A DNA stretch of 64,000 nt from Bolinopsis microptera (lineage: Eukaryota; Ctenophora; Tentaculata; Lobata; Bolinopsidae): positions 12,636,635 to 12,700,634 of the forward strand of contig NC_087079.1 of assembly GCF_026151205.1 (NCBI RefSeq). Direction: 5' to 3'. Of the stretch, positions 1-64,000 are shown in pieces (positions within the stretch are counted from its first letter, which is position 1; every line of letters starts with the position of its first letter). Below the pieces are notes generated by a model that was given only the letters and a program-made list of their open reading frames with translations, was not told the DNA's origin and ran no database searches. Made by a program: the position numbers and the translations under genes.

Positions 1-99
1 ACTCTAGTCCTAACTTTGAACCCTACTAATGTCATAAACGTTGACCCTAACCCTCCACCAAACCGTACCGCAGCGAATTATCATGGCATTGATATTCTC

Positions 100-1500
100 C
101 AGGCTTTACAGTTTCTTTCCCCTGTCGCAAGGAATTATTTTATGATTATCTATAATGGCTTCAGGAAAAATCATTCGACAAGCCATTGCACTTAAACTTC
201 TTCTGTCGATCTAACATTGAAAAATAACTAAGGATAAAAAATCATTGTTCTAGGGGCATATTTCATTGATTTAAGTTAAAGCTTTTGATACAATCTGTAA
301 TATAAACTGCTTAAAAAACTGAATGATTATGGATTCGTGGGACTGCAAATAAATGAATAGCCAGTTACCTCATATAATAGGCAGCAATATGTTTTCAGTA
401 CTTGGTGACAGAATCCGAAATAAACTGTCTGTAATATTTGGTGTGCCCAGGGTCTGTATTCAGGTCCCGTGCTTTTATTATCTACATCAATGAAAATATA
501 TAGAGTATAAGAACCTATGTAAGTTTATTACTTTTGCCGATGCAAATAACATATTTGTTGTCTGATAAAATGTATAAAACACTTTACTGCAAGCTTTACA
601 AAATCTTAAAACTTGTCTCATCAATATATGATAGAGTTTCTTCTGCTGCATATCAACACAAAGAAATGTTGTTATATCCACTTTAAGCCGAACTGTAGAA
701 ATGAACAGATTCAATCACTAATGACATTAGAATAACTGACAATGGAATAATATAATAATTAAAAAGGTTAGAGGAAACTAAGTTTCTTGAGTCATTATGG
801 ACAAAAAACTGAACAGGGATGCTCATTGGGAGCGTTAAGTCGTAACATTGAAATTGTGATGGTAGACTCTGTGGAATCAGTCGCTGTGTACCTAAAACAC
901 TTAATTAAGGACCTGTACCACACCCTTTTTGAATCTCATCTATGTTATGGAATATATGTTTGGGGAGGTGTATCATAATAGTTAAACTAGAAGAAGCCAT
1001 ATTTAAAACACAAAAGAAATGCATAAGAATTCTCTTTGGTGATATTGATGCGTACTGCAATAAGATCAAAACATGTGCCAGAGTAAGGCCTATCATAGGG
1101 ATAAGACGGTAAAGTTATCAAGCAGATGTTAGGGCAAAGATTTCTTTGAACCTAGAAACACTGTAAACAATACTGTACGAGTATAATTCCTGACTGTACA
1201 CAATTCTTCATAAGTAGTTGCACTGTTTACTTGAAATGTTTTTAAAATTATAAGTTCCATCACCAGTCTAATGTTCTCTTTATTAATCAGGTCACCAGAC
1301 GTGCAATCTACCTCATCACACCACTCCGTCAGACTATTCATCTACAATCAAACCAGTATTTGGAATCACTGCCGTAAGTCAACGAGTGAAAATAGTCTTC
1401 TCCCACTACTATCAGTATATTCTCAAGTATAATCTAAGAAAGCTGTCGTTAGAACTACAATCTAAATAGACAGACAATACTATGTGCAGTCTACAACTTT
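100..1500 (+). pseudogene. Non-LTR retrotransposon reverse transcriptase fragment, macrosatellite unit 1
   Basis: Reading across frames, the block encodes RT-family words in the correct order: YENQYGFRKNHSTSHAL, SKAFDTI, KLLKKLNDYGIRG, GVPQGSVLGPLLF, FADD, a stretch like KTLYCKANKILKL, then YHTLFESHLCYGI and WGGVS near 915-975. This is the finger-palm-thumb region of a CR1-like RT, without its N-terminal PHD and endonuclease parts. Frameshifts occur every 50-100 bases, so no product is possible. It is related to, but clearly diverged from, the element at 35205-39343. Confidence 0.85.
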
Positions 1501-1559
1501 GGATGCAAAGTATTATCCATTGAAAATAGGTTAACTAACTAAACTTAATCATATGAGTA

Positions 1560-2885
1560 AACCACGGTGTTATTGACAAAGTACCATGACAAGGGTTATC
1601 AGACCTATATATTAATCTAAGAGACGAAACAATACGGATCCTATAAACAATTTTAAAATCCTGCGGCACAGGATCTGTTGTTTTCCTACTCTGCTCTCCC
1701 AAACCCCTTCCTTCCCCTTTTCTTCAGGTTTATTTTCAATTTTTTTCAAATTAGATAGCAGATATATTTTCTTTCGAATTCAGTAATGGCATTATACATA
1801 TTTGGTATGGTGTGTATGTTGTGTTTAGTGTTTGCAACTAGGTATGTGCTGTATATGTTTGAAGAATTGAGGCTCACGACGTATCGTCCCATGGGTTGAG
1901 TTGTAAGCTGTGTATATGTTCAATCGCCTTACTTCGTATGGTGAAAACATCGACAGGTTTGCCTTGGACCTTTCGGACGGAGTGTGTTGCACAACCGGGG
2001 ATCATAAAAATATGATCACCATGAACATTACTTTGACCGGAACTTATCAAACGACTGTAATCGATTCCATTTAAATGTTTGTCAGTCATTAGTAATATAA
2101 TTAGCTGTATTAGTAGATACACCACGATCACAGAATTAGAAGAGCACAATTGGGCTATTTGTATCTGCGACCGTGTTTCCTCGTGGGCGACAGGTTTTGT
2201 TGTGTAGTAGTGCTGGGAAATAACACGCTTTAAATAACAGAATGAATGCTAAATATTGTTAATTGACATTGTTTTTTTGGCCACAGTTTATGTGTAAAAC
2301 AAAATTTATGGTCAAACATTATATATCGTAGAAGGCATGATTTACCAACATCACTAAGCATCTGGATGGATAGTTTGCACACAAGGCATAAACTGACCAT
2401 TTAAAAATGACCACCAGCTATACAAGTAAATATAGCTACAAAAATATATAATTGCTCTACATAGAAACATCTAGGCCTGATCTTATCACATTGTGGTCCC
2501 TGGGTTCAGGTATAAGACCATTCACAGGCAACTGGGTCTTTTACCAGCCTCAATAAAACTAGTCATGCCAGTTCTGTCATAACTGTAACCAACATATTTA
2601 AAAATATGATATCTTTGCTAGAATTTTCACATTTTGAGCATTGAGCAATTCTTATCAATTTTAAAATTTTAAAATACTAATTTTACCCATAACTATGATG
2701 TGTGCATTTCATTATTAAACTAAAATTCATCTTTGAAGTCGATAGATTATTAGTCACACTAAAATTATAGTTTACAGACATCCTTTTTGCTTTGTGTTTC
2801 CTTTATTAGAATTTATGATTGTATTGATTGAATAAATTGGTAATTAATTTAATTTTGTTTTATTAACTTTTGTTTTATTATTCAG
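1560..2885. other. AT-rich spacer of macrosatellite unit 1, no gene seen
   Basis: This lies between the 3' ends of the two facing retrotransposon fragments. Its left part, to about 1760, probably holds the 3' UTR of the plus-strand fragment, with pyrimidine-rich sequence near 1680-1730. The rest is AT-rich and repeated in units 2 to 4 (near 6900-8235, 12250-13605 and 17640-18965). I see no protein family, tRNA or splice-bounded exon in it. Confidence 0.6.
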
Positions 2886-2889
2886 AAGC

Positions 2890-3972
2890 AGTAGTTGTTC
2901 AATGATTCGCCACAAAAATGTTCAAATTATGTAGGAGGTTAAAGGACCACAATTGCTCGTAGTGCTTCTTTGTGCCCGTTGACTACAATGAACAATTTTG
3001 CAGGAGTCTTCTCCAGACGGGCTTTTATCGGAAGTGCGTGTTATTTACTTGGTTTTGCACAAGCCAGGCCAACATTTTTGTTTTTTGTGTTAGCCGTGCT
3101 ACCAGGTTGCAGAGTATTATAAAAACTAAACAATTTATGCACTATACAAATTTGCTAATACAATATCATGCAGAGTACGATCTAGCTGCAAACGTCAGAC
3201 ACCACAGTTCAGACGAAGTTACGATTTACGTGAAACACCGAAATATAGAGGTTTAGGTGTCATTTTTGTAAATCACTTTTAGGATGGATAATTCAGTAAT
3301 TGTTGAAGAAAATTACAGTCACTGCCACCTTTAGCGTTATGTCATGCGGTATGATTTAAGGCCTAAGCATAACGTTACGTGGCGCATAAGAAACCAGCGC
3401 TATGTTGAAGGAGAGTAGCTGCACGGCGCGCTTTTTAACATATATTACGTAATAGCGCCGTACGGAAACGGCAATATTTAAGTAATTATGTATTTGTTTA
3501 CATAAATTCCACGTTTTTATCAAATAATCTTGCATGGTCCAAAACTGTTTTAGTTGTCATTATGCCTCTCATATCGAACATGCTTTGGGCATCTAGAGAG
3601 ATCGGTTTAGCCTTGATTTGATGAGTTACTGGATGTGTTCTCAAAGTCTGGTTTATTTGTGGATTGGAGTCCTTGAATTGATTCCAAAGCACCAAGAAGA
3701 TTTATAAATATAGTTATGGCTTGGGACTTTGGTGGTATTAGACGGTCATCCTCAGTTCAGACATGTTAAGTAATGAGTAGAGAGATATGGGTTACCATAT
3801 ATTTCCTATTTAAAAAGTTCAGTTATCAGTACGAGTTCGTAATGATTATGAACAGTAGGAGTTTATGGACTGTTTAAAATAATGGGTTTGGTTGATTCAT
3901 TGGAATAGAATTCAGCTCCTAGTTTTTGACAACATAAGGTCTAACAACGGTTATTATGAACTACCGATTTAG
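2890..3972 (-). pseudogene. 3' fragment of the PHD-EN-RT retrotransposon, macrosatellite unit 1
   Basis: It matches 35210-36275 almost base for base apart from indels: 3' UTR at 2890-3500, then the C-terminal end of the ORF at about 3500-3972. The match stops abruptly after CTACCGATTTAGA near 3970, as expected for a 5'-truncated insertion. It faces the plus-strand RT fragment tail to tail. Confidence 0.88.
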
Positions 3973-4885
3973 ACTCCCCCTAAACTTGGAGGCACGTAAA
4001 CACGATACTGCTGTCCCCCTGCTGTGCCACGCTTTCCCAGTTCAGACTCCACAGTTGGATCACGGAATTGTAAGGATGGCTATTAAGACCGATCGCACTC
4101 TATCGTTGTAAGTAGTAATAGTTGCTTTTTTTTCGGCAAATTCTACAACAGCAACCATTATGAATGTCGGAGAACTTTTGATGCTGAAGTTGATTTAATC
4201 TCATAATCGAGATGACTTGATGAAGCTAGACTTTCAGTCTTGAACAGAAGTCGCACAACTTCAACAGCAGGCATCAGTGGGAACAGCTCCCGCCAACCAT
4301 CTGGGCAGCTGAACACACATTCTAATCTTGTTTACCATAGCTGAGGCGTTAAGATTATAATAACATAGATACGATAAGCTGAGGATGAAAGAAGAATAAT
4401 GGGGCGCATGTTCCAGTGACCACTCTTATGGAATACAGCTCCGAAAAAGCTCTTTAAAACAAATCCAGTTGCAACTGTTTAAAGTCAGGTTGTGGCAATG
4501 CCTTTGTCTACATGCAGAAAGCAGGAATACATTGTGGATAAACCTGCCTTAAATGTCAGGACAATTGCACCAATGTGCCAGCTGAGGACTTTCATATTGT
4601 AAGACTCTTATTTAGTATATAATATGGTTAAATATAAAGTACTGCTTCGATTTCCCGATTAATTTAGTTGAAAAAGTTGTTTATTAGTCCTGTCTACGTA
4701 TTTAATATATTTTGATCAGAAAATAATGTTATAATTTTTGAATGTATGTTTTATAATTGATTAATAATTTATAAATTATCTAATCAAATGGTTGTCAGAT
4801 AAAAGTTGTTCTCTTTCCTGTTTGAACACATCAGTTTAATCTAGAACTTTCTATGTCATTAGAGAAAGTCGTTTTTATTGGAACT
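3972..4885. other. Unrecognised conserved segment of macrosatellite unit 1
   Basis: It follows the truncation point of the minus-strand retrotransposon fragment and is repeated near 9335-10250 and 14710-15605. It contains GAGATGACTTGATGAAGC-like and ATGTCAGGACAATTGCACCA stretches that are well conserved between units. I could not link it to a protein family in any frame. It ends in AT-rich sequence before the GC block. Confidence 0.5.
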
Positions 4886-5290
4886 ACGTAGCGGAGTAGA
4901 GTCCAGCGGCGGAGCCGCCCGGCACTCCGAGAGGACTCCGGCGGTTGCTCCGATAAAATGTATTAACACTGGACTCGAGTACATTTTGGCGGGACTCACG
5001 AGCGGAGCCGAGCGGACTCCGAGCGGACTCCGAGCGGACCTTTAAAGTCCGCCGCGGACTAGAGGCGGCTCGCGGCGGCTCGAAGAGGTCCGCGCGCAGA
5101 GTAAAGCCACTAGGCGGACTCCGGTCCGCTGAGGACTCCGGCGGAGTGCTTGGCGGACTCCGCGGACCTCTCAGCCAGACTTGAATCCGCCGGAGTCCGC
5201 AGTCGGCGGACTCCGCGCGGAGTAAGCCGACTCCAAACAGCGTCCACTGACTTCCGACCTCCGACTTCCGACCCTCGGCTAAAATTTGTC
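4885..5290. repeat. GC-rich CGGACTCCG-type repeat block, unit 1
   Basis: An abrupt GC- and CpG-rich island in AT-rich surroundings, made of degenerate copies of words such as GGCGGACTCCGAG and its complement. Because CGGACTCCG and CGGAGTCCG are reverse complements, the block is full of short inverted repeats, for example around TTTAAAGTCCGCCGCGGACT near 5041. Equivalent blocks occur once per macrosatellite unit. Confidence 0.85.
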
Positions 5291-5474
5291 ACGTGACATA
5301 CAACATAGCATTTTGCCAATTATTTGGTCAGATGAAAAAGGTCGCTAGTGATAAACATTAACATTACTCACAGTCAATAGGGTTACAACTCTAGTCCTAA
5401 CTTTGACCCTTAATTTTATAACTTTGACCTTAACCCTCACCAAAACCGTCCGCAGCGAAATATTCATTGTCATT

Positions 5475-6830
5475 GATATTCTCCTGGCTTTACAGTTTCT
5501 TCAGTCGCAAGGTTATATATGAAAATCATATGGCTTCAGAAAAAATCATTCGACAAGCCATGCACTTACTTCTCTGTCGACTACATGAAAATCATAGAGA
5601 TAAAAATTCATGTACTAGCTTCTGCATTGATATAATGTAAAAGTTTTTTGATACAATCTGTCATGATAAAATGCTTAAAAAACTGAATGATTATGGAATT
5701 CGAGGGAATGAAATAAATTTATAGCCAAGTTACCTTCTATTAGGCAGCATATGTTTTCAGTACTTGGAGAAGATCCGAAAAACTGTCTGTAATATTTGCG
5801 TGTTGCCTCAGGAGTCAGTATTAGGTCCCTTGCGTTTCATTATCTACATCAATGAAATATATAGGAGTATTCAGGAAATACGGTAAGTTTTACTTTTTGC
5901 CGATGACACCCAACATATTTTGTTTGTTGATAAATGTATAAAAAACAACTTTACTGCAAAGCTAACAAAATTCTTTAAACTTGTTCTTCATATATGAAGT
6001 GTAACTTGCTGCATATCAACACATAAGAATGTTGTTATATACACTTTAAGCCGAACTGTAGAGATGAACCAGATTCAAACACTATTGAATTTGAACTGTC
6101 AATGGTTATTTATAATATTTAAAAAGTGAGGATTAAGTTTCTTGGAGTCATTATGACCAAAAACCTGAACTTGGGATGCTCACTGAGAGCGTTAAAATAG
6201 TTATAATTGAAAAGGTGAGATGGTAGATATGTTGGAATAGACGATGTGTACCTAAAACACTCTATTAAGGACCTGTACCACACCCTTTGAGAATTCACAA
6301 CCTATGTTATGAATATCGTTTGGGGATGGTGTATCAAATAATAAACTAGAAGCCATATTTTAAATACACAAAAGAAAATGCATAAGGAATTCTCTTTGCG
6401 TGATAATGATGCGTACTTCAATATGTTCAAAACATGTGCAGAGTAAGGACTAGCACTAGGGTAAGACGGTATGTTATCAAGCAGTTGTTAGGCAATTGCT
6501 TTCTTTGTTCTAGAACACAGTAACCAATCTGTAACGAGTTTAAACTTCCTGACTGTCCCATCAATCTTCATAAGTTGCCCTACTGTTTACTGGAAATGTT
6601 TAAAATAATAAGTTCCCAATCCACCAGTCTCAATGTTTCATTTATTCAACAGGTCACCAAGACGAGACAACTACTCATCCCACCACTCCGTTCCTCTTAT
6701 TCATCTACCTAATCAAACAGTATTTGAATCACTGCCGTAAGTCAACGAATAGTGAATTAGACTTCTCCACTCCTATACAGTATTTCAAAGATAATCTTAG
6801 AAAGCTTGTTAGAACTACATTCTAAATATG
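5475..6830 (+). pseudogene. Reverse transcriptase fragment, macrosatellite unit 2
   Basis: Second copy of the plus-strand RT block. The words SKAFDT-like, MLKKLNDYGIRG (near 5665-5705) and YHTLF are readable but split by indels. It shares the structure of unit 1 but not its individual indels. Confidence 0.85.
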
Positions 6831-8239
6831 ACAGACAACTATGGTGCAGTTACAACTTTGATGCAAATGATTTCATTGAAATAGGGTAATTAACTAAACT
6901 TAATCATATGAGTAAACCACGGTGTATTGCAAAGAACATGACAAGGGTATCAGGGACCTATATATTAATCTAAGGACGAACAAAACGAATCTTCATACAA
7001 AAATTTTAAAATCCTGCGGGCACAGATCCTGTTGTTTTCCTACTCTGCCTCTCCCCAAACCCCTCTCCTTCCCTTTCTTTCAGGGTTATTCTTCAATTTT
7101 TTTAATTAAGATAGCAGATTATTTTCTTTCGAATTAGTAATGGAATTATACATTATTTGGTATCGTATGTATGTTGTGTTAGTGTTAGTAACTAGTATGT
7201 GCTTGAATATTTTGAAGAATTTGGAGGATCACGACGTCTCGTCCCTTGGGTTGAGTTGTAAGTGAGTATATGTTCAAATAGCCTTACTTCGTATGGTGAA
7301 ACATCGAAAGTTTGCCTTGACCTTTAGGTGGAGTGGTTTGCCCTCGGGGATCAAAAAATATGACTTATCCATGAACACTTACTTTGACACGTGAACCTTA
7401 TAAAAAACGTCTGTAATGATCCATTAAATTTTCTTAGTATATTTAGCTAGTTTATAGTAGATACACATCGATTCTCAAGAATAGAAAGCACAATTGGGCT
7501 CTTTGTCTGCGACCGTGTTTCCTCGGTGGGCCGGACAGGTTTTTGTTGTGTAGTAGTGCTGGGGAAAAATACCACGCTTTAAATATCAATGAATGTAATA
7601 TTGTTAATTGACATTAGCATGCAAACAGATTTATGTGGTAAATACCAAATTTATGTCAAACATTATTTTCGTAGAAGGCATGATTCTACCAACATCACTA
7701 AGCTTATGGCATGGATAATTAGCACACAAGGATAAACTGACCTTTTAATCAAGACCACGAGCTTTACCACGTAATCATAGCTCCCGAATAAAATAAATTG
7801 CTCTACATAGAAACATCTGGCCTGATCTTAATCACATTGTGGTCCCCTGGGGTTCGGGTAAAGGCCCTTTACAGGCAACTGGGTCCTTTTACAAGCCACA
7901 GAAAATCTAGTCATGACCTGTACTGTCTCATAACTGTAACCAACTATTTAAAAAATAGATATCTTTTGCTAGAAATTTTACATTTTAAAGCCATAGAGCA
8001 TCTTCTCAATTTTAAAATTTAAAAATAACATTTTTCCCTAACTTGATGTGGTGGGCATTTCATACTTAATAAAATTAAACTTTGAAAGTTCATTAGATTA
8101 TTAGTCACAACAAAAATTATAGTTTAAGACATACATTTTGCTATTGTAGTTTCCATTTTAGAATTTATGATATGTAATGTTTGAACTAATTGGTAATATA
8201 TTTATTTTTGTGTTTATTAACTTTTCCTGTTTTATTAAT

Positions 8240-9335
8240 TCAATGTTGTTCAATGAGTTCGCCAAAAAATGTTAAAATAATGTAGTGAGGGTTAAGGACA
8301 CAATTGCTAGTAGTGCATCTTTGTGCCGTTGACTACAATGAACATTTTGCCGGGAGTTTCTCCAGACGGCTTTTTTATCGGGAGTGCGTGTTATTTACTT
8401 GGTTTTGCAAAAGCCAGGCCAACATTTTGTTTTTGTGTTAGCCGTGCTTCCAGGTTGCAGAGTATTCTAAACATAAAAACAATTATAAACTATTCATATT
8501 GCTTATACAATATCATCAGAGTCCGATCTAGCTGCAAAAACGTCAGACAACCACAGTTTCAGCCGCAAGTAAACGTTTAAGTGAAACACCGAACACACGA
8601 GTTTAGGTGTTCATTTTGTAAATAAATTTTTTTTTTTTATGGGTGGCTAATTCAGTAAATTGTTGAGAAATATTACAGGTCACTGCCACCTTTAGCTGTT
8701 TATTGTCAGGGTTCTGATATTAACGGCAAGAATAAACGTATAGTGCGCGCATAAGATACCCGCGCAAATGTTGAGGTAGGGAGTAGATGCGGCGCGGTTC
8801 TTAACATATATTACGTTTAGCGCGTACGGAACAGGCAATATTTAAGTAATTAAAGTATTTGTTTACATAAATTCAACGTTTTTATCAATATATAGCATGG
8901 TCAACAAAAAACTGTTAAAGTTGGTCATTATGCCCATCCCATTATCGAACACTGCATTTGGGAATCTAGAGAGATACGGTTTAGCCTTGTTTTGATTGAG
9001 TAAGGAGGTGTTCACAAGTGTCAGGTTTATTCTGTGGATTGGGAGTCCTTGAATTGTTTCAAAGCCAAGAAGATTTAAAATAAAGTTATGGGCTGGCTTT
9101 GGTGGTTTTTGACGGTCTACCCTAAGTTCAGACATGTTCTAAGTAGAGAGTAATAGAGAGATAATGGTGCCCTAATACTTTCACTATTTAAAATGTTCAG
9201 TTATAGTACGAAGGTTTGTAAAGATTATGACAGTAAGGTGTTTATGACTGTTAAATAATGGTTTGGTGTTTCCCTTGGAATAGAATTCTGCTCCTAGTTT
9301 TTGACAACCTAAGGGTCTAACAAGTTTATTATGAA
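8240..9335 (-). pseudogene. Retrotransposon 3' fragment, macrosatellite unit 2
   Basis: Second copy of the minus-strand 3' UTR and ORF C-terminus. The reverse strand near 8863-9135 reads MSELRVDRQKPPKPAHNFI, close to the C-terminal part of the near-full-length element. Frames are broken, and the copy is truncated at the same point as in unit 1. Confidence 0.88.
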
Positions 9336-10249
9336 TACCCCGTTTAGGACTACTCCCTTAAACTTGGAGGCACGTAAACACGATACCTGCCTGTGCCTCG
9401 CCTTGCAATGCGATCAGACCCACCAGTTGGGACCACGGAATGGTAAGGATAGGCTATTCAGAAACGATCGCATCATCGATGAAAGTGTAATAGATGCTTT
9501 TTATTCGGCAAATTATACACAGCAACATAAAGCATGCGGAGAACTTTTGATGCAGCAGTTGATTTCATCACAATCGAGATGAATAGATGAAGATAGACTT
9601 TCAGTTCTTGACAGAAGTCGCAATCTTCAACAGCAGACATCATGTGGAACAGATCACGCCAACATATGGGACAGCTGTACAACATTCTAATCTTGATTAC
9701 CTAGCTGGCAGGGCGTAAGTTAATAATAACTAGATCGATAAGCTGAGGATGTAAGAAGAATAATGGGGCGAACCTGTACCAGTGACCAATCTTATGAATA
9801 CAGCTCCGAAAAAGCTCATCTTTAAAAAATCAGTTGCAACTGTTCTAAAGTTCAGGTTGTGGCATTGTTGTTCATAGCCAGAAAAGCAGGAATACATTGT
9901 GGATCAAACCTGCCTTAAATGTCAGGGACAATTGCACCATTGTGCCAGTGAGGACTTCATAAGTAGACTCTTATCTAGTATATAATATGGTCATATATGA
10001 AAGTACTGCTTCTCGAATTTCACGATTATTTAGTGAAAAGTTGTTTTATTTATTCATGTTTACGTATTTTTAAATATTTTGGATCGGAAAATAATTGTAT
10101 AATTTTGAATATTTGTTTAATAATTGATTACTAATTAATTATTATCCAATAAATGGTTGTCGATAAAAAGCTTGTTCTCTATCCTGTTTTCGAAAACATC
10201 AGTTTATTCTAGAACTTCTCTTAAGACATTCAGAAGTCGTTTTTATTGC

Positions 10250-10665
10250 ACTATCCGTCGCGGAGTAGAGTCGCGGCGGAGCCGCCGGACTCCGAGCGGA
10301 CTCCGGCGGTGTGCTCCGCTAATAAATTGTATTTACACTGGAATCAGAGTACATTTTGGCGGACTTTCCGAGGGAGCGGAGGCGGACTCCGAGCGGACTC
10401 GAGCCGGACTTTTAAAGTCCGCCGCGGACTCGAGCGCTCCGAGGCGGGCTAGGCAGAGTCGTCCGCCGCAGAGTAAGGCCACTAGGCGGGACACCGGTTC
10501 CGCTCGCGGTCTCCGGCGGAGGGGTGCTTTGGCGGACTCGCCGGACCTCTTCCGCCAAGACTTGAAATCCGCGGAGTCCGCCAGATCGGCGGACTCCGAT
10601 CGGAGTCGCCGGAACTCCACAGAGTCCACTGACTTCGACCTCAAGACTTCCGACCTCGGCTAAAT
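10250..10665. repeat. GC-rich CGGACTCCG-type repeat block, unit 2
   Basis: Same block as in unit 1. Low-complexity, CpG-rich sequence gives long open frames on both strands, rich in Arg, Ser, Ala and Glu/Asp. These are composition artefacts, because the other two copies have different frames. Confidence 0.85.
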
Positions 10666-10859
10666 TTGTCAGTGACATACCAACATAGCATTTTGGGCTA
10701 ATATCTGTGGTCAGTGAAAAGGTCGCTAGTGATTAAACTTAACCATTACCCTCACAAGTCAATTGTGTACAATATAGTCCTATACTTTGGACCTTAATGT
10801 ATAAACGTTGACCATAAACCTACCAAACCAGTTTCCGGACAGAGCAATATCAATGTCAT

Positions 10860-12195
10860 GATATTCTACAGGCTTTACAGTTTCTGCAGTGCAAGGATTA
10901 TTTTATGAAAATCAATATGGGCTTCAGAATAAATCATTCGAAAGCCATGCACTTAACTTTTGTACGAATACTGAAAAATCACTAGAGCTAAAAATAATGT
11001 ACTAGCATCTCATTGATTTTAAGTAAAGTTTTATACAATTGTCTGATAAACTGCTTAAAAATCTGAATGATTATGGAATTCGTGGGACTGCTAAATAAAT
11101 AATAGCCAGTTACCTCTCATAATAGGCAGCAATATGGTCAGTATTGGCGGAAGAATCCGAAAAACTGTTCTGTAATATTTGGTGGGCCTTCAGGGGTCAG
11201 TTTTAGGTCCCTTGCTTTTTTTATATACATCATATGAAAATATACTGAGTATCAGGACCTAGGTAAGTTTATACTTTTTGCGTGACACAAACATATTTGT
11301 TGTAGATAAATGTATAAAAACACTTACTGCAAAGCTAACAAATTCTTAAACTTGTCATCATATATGAGAGTAACTTGATGCATATCAACAACAAAGACAT
11401 GTTTGTTTTATCCCACTTTTAAGGCCGAACTGTAGAAATGAACCAGATTCAAACCACTAATGAATTAGACTGAAATGAATAATATAATAATTAAAAAGGT
11501 AGTGGAAACTAAGTCTTCTTGGGAGTCAATTATTGACAAAAACTGAACTGGGGATGCTCACTTGAGAGCGTTAAATCGTAAAATTGAAATGTGCGATTGG
11601 TGACTATGTGATCAGACGCTGAGTCATAAAACACTCTATTAGTGACCTGTACCACACCCTTTTTGAATTAACACCTATGTTATGGACTATTGTTTGGGGG
11701 AGGTGTATCAAATAATTAAATAGAGCCATATTTAAAACACAAAAATAATGCATAAGAATTATCTTTGGGTGTAATGAGTGTACTTCCAATAAGTTCAAAA
11801 CATGTGCCAGAGTAAGGCCTATCACTAGGGATAAGCCGGTAAAGTTATTCAAGCAGATGTTAGGCAAAGATTTCTTTGAACTAGAACACTGTTAACCATT
11901 CCTGTAACGAGTATAACTTCCTGGACTGTCCACACATCTTCATATGTTGCACTGTTTACTGGAAATGTTTAAAATTAATAAGTTCCAATCACCAGTCTAA
12001 TGTTCTTTTATTAACTGGTCACCAAGACGAGACAAATACCTCATCCCAACCACTCCGTCCTCACTATTCATCTCCAATCAAACAGTATTTTGAATACTGC
12101 CGTAAGTCAACGAGCTGAAATAGACTTCTCCACTCTATCAGTAATTCAAGAATAATTTAGGAAAGCTTTGTTAGAACTACATTATATTTATGTCA
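10860..12195 (+). pseudogene. Reverse transcriptase fragment, macrosatellite unit 3
   Basis: Third copy. DKLLKNLNDYGIRG-like sequence is readable near 11045-11095 and YHTLF near 11650. Broken by many indels. Confidence 0.83.
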
Positions 12196-13604
12196 GCCAA
12201 CTATGGGCAGTTACAACTTTGATGCAAATGAAGTATCATTGATATAGGTTAATTAAACTAAAATTAATCATATGAGTAAACAACGGTGTTATTGCAAAGA
12301 ACTGACAAGGGTATCAGAAACTATATATTAATCTAAGAGACGAAACAAAACGAATCATCATACACAAATTTTATAAATACTGCGGCACAGGTATCCTGTT
12401 GCTTTCCTTCTCTGCCTCTCAAACCCCTCCGCCTTTCCCTTTCTTCAGGTTTATTCTTCAATTTTTTAAATTAGATGCTGATATATTTTCTTTCGAATAG
12501 TAAATGGCATTATACATTATTTGGTAATCGTTATGTAGGTTGTGTTTAGTGTTTTGCTAACTAGTTATGTGCCTGTATATTTGAAGAATTTTGAGGCTCA
12601 CGAGTCTCTCGTACCATGGGTTGTGTTATTGTAAGCTGGTATATGTTCAAATAGCCTTACTTCGTATGGTGAACTTCGACAGGTTTGCCTTGACATTTCG
12701 GACGAGTGTTTTGCCCACCGGGGATCAAAAAATATGATCACCATGAACATTACTTTGGACACGTGAAACTTATCAAACGAACTGTAATGATTCCATTAAA
12801 TTTTCTTGTATATTTAGCTAGTTGTATAGTTTGATACACCTCCGATCACAGAATAGAAGAGCACAATTGGCTCTTTGTTTCTTGAAGACCGTGGTTTCCT
12901 CGGTGGCCCGACTAGTTTTTGTTGTGTAGTAGTGCTGGGGAAATAACGCTTTTAAATATCAATGAATGTAAATATTGTTTAATGAACATTAGTGCACAGT
13001 TTATGTGTAATAAACAAATTTATGGTCAAACATTATATATCGTAGAAGAGGCATGATTTACCAACATCACTAAGCATCTGGATGGATAATTAGCACACAA
13101 GGATAAACTGACCTTTAAAACATGACCACCGCTATACCACGTGAATCATAGGCTCCAAAATAAATTAAATTGCACTTAATTTGAAACATCTGGCCTGATT
13201 TATTCAAATTGTGGTCCCCTGGGGTTCGGTAAAGCCCTTACAGGGCAACAGGGTCCTTTTACCAGCCTCAATAAAACTAGTAATGCCAAGTACTGTCATA
13301 AATGTAAACCAAACTATTTAAAAAAATAAGATATCTTTGCTAGAATTTTAAATTTTAAGCCATAGAGCAATATTCTCAATATTTTAAAATTTAAAATAAC
13401 TTTTTACCCTAACTATGAGGTGGTGCATTTAATACTTGAACTAAAATTCAACTTTGAAAGTCAATAGGGTATTACGTCACAACAAAATTATAGTTTAAGA
13501 CATCCATTTTGCATTGTGTTTCCTTATTAGAATTCTATGATATGTTTTGATTGAATAATTGTAAATAAATTTAACTTTTGTTTTATTATACTTTTGTTTA
13601 TTAA

Positions 13605-14710
13605 TTCAGATCGTTGTTAATGAGTTCGCCCACAAAAATGTTCTAATTATGTAGGAGGGTAAAGGACAAAATGCTAGTTAGTGCTTCTTTGTGCACCGTT
13701 GACTACAAGAACATGTTTTGCGGGTTTCTCAGAAGCTTGTATCGGAGTGCGTGTTATTTACTTGGTATGCACATAGCCAGGCCAACATTTTGTTTTTGTG
13801 TTACGACCGTTGACTACACAGGTTGCAGGAGTATTATAAACACTAAAAAATTATACACTATACAAATTTGCTAATACAATATCATGCAGAGTCCGATCTA
13901 GCTGCCAAACGTCAGACCACCACAGTTCAGCAGCAAAGTTAAGTTTAAGTGACACCGTAACACGAGGTTTAGGTGTCATTTTGTAAATCACTTTATGGAT
14001 GGATTAATTCAGTAATTGTTGAATGACAATTACAGTCACTTTGCCATACTTAGCGTTAGGTAATCAGGCTCTGATTACGGCCCAAGAATTAAAAGTACGT
14101 CTGAGCGACTAAGAAACACGCGCAAATGTTGAGGACGGAGTAGCTGCGGCGCGATTTTTAACATATATTACGTTATAGCGCCGTAAGGGAAAACGGCAAT
14201 ATTTAAGTATTTAAGTATTTGTTTACATAAATTACACGTTTTTATCAATAAATCTCGCATGGTCCAAAACTGTATAAAGTTGTCTTTATGCCACTCATTA
14301 TCGAACCTGCATTTGGGAATCTAGAAGAGATCGGTGTTAGCCTTTGTTTTGATGAGTTTACACGGTTGTGTTCACAAAGTCAGGTTTATTCTGTGGATTG
14401 GAAGTAATTGATTTGATTCACCCAAAGCACAAGAAGTTTATAATAAAGTTATGGCTTGGCTTTGGTGGTATTTGACGGTCATCTCAGTTCAGGACATCGT
14501 TTAAGTAAAGAGTAGAAGAGTTATGGGTAACTATATTTAACTATTTATTAAGTTCAGTTTATAGTAGAATGTTTGTTAAGATTATGAAAAGTAGGAGTTT
14601 ATGAATGGTAAATAATGGTTTTGTTGATTCCTTGGATTAGTTTCCAGCTCACATGTTTTATTCCATATTATGGGGTTATTACAAGTTTATTATGAATCTA
14701 CAGATTTAGT
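13605..14710 (-). pseudogene. Retrotransposon 3' fragment, macrosatellite unit 3
   Basis: Third copy of the minus-strand 3' UTR plus C-terminus, with the same truncation point near GATTTAG at about 14705. No intact frame remains. Confidence 0.87.
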
Positions 14711-15609
14711 ATCCCTAAACTTGGAGGCTCGTAAAACGATACTTGCTGTGCCAACGCTTTCACTGGATTCAGACACCACCAGTTGGATCACGGAAATTGG
14801 TAAGGTTCGGCTATTAGAACGATCGATCTATCGATGAAAGTGTAATAGATGCTTTTTTATTCGGAAAAATTCTACACCAGCTAACCTTAATGCATGTCGG
14901 AGAACTTTTGATGCTGCATGTTTGCATTTCATCACAATCGAGTTGACTAGATGACTGCTAGACTTTCAGTTCTTGAACAGAAGTCGCAATCTTCCAACAG
15001 GCAGACATCAATTGGGAACAGCTCCCGCCAAAATTCAGGGTCAGCTGAACAACATTCTTCTCGTGTTTACCATCAGATGCAGGCGTAAGATAATAATACC
15101 TAGATCCGATAAGCTGAGGATGAAAGAAGATAATGGGGCGCATGTTACCAGTGAACCACTTTATGGAATAAGCTCCGAAAAAAGATCATTTAAAACATCA
15201 GTTGCACTGTTTAGAGTCAAGGTTGTGCAATGCTTGTTCATGCAGAAAACAGGAAAACATTGTGGATCACACACCCCTGCCTTAAATGTCAGGACAATTG
15301 CACCATGTGCCAGCTGAGACTTCATAAGTAAGATCTTTCTAGTATATAATATGGTCATATATAAAGTACTGCTTCGATTTCCGTATTAATTTAGTGAAAA
15401 GTTGTAAATATTCATGTTACGTAATTTTTATATTATTTTGATCGAAAATAATTTTATTAATTTTTTGAATATTTGTCTTAATAATTGATTAACTAATTAA
15501 TTAATTTCTAATAAAATGGTTGTCAGATATAAACGTTGTTCTTCTTCCTGTTTTGAACACATCAGTTTAATCTAGAACTTTCTAAGAACTTCAGATGCGT
15601 TTTTATTGA

Positions 15610-16010
15610 ACTATCCGTAGCGGAGTAGAGTCCGCGGCGGATGACCGCCGGAATACGAGCGGACTCAGGGCGGTGGCTACGACTACAAATGTATGTACAA
15701 TGGACTCAGTAATTTTTGGGCGGTTACGAGCGAGCCGTGCGGACTCCGAGCGGACTCGGAGGAAGTAAGTCCGCGCGAATCCGAGCGGCTCCGCGGCGGC
15801 TAGGCAGAGTGTCCGCCAGCAGAGTATGCACTAGGCGGACTACGGTACGCATGCGGACTAAGGCGGAGTGCATTGGCGGAATCCGCCGGACATCTACGAC
15901 CAGACTTGAATCGCCAGGAGTCCGACAGCTCGGCGGACTCCGCTCGGTTTCCGCCGGACTCCAAGCAGAGGTCCACGTACTTACGACTCAACTCTCCGAC
16001 ATCGGCTAAA
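15610..16010. repeat. GC-rich CGGACTCCG-type repeat block, unit 3
   Basis: Third GC-rich block, with the same GGCGGACTCCG words and short inverted repeats. It is the last one in the window, because unit 4 is cut before reaching its own block. Confidence 0.85.
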
Positions 16011-16214
16011 TTTTTGTCACGTGAAATACAAATAGCATTTGCTATTTTGTGGGTCAGATGAAAAGGTCGCTAGTGATTAAACTTAAACATTACCCTACTT
16101 CTGTCATAGTGTACAACTCTAGTCCTAACTTTGACCCTTTTATGTTAAAACGTTGACCCTTAACACCTCCACCAAAACGTACCGCAGCGAAATATCATAT
16201 GTCATTGATATTCG

Positions 16215-17580
16215 ACCAGGTTTACAGTTTTCTTCCAGAAATCGCAAGGTTTATTTTATGAAAATCAATATGGCCTTAAGAATAATCATTCGACAAGACT
16301 TGCTACTTAAATTCTCTGTCGCAGATACTACAATTTAAAATTCACTAGAGATTAAAATATTCATGTACTAGGAATCTTCCATTTGTTTTAAGGTAAACGC
16401 TTTGATACAATCTGTCATGATAACTGCCTTAAAAATGTATGATTATGGAAATTCGAGGGACTGCAAATAAATTAATAGCCCAGTTACCTCTCTATTAGGA
16501 AGCATTATGCTTGCAGTACTTGGAGTAGAATCCGAAAAACTGTCTGTAACTATTTGGTGTGCCTCAGGGGTCAAGTATTTGGTCCATTGCTTTTCATTAT
16601 CTAAATCAATGAAATAGTAGTAGGTATCAGAACTAGGTAAGTTTATACTTTTGACGATGCACCAAAAGATTTGTTTTGTAGATAATGTTATAAAAACTTT
16701 ACTGCAAAGCTAACAAAAATTCTTAAACTTGTTAATCATTTGAAGAGTAACTTGCTGCATATCACACACAAAGAAATGTTGTTATATCCACTTTAAGCCA
16801 GAACTGTAGATATGAAACCAGATTCAAACACTAATGAATTGAATGACACTGAATAAGATAATATTTAATAGGTAGAGGAAAACTAAGTTTCTTGAGTCAT
16901 TAATGACCACAATAAACTGAACTGGGATGCTCCACTTGAGAGCGTTTTTAAATCGTATATTGGAAATGTGAGTCTTGTAGACCTATGAGGAATTCAAGAC
17001 GCTGTGTACCTAAAACACTCTATAAGGAACTTTACCACACCCATTTTTGAATCACACTATGTTTGGAATATCTGTTTGGGTAGGTGTATCAAATAATAAT
17101 CTAGAGCCATATTTAAAAACACAATAGCAAATGCATAAGAATTCTATTTGGTGTTAACTGTTGCGTACTTCAATAGTTCAAAACGATGTGCCTGAGTAAG
17201 GTATCACTAGGGATAAGTCCGGTAGTTTCAAGCAGTTGTTAGGCTAAAAGATTCTTTGAACTAGAACACAGTAAACCAAATCTGTAACGAGTATAAAATT
17301 CCTGACTGTCCCACAATCTTCATAAGTTGCAACTGTTTACTGGAAATGTTTAAAATTGAATAAGTTCAATACAGTATCAATGTTCTTTTATTCAAACAGG
17401 TGGAGGCCACCAAGACAGACAACTACCTCATCCCACCAACTCGTCCCTCATATTCATCTTCCAATAACCAGTATTTGGAATACTGCCGTAAGTCAACGTG
17501 TTGAAATAGACTTCTACACTCCTATCAGTATATTCAAGATTAATCTTAAGGAAGCTTTGTTACGAACTACAATCTAAATA
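16215..17580 (+). pseudogene. Reverse transcriptase fragment, macrosatellite unit 4
   Basis: Fourth copy of the plus-strand RT block. Landmarks CTTTGATACAATCTGTCATG near 16399 and GTGTGCCTCAGGGGTCA near 16557 (the GVPQGS region) are in order. Broken by indels. Confidence 0.84.
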
Positions 17581-18964
17581 TGACAGACAACTATGGTGCA
17601 GTTACAATTTGATGCAAAATGAAATTATCATTGAAATAGGTTAATTAACTAACTTAATCATATGAGTAAACCACGGTGTTATTGCAAAGAACCATACAAG
17701 GGTATACAGGACCTATATATTAATCTAGAGACGAAACAAAACGAATCAATACAACAAATTTTAAATCCTGCGGGGCACCAGGTTCCTGTTGATTTTCCTA
17801 CTATGCCTCTCCAAACCCTCTCCTTCCCTTTCTTCAGGTTTATCTTCAATTTTTTAATAATTTGTTAGCAGATTTATTTTCTTTTCAGAATTAAGTATGG
17901 ATTATAAATTATTGGTATCGTATGTATGTTGTGTTTAGTGTTTTGACCTTAACTTAGGTAGATGCTGTTTATTTTGAAGAAATTTGAGGCTCCACGACGT
18001 TCGTCCCAGGGGTGAGTTGTATGCATGTGTATATGTTCAATCGATTACTTCGTTATGGGTGAATCATCGGACAGTTTGCCTTGACCTTTTCGGACGAGTG
18101 TTGGCCCACCGGGGATCAATAAAAATTATGTTCACATGATATTACTTTGACACTGTTGACTTATCCAAACGACTGTATTGATTCATTAAATTTTCTTAGT
18201 TTTTTAGATAGTTTATAGTAGTTACACACGATCACGAATAGAGAGCACAATTGTATTTGTCTGCGACCGTGTTTCCTCGGTGGGACGACAGGTTTTTTGT
18301 TGTGTAGTAGTGTGGGGAAAAAAAACACGCTTTAAATATCAATGAATGTAAACTATGTAATTACATTAGTGCAAAAGTTTATGTGGTAAAAAATATTTAT
18401 GGTCAAACATTATAACTCGTAGAAGGGCATGATGTACCCACTCACTAGATCTGGATGGATAATTAGCACAAGGATAAAATGACCTTTAAACATGACCACC
18501 AGCTATACCCGTAATCATAGCTCCAAAATAAATAATTTGTATACATTGAAACATCTGCCTGATATCTTTCACATTGTGTCCCATGGGCTTCGGTAAAGCC
18601 CGTCAGGCAACTGGGTCCTTTAACAGCCACAATAAAAAATAGTATGCCAGTACTGTCATAATTAGTAAACCAACTATTTTAAAAATAAGGATTTCTTTGC
18701 TAGAATTTTACATTTTAAGCCATGAGCAAATCTTTCTCAATTAAACATTTAAAAAATAACATTTTACCTAAATATGACTTGTGTGGCATTTTCATACTTA
18801 CTAAAATACAAACTTTGGAAAGTCAATAGATTATTAGTCACAACAAATTATAGTTTATGACATCCATTTTGCATTGTGTTTCCATTATTAGAATTTCATG
18901 ATATGTCTTTGATTGAATAATTGGTAATATATTTAACTTTTGTTTTATAACTTTTGTTGTTTTA

Positions 18965-19270
18965 ATTAGATGTGTTCAATGAGTTCGCCAACAAAAATGT
19001 TCAAGTTATGTAGGAGGGTAAAGGACACAATTGCTAGTAGTGACTTCTTGTGCCCGTTGGACTACAATGAACATTTTGCGGAGGTTTCTCCAGACGGCTT
19101 TTATCGGAGTGCGTGTTATTTACTTGGTTAGGCAAAAGCCAGGCCCAACTTTTTGTTTTTGTGTTAGCCGTGTGCTTGCTACCAGGTTTGCAGAGTATTA
19201 TAACACTTAAACAATTATACACTATACAAATTTGCTAATTCATATCATGCTGAGTCCGTTCAGCTGCAAA
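18965..19270 (-). pseudogene. Retrotransposon 3' UTR fragment, truncated macrosatellite unit 4
   Basis: It matches 35208-35515 (3' UTR only) and then breaks off at the GCAAACGTCAGAC motif, where the 53-bp minisatellite starts. This is the right edge of the macrosatellite. Confidence 0.86.
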
Positions 19271-19288
19271 CGTCAGACTCACCTGTCT

Positions 19289-19932
19289 AAAAACCATGGT
19301 GAAAAGGGCCCCATGTTCAGGTTTTTACAAGTGTTTACAAAAGCCACAACCAGTGGGTTGATGGGCTCATGTTTCAGGTTTTGACAGTGTTTACAATGCC
19401 AACTAACCAGTGGTTTATGGGCTCAATTTCAGGTTTTGAGCAGTTTTTTACAATGCTTTCTAAAACCATTGGTTTAATGGGCCCTCATGTACAGGTTGAG
19501 CAGTGTTTGTGTATACAATGCCCTACAACCCAAGGGGTGATGGGCTCGTGTCAGGTTTTGAGCAGGGTTTTTTACAATGCCTACTAAACCAGTGGTGGAA
19601 GGGGCCCCCCCTCGTGGTTCAGGTTGAGCAGTGGGTTTTACAATGCCCTCTAACCAGTGGTGGAATGGGGCTTCGTTGGTTTCAAAGGTTGAGCAGAGTT
19701 TTTCCACAATGCCCCCACTAAACCCCAGTGGTGATGGGCCCTCCCCTGGTTTTCAGGTTGAAAACAGTGTTTTACAATGCTTACTAACCAGTGGGTGATG
19801 GGGCTCGTGTTCAGGTTGAGCAGTGTTTACAATGCTTACTAACCAGTGGTGATGGGCTCGTGTTCAGGTTGAGCAGTGTTTACAATGCCTACTAACCAGT
19901 GGTGATGGGCTCATGTTCAGGTTGAGCAGTGT
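19289..19932. repeat. 53-bp minisatellite
   Basis: About 12 head-to-tail copies of a 53-bp unit beginning TTCAGGTTGAGCAGTGTTTA and ending GATGGGCTCGTG. Copies to the left (to about 19780) carry frequent extra bases in homopolymer runs. The last three copies are clean. Confidence 0.95.
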
Positions 19933-20020
19933 GGTCAGCGTCCTGAAACAGAGTACCACGGCAGTTCTCTCTCATAGGAAAGTAGCACGCTGGTACCTGG
20001 TGGGGCGTTTGCTATTATTT

Positions 20021-20686
20021 GGGAGATAAGGGAAACATCTGGGTATCCTAAAGTGTCCGAAAATAAGGGATAATCTGGGTATCCTAAAGTGCCCAAATAA
20101 GAAGGGATAATCTGGGTATTCTAAAGTCCCCAAAAATAAGAAGGGATAATCTGGGTATACTAAAGTGCCCAAAAATAAGAAGGGATAATCTGGGTATACT
20201 AAAGTGCCCAAAAATAAGGAGGGAAACATCTGGGTATCCTAAAGTGTCCGAAAATAAGGGATAATCTGGGTATCCTAAAGTGCCCAAATAAGAAGGGATA
20301 ATCTGGGTATACTAAAGTGCCCAAATAAGAAGGGATAATCTGGGTATACTAAAGTGCCCAAAAATAAGAAGGGATAATCTGGGTATCCTAAAGTGCCCGA
20401 AAATAAGAAGGGATAATCTGGGTATTCTAAAGTGCCCAAAAATAAGAAGGGATAATCTGGGTATACTAAAGTGCCCAAATAAGAAGGGATAATCTGGGTA
20501 TCCTAAAGTGCCCGAAAATAAGAAGGGATAATCTGGGTATTCTAAAGTGCCCAAATAAGAAGGGAAACATCTGGGTATTCTACAGTGCCCAAAAATAAGA
20601 AGGGATAATCTGGGTATTCTAAAGTGCCCAAAAATAAGAAGGGATAATCTGGGTATTCTAAAGTGCCCAAAAATAAGAAGGGATAA
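20021..20686. repeat. 39-bp minisatellite
   Basis: About 17 copies of a unit starting GGGATAATCTGGGTATTCTA and ending in CCCAAAAATAAGAA. The unit is 39 bp, or 36 bp in copies with CCCAAATAAGAA. Both lengths are multiples of three, so the reverse strand stays open for over 140 codons (repeating words such as GHFRIPRLSLLIF). I treat that as an artefact. Confidence 0.96.
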
Positions 20687-20749
20687 GTTTTGATGTGTTA
20701 AAGGGTACAGATTACCCTTTAACTTCCACTTCTGCTTGATGTACACAGG

Positions 20750-20989
20750 AACAATACAGAAACAGTAGAGTACAGAAACAGTAGAGTACAGAAACAGTAG
20801 AGTACAGAAACAGTAGAGTACAGAAACAATAGATTACAGAAACAGTAGAGTACAGAAACAGTAGAGTACAGAAACAGTAGAGTACAGAAACAATAGAGTA
20901 CAGAAACAGTAGAGTACAGAAACAGTAGAGTACAGGAACAATAGAGTACAGAAACAGTAGAGTACAGAAACAGTAGAGTACAGAAACAG
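20750..20989. repeat. 16-bp minisatellite
   Basis: About 15 copies of AGAAACAGTAGAGTAC with occasional substitutions (AATAGA for AGTAGA). It ends immediately before the stop codon of the last C2-gene exon on the minus strand. Confidence 0.96.
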
Positions 20990-23900
20990 CTACTGATTGA
21001 AACTTACTTTCCTACTGCATTCGTTTTTGTTTTCGTTACAATAAGGCTCGTATCTGAGTGCGATTTCCAGTAGTCCCCTCTCCTCTCCATCAAGCATCAA
21101 CTGTACAGGTCCCTCAAACTCGCCCCCGTTTTCAACAAACTCACGGAAATTTATCTGGAATAAAACCATATGAGTGTCATGTGAGATATAAAAGGAGTCA
21201 TAATTGAGCGCAAGATTTTACTTATTTTAAGTGTTCATAATTTAGATATTCAGCTCCCCGTCTCCACGATCTCTGAATCACAACCGAATAAATCGGGTGA
21301 AATATTTGTATTGGAACTAAAGGGATCTGTAATATGTGAACGACCCCTTACGACAGTCGCTGAATTATGGTGTGAAAAACAGTATTTTATCTTTTTTATT
21401 TTTTATTTATAATGTTATTCCTACAATTTGCACCGAGTGGGTCTCACGTTTTGAACTTAATAGTATGTTCGGTTGGGTATGTAGCAAAAAGAAACGACAA
21501 AGTTAATCAAAATTTAGATAATGTCATAAAGGTAAAATAACAAGTTACAAAATATCAAGTTAACGCTTTTTTTAATAAAAGCTTTCGCTTAAGGATGAAT
21601 AGCTAATCTAAGTTTCGGATAACTGACTAACCATTTTAAAAAGTAAAAACAAAGATGCAAAAACATTTCCAATCAAGAAGAATTGAATATTAAAGTATCT
21701 CAATTAAGTTGATTTATTTTCATTTTTTAAATTTTTAAATTTTTTTATCTTTTTAAAGAAAGGAATAATTAATTAAGTGGATAATTAATTAAGTGGATTG
21801 TCCGAAGTTTAAATCCTCAGTTACTATAAAGCAGATTGTCCCTGTTGGGAGAATTCTCCTTCATCTCCGGTATGTTACTTCTCAGTCACTGCAGGATTGG
21901 AATATCTTGAAATGAGTTATCACACTCTCAGTAATTGTTACTCCTACAAAGTTACCTGTGAGAGATATTAGTTAATTAATTAGTTAAATTATCTTCAATC
22001 TTGCAATGAATCAATTAATTTTGTCATCAGCCTTATATTGAAAAATAACATAATCTCGAATAATTTACGTAATGTACCACAATGTAACTTATAAAGTTCA
22101 CATACCAAGGATGTCCCAGTAAGATCTAATTTTCTCCAGAAGGTCCACAGTCAGTGTCCGGTTGAAAATCTCCTGGGAGTACAGGATGTCCCACTGAGTT
22201 ATCTCCTTCTTCTCCTCACACTCACATTCCGTCCCGTTCTTCTCAGCAGCATCATTCCTTCCTTCCCGGGATCCTGGTGTGGGTTCCTCAGTCTCGTTCC
22301 TGGTATCCTCCTCCTCCTTCTCTGTAGGACAGGTCCGAGCAGGACATCCTGGTTCCACCTCGGTAATGTTCCCGTTTCTCTGCTCCAGAAGCAGATCCTC
22401 CCATCGGAGATGCCGGACTCTCCCGTAACTCTCCTCCACGTCCCGAGCAGAGTCCTGCTCTTTCATCCCCAGTACCTCTCCCCTCTTTTTTGCCCCTTTT
22501 CGAAAAAGTTAACCTTGAAAAAAACCCCCCCCCCAAAAATTTTCAATGCCCCGGGCGCCACGCCGTCCCCCCTAAAGATTTTTTTTACCGAAGAAGAAAA
22601 AATCCCCCAATCCAAGAGTTTCTGGAAAGTGGGGGGCAAACCCGGGGCCCAACCCCCAAATTCCCCCCCTAAAGTTAACCTTTTTTTGATGTTGGACCCA
22701 AAATTACTCCAGGAAGAAAAAGTGGTGGGGTTCCCAAAGTTCCTTTTTGAGGGGTTTTCTCCCTGGGCTCAAGCCCCCGAGGGTTGGTACCCCCCAAAAA
22801 AAGGTTTTTTCATTTTCCATTTTTCCGAGATGAAATAATTTCGTGGTTTTATTAAAAACTGGTAGCAAAAAGAAAAAACCGGTAGGACCCCGGCAAAATT
22901 AAGGCAGCGATTTTAAAACCCCCCGGGACAGACGGTTAGGGCGTTTTTTTTTTTAAAAGGTGAAAAAACCCCCCCCCGGAACAGAAAGAAAATCCCCAAG
23001 TACCCCCAAACAAGGGGGCGAAAATTCCCCCCCCCCCCGGCTACCATCGGAAAAACCCCCCTGTAAAAAAAACCCAATAGTGGGGGGGGCCCCCCCCCAA
23101 AAAAGAAAGAAACAACTCCCAAGTTTTTTTCCTTTCAGGTGGACCCCCCCCCCCTATTTTTATCAATAACTATCTGGAAAAAAAAAAAAAATAAAAAAAA
23201 AAGAACTTTTTTACACCCTACAAAACAATAAAAAACTCCCCTAGATAGAGATCACTAAAAATCAAATAAACTATTTTTTACATGTACTACAGGAACCCGT
23301 CCCAAAACTACCCTAAATAAAAAATACTAAAGAAATTTAAATATATAATTTTAAAAAAAAAAATTTTAAAATTAAAAAAATATCGTCCCCCGCTTTAAAA
23401 TTAAAGTAAAAAAATTAACCAATGAATTCCCAAAAAGAACATCATCAAAAAAAAAAAGTTCAAAGTTAGGGACAACTGGGGGAAAAAAAATTTAAAAAAA
23501 TTTCTGACTTTCAAAAAGGAACTGTTTAAAAATAATTCTGAAAATTCCCCCAAATTAAAAAACGGTGTTTTAAAGCTCAAGAAAATTTGGGGGAAATAAA
23601 ACCCCCCCCAAAAGAAAAAAGAAAAAAAGGGGCAAAAAAGGGGACTTTTTTTAAAAGGTTACCTTAGGTGGGGAAAGGGGAAATAATGTTTAAGGGAAAA
23701 AGGAAAAAATTTTTTTGGCAAACCCAATTTTAAAAGGGTAAAAGGGGTTTTTTTAAACATTTTTAACCGAAGATTCTGGTAGCCCAAAAACCCCCTTTTT
23801 TCTGGAACTTGGTTTTTTTCCCTTTCTATAACAAAACGTTTTAAACCTTTGGAAAGAATTGTTTCCCTGTTTTTAAAATTTCGACCTTAAAAAAATTTTT

Positions 23901-26900
23901 AAAAAAGTCCCCCGTTCAAGGAGGCAAAAACCCCAAAAAGCGTTGACACATTGCAACTGCTGCACTTTCGCTTTTGGGTGCTAATATCAGACGAAGCCTT
24001 ATATCACGGTCAACTCTTTGCTTCGTGAAATATGGAATTTACTGTTCGGCAAGAAAAGTTATTTATTTGAATACATAGTTTGTTGGGCATCATTTCTATT
24101 ATTGAGAAAATACAGTTTTTTACTCTCGATCTTATTTCACCTCGCCATAATAAAATCAATAACGTCACTGTAAGGTAAACGATTACAGTAGCAGTAGTAT
24201 TTACAACTCTGCACTTCCCCATCAACATATCTCGAGCATGTTTTAAAGTTATGCGAAATCTCCACTTGAGGTTTACAATTATCCTTGCGCAAAACAAAGT
24301 ATTTTAGTAAAACAAAGTATTTTATTTATCAGCAGTGCAATCAATTCATATGATATAATTATAAGAATATAATAGTATAGTATGTCATACCAATTTAACT
24401 GCTACGTTTGAGTAGTCGTGCCATGGCTAAATCTAACTAGGACCAGTGGTGTCGATTAACATTTAATAGGTGAGTCTAAGTGATACAAATGGAAAAGTTA
24501 TGAAAAGACGGATCAAAACACAGATCCAGGACAAGAAGACCCCACTGCAGGACCATTCATGCTATTGGCTGTGTGCATGGCCCGAAAGGTTCCAGTTGTC
24601 CAGGAAACTGTACGTAGCTGTCAACTAGTTTTGAATTCAGACTAGGCTTGATAGTTCTGGGGTTTCTAGAGGTAAGATTTGATGGTGCCAATCGAGCACA
24701 AGACTATGGACAATCTTACTTATTTTAAGTGTTCATATTTTAGATATTCAGCTCCCTCACTCCCTGTCTCGGACCGAATCTCTGAATCACAACCGAATAA
24801 ATCAGGTGAAATATTTGCCTTGGAACTAAAGGGATACCAAGTCCTTTTCAGTTTAGTAACTTACGAGGAGCCAACTTTATTCCTAAAATTTTATTAATTC
24901 CTAAAATTTGCACCAAGTGGGTCTCACGTTTTGAACTTAATAATATGTTTAATTGGGTATGTAGTAAAAATAAACGACAAGGTTATTCAAAATTAGATAA
25001 AGTAAAATAACAAGTTACAAAATATCAAGTTACCAAATTTTGTAATAATAGCTTTTCGCTTAAAAAAGAATAGCTCATCTAAGTTTCAGATAACTGACTA
25101 ACCATTTTAAAAAGTAAAAACAAAGATGCAAAAACATTTCGTATCAAAAGAATTGAATATTAAATTATCTCAATTAAGTGGATTGTCCGAAGTTTAAATC
25201 CTCAGTCAATATAAAGGAGATTGTCCTTGTTGGGAGAATTCTCCTTCATCTCCGGTATGTTACTTCTCAGTCACTGCAGGATTGGAATATCTTGAAATGA
25301 GTTATCACACTCTCAGTAATTGTTACTCCGACAAAGTTACCTGTCAGAGATATTGATTAGTTAATTAATAAGTTAAATTATCTTCAATCTTGCAATGAAA
25401 CACTTAATTTCATCATCAGCCTTATATTGAAAAATAACATAATCTCGAATAATCTACGTAATGTGCCAAAATTTAACTTATAAAGCTAACATACCAAGGA
25501 TGTCCCAGTAAGATCTAATTTTCTCCAGAATGTCCACAGTCAGTGTCCGGTTGAAAATCTCCTGGGAGTACAGGATGTCCCACTGAGTGATCTCCTTCTT
25601 CTCCTCACACTCACATTCCGTCCCGTTCTTCTCAGCAGCATCATTCCTTCCTTCCCGGGATCCTGGTGTGGGTTCCTCTGTCTCCTCCTCCTCCTCCTCT
25701 GTGGGGCAGGTCCGAGCAGGACATCCTGGTTCCACCTCCGTAATGTTCCCGTTTCTCTGCTCCAGGAGCAGATCCTCCCATCTGAGATACCGGACTCTCC
25801 CGTAACTCTCCTCCACGTCCGAGCAGAGTCCTGCCTCTTTCATCCCCAGTACCTCCTCCCCTGTTAGCTCCTTTGCGAAAAAGTTAAGCTTAAAAAGCTC
25901 CCCTCCGAATATTTCTTCTCCGCCTCTGCTACTGCCGTCATAATGATTGTCATTACAGAAGAAGAGGAATCCATCCAATCCAAAAGTTCTGGACGGCGTG
26001 GCACCCTGCCCAACAAGTTCCCCGTTAAAGTATACCTTTCTAGTGTTGGAAGATGTACTCCAGGAAGTACAGTGGTGGTTCCATGTTCCTTTAGAGGGGT
26101 TTATCTTGCTGCTCAAGCCTAAGTTGGTCCCCAGAAAGTAGTTCCAATTACCATTATCCGAGATGAGTATTTCGTGGTTATTAGAGCTGGTAGCATAAGA
26201 TAACCAACCTGGACTGCTATTAGAGGACAGCGATTTAACCCAGGAACAGACTGTTAGCGCGTTTTGCAGAGGTGACATATCGGGCTGGAACATGATGAAA
26301 TCCTCCAATGTATCCCCGAACTTGAGAGCGTACTGTCGTCTGTCTACCAGTCTGGAACCGTCTGTAGTGTTGAACCCAATAGTGGGGTCGGTCAGAAGGA
26401 ATAGTAGAACAACTCCTAAGTTTACCTTCAGGTGGACTCTCATCATATTTATCAATAACTATTTGGAAAGTATGAAATGAAATTAAACGCTTTATTTATA
26501 CCCTACATAAAGGGTGTTGTTAGCTCAAGTAAAATTTGGAGAAATAACGTCGCAAAGAATAATGAAAAAGTTACAAAGTGGGCACTTTATAAAGGTTACC
26601 TTAGGTGGGGCTGGGGTAAGAATGTTGGTAGGATAAGAATGTTGTGAAACTGATAACCTAACTTTATGATTATGGGTTTGTGAACACTTTAACGTGTTAT
26701 GCCAAACTGTTATATTCTTAATAAATGCGTCCGAAAATGAATGAAGCATCAATTCAAGACAGAACAAGTCTGCTGATTAAAAACCAACAACACTATCTAA
26801 ACCGAGTAGAAGCGTAGTGAGAAATAACCGTAACAGCGTGATGCCGTTGAAAGACCAGTCACTGCCTACTTGTAACTGACTACCAGATAGCGACTGTTCA

Positions 26901-29900
26901 ATTGTGAGCTCTCCTTTGAATTGTCAGATTTATATACCCGCAAAAATTACGCCATCAGACGGTAGTTATCAGGTTTTGAGTTTTGGGTTTTGGGAGTAAT
27001 TTGAAAAATTACGGTCCCGATAAATTGCTATATATGTTAGTGATAGTTGATACCGATAGCTGTGATCATGGTCATCAGTATATTCTTATATTATGTGTTC
27101 TTCAGAGCCAAGTATTATTATTATCGGACTAACTCATAATATTCATAACTAATCAAATTTATTCTGCTCGCGAATAACAAAACGACGAACCGACAAAGTG
27201 TTAGCCGATTTTCCTTGGTGGGAACTTTATAATTACGGTGCAAACCTCCTAATAACAAGCAGAATTCAAAAGTCGAAACAGCAGCCCATTTTGGTTTTGA
27301 CTCACCAAGTAACAACAAAAATTAATTCGACAGTTTGATGAACAGAGTTGTCATCTGAACTCTACCTTAGATCTAGCCCATTTCTAAGTCATTAAAATTC
27401 CATCCATTGACCACATAACAAATTAATTCTCACTTATTGGTCGACCGTCGACGTGATCCGATCACCGACCACCGTGGAATCCCGGATCTCAGAGGGCCTT
27501 ATTGTCTGCCACGGGGAAGGGGGGTTGGGTCTTGATTACAGTTAATTACGGTTAATTACGGAGGGGGAGGGGTAAAAATTGCCAACAAATTGATAACGTA
27601 GGTAATATGTGAACTCAATTCCTGAGCAGCAAAAATATTTCGAATCAAGAAGAATTGAATATTAAGGTATCTCAACTAAGTGGATTGTCAAAAGTTGAAA
27701 TCCTCAGTCAATACTTAAAGCAGATTGTCCTTGATGGGAGAATTCTCCTTCATCTCCGGTAAGTTAGTTCTCAGTCACTGCAGGATTGGAATATCTTGAA
27801 ATGAGTTATCACACTCTCAGTAATTGTTACTCCTACAAAGTTACCTGTCAGAGATATTGATTAGTTAATTAATAAGTTAAATTATCTTCAATCTTGCAAT
27901 GAAACAATTAATTTTATCATCAGCTTTATATTGAAAAATAACATAATCTCGAATAATCTACATAATGTAGCAAAATGTAACTTATAAAGCTCACATACCA
28001 AGGATGTCCCAGTAAGATCTAATTTTTTCCAGAAGGTCCACAGTCAGTGTCCGGTTGAAAATCTCCTCAGAGTACAGGATGTCCCACTGAGTGATCTCCT
28101 CACACTCACATTCCGTCTCCTCCTTCTCAGCAGCATCACTCCTTCCTTCCCGGGATCCTGGTGTGGGTTCCTCTGTCTCCTCCTCCTCCTCCTCTGTGGG
28201 GCAGGTCCGAGCAGGACATCCTGGTTCCACATCCGTAATGTTCCCGTTTCTCTGCTCCAGGAGCAGATCCTCCCATCGGAGATACCGGACTCTCCCGTAA
28301 CTCTCCTCCACGTCCGAGCAGAGTCCTGCCTCTTTCATCCCCAGTATCTCCTCCCCTGTTAGCTCCTTTGCGAAAAAGTTAAGCTTAAAAAGCTCCCCTC
28401 CAAATATTTCACTTGCTTGTCTGCCACTGCCATCATAATGATTTTCATTACCGAAGAAAAGGAATCCATCCAATCCAAAAGTTCTGGACGGTGTGGCACC
28501 CTGCCCAACAAGTTCCCCGTTAAAGTATACCTTTCTAGTGTTGGACGATGTACTCCAGGAAGTACAGTGGTGGTTCCATGTTCCTTTAGAGGGGTTTATC
28601 TTGCTGGTCAAGTCTAAGCTGGAGTCCAGAAAGTAGTTCCTATTACCATTATCCGAGATGAGTATTTCGTGGTTATTAGAGCTGGTAGCATAAGATAACA
28701 AGGTAGGACGGCTATTAGAGGACAGCGATTTAACCCAGGAACAGACTGTTAGGGCGTTTTGTAGAGGTGACATATCGGGCTGGAACATGATGAAATCCTC
28801 CAATGTATCCCCGAACTTGAGAGCGAACTGTCGTCTGTCTACCAGTCTGGAACCGTCTGTAGTGTTGAACCCAATAGTGGGGCCAGTCAGAAGGAATAGT
28901 AGAACAACTCCTAAGTTTACCTTCAGGTGGACTCTCATCATATTTATCAATAACTATCTGGAAAGTATGAAATGAAATTAAATACTTTATTTACACCCTA
29001 CATAAACAATACAAATCATCAAAGATAGAGATCTCTAATATCAGATCGGCTATCCATTACATGTAATACCAAAGTAACATCATCAAAAGACAAGTTCAAA
29101 TTTAGGGACAACTGGGACTTCTATGAAACAAATTATAAAATTTCTGAATCGTTCAAAAATAGAACTGTAAAAGTAATTCTGAAAATTCCAAGTACAACAA
29201 TTGGTGTTATTAGCTTAAGTAAAATTTAGAGAAATAACGTCGCAAAGAATAATGAAAAGGTTGCAAAGTGGGCACTTTATAAAGGTTACCTTAGGTGGGG
29301 CTGGGGTAAGAATGTTGGTAGGATAAGAATGTTGTGACAACCTAGATTTATTAGTATGGATTTGTAAACATGTTAACCTAAGATTTCTGATGAGACCAGT
29401 TATCTGACTGTTGTTTTGGTCAGTTACTATGAACATAACGTTAAACCTTCAGAATGCTATTGTTTCGGTAATATTCGACTATCTGAAAGATTTCAACAGT
29501 TCTGTTCAAGGAGTCAAAGCACATAGCGTTGACACATTGCAACTGCTGCACTTTCGCTTTTGGGTACTAATATCAGACGAAGCCTTACATCACGGTCAAC
29601 TCTTTGAAATATGGAATTTACTGTTCAGCATGAAAAGTTATTTATTTGAATACATAGTTTGTTGGGCATCATTTCTATTATTGAGAAAATACAGTTTTTT
29701 ACTCGCGATCTTATTTCATTAAGATTTCACCTCGCCATAATAAAATCAATAACGTTATTTTTACAATATAACGTAAGGTAAACGGTTACAGTAGCAGTAG
29801 TATTTACAACTCTGTACTTCCCCATCACCATAATATCTTGAGCATGTTTTAAAGTTATGTGGAATCTCAATCTGAGGTTAACAGTTATCCTTGCGCAACT

Positions 29901-32900
29901 AGGTTTTAAAACCTATCAACTACTGCAGTATTAAGGAAGATAATCCAACAAAAAATAGATTAGCGAAGATGCTTCTATCATCATTATCATTTACTGAAGC
30001 GAAGTAATTTGCTACAGGTAGCAAGGGTAATTGGGAGATTAGGTTTGGCCATTATACAGCCACTATACCGCCACAACACGGTATAACATTTGGAACATCA
30101 GTCTTCTTTCATACCACCGAATATTCCCCAGGGTAATTATTTTCACAATAAATCATAAAAAAGGGCTGACAATCAGACAGTGTTTTACATGTTTTGTGTA
30201 TACTGTATAACATGTTTGCAGATTTATTACATCTATTCAAGTGCATATAATATTTTCATTTTTACCTTCATTTCTCGCAAGATGATTGTTGGCGATCAAA
30301 TGTACACAGGTCAAATCAAAGTGTATGCTCAAAATATTTTGATAAAATAAAATAATATACATATTACCATAGATATAGGGTGTAACACCTAATCTGTAGT
30401 ACCTACTAAGCACAGTAAATACCTCATGAGTTCCGATAGAGTCGTTCTTCCCAATATCATCGTCTACCACCACTATCGATAACACGTCTCCAATATGGTT
30501 GATAAATGTGACGAACTTCTGATTCCAGATTGGGCTCGTACTAAATAGGTATTGCTTAAAGTTATTGGTGATATTTATCGTCGTCGATTCTCTACAGATA
30601 TACTTATTATGATGTTTTAAACATACTGAATGGAGTAAATTAAAACATTAAGTAAACAAATGAACATAGCAGACGATGTAAATTATCTTGTAACTTACTT
30701 GTCTTCTACAATGCTAGTTTTGGCTATCTTTGCTCCATCGAGTTTGACCTGAGTGGAATCAGCACTTTAGCAAAATAAAACGTAAAATGAAACACGTACT
30801 AGGAATGTGCATTTTTTGGCTTTGCAAATACAAAAATCACATTTTCTACCATAACTTTAAAAGGAAGCATTTAAGGGTGTTTTGATATTGATAACGCATA
30901 TATAAATGTGCTAGTTGTGGTTATTTTGCACCCTTCCAGAAGTCTCAAGTACAGGGTGGCCCAAAAGTGACTACCCACACGCAACCTTTTAATAACTCAC
31001 GTAATTCGTCTTCAAATTGCTCCAAACTTTCAGAGATTATAGATATGGGTAAAACTTAGATTTCCTGAAAGTTTCGTAAGCCACGCCCAATTACAGTGGG
31101 CGTGGCGTGACACTCTCTCTTTTTCACTATTGTCTTCATAAAATGAGAACGCTTTAAGCTAAGAACTCCAAATTTTGTGCACACATTTGGCTTGATAATT
31201 TAAAACCTTTCCCAAAGTTTCAAGTTCATTGTTTAAAATTTGGCTGAGTTATGACCATTTCAAAATTCATCGGATACGTGATCCGAGCACTCAGTCAGTG
31301 ATCTCTGCACTTGGTTAATGGCCTGTTTGGCTCACATGCACAGCTTGATTGGTTGCAGGGCTTGTAAGCCCTGCTAGTCACAGGTTCGTTCCTTACAATC
31401 GATAAAAAGGAATGAACTATCCATTGAATCATCGAAAATGGTTCACTATCCTCCCTATACTGCGGAACAACGATGGTTTGTCTACCTGAAGAAAGAGAAT
31501 GGGGAGTTCTGCCCTCAGCTTAAACGACAATTTCAAATGAAATTCAACCGACCATCCCCTTGCCGGAAAAGCTGCTTTGATATGCATCACAAGATCAAGT
31601 TCACTTTTTCTGCAAACGATCGGCGAAGAGTCGGCAGAAGACGACTGCGAGGACCGAAGAAAACATCACCATGGTTGTTTGTGACGTGATGGATACACCT
31701 AAAATTGGCACCCGAAAACGAGCTCCTGCCTTAGACCTCAGCAGAACATCCCTTCAACGAATCCTAAAGCGAGATCTTTCTAACCGGGCCTATTGGATCA
31801 CAAAGAAACACCAACTTTTAGACCGTGATTCCTGACTTTCCTGAAAAAGTCACGATCTGGTGCGCCATTAGTTCTCGTGGAATCCTAGGACCTTACTTTT
31901 ACGAAGAATTTGGTGTTTTCCTGTCTAGCAAAGTCATTATCGGTATCCAATCAATCATGATCAGGTCGTCATCTCCTCAGTATGTTTGGTAAAGCCTAAT
32001 GAACCTCATTAATACACTCTAACACCTTACTCTTGATCAGATTGGGTGACGAGATCACTGATTGAGTGCAGAGATCACTGACTGAGTGCTCGGATCACGT
32101 ATCCGATGAATTTTGAAATGGTCATAACTCAGCCAAATTTTAAACAATGAACTTGAAACTTTGGGAAAGGTTTTAAATTATCAAGCCAAATGTGTGCACA
32201 AAATTTGGAGTTCTTAGCTTAAAGCGTTCTCATTTTATGAAAGAGGGAGTGTCACGCCACGCCCACTGTAATTGGGCGTGGCTTACGAAACTTTCAGGAA
32301 ATCTAAGTTTGACCCATATCTATAATCTCTGAAATTTTGGTGCAATTTGGAGACAAATTACGTGAGTTATTAAGAGGTTGCGTGTGGGTAGTCACTTACG
32401 GGCCACCCTGTACATTCCTATCGAAGTTTTAGAAAAATCTGTACATACTGAAACCGAAAAATATGCCTAAATTTGTTGTTTGACTTTGAGGTCCAAAAGA
32501 TCAAATTTCCAGTTGAATAAACACATTTTTGAGGGCATAAAAAACTGCGCCAGAATTCAGAGAAACTTTTTGTGTCAAGTACCAAAACAATCCTATGTTC
32601 CTTGACTTTGTCGTCAAAATAAGCCTGAAAAGTGAACATGTGTGCTCTAAAATGGATGTTCCCGGTTTCCATAATCATACAGGGGGGGCCAAAAGTCAGT
32701 ACCCATCTGTTGGCCTTGATAGCTCAGTCACTGAGTGCCCGATTGAAATAATTCTTTCTGGTATAACTTACTACCAACATTTTTTGTCACCATTGTTTTT
32801 ATATAAGTTCATTGCTGTATAATTCTGTATTATTTGATTAAAGTTTCAAATTAAATCACTCACCTTGACATAAGCATCAGTAGCTCCAGCAAAAAAACCA

Positions 32901-32971
32901 TCCGTGTCGGGAAGATCAATCGCCTCCTTAATCTCCACGTGGATCAGACCTCGCACCGTGGGCTCAGACAT
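20990..32971 (-). CDS. Single C2-domain protein, four exons over 12 kb
   Basis: Coding exons on the minus strand, in order: 32864-32971 (ATG at 32969-32971), 30699-30748, 30423-30540 and 20990-21154. All junctions are GT-AG and in phase, giving about 146 residues. The start reads MSEPTVRGLIHVEIKEAIDL. Later landmarks are DAYVK|VKLDG, SPIWNQKF, VVVDDDIGKNDSIG and GLLEIALRYEP. That is the full C2 beta-sandwich order, including the DAYVKV and NP/SPxWNQ signatures. Acidic residues at the usual loop positions suggest Ca2+-dependent phospholipid binding, which is inference. Exon 4 can end at a TAG at 20990-20992, or splice on through a strong donor (AAA|GTAAGT) after 21008, so the protein may be longer. 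Intron 3 (~9.3 kb) contains the pentraxin-like genes; intron 1 contains a mariner-type element. I cannot name the subfamily. Confidence 0.8.
21882..23150 (-). pseudogene. Pentraxin-like secreted protein, copy C, 5' part unreadable
   Basis: Exon 2 (21882-21955) and the 3' half of exon 1 (22106 to about 22440) are clean. They encode the acidic, Cys-containing linker and the tail from WDILYSQEIFNRTL through the junction DILG|NFVGVTITES to FQSCSD and stop. Beyond about 22440 the homology to copies A and B continues, but base calls collapse into homopolymers. The signal peptide and LamG/pentraxin fold cannot be read and no start codon is visible. Two single-base indels (near 22445-22465) lie at the edge of the bad block. 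I cannot tell whether the gene is truly dead or only badly sequenced. Confidence 0.7.
22440..23940. other. Corrupted, homopolymer-rich sequence block
   Basis: The block aligns in order with 28320-29525, but many bases are replaced by a neighbouring base, producing runs such as CCCCCCCCCC, GGGGGGG and A14 (around 22520, 23085 and 23178). Both edges are sharp and the flanks are clean. This is not a normal mutation pattern and looks like low-quality base calls carried into the assembly. Open frames inside it are meaningless. Confidence 0.85.
24310..25266. other. Spacer between pentraxin copies C and B, no gene seen
   Basis: The left part (to about 24690) is unique AT-rich sequence with CCCACTGCAGGACC. 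From about 24700 it is the start of duplication copy B and matches 21210-21830. No exon is supported. Confidence 0.6.
25267..26446 (-). CDS. Pentraxin-like secreted protein, copy B
   Basis: Two exons: 25495-26446 and 25267-25340, joined in phase (DIL G|NFVGV) by GT-AG, ending SCSD-stop; about 341 residues. The first ATGs are at 26444-26446 and 26441-26443, in two-ATG order. The N-terminus, MMRVHLKVNLGVVLLFLL, is a signal peptide. Residues ~25-205 form a pentraxin/LamG jelly roll: ALTVCSWVKSL (typical CSWxKS strand), GTWNHHCTSW (WHHxCxxW strand), KVYFNGELVGQG and FGGELFKLNFFAKELT. An acidic linker with a poly-Glu run and Cys residues (CPARTC, CECEE) and a helical tail follow. It is secreted; pentraxins bind ligands and oligomerise in innate recognition, but its ligand is unknown. 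Closely similar to copy A. Confidence 0.85.
26640..27600. other. Spacer upstream of pentraxin copy B, no gene seen
   Basis: The promoter-side sequence of copy B (to about 26640) matches that of copy A, including GGTTACCTTAGGTGGGGCTG. Beyond it the sequence is unique, with a GC-richer patch and purine runs (GGGGAAGGGGGG-like) near 27510-27580. No supported exon. Confidence 0.6.
27771..28941 (-). CDS. Pentraxin-like secreted protein, copy A
   Basis: Two exons: 27999-28941 and 27771-27844, same junction phase as copy B; about 338 residues. The first in-frame ATG is at 28939-28941 and a second follows directly. It has a signal peptide (VNLGVVLLFLLTGPTIG), a pentraxin/LamG domain (CSWVKSL, TWNHHCTSW, GELVGQG), a poly-Glu linker shorter by several residues than that of copy B (KEETECECEE), and the helical tail EKIRSYWDILG|NFVGV. 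It lies in the same orientation as, and inside the third intron of, the C2 gene. The three copies arose by tandem duplication. The upstream 29215-29300 block is shared with copy B and may hold the promoter. Confidence 0.87.
29300..30422. other. Part of duplication copy A plus unique intronic sequence
   Basis: 29527-29900 matches 23941-24290 in copy C. A conserved open frame on the plus strand (about 29411-29722) is rich in Phe, Leu and Ser, has no real ATG start and resembles no family I know, so I do not call it a gene. 29900-30422 is AT-rich intron of the C2 gene. Confidence 0.5.
30952..32410. mobile_element. Tc1/mariner-type DNA transposon, long inverted repeats, degenerate
   Basis: The ends CAGGGTGGCCCAAAAGTGAC at 30952 and its complement ending 32410 are flanked by TA on both sides (30950-30951 and 32411-32412), the target duplication of the IS630-Tc1-mariner group. 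The inverted repeats are unusually long, about 340-360 bp each (30952-31310 and about 32066-32410), including GCCACGCCC(A/T) blocks and repeated GAGATCACTGA words. A broken transposase lies between them. Element length is 1459 bp, inserted in intron 1 of the C2 gene. Confidence 0.9.
31438..31990 (+). pseudogene. Degenerate Tc1/mariner-like transposase
   Basis: An open stretch from the ATG at 31438 to 31689 reads MVHYPPYTAEQRWFVYLKK, like the first helix-turn-helix of mariner-type transposases. Beyond the stop, frames shift, but LSRTSLQRILKRDL (near 31738) matches the second DNA-binding helix region. KVTIWCAISSRGILGPYFYE (near 31846) matches the catalytic-core stretch around WCAIS-GIxGPYFF. 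The catalytic triad cannot be completed and there is an internal deletion, so it is inactive. Confidence 0.8.
32412..32670. other. C2-gene intron 1 remainder
   Basis: Sequence to the right of the mariner-type element, with no feature beyond AT-rich intron. A reverse open frame here lacks any family resemblance. Confidence 0.4.
32671..32760. mobile_element. Solo mariner-type inverted repeat
   Basis: TACAGGGGGGGCCAAAAGTC at 32670 resembles the end of the 30952-32410 element (TACAGGGTGGCCCAAAAGTG), followed by the related words CAGTACCC and CTCAGTCACTGAGTG. No partner end was found nearby. Confidence 0.55.
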
Positions 32972-33136
32972 GACACCCAACTAAGTGAGTGTGTTACAAG
33001 TGGGTATATCTTGATTCAAACCAGTCACCAATTAAATAAATATTCCCACTGTATTTGAAATGAGACAAACAATTAAGAAAGAAAAACAGTTACATACGCT
33101 AATCAAACTGCTTATAATGCTGCAGTTGCACAATAA

Positions 33137-33262
33137 GATTGATACTGCAGATTGATACTGCAGATTGATACTGCAGATTGATACTGCAGATTGATACTGC
33201 AGATTGATACTGCATATTGATACTGCAGATTGCAATACTGCAGATTGATACTGCAGATTGAC
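33137..33262. repeat. 13-bp minisatellite
   Basis: About 10 copies of GATTGATACTGCA with a few variants (CATATTGATACTG, and an irregular copy at 33231-33237). Located just upstream of the C2-gene start codon, so it may lie in its promoter or 5' UTR region. Confidence 0.95.
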
Positions 33263-33299
33263 ACCAGTAGTTTGACGAATTCTTTTTTATTTGTTGAGT

Positions 33300-33350
33300 G
33301 CCCAGCGGCGTAACTTTGCATCTTGGCGACCCATCAAAAAAGCGCCCCCT
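33300..33350. repeat. Dispersed repeat with GGCGTAACTTTGCAT core
   Basis: AGCGGCGTAACTTTGCATCT followed by TTGGCG and a CCCCCTATTGGCGCCC stretch. A close relative occurs near 57488-57525 (AGTGGCGTAACGTTGCATGT followed by TTGGCGCCCCCC). It is probably the end of a dispersed mobile element. Confidence 0.55.
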
Positions 33351-33902
33351 ATTGGCGCCCGTCCTATCATATTTTACCTTTAAGTTTTTATATTCATCAG
33401 ACATGTCTGAGTGGTTATGTTTTGTTGTTTCACACACATTCAAATTATGATGGCCGTCCATCAATAAATTAGAGTAAAATTAAAAATCTGAATGCTAAAT
33501 AGTTAATACACTTCAAGATACTAGAATAAATGTTCATATAACAAAATATTTGACTTTACCATGCAGTCACTTGACGTTTCAAAATGAAACTGAGATTGAA
33601 GATGCAGTTACTGGACCAAAGACCAGTGGTTCTCAGTGGTTACTGAAACAAAAGTTTCCCAAAATATCTATATCAATTTCAAGCAGTCGATATTTATTTT
33701 TTTGTGAACTAAACAGCTAAAGTAGAAAAACTGTTCCCATAATATTACGATAATATCTAAATTAAAGATTTTTGTTGTTAAGATAAACACAGTCTAATAT
33801 CGCTTTATTTATTTTACACCAAATCTCTATTTATCGTTTATGAACATTATAACATGGGTCACCAGTGAACTGCTTCTTTCCCCTGTTTATTAAAACACAC
33901 AA

Positions 33903-34139
33903 GGGAGCTGAAACCAGGTTTTCGATCAAACGCTGCCATTTGTAGTCAAACGTCGCCAACAGTTGCTCTCGTCCAATGAAATCGCTGCATTTTGCCTGCC
34001 ATTATGCATAATTGAATTACATATATTCGTATGTGTGGCTTGGCTTTCATAATGCAGCGATTTCATTGGACGAAAACAACTGTTGGCGACATTTGACTAC
34101 AAATAACAATGTTTGATCGAAAACCTGGTTTCAGCTCCC
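33903..34139. mobile_element. Foldback MITE, 237 bp
   Basis: The left arm, beginning GGGAGCTGAAACCAGGTTTT, and the right arm, ending AAACCTGGTTTCAGCTCCC, are inverted repeats of about 90 bp. Shared internal words include CGATCAAAC, TAGTCAAA, TTGGCGAC and TTCATTGGACGA. The spacer is short and non-coding. No clear target duplication is visible. Confidence 0.88.
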
Positions 34140-34212
34140 CCTAACAACAACACTTTTACTATTACACTTAATCTTTGAAAAAATATTCATACTTATTTTA
34201 TTAATATCACGT

Positions 34213-34606
34213 TACACTTGTGTTGACGGATAATTTGTCCATTATTGATGGACTAGCTTGTATCACATATCACGTTGCGACCCCCACGGTCGTTTCACTA
34301 TCGTTCTGACGATACAGGGGGAGCCGCGCACTTCGTGCGCGGCGGGTCATACAACGTATGACAAGGACTAGCCCGGCGCGCGCTACTTCGTAGCACTTGC
34401 CTCGGGCCATTTCATAAGAAAGCGGCGCGGCGCGCGCTACTTCAAAGAAATTTAGACGAGTAATATTTGTCAAACAAATGATATTCTCCTTAATTGCTTT
34501 AAAGTAGCGCGCGCCGCTTTAGCTTTATTTTCAAATTTTTTGCCGCTACGAAGTAGCGCGACCGCCGAGTTAGTCCATTAATTAACAGTAAACAACACTT
34601 GTGTTA
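34213..34606. repeat. GC-rich hairpin cluster, probable MITE-like insertion
   Basis: Four tight perfect hairpins occur within 100 bases: TATCGT/ACGATA (34299-34314), GCCGCGCAC/GTGCGCGGC with a TTC loop (34323-34343), GTCATAC/GTATGAC (34346-34362) and GCTAC/GTAGC with a TTC loop (34382-34394). An inverted repeat of GCGCGCGCTACTTCAAAG-type sequence (34418-34446 against 34497-34520) lies inside. Outer arms with GGACTAGC and GTTAGTCC plus ACACTTGTGTT (34213 and 34566-34606) suggest element borders. No ORF. Confidence 0.65.
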
Positions 34607-35204
34607 AACGTATTACTAAAAAACAAAAGTATGTGACGGACGCGCGAATTTACAAAAAAATAGAAAAAGATATTTATGATGTCAGTATCATGCAGGTCAT
34701 TAAAAATTGCAAAATCACAAATATTGACGAAATGTAATTGATACAATGATACAAATACTCATTTATAATTTAGTGAAGCAGCTATAGCGCTCGCCGCTTT
34801 TTTCTTGACGCGAAATACTGGGCACGTGCCGAACCGGGTTAGTTCGTTGCATTAGCAATAAACGATATTACCTGGCACGCCAATCCCGATGCGTGGCGCT
34901 CTTTTCGAGCTATATACAGTATACAGCTTTTTGTAAAACAAATTTTTGTAAAACAAATTTTATTTTATACCCACAATCAATTCATATTTAGTTGTTGTTG
35001 TTAAGTGGTTATATTATAATAAAATAATTTGTGATAAATTAATAAATTAATTTACACTCAAAAATGAACAAAATATACACAATTTTTACCTAGTGCAACA
35101 CTGGTTCAGCGCGCGGCTGATCGAAAAAGTTTGATTTGCATTTACTAACTACAGTGTACAGCGTACATGAAAAATTACTTACTGAATCTTTTAATACTAG
35201 ACAC
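34607..35204. other. AT-rich intergenic sequence, no gene seen
   Basis: Holds a short GC-richer patch near 34780-34930 (AGCGCTCGCCGC, TGGCACGCC) and simple AT repeats, including a doubled TTTTTGTAAAACAAA word at 34929-34958. No exon supported. Confidence 0.5.
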
Positions 35205-38200
35205 ATTTTAATTCAGATGTTGTTCAATGAGTTAGCCACAAAAATGTTCAAATTATGTAGGAGGGTAAAGGACACAATTGCTAGTAGTGCTTCTTTGTGC
35301 CCGTTGACTACAATGAACATTTTGCGGAGTTTCTCCAGACGGCTTTTATTGGAGTGCGTGTTATTTACTTGGTTATGCACAAGCCAGGCCAACATTTTGT
35401 TTTTGTGTCAGCCGTGCTACCAGGTTGCAGAGTATCATAAACACTAAACAATTGTACACTATACAAATTTGCTAATACAATATCATGCAGAGTCCGATCT
35501 AGCTGCGAACGTCAGACACCACAGTTCAGCCGCCAAGTACCGTTTAAGTGAACACCGAAACACGAGGTTTAGGTGTCATTTTGTAAATCACTTTATGGAT
35601 GGATAATTCAGTAATTGTTGAAGAAAATTACAGTCACTGCCACCTATAGCGTTATGTCATGGGTCTGATTAACGGTCAAGAATAAACGTACGTGCGCGCT
35701 TAAGAAACCCGCGCAAATGTTGAGGTAGGGAGTAGCTGCGGCGCGCTTTTAACATATATTACGCATAGCGCCGTACGGAAACGGCAATATTTAAGTAATA
35801 AAGTATTTGTTTACATAAATTCCACGTTTTTATCAATAATCTAGCATGGTCCAAAACTGTTAAAGTTGTCATTATGCCACTCATTATCGAACCTGCTTTG
35901 GGCATCTAGAAGAGATCGGTTTAGCCTTGATTTGATTGAGTTACAGGATGTGTTCACAAAGTCAGGTTTATTCTGTGGATTGGAGTCCTTGAATTGATTC
36001 CAAAGCCAAGAAGATTTATAAATAAAGTTATGGCTTGGCTTTGGTGGTATTAGACGGTCATCCCTCAGTTCAGACATGTTAAGTAAAGAGTAGAGAGATA
36101 TGGGTACCCTATATTTCACTATTTTAAAAAGTTCAGTTATAGTACGAAGTTTGTAAAGATTATGAACAGTAAGGAGTTTATGACTGTTAAATAATGGTTT
36201 GGTTGATTCCTTGGAATAGAATTCAGCTCCTAGTTTTTGACAACATAAGGGTCTAACAAGTTTATTATGAACTACCGATTTAGAGCGGACACACTTTGCA
36301 CATGGTTTAATACGTGGATTAACAGAGTTATTAACATTAGACTCATATTTACCCAGTATTTTACATTGAATAGGTCTAGAACGAGCACATGTTTTGAATT
36401 TGTTTTGGTATGAGTTTGCATCTCCAAAAATTATTCTAATACATCTCTTCTGTGTTAAGAATACAGGGTTGATAACTTGGTTAGAGACACCACCCCATAC
36501 TGAGATGGCGAACGTAAGGTGTGATTCAAATAGTGTGTGGTACATCTGCTTGTGCAGTTTTATAGGTAGACAGTTTTTTATGCGGTAAATACGTCCACAA
36601 GCACTTCTTAGTTTCTTATTTAGTGATTCGATGTGAGGTTTCCAGTTCAGTTTATCATCAATCAGCACACCTAGAAACTTAGTTGTTTTAACACGTATTA
36701 TTATGGAGCCGTCTATGGAGAGATTTAAATCATCGGGTGTACTGCATGTAGACGATTCATTTACACGTTTGTTTGGGGAGAAATACATATAACAGCTCTT
36801 CTTAGCGTTAATATGTAGTAGATTACATTTCATGTATCTAGAAATAGACGAAAGAATATCGTTAGCTACATTATAAACGTCTTTTTTCGAGTCTGCAGAA
36901 ACGAATAGGTTAGTGTCGTCAGCAAATAAGATAAACTTGCCTTTATTAGATACGTTGCATAGGTCATTTATATACAGGAGGAATAGTAAGGGACCAAGAA
37001 CAGAGCCTTGGGGAACTCCCCACTCAACAGGAAGTTTATCGGAGTTTTCATTTAAGACGTGAACATATTGGCTCCGGTTTGACAGGTAACTTTTTATCAA
37101 ATTCAGTGCGTTGCCCCTAATTCCGTAATTATTTAATTTGAATAAAAGCTTCTCGTGAGATATCGTGTCGAAAGCCTTACTTAAATCAATGAAAATGCCA
37201 AGAACGTGTTTCCTGTCTTTTAAGTGTGATTCGATATGGCTAACAGATAAGTTCAGTGCGTGGCTTGTTGAGTGACCCTTTCTAAATCCAAATTGGTTCT
37301 CATAAATGATTCTTTTAGCAATTAGGAAGCTGTACATACGTTTATAAATAAGTTTCTCTAAAATTTTTCCAAATACTGGTAAGGTTGATATTGGCCTATA
37401 GTTTTCAAATAGTTCCTGATTATCTTTTTTATAGATGGGACTTATCTTTCCTAATTTAAGTTCATCTGGGAATATCCCTAGTGTTGCATGCAATGGTTAA
37501 AGTACTTGGCTAAAAAGGGAGATATTATTCTAGCAGACTTTTTTATAACGTGAATTGGAATGTCACTAGATTTACCATTTGTGAACTCATTAATAATATC
37601 TATAATTTCATACTGTGTACAATCACTTAGATATATACTTGACTCACAGGTTTTAGGTAAGAAGTTTGAGAATGAGGGAATTGCATCCAGGGTTATATAA
37701 TCTTCAGAATAATTTTCATTTAGTTTGGATGCAATCGACTGAAAATATTTATTGAATTCATTAGCAATCATCCTACGATTTATTATTTTTTGATCGTTAA
37801 GGATAAAACATGGCTTTATTTCACGCCTGGATTTTCCACGAATAGTGTTTATGATTTCCCACGTTTTTTTACTATCACCAGAGCAGTCAGTTAATTTACC
37901 TGCATAATGATTCTTCTTGACACGGTCAATAAGTGCCTTGAGATGCTTCCTGTAATCCTTATATTCAAGGTATCTTTTTGCTATATTCATACAAGTGAGG
38001 CAATTACACTCCTCGCGTTTAATATTATTATTATTAGTTAGCAATAAACATTTTTTCTTCTGAGACTTTTTCCACAAATCATAGAGCGAGTCTTTCGTTC
38101 AAATTGAGGTAACAATACCACTAGTAATCCATGGGTTGTTCAAAGCGTTACGTTTAGATAATTTCGGTTTGTCAAGTTTGAATGCCTCGTCTAGGTGCTT

Positions 38201-39343
38201 CTGAAAAGTAGTGCAGAAACTACTGAAGTTTTCAGGAGGATTGGTATGTAGTTCATTATCAATTGATGTGAGAAAGGCGTCTACATTTGAGGTGCTATAA
38301 TCGTAATATTGTGCGTGTTTAAGTTTAGGTTCATCAGCTACAAAATTAAGACAACTATTGATTTGAAAGATGGCATGGTGGTGAGAAACATTGAGTTGCA
38401 ACGTTCCTGTAAACAACGTGCTTTCGATTTCATTAGTGAAAATATTATCAATACAGGATGGTTTACATCCAGGCTTTTCGTGTGTTTGGATAGATATCGT
38501 TGGTGAGTACCCTAATCCGAGCATTATGTTTTCTAATTCTTGTGTGCATCTTCTATTGCCGTTATGGAGGTTAATATTAAAATCACCCATTACATGTACA
38601 TTTAACTTTGGGAGTTTACCCATAATTACTTGTAGCTCAGCGAGAAACTGGTCAATGTCTCCACTAGGGGGTCTATAGATTACTCCTACGTTTATAGTTT
38701 TAGATTCTTGATGAATAGTCACAAAGAGGCTTTCTAAATTACTGGTGACGTTTGATACATCTACATTAACGACTGCATTAAAAGCACTGTGAACATAAAC
38801 TGCAACGCCCGTTCCTTTCGATTTGTTATGCATTGTAGTCTGGTAGAAACTATTGAATCCATTAATAGGGTAAACGGAACTCTCTTCTGGGCTAATATTG
38901 GTTTCGGCAAGGCCTATGATAGGGAAATTGTGTTTGAGGCACTCTAATTCAGATATGAGATGGTCGAAGTTGCTTTTATTGCCGTCGATATTCAGGAAGA
39001 AAGAGCCACCATTTTTATGAAGATCGGCACTAAGTTCGTTATTAAATTTGTTGGTGGAGTAAGGCTTACAATATTCTAGAACTTGTGACATTTTCAGAAT
39101 CAAGGGGTCGTTGTTATTGTTATCCGACTTACTAATCATATCTTTAAACGGGTTGTACTGTTTAAGGATTAGCGCTTTGCACTGACTACAAAAGTAATTT
39201 GAGTTGATCACGGTTGCTTCAGAGTTTTTGAAACATTTTTCATGTATAATGCAATTACATTTAAAACATTCAACAAATTTTTGACCTAAACATAAGCTCT
39301 TAAGGCAGTGACTGCATTTTTCCTTATTTGAGAAAGTTACCAT
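35205..39343 (-). mobile_element. PHD-endonuclease-RT non-LTR retrotransposon (CR1-like), nearly full length
   Basis: The minus-strand element has one long broken ORF (35841-39343) and a ~635-base 3' UTR (35205-35840). The 3' end (AATTCAGATGTTGTTCAATG) is shared with the macrosatellite copies at 2890, 8240, 13605 and 18965, which are 5'-truncated members of the same family. Its 5' end is uncertain. The ORF starts two bases from a candidate host exon at 39346-39445. No poly-A or microsatellite tail is obvious. Confidence 0.92.
35841..39343 (-). pseudogene. Retrotransposon polyprotein: PHD finger, APE-type endonuclease, reverse transcriptase
   Basis: ATG is at 39341-39343. The order is a C4HC3 PHD-like finger (CSHC, CFKC, HEKC, CSQC) in the first ~60 residues; an APE endonuclease with GLAETN, YRPPSG, GDFNIN and SHHHAI; then RT with GFRKGHSTSHAL, SKAFDTI, GVPQGSVLGPLLF and the catalytic FADD; and a C-terminal thumb region. 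Two lesions break about 1160 codons: an in-frame TGA at 38099-38101, and a frame change near 37480-37493 (frames ending HCMQH and beginning MHATLGIF overlap). It is the best-preserved copy in the window and, by its short list of lesions, rather young. It would copy itself by target-primed reverse transcription in the nucleus. Confidence 0.93.
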
Positions 39344-39345
39344 AC

Positions 39346-39445
39346 CTGGTAACTGTACCCGCCTCCTCCTCTGGCAACTGAACTGAAGGGTCTCCCGTCA
39401 ACTCTGCTAGTCGGTCCTCTTCGTTTATCAACTCCTCGGTGGAGC
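39346..39445 (-). CDS. Possible 100-base exon of an unknown minus-strand gene
   Basis: The segment is bounded by a plausible acceptor (TATTTTCCAG) and a donor (CAG|GTATGG). It reads as an acidic peptide, STEELINEEDRLAELTG followed by DPSVQLPEEEAG, with no stop. It ends two bases before the retrotransposon ATG. It is either an orphan host exon next to which the retrotransposon landed, or element leader sequence. No partner exon was found. Confidence 0.35.
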
Positions 39446-40397
39446 CTGGAAAATATGGTTTGTTTAATTAGGCCAGCAAGGACCCTAGCACCTAGTTCGT
39501 TAAGGTGAAGCGAGCAATGGAAAGAAAGCTAAGTTGTAAGTAATGAAAAATAATAAACGGGGTCGAAATAATTTCAGTTTTTTTGGGCAGCTGACTTAAA
39601 AGATATTTGGACTCTAAACACTTTTAAATTGCAGTGATATTTTTGTATTGGAGTATTACCCGTGAAAGTTTGTTTCATTTGTTTTGTGTGCTCTTTTCTG
39701 CAGCCTATTTTGCTGTTCTTGTGATAGAGACTTCTGGGTTATCAGTAGTTGTATTCAAATCGCAAAAGATTGAAATAGTTTTTATTTAGAGCTTTCACCA
39801 CAGTAATCACAGAAATCATCCCAGGTGATCATTCCAGCATACAAAAGGCTGAAAGTGTAACAAGGCTTTCACTGTAGCACAACAAAAATGTCACAACAGT
39901 TTACCATCAGTGTCACAAGACTGTAGCTGTAATGTGACCATTATATGTTAGTACTACTTCAATTTAATCGTTCAGAGAAGACTGGAGATTCGAATTCTTT
40001 TTGCGACTTGTGCACAAGTACTAGAAAAACTCCAAATCTTTGCACCAGGGTATTTTATATTAATAGTGGAACTACAATTTTAAGATTTATCTTTGATGTT
40101 ATGATGATGTTTATGTCAGAATATTGATTCGATTTGTTTGGAATGGTGGTGGATGAACACTTGGGGTTCTAATTTTGGCTGTTTCGATGTCTTTAATTAA
40201 AAATTTATGTTTCTGACCCTTTTAAATTAATTTTTGAATGTTAACGTTTTCAGTGTATCGTGTTATAATTGCCTCTACTCGCTTATTCTTCTGGATTCTG
40301 ACACCCTTCACAATAACCAATATAAATAGGATCTTAATATTGTTGTTTATTTTCTGTATTTATACTAGGTCATTAAACTTCATTCTCATCAGGTGAC
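39446..40397. other. Intergenic region upstream of ZNRD2
   Basis: AT-rich sequence that should hold the ZNRD2 promoter and any 5' UTR exon. An acceptor-like CATTCTCATCAG lies just before the ZNRD2 ATG. No other gene is supported. Confidence 0.55.
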
Positions 40398-41563
40398 ATG
40401 GTTAATGTATATTCTACTGATCAAAACGAAAGGATGGAGCGTTTGGATCGGATAAGTAGCTTAGTTGGCAACTATTTGTTAAGAGGCTACAAGATGTTAG
40501 CTGATGAATGTGAGACGTGCCATACGGTTTTATTAGAGGTAATCTACATTAAAAAGAAACTAGACTACATTTTAGGATGCAATTATTTTAGTGATGCTTT
40601 TCATACAAAGTTACAACAAAATCTTCATGAATTTTTGTTTAACTGAGTAGTAGTACTCAATAAATGTAACTGATTTGCAGTTTTGTAATTAGTTTTTGTA
40701 GTTTTGTAATTAGTTTTTAAAAAACTAACTTATAAAATTCATTGCACGTTTGTTATGTTGTCATTGAATAACTTTTTATTCAGAACAGAAGAAAGGAAAC
40801 ATACTGTGTTGGCTGCCAAGAGGTTGACCTAGTACCGGACAATGAACAGCCAGTTGTACAGGCCCCAGCCACCACCACAGTTATCACTGATGTACCGGTG
40901 GGTACGACCAGAGAAGATCTATATGCCATGTTATCTCAACAAGCAGCAGAGAGGGAACAAAGAGAGCTGAGACGGACACCCTCACCTCCTCCCAGACTTG
41001 TTGCTGCTGCTCAAAGTTCTGTTACTCGTTCAGGTTGGAACATTAAACATGATGCATTATTACTTTTAAATTTGATGGAGAAATAGTTATTGTATATTTT
41101 TCCATGTAGTGCAATTATATTTCGTAGACATTAGTGATGATGTTATGTCATAATTTTTACTTACTTACTTACTTATTGTAACTTGTTGAGATTTGCCTTT
41201 TTTTATGCATGCAGTTAGATTTCTTGCTGTTGGGTTTTATCATGCAATTATATGCACAACACCTTTCATGTTTTGAGTAAGTCGAACATATTTGATAGTT
41301 GGGGACGAAGTGAGAGTGTCCACTTAGTGTAATAAAATAAATAAAATTTGTTTATTTATGTTATTAAACATATATTATTTTCAGGAACAAGAACAGAAGC
41401 AGTGCCCACTCAGGACAGCGATGCAGTTGACTTACGAATAATGCAGAGTATACGGACACTGTGCACTGCTATAGACAGCGCGGACCACAGTGGTTTAGCT
41501 AACAGCGCCCATTTGAAGGACTACTCAGAGGCCATATTAAACCTTAAGAATGCTCTGAAGTAA
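40398..41563 (+). CDS. ZNRD2: ZNRD2 (SSSCA1/p27-like) zinc-ribbon protein
   Basis: Three exons, 40398-40538, 40784-41033 and 41385-41563, joined GT-AG in phases 0 and 1, give 189 residues (human protein about 199). Residues ~13-60 carry the family signature RISSLVGNYLLRGYKMLADE followed by a zinc ribbon, CETC from exon 1 and YCVGCQEVD from exon 2 (CxxC...CxxC). The middle is Pro- and Gln-rich, with REDLYAMLSQQAAERE, and the C-terminal exon is helical (AILNLKNALK). In vertebrates ZNRD2 is a small protein first found as an autoantigen and linked to mitotic and microtubule-associated roles; its precise function is poorly defined. The chosen ATG starts directly upstream of the conserved part. An acceptor-like site before it (40381-40392) means a 5' exon is possible. 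Confidence 0.92.
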
Positions 41564-41787
41564 TTGAGTTATCGAAATTGCTGAAATGATAGGAAATGAT
41601 TTTATTTGATAATTTATATCTGTAAAAAATGATATTATTTTATAACTTAAATATTTTTGACAGATGGTAAATCGTATAACTTATGTGAAATTCGAGGAAG
41701 ATCTGCGGATTTTAATTTTACCGTCCTCACCAGAGGATTCATGTTCATAATTTTCCATAATATCATTAATTAGTAAAATTTATACAT

Positions 41788-41896
41788 ACAGGTTGGCCCA
41801 GAAGTAACAGTCCACACGCACCCCTTGAATAACTCTTGAATTCCGTATCAGAAGTGTACAAACATTTCAGGGATAACATGGGTCAAGCTTATATAG
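41788..41896. mobile_element. Partial mariner-type inverted repeat
   Basis: ACAGGTTGGCCCAGAAGTAA at 41789 followed by CCACACGC and AATAACTC words parallels the left end of the 30952-32410 element. It is truncated by the next element at 41899. Confidence 0.6.
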
Positions 41897-41898
41897 TA

Positions 41899-42788
41899 CA
41901 GACAGATCCGTCTGAAAAAATCGATCTACCGACACAAGAAGCTTTCTAAGGATTTTTGACGTTTTTGAGTCCCCTTAGGTGCCCCCTATGGCTGGCCACG
42001 TTTTCCAAACTTTTCCACGTGTCTTAAGGCCACTTTTTGCCACTTTTACCACTTTTTACCACCTTTCTTGTTTGTCGAATATCTTTAGTTTTGAACACTG
42101 TAAAAGCTTGCGGATTAATCGAGGGTGTTCATCTTATCAGGAGAAAAACTTTTGTAAAGGCAATTTTTACGTCAGACAATCAGTTAATTGGATAATTATC
42201 AAAATTAGCTAATATAATGATTTTTGGCTCAAAATGATCGGAATAGCTTAAAACACGGAGAAAAGTAGTTTTAAGAAAAACTTTGAAAAATTTCACTTAT
42301 ATTTTTTTCGAGACTTGGAAAAATTTCGAAAATTCAAGATATATGCTTTTCATAAACCTTCGTGAATTTTTAGTTTCAAGAATACTTAAATTACCAATAT
42401 TTGTAGTTGAAGTTCAGTAAATCTTGGCAGATTTTAGTAAATTTCAGGAATTACTAAGTGGAAAGGTCTGAAACTGAAAAACGTTAACCATAAGATATTA
42501 GAGTTTCATAACTAATTACAGTACTACAGCCTTATCGATTTTCACAGAAACTGCACGTCAATGACCAATGGCACAGTCAAGATCGAACCGATAGCCTGCT
42601 GTACAGTTATCATTTTATGCGGTATATGAAACGCTGTGTTTAGGTGGCAAAAAGTGGCAAAAAGTGGCCTTAAGATATGTGGAAAAGTTTAGAAAACTTA
42701 GAAAACTTAGAAAACTTAAAAAACGTAAAAAATCCTTAGAAAGCTTCTTGTGACGGTAGATCGAATTTTCAGACGGATAATCTGTCTG
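41899..42788. mobile_element. TA-flanked inverted-repeat element, 890 bp, non-autonomous
   Basis: The ends CAGACAGATCCGTCTGAAAA (41899) and GACGGATAATCTGTCTG (ending 42788) are flanked by TA. The arms extend some 150 bp (41899-42064 against about 42640-42788), sharing AAGCTTTCTAAGGATTTTT and the TGGCCTTAAGA/TCTTAAGGCCA words plus repeated GTGGCAAAAA motifs. The interior is AT-rich with no transposase. It sits exactly at the edge of a half TSP1 exon. Confidence 0.85.
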
Positions 42789-42799
42789 TACTTAATAGA

Positions 42800-45283
42800 A
42801 GGTAGCCGGTCTAGTTCACGAAGTTGCAATAGTCCTTCTCCGTCCTGCGGAGGATTTTCCTGCTCTGGATCCTCTACAAAGACCACGAGTTGTTCCAAAG
42901 ACTGCACAGTTGGTCGGCAAATATATTTCGTTATTTTTATATACATAATAACATCATCTTTTTATTCATGTAATTATCACCATTTCATATGTATATTCTA
43001 ACACGGTTTTAGAATTTGTAACTTAAGACATTGATTACAATTTACAAATGGAGATTATATGCGTGTCAAAAGAAAGAAATGACAAACTAAACCACCAGGC
43101 AACTTAAGAAACATCTATCACAAAAAAAGAGTATAATCAATATAAATTAAAATTTTTTAATACTGATATCATGATATAAATAATTATATAATACATAGTT
43201 AATATTTCAGATTGGGAGGGATGGGGTGGATGGAGCACATGTGAATGTGCGGAAGCAAATTCAGTAGAAGGTATTCGGACTAGATCACGACATTGCCCCA
43301 ATCCCTATCCCTCCACCGGGGAAAGTCCCTGCCCTGGTGACTCTAAACAGACCGAGGGTTGTACCCTAACCGCCGAGGACTGTACAGTTGGTGGGTAAAA
43401 ATCTTGTTATATTTACTAGTAAATAAAGGGTAATGCTTTTATGCCACCGTGGTTATTGTGAAAAAATATAATGATTGTCTGGCACTATGCCGCCATAGTG
43501 CAAGACAGTGCCGCCATAGTGCCATCAGGATCCGGATGTATGACCGGATGTATGACCGTATGTAGGACCGTATGTAGGACTGTATGTAGGATGTATGACC
43601 GTATGTATGACCGTATCAGGATCCAGATGTATGACCGTATATATATATTATATATATATAATAATATATAATATTATTTAATGAACAAAATTCACATTTT
43701 TAAAGATTGGGCGGAGTGGGGTCCTTGGAGCACATGTCTCTGCGAGGAAGCAAATTCATCAGAAGGTACACGGTCCAGATCCCGAACTTGCCCGAATCCC
43801 TATCCGTCCACCGGGGAAAGTCCCTGTCCTGGAGATTCTAATCGGACCGAGGGTTGTACTAAGAATTGCACTTTTGGTGGGCAAAAATCTTTTTATTTAT
43901 ACCTTCCACTTTCTAGATATTAATATCATCTTTATCATTTATTACATCATGTATAATTATAATCTTAATGATATAATTTAATTTTCATTTTCAGAATATA
44001 CAATTGATAACATTGACCGATATTGCCCTGTTTAAAAAGAGACTAAAGACTCATCTCTTTGACACAAACCATACTTCATAAAATGCTAAGTTCTTATGTA
44101 CATGTTCATGAGTCACTTTAGATGGCTTGAACTGAATCTTTGGATTGTGAGTTCTTTTTGGCTATAAAGCGTTGTATAAATTTCTAGTTATTATTATTAT
44201 ATCGGGTCTCAATAAGAGGTCTCGACTGCCTAGGCATCAAACCTTGGCAATCGGTAATTTTCCTCAGTTCCTCTGGCCCGGAGTCAGCTGACCCTAGGGA
44301 CCAGAGGATAAAGACGTAGAGACTGTGTGTATCTACAAAAGTGGATGTTTTTACAAGAGACAGGGCTTGCAATGCAAGGGAAGAAAAATGGGCAAAACAA
44401 TCATAAAGTGTATATTATATGAATTAACAAATAGAAATTCAAACAATCCTACACTACAAAAAATGTTTATTACATAATTATAATATGTTGTATCAACAAG
44501 AAACAGGGCTTGCAGGGCAAGAGATGGGAGTTGGGACACATAAGAGCTGGCCACAGAATGTATTATTATTATTATTATTATTATGATTTAAGTCATTTCT
44601 TGGTAGCAGTTGATGACAAATAGAAGAAGAAAAACTAACCAACCAAACCACCTTTTTTTTCAGCCGACTGTCTAACACTGAATCCAGCATGGAATATGAC
44701 TAATATGTCGATAGATACTGACCTACCCATCGAGAACGGGATGGAAATGGCTCTTAGTTGCCCGTCCCCCTACTTCCTGTCCGGAACGGGCGGAAGTAAC
44801 GTATCAACTTGTCAGAACGGAATTTTGACAGCCATAGATATACCTGCTTGCCTTAGAAGTAAGTTAAATCCAATATTTGGGATTCTTTTTAACGTCTTTC
44901 TAGTATCTTTATCAGGCTAAGACGTCCGAATTGCTGCGGCCAAAAAAGTGTGTTTAAATTTAATTTTAAATTTTCTAACAATCATCATGTGATCAGTACC
45001 ATATTGGAGTGGCTGGTACCAGAGTGAGGATGGAATAACAGACGCCCCACGAAATAAGAGCCTATGTACGAACCTCACTTTCAATGATGGTGATAGGAAG
45101 ACTTACTACAGTTGTGCTTACCTTCTAAGTAGAATCTGTTACCACGAGGTTAAGGAGAGGTCTTGCATTGGTCCTGCTGAAAAAGTAGAGAAGTGTTATG
45201 AATGGATTTGTACAAATTCAGGTTTTACTCATGGTTATGGTGCAATTGTTCTGGTCTTGATTGTGAAGTTTTTTGTACAGTAA
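42800..45283 (+). CDS. TSP1-TSP1-CCP surface protein, 5' end missing
   Basis: Exons: 42800-42912 (second half of a TSP1 repeat, SRSCNSPSPSCGGFSCSG), 43211-43390, 43706-43876, 44664-44858 and 44997-45283 (stop TAA). The two middle exons each code one full thrombospondin type-1 repeat (WEGWGGWSTCEC and WAEWGPWSTCLC cores, then CPNPYPSTGESPCPGDS). Exon 44664-44858 is a CCP/sushi-like module with four Cys (ADCLTLNPAW, ALSCPSPYFLSG, STCQNG, PACLR). The last exon is Cys-rich and ends in a short hydrophobic tail (GAIVLVLIVKFFVQ), which suggests a GPI-anchor signal or short membrane anchor. Each junction is phase 1, as usual for shuffled extracellular modules. The signal peptide and the first half of the first TSP1 are absent; the 41899-42788 element sits where they should be. 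Likely role is extracellular adhesion or recognition (inference). Confidence 0.8.
43500..43680. repeat. Short GTATG-rich repeat and (AT)n in a TSP1-gene intron
   Basis: Degenerate 10-12 bp copies of TGTATGACCG and TGTAGGACCG (43535-43640) are followed by a TATATA tract to 43675, immediately before the second TSP1 exon. A doubled CAGGATCC(G/A)GATGTATGACCG frames the array. Confidence 0.8.
43995..44185 (+). mobile_element. 3' end of a CR1/L2-like non-LTR retrotransposon
   Basis: It reads ALFKKRLKTHLFDTNH then stop, the usual last residues of such RT proteins. A short 3' UTR with GCTATAAAGCGTTGTATAAA and a (TTATTA)n tail follows. It is heavily 5'-truncated and inserted in a TSP1-gene intron. 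Confidence 0.8.
44560..44585. repeat. (TTA)n microsatellite
   Basis: About eight TTA units, in the intron before the CCP exon. Probably the tail of another truncated retrotransposon. Confidence 0.8.
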
Positions 45284-45477
45284 TATTATACTATAAGTAG
45301 TAGTAGTAAACCCGCGATAGGGTGGCATGTGCCTCGATAAAAATATTACACACATTTATTATTATATCAATTTATCATTAAATAATTCAACAATATCAAT
45401 ACCCCGATTAGTATTTCAATTTAGATTCAGATTTTTATAATTATAATAATAATATTAATATAATCTTTTACTTCTTT

Positions 45478-45760
45478 AAAGCTCTTCTAAAAACGTACCT
45501 TTTTAAACAGTCCCTAGATGAACTTGAAAAACTTTATCGATAGCTATTTTTGTCTTATCTGGTGATAGATCTTTGCATAATATGTTTAAGTACCATTTTC
45601 TAGCTTAAGTATTGACAATACATTTTCAAGCATTAGTTACTTTTCTTAACTTAGTATTCTTGTTATTTTCTTGGATGACTAGTTTAAACACTGAGTATAA
45701 GTTTTATCTTAAAAGCGGTTTTATTAAATTTCAATTTATTATTATTATTCTTTAGATTTT
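45478..45760 (+). mobile_element. 3' end of a second non-LTR retrotransposon
   Basis: It reads FKALLKTYLFKQSLDELEKL then stop, again the RT C-terminal signature. AT-rich sequence and a TTATTATTATTATTC tail at 45738-45752 follow. 5'-truncated. Confidence 0.75.
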
Positions 45761-46590
45761 GTTCGGCTATCTTATAGCCTGTTCGGCTTTTTAGGGCCAG
45801 CATCATGTAAACTAAGTGTAACTATATTTATTTCCACCTATTACTTCATTTGAATAACATTTTAATCTGTCTTGACTGTACTGATCGTTGCAGAAAGATC
45901 TATATTTTAGAATATTATACAGTATATTATCTTTACAGTATATAGTAATACATATTATGAAATCCCTGGTATAACTGTTATAATATTTTTATTAGTTTTT
46001 AATTCCCGAGTGTTCTAAGAATACTTAATATTGTAGAAAGGTTTGTTTATAATATAGTAGTGTGAATGATTTTATTGAATATATAGATTATATAGTGCGA
46101 ATTTTTAGTTACTGTGAATGTTTATTGTTTATTTAGTGATTATTTACCCTATTTATTATAATGATCTTTTACTTCTTTAGATTTTGTTCAACTATCATAT
46201 AGTCCATTCGGCTCTTATATATAGCCAGGATAATGTAAACTAAGTGTAATTTTATTTATTTCCACCTGTTACTTCGTTTGAATAACATTTTAATCTGTTT
46301 TTAACCCTTAAGTGTACTGATCGTTGCAGAAAGATCTATATTTTAGAATATTATACAGTATATTATATTTACAGTATTATATAATAGTAATACATATTAT
46401 GAAATCCAGTATAACTGTTATAATATTTTTATTAGTTTTTAAATCCCGAGTGTTCTAAGAATACTTAATATTGTAGAAAGGTTTGTTTATAGAATTATAG
46501 TAGTGTGAATGATTTTATTGATTATATAGAATTGATTTTATTGATTATATAGAATTATATATTGTTTATACAGTGCGGATGTTTTTATTG
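45740..46590. repeat. Direct duplication of a ~430 bp AT-rich segment
   Basis: GATCGTTGCAGAAAGATCTA at 45885 recurs at 46319. The following ~190 bases match closely (TACAGTATATTAT, ATACATATTATGAAATCC, CGAGTGTTCTAAGAATAC, GGTTTGTTTATA). The upstream part (TTTAGATTTTGTTC) recurs as well. Small indels distinguish the copies. Confidence 0.85.
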
Positions 46591-47431
46591 TTTATATACC
46601 TTTAAAGAACGAAAAATTTAGCTTTCCATAAATTTAGTCAAACTTTTGACTAAAATTGTTTTACACCAAATTTCGGCGACTAATTTTGAAGTAGACCAAA
46701 ATTTTAGTAGAGCATATTATATGAATTAAATTTTATTGAGCTTACATTCTTTATCATATGTTTATGATAAACAGTTAGATATCGCTAACTGTGTACAGGT
46801 CCCTACTGCATGTAATAAGAAATTGTATGCTTATGATATGTAACTAATGTATGTAATGTTGGATCGCCGTTGGAATGTTCCCAGTACGGGAATATTCATC
46901 CTTACCAAAATACGCGCGTATGGTGTAAGTTACAGGACCACAAGGTTGATAATTTGTTCACGTGACCGTTTAGCGCGGTGTGCACGTGGGCCCATGGGAA
47001 ATTTCTGATACATGTGTTCCGTTGTCTGTACTTAGTTCACTATGAAGTAGGACTTTATATGCGAAATTTTTAAAAAATAGCTTAATAATGGAAAAATCAA
47101 ATAAATGTAATGGAAAATGGTCTCGAAAAGTCAAAAAATTCGACTAAAATAGTTTTACTAGACTAAAAATTTGCGAAATTTGTGTCCAAAATTATGGTAA
47201 CCAACCGAAAGAAAAATATTTATGCTGCTTGGCAATATAAGTTAAGCTACTTCACCGATATAATACCTGGCCCGAATCTCTTTAGACTCCTTACTCCATT
47301 GAATTGTTTGGCCATATTATGTTGACATTACAATCCGCGAAAATTTAAGCCGCGGAAATAATTAAACTTTAGATAACCACGAAAATAAGTGCCTATGATT
47401 TATAATAAGCTACATCATTTTGCGTTCGTCA

Positions 47432-48680
47432 CAGCTATGTCCGAATGAAGGTAATATAATAATCCCTCACAGCTATGTCCGAATGAAGGTAATATAATAA
47501 TCCCTCACAGCTATGTCCCAATGAAATAATCCCTCACAGCTATGTCCCAATGAAATAATCCCTCACAGCTATGTCCGAATGAAGGTAATATAATAGTCCC
47601 TTACAGCTATGTCCAAATGAAATAATCCCTCACAGCTATGTCCGAATGAAATAATCCCTCACAGCTATATCCGAATGAAGGTAATATAATAATCCCTCAC
47701 AGCTATGTCCGAATTAAATAATCCCTCACAGCTATGTCCGAATGAAGGTAATATAATAATCCCTCACAGGTATGTCCCAATGAAATAATCCCTCACAGCT
47801 ATGTCCCAATGAAATAATCCCTCACAGCTATGTCCGAATGAAGGTAATATAATAATCCCTCACAGCTATGTCCGAATGAAATAATCCCTCACAGCTATGT
47901 CCGAATGAAGCTATGTCCGAATGAAGGTAATATACTAATCCCTCACAGCTATGTCCGAATGAAGCTATGTCCGAATGAAGGTAATATAATAATCCCTCAC
48001 AGCTATTTCCGAATGAAGCTATGTCCGAATGAAGGTAATATAATAATCCCTCACAGCTATGTCCGAATGAAGCTATGTCCGAATGAAGGTAATATAATAA
48101 TCCCTCACGGCTATGTCCGAATGAAGCTATGTCCGAATGAAGGTAATATAATAATCCCTCACAGCTATGTCCGAATGAAGCTATGTCCGAATGAAGGTAA
48201 TATAATAATCCATCACAGCTATGTCCGAATGAAATAATCCCTCACAGCTCTGTCCGAATGAAGGTAATATACTAATCCCTCACAGCAATGTCCGAATGAA
48301 ATAATCCCTCACAGCTCTGTCCGAATGAAGCTATGTCCGAATGAAGGTAATATACTAATCCCTCACAGCTATATCCGAATGAAATAATCCCTCACAGCTA
48401 TGTCCGAATATACTAATCCCTCACAGCTATGTCCGAATGAAGCTATGTCCGAATGAAGGTAATATAATAATCCCTCACAGCTATGTCCGAATGAAGCTAT
48501 GTCCGAATGAAGGTAATATAATAATCCCTCACAGCTATGTCCGAATGAAGCTATGTCCGAATGAAGGTAATATAATAATCCCTCACAGCTATGTCCGAAT
48601 GAAGCTATGTCCGAATGAAGGTAATATAATAATCCCTCACAGCTATGTCCGAATGAAGCTATGTCCGAATGAAGGTAAAC
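47432..48680. repeat. CACAGCTATGTCCGAATGAA minisatellite next to the INPP4 start
   Basis: About 1.25 kb of mixed units. Short units are CACAGCTATGTCCGAATGAA plus ATAATCCCT. Long units add GGTAATATAATAATCCCT, and from 47900 a second GCTATGTCCGAATGAA. Higher-order units of about 54 bp dominate 47905-48680 and stay open in one frame (repeating word MKLCPNEGNI). Every copy holds ATG-TCC-GAA-TGA overlapping ATGAAG. The last copy grades directly into the INPP4 coding exon. Confidence 0.95.
48661..48672 (+). promoter_or_regulatory. Three-codon upstream ORF overlapping the INPP4 start
   Basis: ATG-TCC-GAA-TGA ends in the same ATGA that provides the presumed INPP4 ATG (48669-48671). The same mini-ORF is present in nearly every minisatellite copy upstream. 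If the leader contains these copies, start choice could depend on reinitiation; this is inference. Confidence 0.5.
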
Positions 48681-51600
48681 AACAAGGAACTAGCCTACCT
48701 CCTGCAAACAACAGATCCCGTCCTCTCTGAGTGGTTCTACCTCAGTGTTTACGACTTTGCAGCGGAGAGGAAACCCTCTGATTGTGATCAATATGTGAGA
48801 AGATGGGTGCTGTTGGTAAATAATGTGGTGTTGACGTCTAAGAATGAACGAGGTTAGAACGGCATTTTTGTTGTAAATATTTTCGGTTGATTTTTGCTGA
48901 CCTAATGATTTTATAGTACCGTGTTGAATTTGAGATATTATAAGAAACTTTTATTTTCTACTTTCTAAGCTGGTCTGATCCATCTTTTTTACTTGAGACA
49001 CAGCTTTTTAGAATAAACTTAAATTACTCAACAGGATCGTTAGAAACCGTATTGCTGCTTGAGAATTTTACTGTGGACATTTGTCAGTCGAAAGCACATG
49101 GGTTCGGTATCAAACTGGACTTTCAAAACTCAGGTACTTTTACCTTTTTTTAGTGATTGAAAGAAACAACATTGTCAATAATGTTTGCGCAATCGAGGCC
49201 ATAGGTCTTTGACATTATCAGAGCGAATATATTCACTGCTCAACTTAGAGATTATCCAAGCAACCGCTTTAAAACACACAAAAATGAACCGAAACTGGTA
49301 TTTTTGACTAAATGTAATATGTTCAAACTAATTTATTAAAATAGAATTTTCAAGAACTTGCTGTGCTCTAAGTGGAAATTTAAAAGAAAAGATCCCATTG
49401 TTAAAGTACTGATATATACGACGTCATGACGTCATTACACACGTCATGACGTCATTACACTTTCTCCTTAACATCGTCTGATCACCCAAACCTATAAACA
49501 ACAGGTCTAATCTTAACATTTCCACCGTGAAAGGTGCCCCTCTTTAAGAGATTCCCCGGATTCGCGGCTGCTTCCCCATTCTTATAGAAACATTGAGCTC
49601 CCCAAGACCAGAACCGTTCTGTTCCATCTCGGAAGGGTCTACCGAGGCATGATACAGGACAGTCACTGTAGGTCCTGTCCCCCTCAATCACATCAAATGT
49701 AAAGTGTATTTTGTCAACTAGCATGATCAGTGATTCCCTGTGAAAATGTATCTCATCAGGGTAGAGGCTAGGATCTATAACCAGTTGAATGTTAAAGGAA
49801 TCATCTAACTTTCCTGTCGCTGCAGTAACTTGCAGTATAAACCCACAATCCCCTTCTCTGCTGCAATCTGTTCTAGAGTCCTGTTTGAATTTAAACTTAA
49901 TGTCGTGATTTCTTGCAAATAGTTCTTCTGGCGTATATTCACGGGTTGATGGTATACGATTGGAGCAGTTATCAGACACCAAATTGGCATTATTTCGTAC
50001 ATTATAGATGTAAATCCACCTAAGAATGACGGAGTTTTCTTTTCTATATATTTTAATTCCACGGGTTTCCATCCTTTGCCCTGCATAATTATAGCGAATT
50101 TCTCAACCGAGTCGTTACTGGCGAAATCGACTGGTGAATCTGTTTCGTGTCCTTTCTCAAATTTCCAGTTATAAAGAACGTCATAGAAAATATAGCTGTT
50201 TTTCACCAGTTGGGAATTTATCAAAAAAGCTGCGAGTTCGTCATAATCGTTAACGTTATTTAAATGCTGGAAATCGTGAAACAAGTTTGGCAAAGCTGCG
50301 TAGGACATGGCATCCTTCATTTCCTTTAGTGCTTTATTATATTGTTGCATTGCTCTCATGATGACCTTGCAATCCTCACTTGATAGAGTATCAACTTCCT
50401 CAAGCTTTTCAAACAGTCTTTGATAGATGTGTTCGTGAGCAGAAGAACAGGGTTTGTAGTTCAATCTCTCTAGTATGTATCTGCAGTTCTGATCAAGTGT
50501 ACATCCGTTCCTTTCCAAGTTGTTAAATAGAGCTTCCACGAGAATGTGCTCCTGTTTCACAGTAATTTCCATTATCACATCAAGATTGGTTGTAGAACAA
50601 GATGAGATATCGTTGAGGTAGTTGGTTGCAAAATCCTGTATGCAAGTTGCCAACGATGTACATTTCTTGATTGTGAGATCAATAAATCTTCTACTTTTCA
50701 ATTTGTCTAGAATGTACATGGCCTCGTCAAACAAGAAAAACAGATCGTCAAAGTTATCTTTATCCTTTTTAACGGACTCTGTCAATTCCCTGAAGTATTC
50801 AAAGCAACGTTCAATTAACCAGTTTACCTCAAAAACGTGAACTATTTTGTTCAGATCCCGGAAATTTAGTTTAGATACATTCTTTAAAACACCAGAATAC
50901 GAGGCTTCTAGGAAACACTGTAGTGCACTCTTGGAGAACTCTTCAACTGTTATTTCTGTTTGAAAAAGCTCTATTGTGAGTCTCTTTATAACGGGACTAT
51001 TTAAGGACATAATTGCTGAGTTGGCAAGAAGTACCTCATCGTGCAGAACAAACTTCAGGTTGCCATGGGAGGGGGAACCGAGATATTCCAACCCAAAGTT
51101 TATGGGTACTTGAAGATTCGGAATTTTCGAAGCCATCACGTCCTCTCGATATCTTCTTCAAAGTGGTTTAATAACAGATAACGCTATTTGCTGGGAGGCG
51201 ATTGTTAGCGTTCACAGAACCGAATACTGATAATTATTATATATGACACCGGCTGTTAACAAATTGGTTTTATTTAACAAAATCCAGACGTAAAACTCAA
51301 AGTTGAAACGAATAACAGAACTCACAACATTCCGAATATATATCGCTAGACTCTTAACACGCTACTTACATCAATGTCATGTGCCCTCATGAAGTTATTT
51401 TACACTTACCGTTAATGAGAGGATTGTATTTCAACTTAATGTTGTGCAATTGTGAAAAGAACTTTTTTCTTAAAATATATAACCTACCTGGGAATATGAT
51501 TAATTTCCATTTTCCATCCGATTTACTGATTATGTGATTGTGAAACAAGGTCTATCGCGATGAGTACACGTCTTGCACTCGTTACACCTTTTAGGTTTAA

Positions 51601-54600
51601 AGTCTGACTAGCCTCAAATTTAAATGTTCACCATTTATTTTCCTAGAAACAAAAATGGATACTTCCCTCTTGCACTTTAAATTAAGCGATCCCAAGTCAT
51701 GCCAATAGCCTCATCCAACTTCATACTCGGATAAGACTACTCCTGAGCCCTTTCAAAGTGATTGGTAATAAGTGCAATAATTAATAAAGATAATAATACA
51801 AGTAACAAGTTATTTGTCTAAGTTATTAAATTAAGTAATCTAATTAATTTAAGTACTTAATTAAATTGCTAAATTAAGTAATCTAATTAATCTAAGTACT
51901 TAATTATAATTTAATAAATAATGACTAATTGTACTCAGAGTATCACCTATACTGTTCGTCTAAAGAGGTGGCAGAGAGATGGAAACTAGCGATTACGGAC
52001 TGTGGTTACATGTCGTTACACAGAAAATGGAAAGATCTGCAGGTTAATAAAATCATTAGATTTAATTAATTTATGCAGTTATTGAACAAATACCATTTGA
52101 ATCATTACATTTATTATTACATATTAATATCGATTGGGAACATTTTTATCGACATAGATTTTTAACAGTAAAGTGAGATAAGTAAATCATATCAAATCGA
52201 GTATCTTTTTTTTTCTTTTATAATTTAAGTTAGTTAAACAAAAAATAAGTTTTTTTGGTGTGTAGAGAAGCTTACATAATTATAAATAAGACTCTTATTC
52301 TCCCCTCAGGTAGAATACAACACTTTACTTGCTCAACAAAACAGGATATCAAAATGTTTCGGAACTGAAGAGTACCTCCTCCCTACTGATAACACACGAG
52401 AGGTTAAATTATTTGTTAGATTTATTTATTTATTTATCAAATTATTGTTATTAAATACTTTTCAAATTTTGCAGAGTACAGCAATAAATGATCATAAAAT
52501 AGAGCCGTTCGAAAATATTGCCCCAGCTGTAGAATATGATGGGCACCCAAACACGGTAACACATAGTGAACTATGTCCGCAATTACTTGGACCCCTTGGC
52601 CCTTCATCGAATATAATCTGAATCCAAAACTTTGTGAACAATTATTTCAATTTAATATATCACACAAATCAATGGCAAAGAATTATTTTTTTATCTACGG
52701 TAAAAAAAATTTAAACTATCAGATTTTCCAAGTATTTATATCGAGAATATTCCTCCGGGAACTCCTATAAAGGATATAAATTATAACTTCAAGGAAGGAG
52801 GGATCTGATAATAAACTCACTATCCATTCCCCACCAGGTAGTAGTATCCTGTGAACTCCCAGTGAACTCACCCACCCAGAACACCTTCGCTTCAGTCTAC
52901 ATCAAACAACACGAGAAGTGGATCCTGTGGTACCAGACAGAGAGCGCTGACCACACCTACAATCCTCACTACACCAAAACATTCCTCTTTGAAGTGGACG
53001 ATAAGAATGTCAGGGATGAGTCTTGTTTGAAGTTCTGTATTAATAATATGACGACAGGAACGGTGATGGGGTATGTTGTGACTGATATCCTGACTATTCA
53101 GTCGGCGAAGGATTCTAAACTTGTGTCTCCTCTGCGTGATGATGCGGGTAAGACTTTTTCCTGAACTCTTTATCCGTGTCGAAATCGTTGGGGAAATAAT
53201 GTGGCATTTTTTATATGACATATTAAAGGTCATATCAACCGTTTGCGTTGATATGACCTATAATATGTCATCATTTCATGAAAAACGGTACATATCTTTG
53301 ATTTACTGTGCGTTCATGCGGAAACTTAACTTACGAATTGGTCCTGAAATAATACCGGATCAGCACTAACGCATTTAAATTGATTTATAAAAATGCAGAC
53401 TATCCAGCTAAACGTAGAAAATCTAAGAAAAAGTCGAAAGGTAAAGTTAAAAACAGATCCCTGATAATTTATATCGTTAATTATATAGTTATATAATCCT
53501 TCTAAATCAATTGTCAGATTTCTTTCGCACATTGATTGTGTGGTTCCTTTTTGTTTTTTGATCTTTCTGGAACAAGGTATGCAGTTCTGAACTACCTTCC
53601 TTGAAATCGTAGTTTTTCCGGATTCCTTTTCCCTAATCATAATATTATGTGAAAAACTAAGAATGGTCCCACCGGGCAGTGTTTTTAAACGTTGCAGTAA
53701 GTCATGAAGTAAGTCATCAAATACAAGGTTCAGGAAGTTTTTGGGTTCAACGCCGTGTGTGTACTGATTTCCTCCCTTCCCATTTTTCACTGTCATTTGC
53801 TTACTCTTACAACTGTGTTTCTTGGCTACATCTGAAGAACTCTAGATACGTTGGTTTTGGCAGTCTTCTGAACAAACTACAAAGCTCATCTGATGGTGAT
53901 AAATCCTTTTTAGCTCATTCTAATTTCTCGTTCAGTTTACATCTCTTTTTTTACTCTCTGTTTCAGTCAAATTTACTAAACATTTTACATAATTAGCTAG
54001 AGGTCCCTCTGAGACTGTATCGATTCTGTCCTACAGTTGAACTTATCGTCAGAGATGTAAGAAATACTGAACGGTAGAACTTTTCCATCCATATCTAATT
54101 ATCGACCAATGTAGCATTTCTACAGAGAAATCAGGTCACATACAGTCAGGTCACATACAGTCAGATCACATTAGAAGAAAATACTACAATATAATCAAGG
54201 TACGATGTTGGATACCTGAGTTCTATATCTTTCGATAGCAACTCCATCTATGTATCTGCTTAGCTTCCATCACTGATCCTGGTACTTGAGATTCCAGGTG
54301 TGGCTTTAAACAATGTTTTAAGGGCCCAACACTCAGCTCACTCAGTTGATGGTAGAACAGTGGGTCTTTGTGCGATTACATTACATACACAAATAATCAA
54401 CTAAACAGTGACTAATATTCTATTAACAGTGATTAAGAGCACTTAAAAGAAGCAACACGTAACAAAAGTGATAAATACCACAACCCTGACCCACATTCCA
54501 TTTCAGGTAACGACAACGTGGGGATGATAACGCTAGAACTGTCCACCTCGTACCACAACAAACTACCCACCTCCCACAAGTCCCTCCAACATATGGTCAG

Positions 54601-56569
54601 CAGTGTAGACTCTATCAAACTGGACTCTCATCGGGGCTTCATGTTCCAAACTAACCACGATAAGATCCACGTGTCGGAGCAATGCTGGGATCACCAGGCG
54701 TCCATATCATTTCCTGTGGCTTACATTGAGTTTTTGTTGAGTAAGAAGGAAACTATTATTAGTTCGTATGAGGAGTTTACGAGTTTGGATCCTATATATG
54801 ATCCGATGGTAGCGCAAATGATAAACCATCATGAAACTTCTCTCCTCAGTTTGATCAGGGCTAAAAGATTCTTGTCCAACTACGATGGGGCTCTCTTCAG
54901 AAAGAGTACCCAGAAAAAAGAGAGTGAGTGGCAGTACTGTCCCATTAATCTAGCCGTGTACGCGCTGGGAGTTTGTGATATTGAGGAATGTGAAACTAAT
55001 TATTTTACTGTGACGGTAGGGGCGTTCGCTTCCCACGGACTCGGGTACAAGCAATCATTACAGTCGTCTCTGGTAGCAGCTAGTAAGAATAACATCTATT
55101 CTGTGAGACATGATAGGGTTATGAACAATATTAACACTCTGTGTGAGATATGGAGTGATATTGAGAAGTACAAGCAGATCCTCATTGATTATATTGCTCT
55201 GGAACATTCTGATTTGTACGATTTAGCGGTTAGTTTAACCACTAAAATATCCGATCTGACTGAGTTTTGTAAAACTGGAGATGTTTTGATGGGGGTTCAG
55301 ATGAAGGAGCAAGCCGAGGCGACTGCTAGTTACTGCAGGCTGCGTGACAGACAGTGGTCAGTACCAGAAACTGACTACGTTTGGGATGGTGAAAAATACC
55401 GTGTAAAATCAGTCAATTCCAGGACAAACTCGCTGTCGAATCGAAGCGAAAAGCAAGAATCTGAAACTGACATCACCATGGCGATCACTAATTTTATCTT
55501 AGCTGTGGAGAAGAAGAGTAAAACTATCGGCAGAGACTTGTTAAAAATGTTGGCATCGTTGGAACCCGTGGTGACCCAATCTAGACAGGGGCTCATGTTC
55601 ACCTTACTTTTAGAGGAGAACAAAATCTTCAACTCATTTTTCACTGCAACTCCTGAGATAGAAATGAGAATGAACCAATGTTTTAGCCAGGGGTTAACAG
55701 TGATTTACACAACATTCAACATTGCACTGCTAGACGCTTACACTAGGGAGGATCAAGCATTCTTCAAGATCCTGGATAATATCGGTTATCTAGTGCAATT
55801 CCAGTGCTTACTCAGTACCCACGGCATGGAACTGACAATGTTGGAGGACCACTGGATCACAATTAACAACTTATCCCACTGTAACTTCATCCTTACTTCA
55901 GATAAATTAGGAGAGTTTACACTGAGTGGCCTCTCTTATAAAGTCACAATAACCATGGGAGTGGGGAGTGATATCTGGGACATGTTACCGCCCGGTTTAA
56001 AGAACAGGAAACCTATCCCCATCAGCACGGTGTTGTTCACCAAGGGGGTGAACGAGCAGCAGATGTTGTCCGAACGAGTGGGCACTAACACTATGGAACA
56101 CACAATTAACATAGACGGGTTATGTAAGTTGGAGGTGTACTTCATGATGTATAAAGAGTATGTAACACAAAACAATGTGGCTGGGGATATCCAGAAGTTA
56201 GACTCGCTCATATCCCCAATATGTAAGCACGCTCGTGCCCACATCTACAAAGACATCAAGTTGTTGTCAATGGTTGATGAAGCAGTGCGGCTCATGTCCG
56301 GCTCACGTGTTACGTCCTGTAAATCTGCTAAAGACAGGACGGGCATGTCGGTCACGTACGAGTCGGTCAGCGTGCTGTCCCGGGAACACAGCCTGGTGGC
56401 TAGTGGTTTTAATAATGCGCTGGCCGCTCTGCGTAGTCATGGAGTACGCCCGCTTAATTGTAAGAAGAATACAGGGTCTGGGAAATACGCTTTTAATGCC
56501 TTCCAGATGAAGATCTTACCAAAGGAGTATAGGCCACCTATTGGAACTTACGGTGGTAAGATAACGTAG
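48669..56569 (+). CDS. INPP4: Inositol polyphosphate 4-phosphatase (INPP4 type I/II)
   Basis: Seven exons: 48669-48852, 49035-49133, 51939-52042, 52310-52402, 52475-52555, 52838-53147 and 54507-56569. All are GT-AG with consistent phase, giving 977 residues. Residues ~1-125 look like a PH domain starting MKVNNKELAYLL, with YVRRWVLLVNN and YHLYCSSKEVAERWKLAI. Residues ~188-290 are a C2 domain (SVYIKQHEKWILWYQT). The rest is the phosphatase, with the CX5R active site CKSAKDRTGM (Cys 895, codon 56318-56320) and the family C-terminus YAFNAFQMKILPKEYRPP. It removes the 4-phosphate of PtdIns(3,4)P2 at membranes, damping PI3K/Akt signalling (known for the family). The ATG lies in the last minisatellite copy. 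Intron 2 holds an antisense BTB gene. Confidence 0.95.
49421..49460. promoter_or_regulatory. Duplicated CRE-like TGACGTCA sites
   Basis: A 20-bp word, ACGTCATGACGTCATTACAC, is repeated twice without a gap. Each copy contains the full palindromic CRE/ATF site TGACGTCA (49427-49434 and 49447-49454). It lies in INPP4 intron 2, just downstream of the antisense BTB gene's stop codon. Confidence 0.6.
49482..51136 (-). CDS. BTB/POZ-domain protein, nested antisense, one frameshift
   Basis: The first real ATG is at 51134-51136 (MASKIPNLQVP). Residues ~18-125 form a divergent BTB/POZ fold: NLKFVLHDEVLLANSAIMSL, SPVIKRL, AYSGV-like EASYSGVLKNV and LNKIVHVFEVNWL. A helical BACK-like region follows. The frame that carries the N-terminus to FAIIMQGKGWKPVELKYIEK gives way near 50035-50042 to another frame continuing KENSVILRWIYIYNV and ending IRPVVYRFG at 49482. 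Adding or losing one base in the TTTT runs there would explain it, so it may be a sequencing error or a real lesion. The C-terminal ~190 residues (YPDEIHFHRESL, WSWGAQCFYKNGE) match no domain I can name. BTB domains mediate dimerisation and often link to cullin-3 ubiquitin ligases; the role here is unknown. Intronless. Confidence 0.72.
51137..51938. other. INPP4 intron 2, BTB promoter side
   Basis: Holds the upstream region of the antisense BTB gene and AT-rich sequence. A TTAAATTAAGTAATCTAATT word is repeated at 51826 and 51872. No other exon is supported. Confidence 0.5.
53215..53271. repeat. 57-base perfect-arm hairpin in INPP4 intron 6
   Basis: AGGTCATATCAAC (53227-53239) and GTTGATATGACCT (53247-53259) are perfect complements around a 7-base loop. 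ATGACATATTA and TAATATGTCAT extend the stem with one or two mismatches or bulges, for about 24 paired bases. The size would suit a microRNA precursor or a tiny palindromic element. Confidence 0.6.
53326..53796 (-). other. Reverse-strand open frame of unknown meaning in INPP4 intron 6
   Basis: A 156-codon stretch includes KNFLNLVFDDLLHDLLQRLK and CIPCSRKIKKQKG. I recognise no family. The composition is consistent with a decayed transposon ORF. It carries no introns and no promoter evidence, and I do not regard it as a supported gene. Confidence 0.3.
53800..54506. other. Rest of INPP4 intron 6
   Basis: AT-rich intron with a small repeat, AGGTCACATACAGTCAG, near 54133-54170 (three partial copies), and a CTCAGCTCACTCAG pyrimidine/purine patch. 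The acceptor CCATTTCAG precedes exon 7. Confidence 0.5.
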
Positions 56570-57305
56570 TGGTATGTGGTTTTAGTTGGTATTTAAGTGA
56601 TGGTTGTGTGACCAATAAGTGAGTGACTTACAAGTGACTTATCAGTGACCAATAAGTTACTTTTATGAGATTAGATCTTGGAATTTAAAGATGTCAATTT
56701 TTATCCACTACCCTTTGTTTATTCTCACATTTTATAATTTTTCGAATTAACTTTAGCGCTTTGTTTAGTGCACTGATAGATTTATCTGTTTTTGATTAAC
56801 TTTTACTTTGATTTAATTACTGTTAGAAAAATTACCTACACGATTTTTGTCTGTTGTTGTATTATGTTACTGTAAATTTTATCTGTAAATATTCATTCCA
56901 TGTTCTAATTTTAAAGCTTTAGTATGTTCAGCTTATTTGTGGTGTTATTTTTGTGGTATTACTCACTGGCAAGTGCCCAACAAAAGATCCTGTGATCATA
57001 TTTATGGCGAACACATCTGAATATACAGAAGTTAACCTACTATTTGTAAAAGTTCAGCGTACTCCTTGTTTATAATAATACACTTTTGCTTAAAATAATG
57101 TTACACTTTTAATAATACACTTTTCCTTCTACTCAAACTCATGATATTAGTCTTAACTGAACAAATCATGGGTACAAATAACTCAGAAATAATAACTCGA
57201 AACTGTCAATAATTTTGAAGTTCAATTTCAAAAAAAAGTGTGCTTAATTGGTTGATTTCACCAAACTAATCAATTAAATTTTCCCACGAATGATAGGTGG
57301 TAGGA
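56570..57305. other. INPP4 3' UTR and INPP4-eIF2A intergenic region
   Basis: The start of the 3' UTR has several GTGACCAATAAGT-type words (56608-56655). AT-rich sequence follows, up to the eIF2A ATG at 57306. The two genes are head to tail, about 740 bases apart. No other gene is seen. Confidence 0.6.
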
Positions 57306-60300
57306 ATGACACAGCAGTATTTTATCACACGGGGAACGGAAGGGTTAAAGAAATACTCATACCCTGGCTGCGAAACTGTTGAGAGTGTTTTTGACACCAA
57401 AAAAAGATGTTCCGTGGTAAGCAAATGATTCATTTTAAGAAGTTTCCTACGATTTAGGGGGAATTTCTAGCTGTATCAAACTTAGTGGCAGTGGCGTAAC
57501 GTTGCATGTTGGCGCCCCCCTGCCGAAAAATTGCACTTTACAGCTCAATTCTCAATCAAAGCACAGTTTGATTCACTGCTGAACTTAACAGAATTGTTTT
57601 TGATCGTATCAAGAGGAAAATATTTCATTGCATAACATTTTTTAACGAATTTTTCATCCATGTCCTTAACATTGTTACTCAGGTATGTATGTCCAAGAAT
57701 GGACAGTACATCGCAGTCTGTAACGGTTCTGAAACTATAGTCTTCGATGTTGAGGTTAGTAAACGAATCTTGCTACGCTAAAGTAATGACTTTAAGTTCA
57801 GATAAGGCTACTTTATCTGTTTAAAATATAGAGGTCCCATGAAGCGTGTCATGCTAATCTTCTCGAAACGGTCTTCTTTACCGACGAGTAGGACGGCGCG
57901 CTATACAAAGTTCTGTTAACTGGACGCAGAAAAACGCGCCTCTTGCTCGCGCACGCATGTATTAATCGGCCGGTTTAATTTCGTCCAGACCCCGGTACGT
58001 GCGGTAATCCGAGCTCGTTCTAGCTCAGTCTTCTTAACTTTATCAGCTGGGAATTAGAACTTCCATTTATCGTATAAGCTGTTTCTTTTGCTGACGACAG
58101 TCCACAGATGTCTTATTGTACTCGAGACATATGAGCGGTTTTTTTCGATCCACTTCTGTGATGATATCTCTTCGGATTTTCGCAACCACTGCCTGCCCCC
58201 TACATACTGGAGTCTGGAAACAGTGATGTTTAGTGAATCAGGCCATGGCAGATGTCCAGGTTGCTTCAGAGTACGTTATATCGTAAATTTCAGGAGAACC
58301 GGATGATCACGTCGCTTTCCCGCTCCCGAACCATGTTGATGAAGTTCTCACCTAAGAATACTCATCTAGTAACCTGGAAACAGTACCAGGTGTCCGAAGA
58401 CTGCCCTGAAAATACTCCCAATGTTGAAATTTGGAAACTGGATGCCGAACCACAGGTTTATTTCATTGATTTGTCCTAGATATTTACTAATATAATGTCA
58501 AGGTAGGGACTAGGGACCAATAATATCTTAGTGGGTCTTCGTACCAAAATTGTGAAAGCTATGACAAGTAATATTTGTATTAATGAAAGAACTTTCCCGT
58601 TACAGCAAGACAAGCCCGCTTATGGTTATGTTAAGCGTGGACAAACCCACTGGACCCCACTCTGGAGTGATGACGAGTTCACTTGTGCTAGAGCTTGTAA
58701 CGCTGAGGTGCAACTCTTTGAAAACAACGACTTTTCTACAGTCGCTAAAAGGTGGGTTTTTGGGTATTTATTGTAGTAGTTGAGTCTAGTTGAGTGTGCA
58801 CTTCGATGTGTGCAATTTTTGACTACATAGATACAGGGTCTTTACTCTCTCATAAGGTCATTCTAATCTAAAATCATCTTAGTACCTAAATTGTATCGGT
58901 AGTCCGGAGTCCCAGTCGGTCCTATATGATCAGTTTACTGGTCAACTGGTGTTTCGGTGTCCCTAATTTTGTTTACACTCGGTCACTTGTCAAGGCATGT
59001 AAGGTCATTCGGCGATATTTTCCTTGAAATAAAATGATGTATTTGTGTAACAATTTGAAAGTTTATTGATTAAAAAAAAAAATATTGCGAAATTATTAAA
59101 TTTCCCTCAGGTGCAAATTTGGGATTTTTTATCTCGGCATCTTAAAGATTTAGAGACTTAAATTTGGGCTTAAAATATCTACAATAGCATTATTAATATA
59201 CAAGTTATTAAGCAACATAAGGTCTTAGTGCTCAGTTTTTAAGATATTCACGAAAAACTGATTTTTAGCCGAGAGTACGACACTCACGTGTCTGTTACTC
59301 TGGTGCGTGTTCCTGGGGCACTCTACTTAGCTTATAATCTGTGGAAATCTTCCCGTCATTTATGGTTCATCTAAAGTTTACTCTCTGGCAACAAATATTT
59401 ATGAAGATAAGAAGTCCCTCATCCGGTTTATTTGATTGAATTTAAGAGTGTCTTCCCACTTCAGTAAATTATGTTTTTTTTATTTTAACTTATATTACTG
59501 TTATTTTTAACCAGAGAATTCAGGTTCAGATTTGATTCCTGCTGACAAGTGTGTATTTGGTAATTTAGAAATTTCGCCCTGTTGGACTGGGACTGCCGAT
59601 AAAAATGTGGTACCAAGATGATTTCGGTTTAGAATGACCTAATGAAAGACGCCTTTTGGTCAAAAATTGTACACATCGAAGTGCACACTCAACTACACTC
59701 AGCTACTAGATTAATTAAATAGATATTGAAAACTATGTTCTTTATTTCTCAAACACGAACCGTTTCATGCCTAGTTGTTACTTACTAATGTAAAGTTTTT
59801 AACATCTTGTCAGGATACAGAGGGAGAAAGTAGGCGGAGTGTTTGTAGCCCCCGGTGATGATCCTTACCACATTGCTCTATACGTACCCTCAATAAAGGG
59901 CGCTCACGCTTTCGTGCAGCTCTATTTGTATGGAACTTTCGAGAAAACAGGTAGGTCTAGCTGCTCTGGTATTAATTCTGTTGTTTTATACCATGTTTGA
60001 ATGCAACAAGCTTTGCCCGGACACTAATATTACTACATCTCCTAACCTATCTACTACTGTGCCTTATGTCTACTAACTATTATGTTTTACTAACGACTTT
60101 ATTTACAGCTGCAGTCGCTCACAGAAGTTTCATGAAGGTCGATAACTGCGACATTAAGTTTAATAAGTCAGGGAAATGTGCCATTATCATAGCCTCAAAT
60201 GATGTCGATAAAACCGGTTCAAGGTTTGTTTTATACAACTTCTTTTGTGAACTGCTCAATGTATCAGACAAACTCTTCTTGAATATTTCTACCAAAAGTC

Positions 60301-60522
60301 AATATTAATTTATCTATAGCAACATCAATCAATACTACTTGAAATTTATTTATTTCATAACAAAATCCTTATCAGTTATTACGGACAGACATTGCTGTAC
60401 TTTATAAGTATCCGAGGAGAGAGTAACCAGATAGTACTGAAGAAGAACGGTCCAGTTTACTCTGTCGAGTGGAATCCTCAACGAGATGAGTTCATCGTTC
60501 TCTACGGGTTCATGCCATGCAA
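57306..60522 (+). CDS. EIF2A: Translation initiation factor eIF2A, N-terminal half (continues beyond window)
   Basis: Seven exons: 57306-57416, 57683-57754, 58294-58455, 58606-58751, 59814-59950, 60109-60223 and 60376-60522. The phases are 0,0,0,2,1,2 and all donors are GT. They give the first ~296 residues. Recognisable family words are ITRGTEGLKKY (start), MKFSPKNTHLVTW, LWSDDEFTCARACNAEVQLF, FENNDF, APGDDPYHIALYVPS, ASNDVDKTGS and LKKNGPVYSVEWNPQ, i.e. the N-terminal WD-type beta-propeller of eIF2A. The exon ends at FMPCK with a good donor (AA|GTAAGT). The C-terminal half of the propeller and the charged coiled tail are not found before 64000. eIF2A binds initiator or non-AUG Met-tRNA and acts in alternative and stress-time initiation in the cytoplasm. 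An antisense GPCR follows within the expected next intron. Confidence 0.93.
57488..57530. repeat. Second copy of the GGCGTAACNTTGCAT dispersed repeat
   Basis: AGTGGCGTAACGTTGCATGT, then TTGGCGCCCCCC, inside eIF2A intron 1. Related to 33300-33350. Confidence 0.5.
57755..58293. other. eIF2A intron 2
   Basis: Contains a GC-richer insertion at about 57885-58030 (GGACGGCGCGC, GCGCACGCATG, CCGGTACGTGCGG) unlike the AT-rich flanks, possibly a degraded mobile element. No exon. Confidence 0.5.
58774..59708. mobile_element. Inverted-repeat element in eIF2A intron 4, 935 bp
   Basis: Arms of about 140 bases. The left starts TAGTAGTTGAGTCTAGTTGA; the right ends with the complement at 59708. They share GTGTGCACTTCGATGTGT, AGGTCATTCTAA and AAGATGATTT/AAATCATCTT words. 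No transposase is visible inside; the interior is AT-rich. A non-autonomous DNA element (MITE). Confidence 0.85.
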
Positions 60523-60894
60523 GTAAGTGAACTAGGATTATTCATTTTTGATAAGGAGATGCAAATTTCGCTTATTTAATGTACTTGACGCATTGCGAGG
60601 GATTTCGTTATTTATTAGTTGCGCTTTTGTAATGTTAAATATTAGAACTTTCTGGTAATCAGTTGAGGCGACAACGGAGAAACTACTGTTTTGAGGAAAT
60701 GTTATAGTCGATGATTGTTAATAATGAACGTATTCCATTTTGGAAACATGATGAATTACCCTCTTATTCTTGATTTGGTTAATAACAACGATAATTTAGA
60801 ATACATATTGTGTGCAGTTAAATTCGAACAATCAATGGCCAATAATTTAATAGTTTAACTAGAACCAATTAAAAAAGAAGTTGAAAAGGGAGCT

Positions 60895-61932
60895 TTATAC
60901 TGAAACATCATAGGAAGGCGAATAACCAATGTTTCGTGACAAGCTTTGAAACCAACATATAAATTGTCTTTGATAACGACGCATCCTCAACAAATACAAA
61001 CATGGGTTTAATCCAGCATTTAGGATATAAGGGAAATACTGGAGCATCAGTCCTCCGAAGTTTCCGTGTAGAATTGATAAGTCAATGGAAGTTCGTAGAG
61101 ATGGAATCGATGCTAGTAACCACGCCATTTGGTAAACGAAAATGGGTATGTTGCAAAGAAGAAATAAAGCAGTAAAAATCGTGATAGTCACTGAAGCCTG
61201 CTGTAGTTTCTTCTCGGTCTCTGCCTTCGCGCGAGCCTTCCACAGCAGTGCCGACGAACTAACTGCGAAACTGAGGAAAACTATAACGGTAGGTAGGATC
61301 ATCTCAAGTTGTATTGTTACTTGGTAAAGTGTTTTAGCCCAGGCTGGTGTAGTACTGGCTAGGAATATAGTGCAGTAAGAGAAGGGTGGGTAATGAGCTG
61401 ACCTTATCCAGCCTAGCCAAAGTGCGGTCCAATCTATTATGAGAATAACTGTGATATAGCTAGCGACCAACATTGATATTGCACTTACACGAAACCGTTT
61501 GGCTCTGTGCGGCATTAGGATTGCAATGCTTCTTGTCACGCTCAAAATAGCGACCAAAAGTATTGAAAGCCTGAACAGGAAGTTGTTTACCATTGTCCAC
61601 ATCCCACAAAAATCATGTCCAGAAAAGAGCATCTCCTTCCGGTGGTTGAACAGGGATACTATGACAGGTATAGCCGAGAGAAGTGTCAACATATCAATAG
61701 AAACTATTACCATGTAGAGCTTATCCGGGAGGGAGCTGTTTTTGGGAAGTCTGAAGTAGAATAAAGCGGAAATGTTTCCCAGAACTCCCACTACTAAGAT
61801 AACGATTAGAATAGCACTGATTAGCTGATCTGTTTTGGGGTCCCAGTGTCTCGTGCTGGTGAAGGAGGAGGAGGTGTAGGGTGTACTGGAGCTGGAGGGG
61901 GCTTGTATTTCATTAGAGGAGGAACTGGTCAT
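60895..61932 (-). CDS. Rhodopsin-family G-protein-coupled receptor (orphan)
   Basis: Single-exon, 345 residues, ATG at 61930-61932 (MTSSSSNEI). A GTG-initiated extension upstream is ignored. The Ser/Thr-rich extracellular N-terminus is followed by seven membrane segments. TM1 has the conserved GN (GVLGNISALFY); TM2 has SIDMLTLL; TM3 starts at the disulphide Cys (DFCGMW), whose partner is YCTIF in loop 2. TM7 carries NPCLYLL, a good NPxxY. At the TM3 end the usual DRY is replaced by TRS (SVTRSIAILMP), which may alter basal activity. It resembles the large neuropeptide/orphan receptor sets of cnidarians, as I recall them; the ligand is unknown. It lies antisense, about 370 bases after the last eIF2A exon seen. 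Confidence 0.93.
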   Translation of the reverse strand: MTSSSSNEIQAPSSSSTPYTSSSFTSTRHWDPKTDQLISAILIVILVVGVLGNISALFYFRLPKNSSLPDKLYMVIVSIDMLTLLSAIPVIVSLFNHRKEMLFSGHDFCGMWTMVNNFLFRLSILLVAILSVTRSIAILMPHRAKRFRVSAISMLVASYITVILIIDWTALWLGWIRSAHYPPFSYCTIFLASTTPAWAKTLYQVTIQLEMILPTVIVFLSFAVSSSALLWKARAKAETEKKLQQASVTITIFTALFLLCNIPIFVYQMAWLLASIPSLRTSIDLSILHGNFGGLMLQYFPYILNAGLNPCLYLLRMRRYQRQFICWFQSLSRNIGYSPSYDVSV

Positions 61933-62440
61933 GGTTACCACTGGATTGCGCTGACTTACTGCAATATTGCGAAGGAATAATCAATAATGCTACAGAATGT
62001 GTTCAATAGATTAAAACGTATGTGTTATCACAGTCATGGTTTTAGTAAATGTAATTAAACTGAACTAGTAAAAGATATTGTAACATTAACGAGTTCAAAG
62101 TTTTCAGAGTGAAGAGATCCGAGAAAAACCAAAACGTGACGGCTGTCATCAAGAAATTGCATCCACCATTTTTTCTTTAAATTCGATTACCTCAAATACA
62201 TATACTAATTCAACATACGACAAAATTTTCGTAAATCACCGATTTTTCACGAGAGGTCGCATGTTACCAAAGTTAGATTATCTGTCAAGCCGGAGCCACA
62301 TCTACAAATATTTAATGCTACACACTTAGTAAACGTACACTAAACTCGCAGCGTGGAATGTATTTAAAACCTCTGTAGCATGTTACTCCGCTATATTAGA
62401 GTATCTTATAAAACAGTAACTCCAGTAGTTTATCAAAGAA
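61933..62440. other. Upstream region of the GPCR
   Basis: Probable promoter and 5' UTR of the minus-strand GPCR; AT-rich, with no exon. It is followed directly by the 35-bp minisatellite. Confidence 0.5.
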
Positions 62441-63095
62441 AGTAGCACGTTGAGAACTAGAGCTGTTCATATACAGGGGAAATGTTGAGAACTAGAGCTG
62501 TTCGTATACAGGGGAAATGTTGAGAACTAGAGCTGTTCATATACAGGGGAAATGTTGAGAACTAGCGCTGTTCATATACAGGGGAAATGTTGAGAACTAG
62601 AGCTGTTCATATACAGGGGAAATGTTGAGAACTAGAGCTGTTCATATACAGGGGAAATGTTGAGAACTAGAGCTGTTCATATACAGGGGAAATGTTGAGA
62701 ACTAGAGCTGTTCATATACAGGGGAAATGTTGAGAACTAGCGCTGTTCATATACAGGGGAAATCTTGAGAACTAGGGCTGTTCATATTTTTATTTCAAAA
62801 TTCAAATAAACTTTACATCAATGTATTACAGTTATATTCAATAGAAAAGACCACAATATCTCCTGTGAAGCAAAAACATGGAAAAAGAGAGCTAGGAAAA
62901 TATTCATGATACTCAACACTACCAGGGGAAATGTTGAGAACTAGGGCTGTTCATATACAGGGGAAATGTTGAGAACTAGAGCTGTTCATATACCGGGGAA
63001 ATGTTGAGAACTAGAGCTGTTCATATACAGGGGAAATGTTGAGAACTAGAGCTGCTCATATACAGGGGAAATGTTGAGAACTAGAGCTGTTCACT
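62441..63095. repeat. 35-bp minisatellite in two blocks
   Basis: The unit is ATGTTGAGAACTAGAGCTGT plus TCATATACAGGGGAA. The left block (62446-62788) has about 10 copies and the right block (62920-63095) about 5. They are separated by a ~135-base insert starting TTTTTATTTCAAAATTCAAA that looks like a reverse-oriented retrotransposon tail. Confidence 0.95.
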
Positions 63096-64000
63096 TCAAG
63101 GTAATGCTAGAGACAGAAGATTAATTGCAGCAGACAGACTGCCTCGTTTGACTGTGATGAAACGCCTTTTGTATTGACGTTATTTTTATTACTTGTCTAC
63201 TGTAGATAGTTTAGTACAGTTAAAGTATTTAGTTTAAAGTTAAAGCAGTTAGGCCTTGTTGTTAGACCGGTATTTTCTGTTATTGACCGATTTTAACAAG
63301 TACTGCAACAATTAAAATGGAGACATAGTGCAGATGTAAATCAAAGAGTAAACAAATGATGAACAGCTATAGAAGTATACGTAGAAGCATTGTCAAAATC
63401 TGTTAAATGCACGGGGAAAAATACTTGACATGAAGTAATCTCTTCTATTTAATTATACCCCTAGCAGAATTTAATAGTAATACAATCGTCTAAATTACCT
63501 AAAGTAAGAACCTGAAATCCAAATTAGCAATTAAGACCCATGATAAACTAGTAATACATAGCAGTTAGCAGTAGTAGTACGGGTTACCAGCCTGGCTAGT
63601 GGCTACTAAACACCCGATAAGCGCGTCGAATCAATATTATTTCATGCTAAGTTAGTTATTTATATGTAGTAGAACGCCTTACTTATGAGTTTATCAAAGA
63701 AATAGCTGTATAAGTATACGTCTAGGAGGATTGTCACAATATGTCCAATACATGGGGTAACAAAGAGTCTATTCTATTTAATTATACCCTTAGAAGAATT
63801 TATTAACAATACAACTGTATAAATTAAGGTTCCTGTTAGACTACACTCAGTTTGTTTTATAAAGACGCCCTTTATAAAGACAAAGCCTTCAAATGAACAG
63901 AAATTAAAGACGGCAAGGCTACAAAATTGAAATATTAACGACGCCACAACAAGTCTCAAAACAGATCGGATGTAACACAGCATAATTCACACACTGACCT
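63096..64000. other. Gene-free end of window with an imperfect duplication
   Basis: 63365-63510 and 63695-63835 are diverged direct copies (AGCTATAGAAGTATACGTAG / AGCTGTATAAGTATACGTCT; TTCTATTTAATTATACCC in both). No eIF2A exon or other coding exon is recognised here, although the eIF2A gene should continue to the right. Confidence 0.6.

Follow-up and report, generated by a model that had tools for sequence, protein, structure and literature searches.

The INPP4-like gene and its start codon

The stretch of DNA analysed here (the window, 64,000 nucleotides of a ctenophore genome) carries an INPP4-like gene whose start codon belongs to a minisatellite. The gene model from this ATG comprises seven exons, is open to the stop at 56569 and codes for 977 amino acids:

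48669..48671, forward strand: INPP4 start codon ATG, within the last repeat copy
48669..48852, forward strand: exon 1, start of the PH domain (gene model, Pfam)
49035..49133, forward strand: exon 2 (gene model)
51939..52042, forward strand: exon 3, end of the PH domain (gene model, Pfam)
52310..52402, forward strand: exon 4 (gene model)
52475..52555, forward strand: exon 5 (gene model)
52838..53147, forward strand: exon 6, C2 domain (gene model, Pfam)
54507..56569, forward strand: exon 7, phosphatase region, CKSAKDRT, stop codon (gene model, ORF, PDB match)

The first-pass annotation had named the gene INPP4, and this identification holds, as the catalytic exon has PDB matches to the INPP4-like domain of P-Rex1/2 (E 6e-6 to 8e-5), the CX5R loop in exon 7 is CKSAKDRT and a Pfam PH domain is found at the N-terminus. 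The PH match is obtained with the N-terminal 187 amino acids (26.3 bits, cut-off 25.1) and starts at residue 37, while C2 is found upstream of the catalytic region with the ORF piece around exon 6 (24.4 bits, cut-off 22); with the whole 977-aa query, both domains score slightly below the Pfam cut-offs (23.5 bits for PH and 20.4 bits for C2). Pfam gave no family for the 710-aa ORF containing exon 7, and a PDB search with the PH region gave no matches. Additionally, a Pfam match to ‘Bac_thur_toxin’ on a piece of the gene lay below the cut-off and was taken as chance.

The frame from ATG 48669 reads MKVNNKELAYLL. Just four codons separate this ATG from an in-frame TGA at 48654-48656, and the model has no further methionine before residue 119; consequently, ATG 48669 is the sole plausible start for exon 1. 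The earlier proposal that it marks the true N-terminus is likely, although short of proven, given where the PH match begins and that the whole-query scores of PH and C2 lie below the cut-offs. The protein starts with MKVNNKEL, similar to the MKLN-x-x-x-L with which sesquipedalian-type PH proteins presumably begin. A genome search for a paralogue or retrocopy of exons 1-2 with an older start returned the gene itself only (two matches).

The minisatellite array and its unit

That the start codon lies in the last copy of a 1.25 kb minisatellite, as had been claimed, can be read directly from the DNA: a single array of 1250 nt (TRF, and splitting at an 11-nt anchor) occupies positions 47429-48678 of the forward strand and includes ATG 48669. 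Gene and satellite do share this codon, as the array ends within the first INPP4 codons and its last copy supplies the ATG. The array is made of 43 anchors (TATGTCCGAAT-like) and 42 links, 18 of them of 38 nt, 12 of 29 nt and 12 of 16 nt, and near the gene it consists mostly of a 54-mer (38 + 16). The 38-nt unit, CACAG/CTATGTCCGAATGAAG/GTAATATAATAATCCCT, contains, in this order, a 3′ splice site, a short leader, the start codon with 10 coding nucleotides and a 5′ splice-site-like GT. About 43 tandem copies of a segment with a splice-acceptor-like site and a start codon are lined up in this way, and the gene starts behind near-identical splice sites.

The two shorter links are deletion forms of the unit. 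The 29-nt link lacks 9 nt, the GT among them; in the 16-nt link, precisely the 22 nt from GT to AG are missing. The idea that the latter is a spliced copy written back into DNA was rejected, as deletion alone yields the same form. Among the 54 deletion classes that have microhomology of 2 bp or more, two produce the exact loss of GT...AG (as do 3/910 of all classes), so slippage is sufficient to account for it.

On the left, the unique flank ends ...GCGTTCG and copy 1 starts TCACAG. On the right, the last copy reads CTATGTCCGAATGAAGGTAA, ending ...ATGAAGGTAA, and the sequence then exits the repeat as ACAACAAGGAACTAGCC. As there is unique flank on one side and coding continuation on the other, both edges would be compatible with one ancestral TCACAGCTATGTCCGAATGAAGGTAA copy linking flank and gene. 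The flank also holds one string in common with the repeat, which is a weak hint that the linker of the unit may have come from there:

47401..47408, forward strand: TATAATAA, 8 nt, the longest string that the left flank shares with the linker

A genome-wide pattern search with the 29-mer of the array, allowing up to three mismatches, gave at least 30 matches (such counts being lower bounds), all within the INPP4 array. The unit was not found elsewhere in the genome by this search, and the reversed control gave no matches.

Splice signals of the unit

Splice sites were scored with a small matrix of 11 acceptors and 12 donors from the window, six of each from the INPP4 introns and the rest from the gene at 57.6-60.6 kb, which we take to be eIF2A-like and whose exons, contributing five acceptors and six donors, were called by eye without homology. 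The following sites of the array were compared with 3697 AGs and 3820 GTs outside it:

47421..47434, forward strand: left-edge acceptor TGCGTTCGTCACAG, 86.8th percentile
48567..48572, forward strand: donor-like AAG/GTAATA, example from one unit, 97.5th percentile
48629..48642, forward strand: last array acceptor ATAATCCCTCACAG, 99.78th percentile, predicted exon start at 48643

Only 8 of the 3697 AGs score as high as the last array acceptor or higher, and the left-edge acceptor, of middling score, was probably the original splice site before duplication. The signals are kept across copies, the array region containing 29 CACAG and 18 AAGGTAATAT. When the 38-mer was shuffled (mononucleotide shuffles), the acceptor and donor scores were matched together in 7 of 20,000 cases. 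In the per-array shuffle test of the unit, the acceptor gave p values of 0.001-0.004; the donor alone gave 0.069 and is not exceptional for the composition. The GT...AG span between neighbouring copies is 22 nt, as against 72 nt for the shortest of the six modelled INPP4 introns.

An acceptor downstream of the ATG was the circumstance named beforehand as speaking against this start codon. For splicing into 48672 or later there are weak candidates only, the AGs ending at 48674, 48686 and 48693 being at the 48th, 12th and 42nd percentiles, respectively. At other gene starts in the window, a strong acceptor (99.8th percentile) immediately precedes the ATG of a p27-like gene, the start of a GPCR has a weak one (49th percentile), and no acceptor was seen by eye at a third start, on the minus strand near 51136.

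Upstream ATGs and the predicted fate of the array in the transcript

If the array remained unspliced in the leader, up to 78 ATGs would precede the INPP4 start codon. Of these, 64 open ORFs of 2-5 codons (MSE, MKVI, MK and similar), and five share a single ORF, out of frame, that extends past the INPP4 start as far as 48730. Splicing at 48642 would leave a much shorter leader:

48643..48668, forward strand: predicted minimal 5′UTR, with upstream ATGs at 48645, 48653 and 48661

The first of these ATGs encodes MSE followed by a stop, the second opens the out-of-frame ORF ending at 48730, and the third again encodes MSE, with a TGA that overlaps the main ATG. Under ordinary scanning rules, upstream ATGs predict modest translation and a strong penalty for keeping more copies.

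Because the unit has a strong acceptor and an unspliced leader would carry so many upstream ATGs, it is more likely that the array is an outron or intron than a leader. The proposal in the first-pass annotation that the copy number directly alters the leader or promoter is not borne out by these same two observations; more likely, the copy number alters the length of the outron or intron and the number of acceptors.

Spliced leaders and probable trans-splicing in this genome

Matches to a spliced leader were found in the genome using as query the Hormiphora leader reported in PMC8527503. They include a cluster on contig C13 (12.79-12.90 Mb), flanked by 5S rRNA matches (12.78 and 12.94 Mb), where the leader reads ...CAACACTACTATATAACAAATTAATTTGAG and is very like the published one. 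At the nine candidate SL RNA loci of this cluster, a GT right after the leader (7/9) and a downstream TTTTGG (9/9), which we take to be an Sm-like site, were seen by eye. These copies differ from one another by many indels, and the fold of the one copy analysed was no better than those of shuffles (z 0.32).

The leader sequences of the genome end ...AACAAATTAATTTGAG, and 10 of the 15 matches are dispersed. An ATG lies within nine offsets after the leader in eight of these ten, against a background of 13.7% (binomial 4e-6), or in seven of nine when a tandem pair is counted once (binomial 3e-5). The dispersed copies may represent insertions of trans-spliced RNAs. The candidate SL RNA genes, together with leader copies beside ATGs, indicate that trans-splicing very probably works in this animal and places the leader close to start codons. 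Given these genes and the presumed leader-tagged insertions, trans-splicing onto the array appears the likeliest way in which the 5′ end of the INPP4 mRNA is made.

A second array at an exon boundary, and minisatellites in general

Minisatellites were sampled by TRF in twenty 10-kb pieces at set coordinates (200,000 bases). Those with a period of at least 12, at least three copies and at least 90 nt number 34 and cover 24,983 of these bases (12.5%). A minisatellite at a gene is, on its own, not extraordinary in a genome so rich in them.

One locus, L051, provides a second array at an exon boundary. Its unit, ACTAACAAGATATTACCCCTCTCAG/AGTGA, contains a branch-point-like ACTAAC, a pyrimidine tract, an AG and an exon start, and there are 46 CCTCTCA matches, with 25 spacings of 30 nt, 19 of 44 nt and a single interruption. 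The last copy extends 10-14 nt into the coding exon 6849-6995, with an acceptor at the 99.1st percentile. The gene is TMF1-like (Pfam TMF_DNA_bd, 44.7 bits, cut-off 35). The frame is kept when exon 6849-6995 is joined to the exon that ends at 3284, and a TMF_TATA_bd match spans this predicted splice join, slightly below its cut-off (27.8 bits, cut-off 29.1). Judged from these features, the L051 array is a mirage, as such boundary repeats are called in amphioxus, at an ordinary cis intron. An exon boundary with homology on both sides is found at the TMF1-like gene only, that of INPP4 being inferred.

Several other arrays were considered as mirages and rejected: L043 (a 33-nt unit with GTAAGT and TTTAG) appears by eye to be a coding repeat on the other strand; L046, L038 (6618) and L040 have, by eye, no coding exon at the edge predicted from their motifs; and the window array at 62449-63093, whose unit is acceptor-like (p about 0.013), is not followed on the forward strand by the start of any ORF of at least 40 aa. 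A unit that contains splice sites of both types is more unusual: the two-site threshold (acceptor and donor) is passed by 1 of the 34 sampled arrays; L038 7855-8870 passes it. In the enrichment test (34 array rows with a period of at least 20, 68 strand-units), acceptor p values of 0.05 or less were obtained in seven rows against 3.4 expected. As these rows come from four loci, one of them the INPP4 array, a general tie between minisatellites and splice sites is not shown by this test.

Origin of the array

We consider it probable that the INPP4 array is a ‘mirage’ minisatellite, one in which the 3′ splice site and the first bases of the start-codon exon have been duplicated in tandem. In this model, an ancestral gene would have had a single TCACAG/CTATGTCCGAATGAAGGTAA where the upstream flank meets the coding sequence, serving as acceptor for a spliced leader (in trans) or for an upstream noncoding exon (in cis). 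The boundary, with its 10 coding nucleotides, was then duplicated many times, with the linker TATAATAATCCC joining the copies. Both of the deletion forms, the 29- and 16-nt links, arose and spread as higher-order units, notably the 54-mer; these two steps are visible in the sequence itself. As each 38- or 29-nt link has an acceptor and each 38-nt link a donor-like AAG/GTAATA, the array would finally be kept out of the mature mRNA, either by splicing to the last acceptor (48642) or by the use of an early acceptor followed by cis-splicing inside the array. Either route would restore a short leader before ATG 48669, and trans-splicing of a 5′ leader would be the likelier form in this organism. 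The copy number would change the length of the outron or intron and the number of competing acceptors, and the upstream ATGs would penalise wrong choices.

The same origin may be combined with splicing in cis, an upstream noncoding exon being joined to the array, which would then be the 3′ part of a 5′UTR intron. In favour of this possibility, the acceptor of the unit resembles the cis acceptors of INPP4 itself, the TMF1-like mirage of L051 sits at a cis intron and, as far as the available text of PMC3087553 describes them, so do the mirages of amphioxus. Nevertheless, we regard it as rather unlikely, as the dispersed leader copies of this genome lie mostly directly before ATGs (8/10) and, according to the available part of PMC8527503, a leader is present on at least 56% of Iso-Seq reads in another ctenophore.

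A promoter or leader array, close to the proposal of the first-pass annotation, is improbable. It would take TATAATAA to be TATA-like, with transcription starting in the last copies and the copy number setting promoter strength. This string is indeed present in most 38-nt units, and its distance upstream from the ATG is plausible; the minisatellite in front of primate DDX3Y is known to contain a transcription start (PMC3039753). However, the last copies would still contain the upstream ATGs at 48645, 48653 and 48661, and a unit acceptor stronger than 99.8% of other AGs would be left unexplained.

Mere chance, an ordinary minisatellite that overlaps a start codon and has splice-like motifs without a role, agrees with the abundance of arrays (12.5% of the sampled sequence, 34 in 200 kb) and with the lack of acceptor enrichment in array units overall, but is very improbable because the unit holds 10 coding nucleotides of the gene, which makes the start of the gene its probable source, and because its two splice scores are jointly rare (7/20,000 shuffles). 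Motif content and function are separate matters, and so chance partly survives as a mirage without effect.

Beyond the mirage origin that we favour, a more far-reaching proposal can be made, to which we give little credence. Minisatellites would be repeatedly born at functional 3′ splice sites, through a process linked to splicing or transcription; the trans-spliced 5′ end of INPP4 would be preceded by about 29 acceptors that can stand in for one another, each with a copy of the start codon; the length of the array would be inherited and would tune acceptor choice as well as translation; and the 16-nt links would be spliced copies written back.

With L051 included, 264 kb of this ctenophore genome contain two arrays that we read as mirages, and in one of them a start codon is repeated; two are too few for claiming an excess. 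They suggest that exon-boundary duplication may more generally be a source of new introns and variable 5′ ends. Additionally, should the INPP4 array prove to be a series of acceptors for trans-splicing, it would provide a natural experiment on leader choice among near-identical sites.

Comparison with known systems

The gene resembles the INPP4 phosphatases and P-Rex1/2 in its C2 and phosphatase-like regions, its CX5R loop and its PDB match to P-Rex1/2. It has an N-terminal PH domain, which, to our knowledge, is present in invertebrate INPP4s, unlike in vertebrate INPP4A/B, where it is absent.

The minisatellite MSY2, upstream of primate DDX3Y, also lies at the 5′ end of a gene and, in the available part of its description (PMC3039753), contains a mapped transcription start and affects which 5′UTR is made. 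MSY2 is 885 nt from the ATG, whereas the INPP4 array reaches into the coding region.

The genome resembles what is reported of ctenophore trans-splicing in its leaders ending ...AACAAATTAATTTGAG and its candidate SL RNA genes; the available part of that report (PMC8527503) makes no mention of candidate acceptors arrayed in tandem where a gene starts. A further comparison is with introns gained when segments that contain AGGT are duplicated in tandem, as described in PMC3087553: the INPP4 unit has AAG/GTAA and a downstream AG, so that its duplication makes new GT...AG pairs. The candidate GT...AG is 22 nt, far below the shortest modelled INPP4 intron (72 nt).

The closest likeness is to the amphioxus mirages of Adh3 and the globin genes BflGb6 and BflGb9 (PMC3087553), the only mirage minisatellites in the literature searched. 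As far as the available text goes, the Adh3 and globin data suggest that they do not interfere with regular splicing. In both animals, minisatellite-like tandem copies of an intron-exon boundary, a predicted one in the case of INPP4, adjoin an exon, and many of them have AG/GT signals. The INPP4 array differs in its dimensions (43 copies with links of 16-38 nt, whereas the two BflGb6 haplotypes have 3 and 6 copies, each of 150-160 nt), in a host that has candidate SL RNA genes, and in a splicing pattern that is predicted here from the DNA. It also differs in the boundary concerned, which would be that of the start-codon exon, so that the start codon itself is repeated. The array thus resembles a rare kind of amphioxus repeat, placed here at the first codon of a gene.

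Upstream frame and other features of the window

48643-48672: three-codon upstream frame ATGTCCGAATGA, its stop overlapping the INPP4 start codon (ATGA)
62449-63093: minisatellite with a 35-nt unit, lying upstream of a gene for a rhodopsin-type GPCR
61932-60895, minus strand: the GPCR gene
25481-26458 and 27991-28953, minus strand: two ORFs that are alike

The upstream frame recurs in most copies of the array that supplies the INPP4 ATG, and the unit of the 35-nt minisatellite contains an acceptor-like motif on the plus strand. The first of the paired ORFs matches Laminin_G_3 and Pentaxin (Pfam), and the likeness of the two points to a tandem gene duplication. Separately, minus-strand ORFs at 35841-39397 resemble a LINE-type retrotransposon; visual inspection picked out motifs of an endonuclease and a reverse transcriptase in them.

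Spliced-leader sequences and a second array

C13:12.79-12.90 Mb (L004-L009, L030-L032): candidate genes for spliced-leader RNA, in a cluster
L022-L029, L033: ten copies of the leader, dispersed, most immediately 5′ of an ATG
C12:5000001-5010000 (L051), 3861-6860 of the piece: second mirage-type array, with a 3′ splice site in tandem copies

These contigs (C12, C13) belong to the same genome, G000. The clustered candidate genes are flanked on either side by 5S rRNA gene matches, and indels are numerous among their copies. The dispersed copies are probably insertions of trans-spliced RNAs; that in L033 runs on into an ORF, whose PHD-finger-like match is weak. In the second array, which lies in a TMF1-like gene, the splice-site copies run into a coding exon, in the manner of minisatellites from tandem duplication of an exon-intron boundary, published for amphioxus (PMC3087553).
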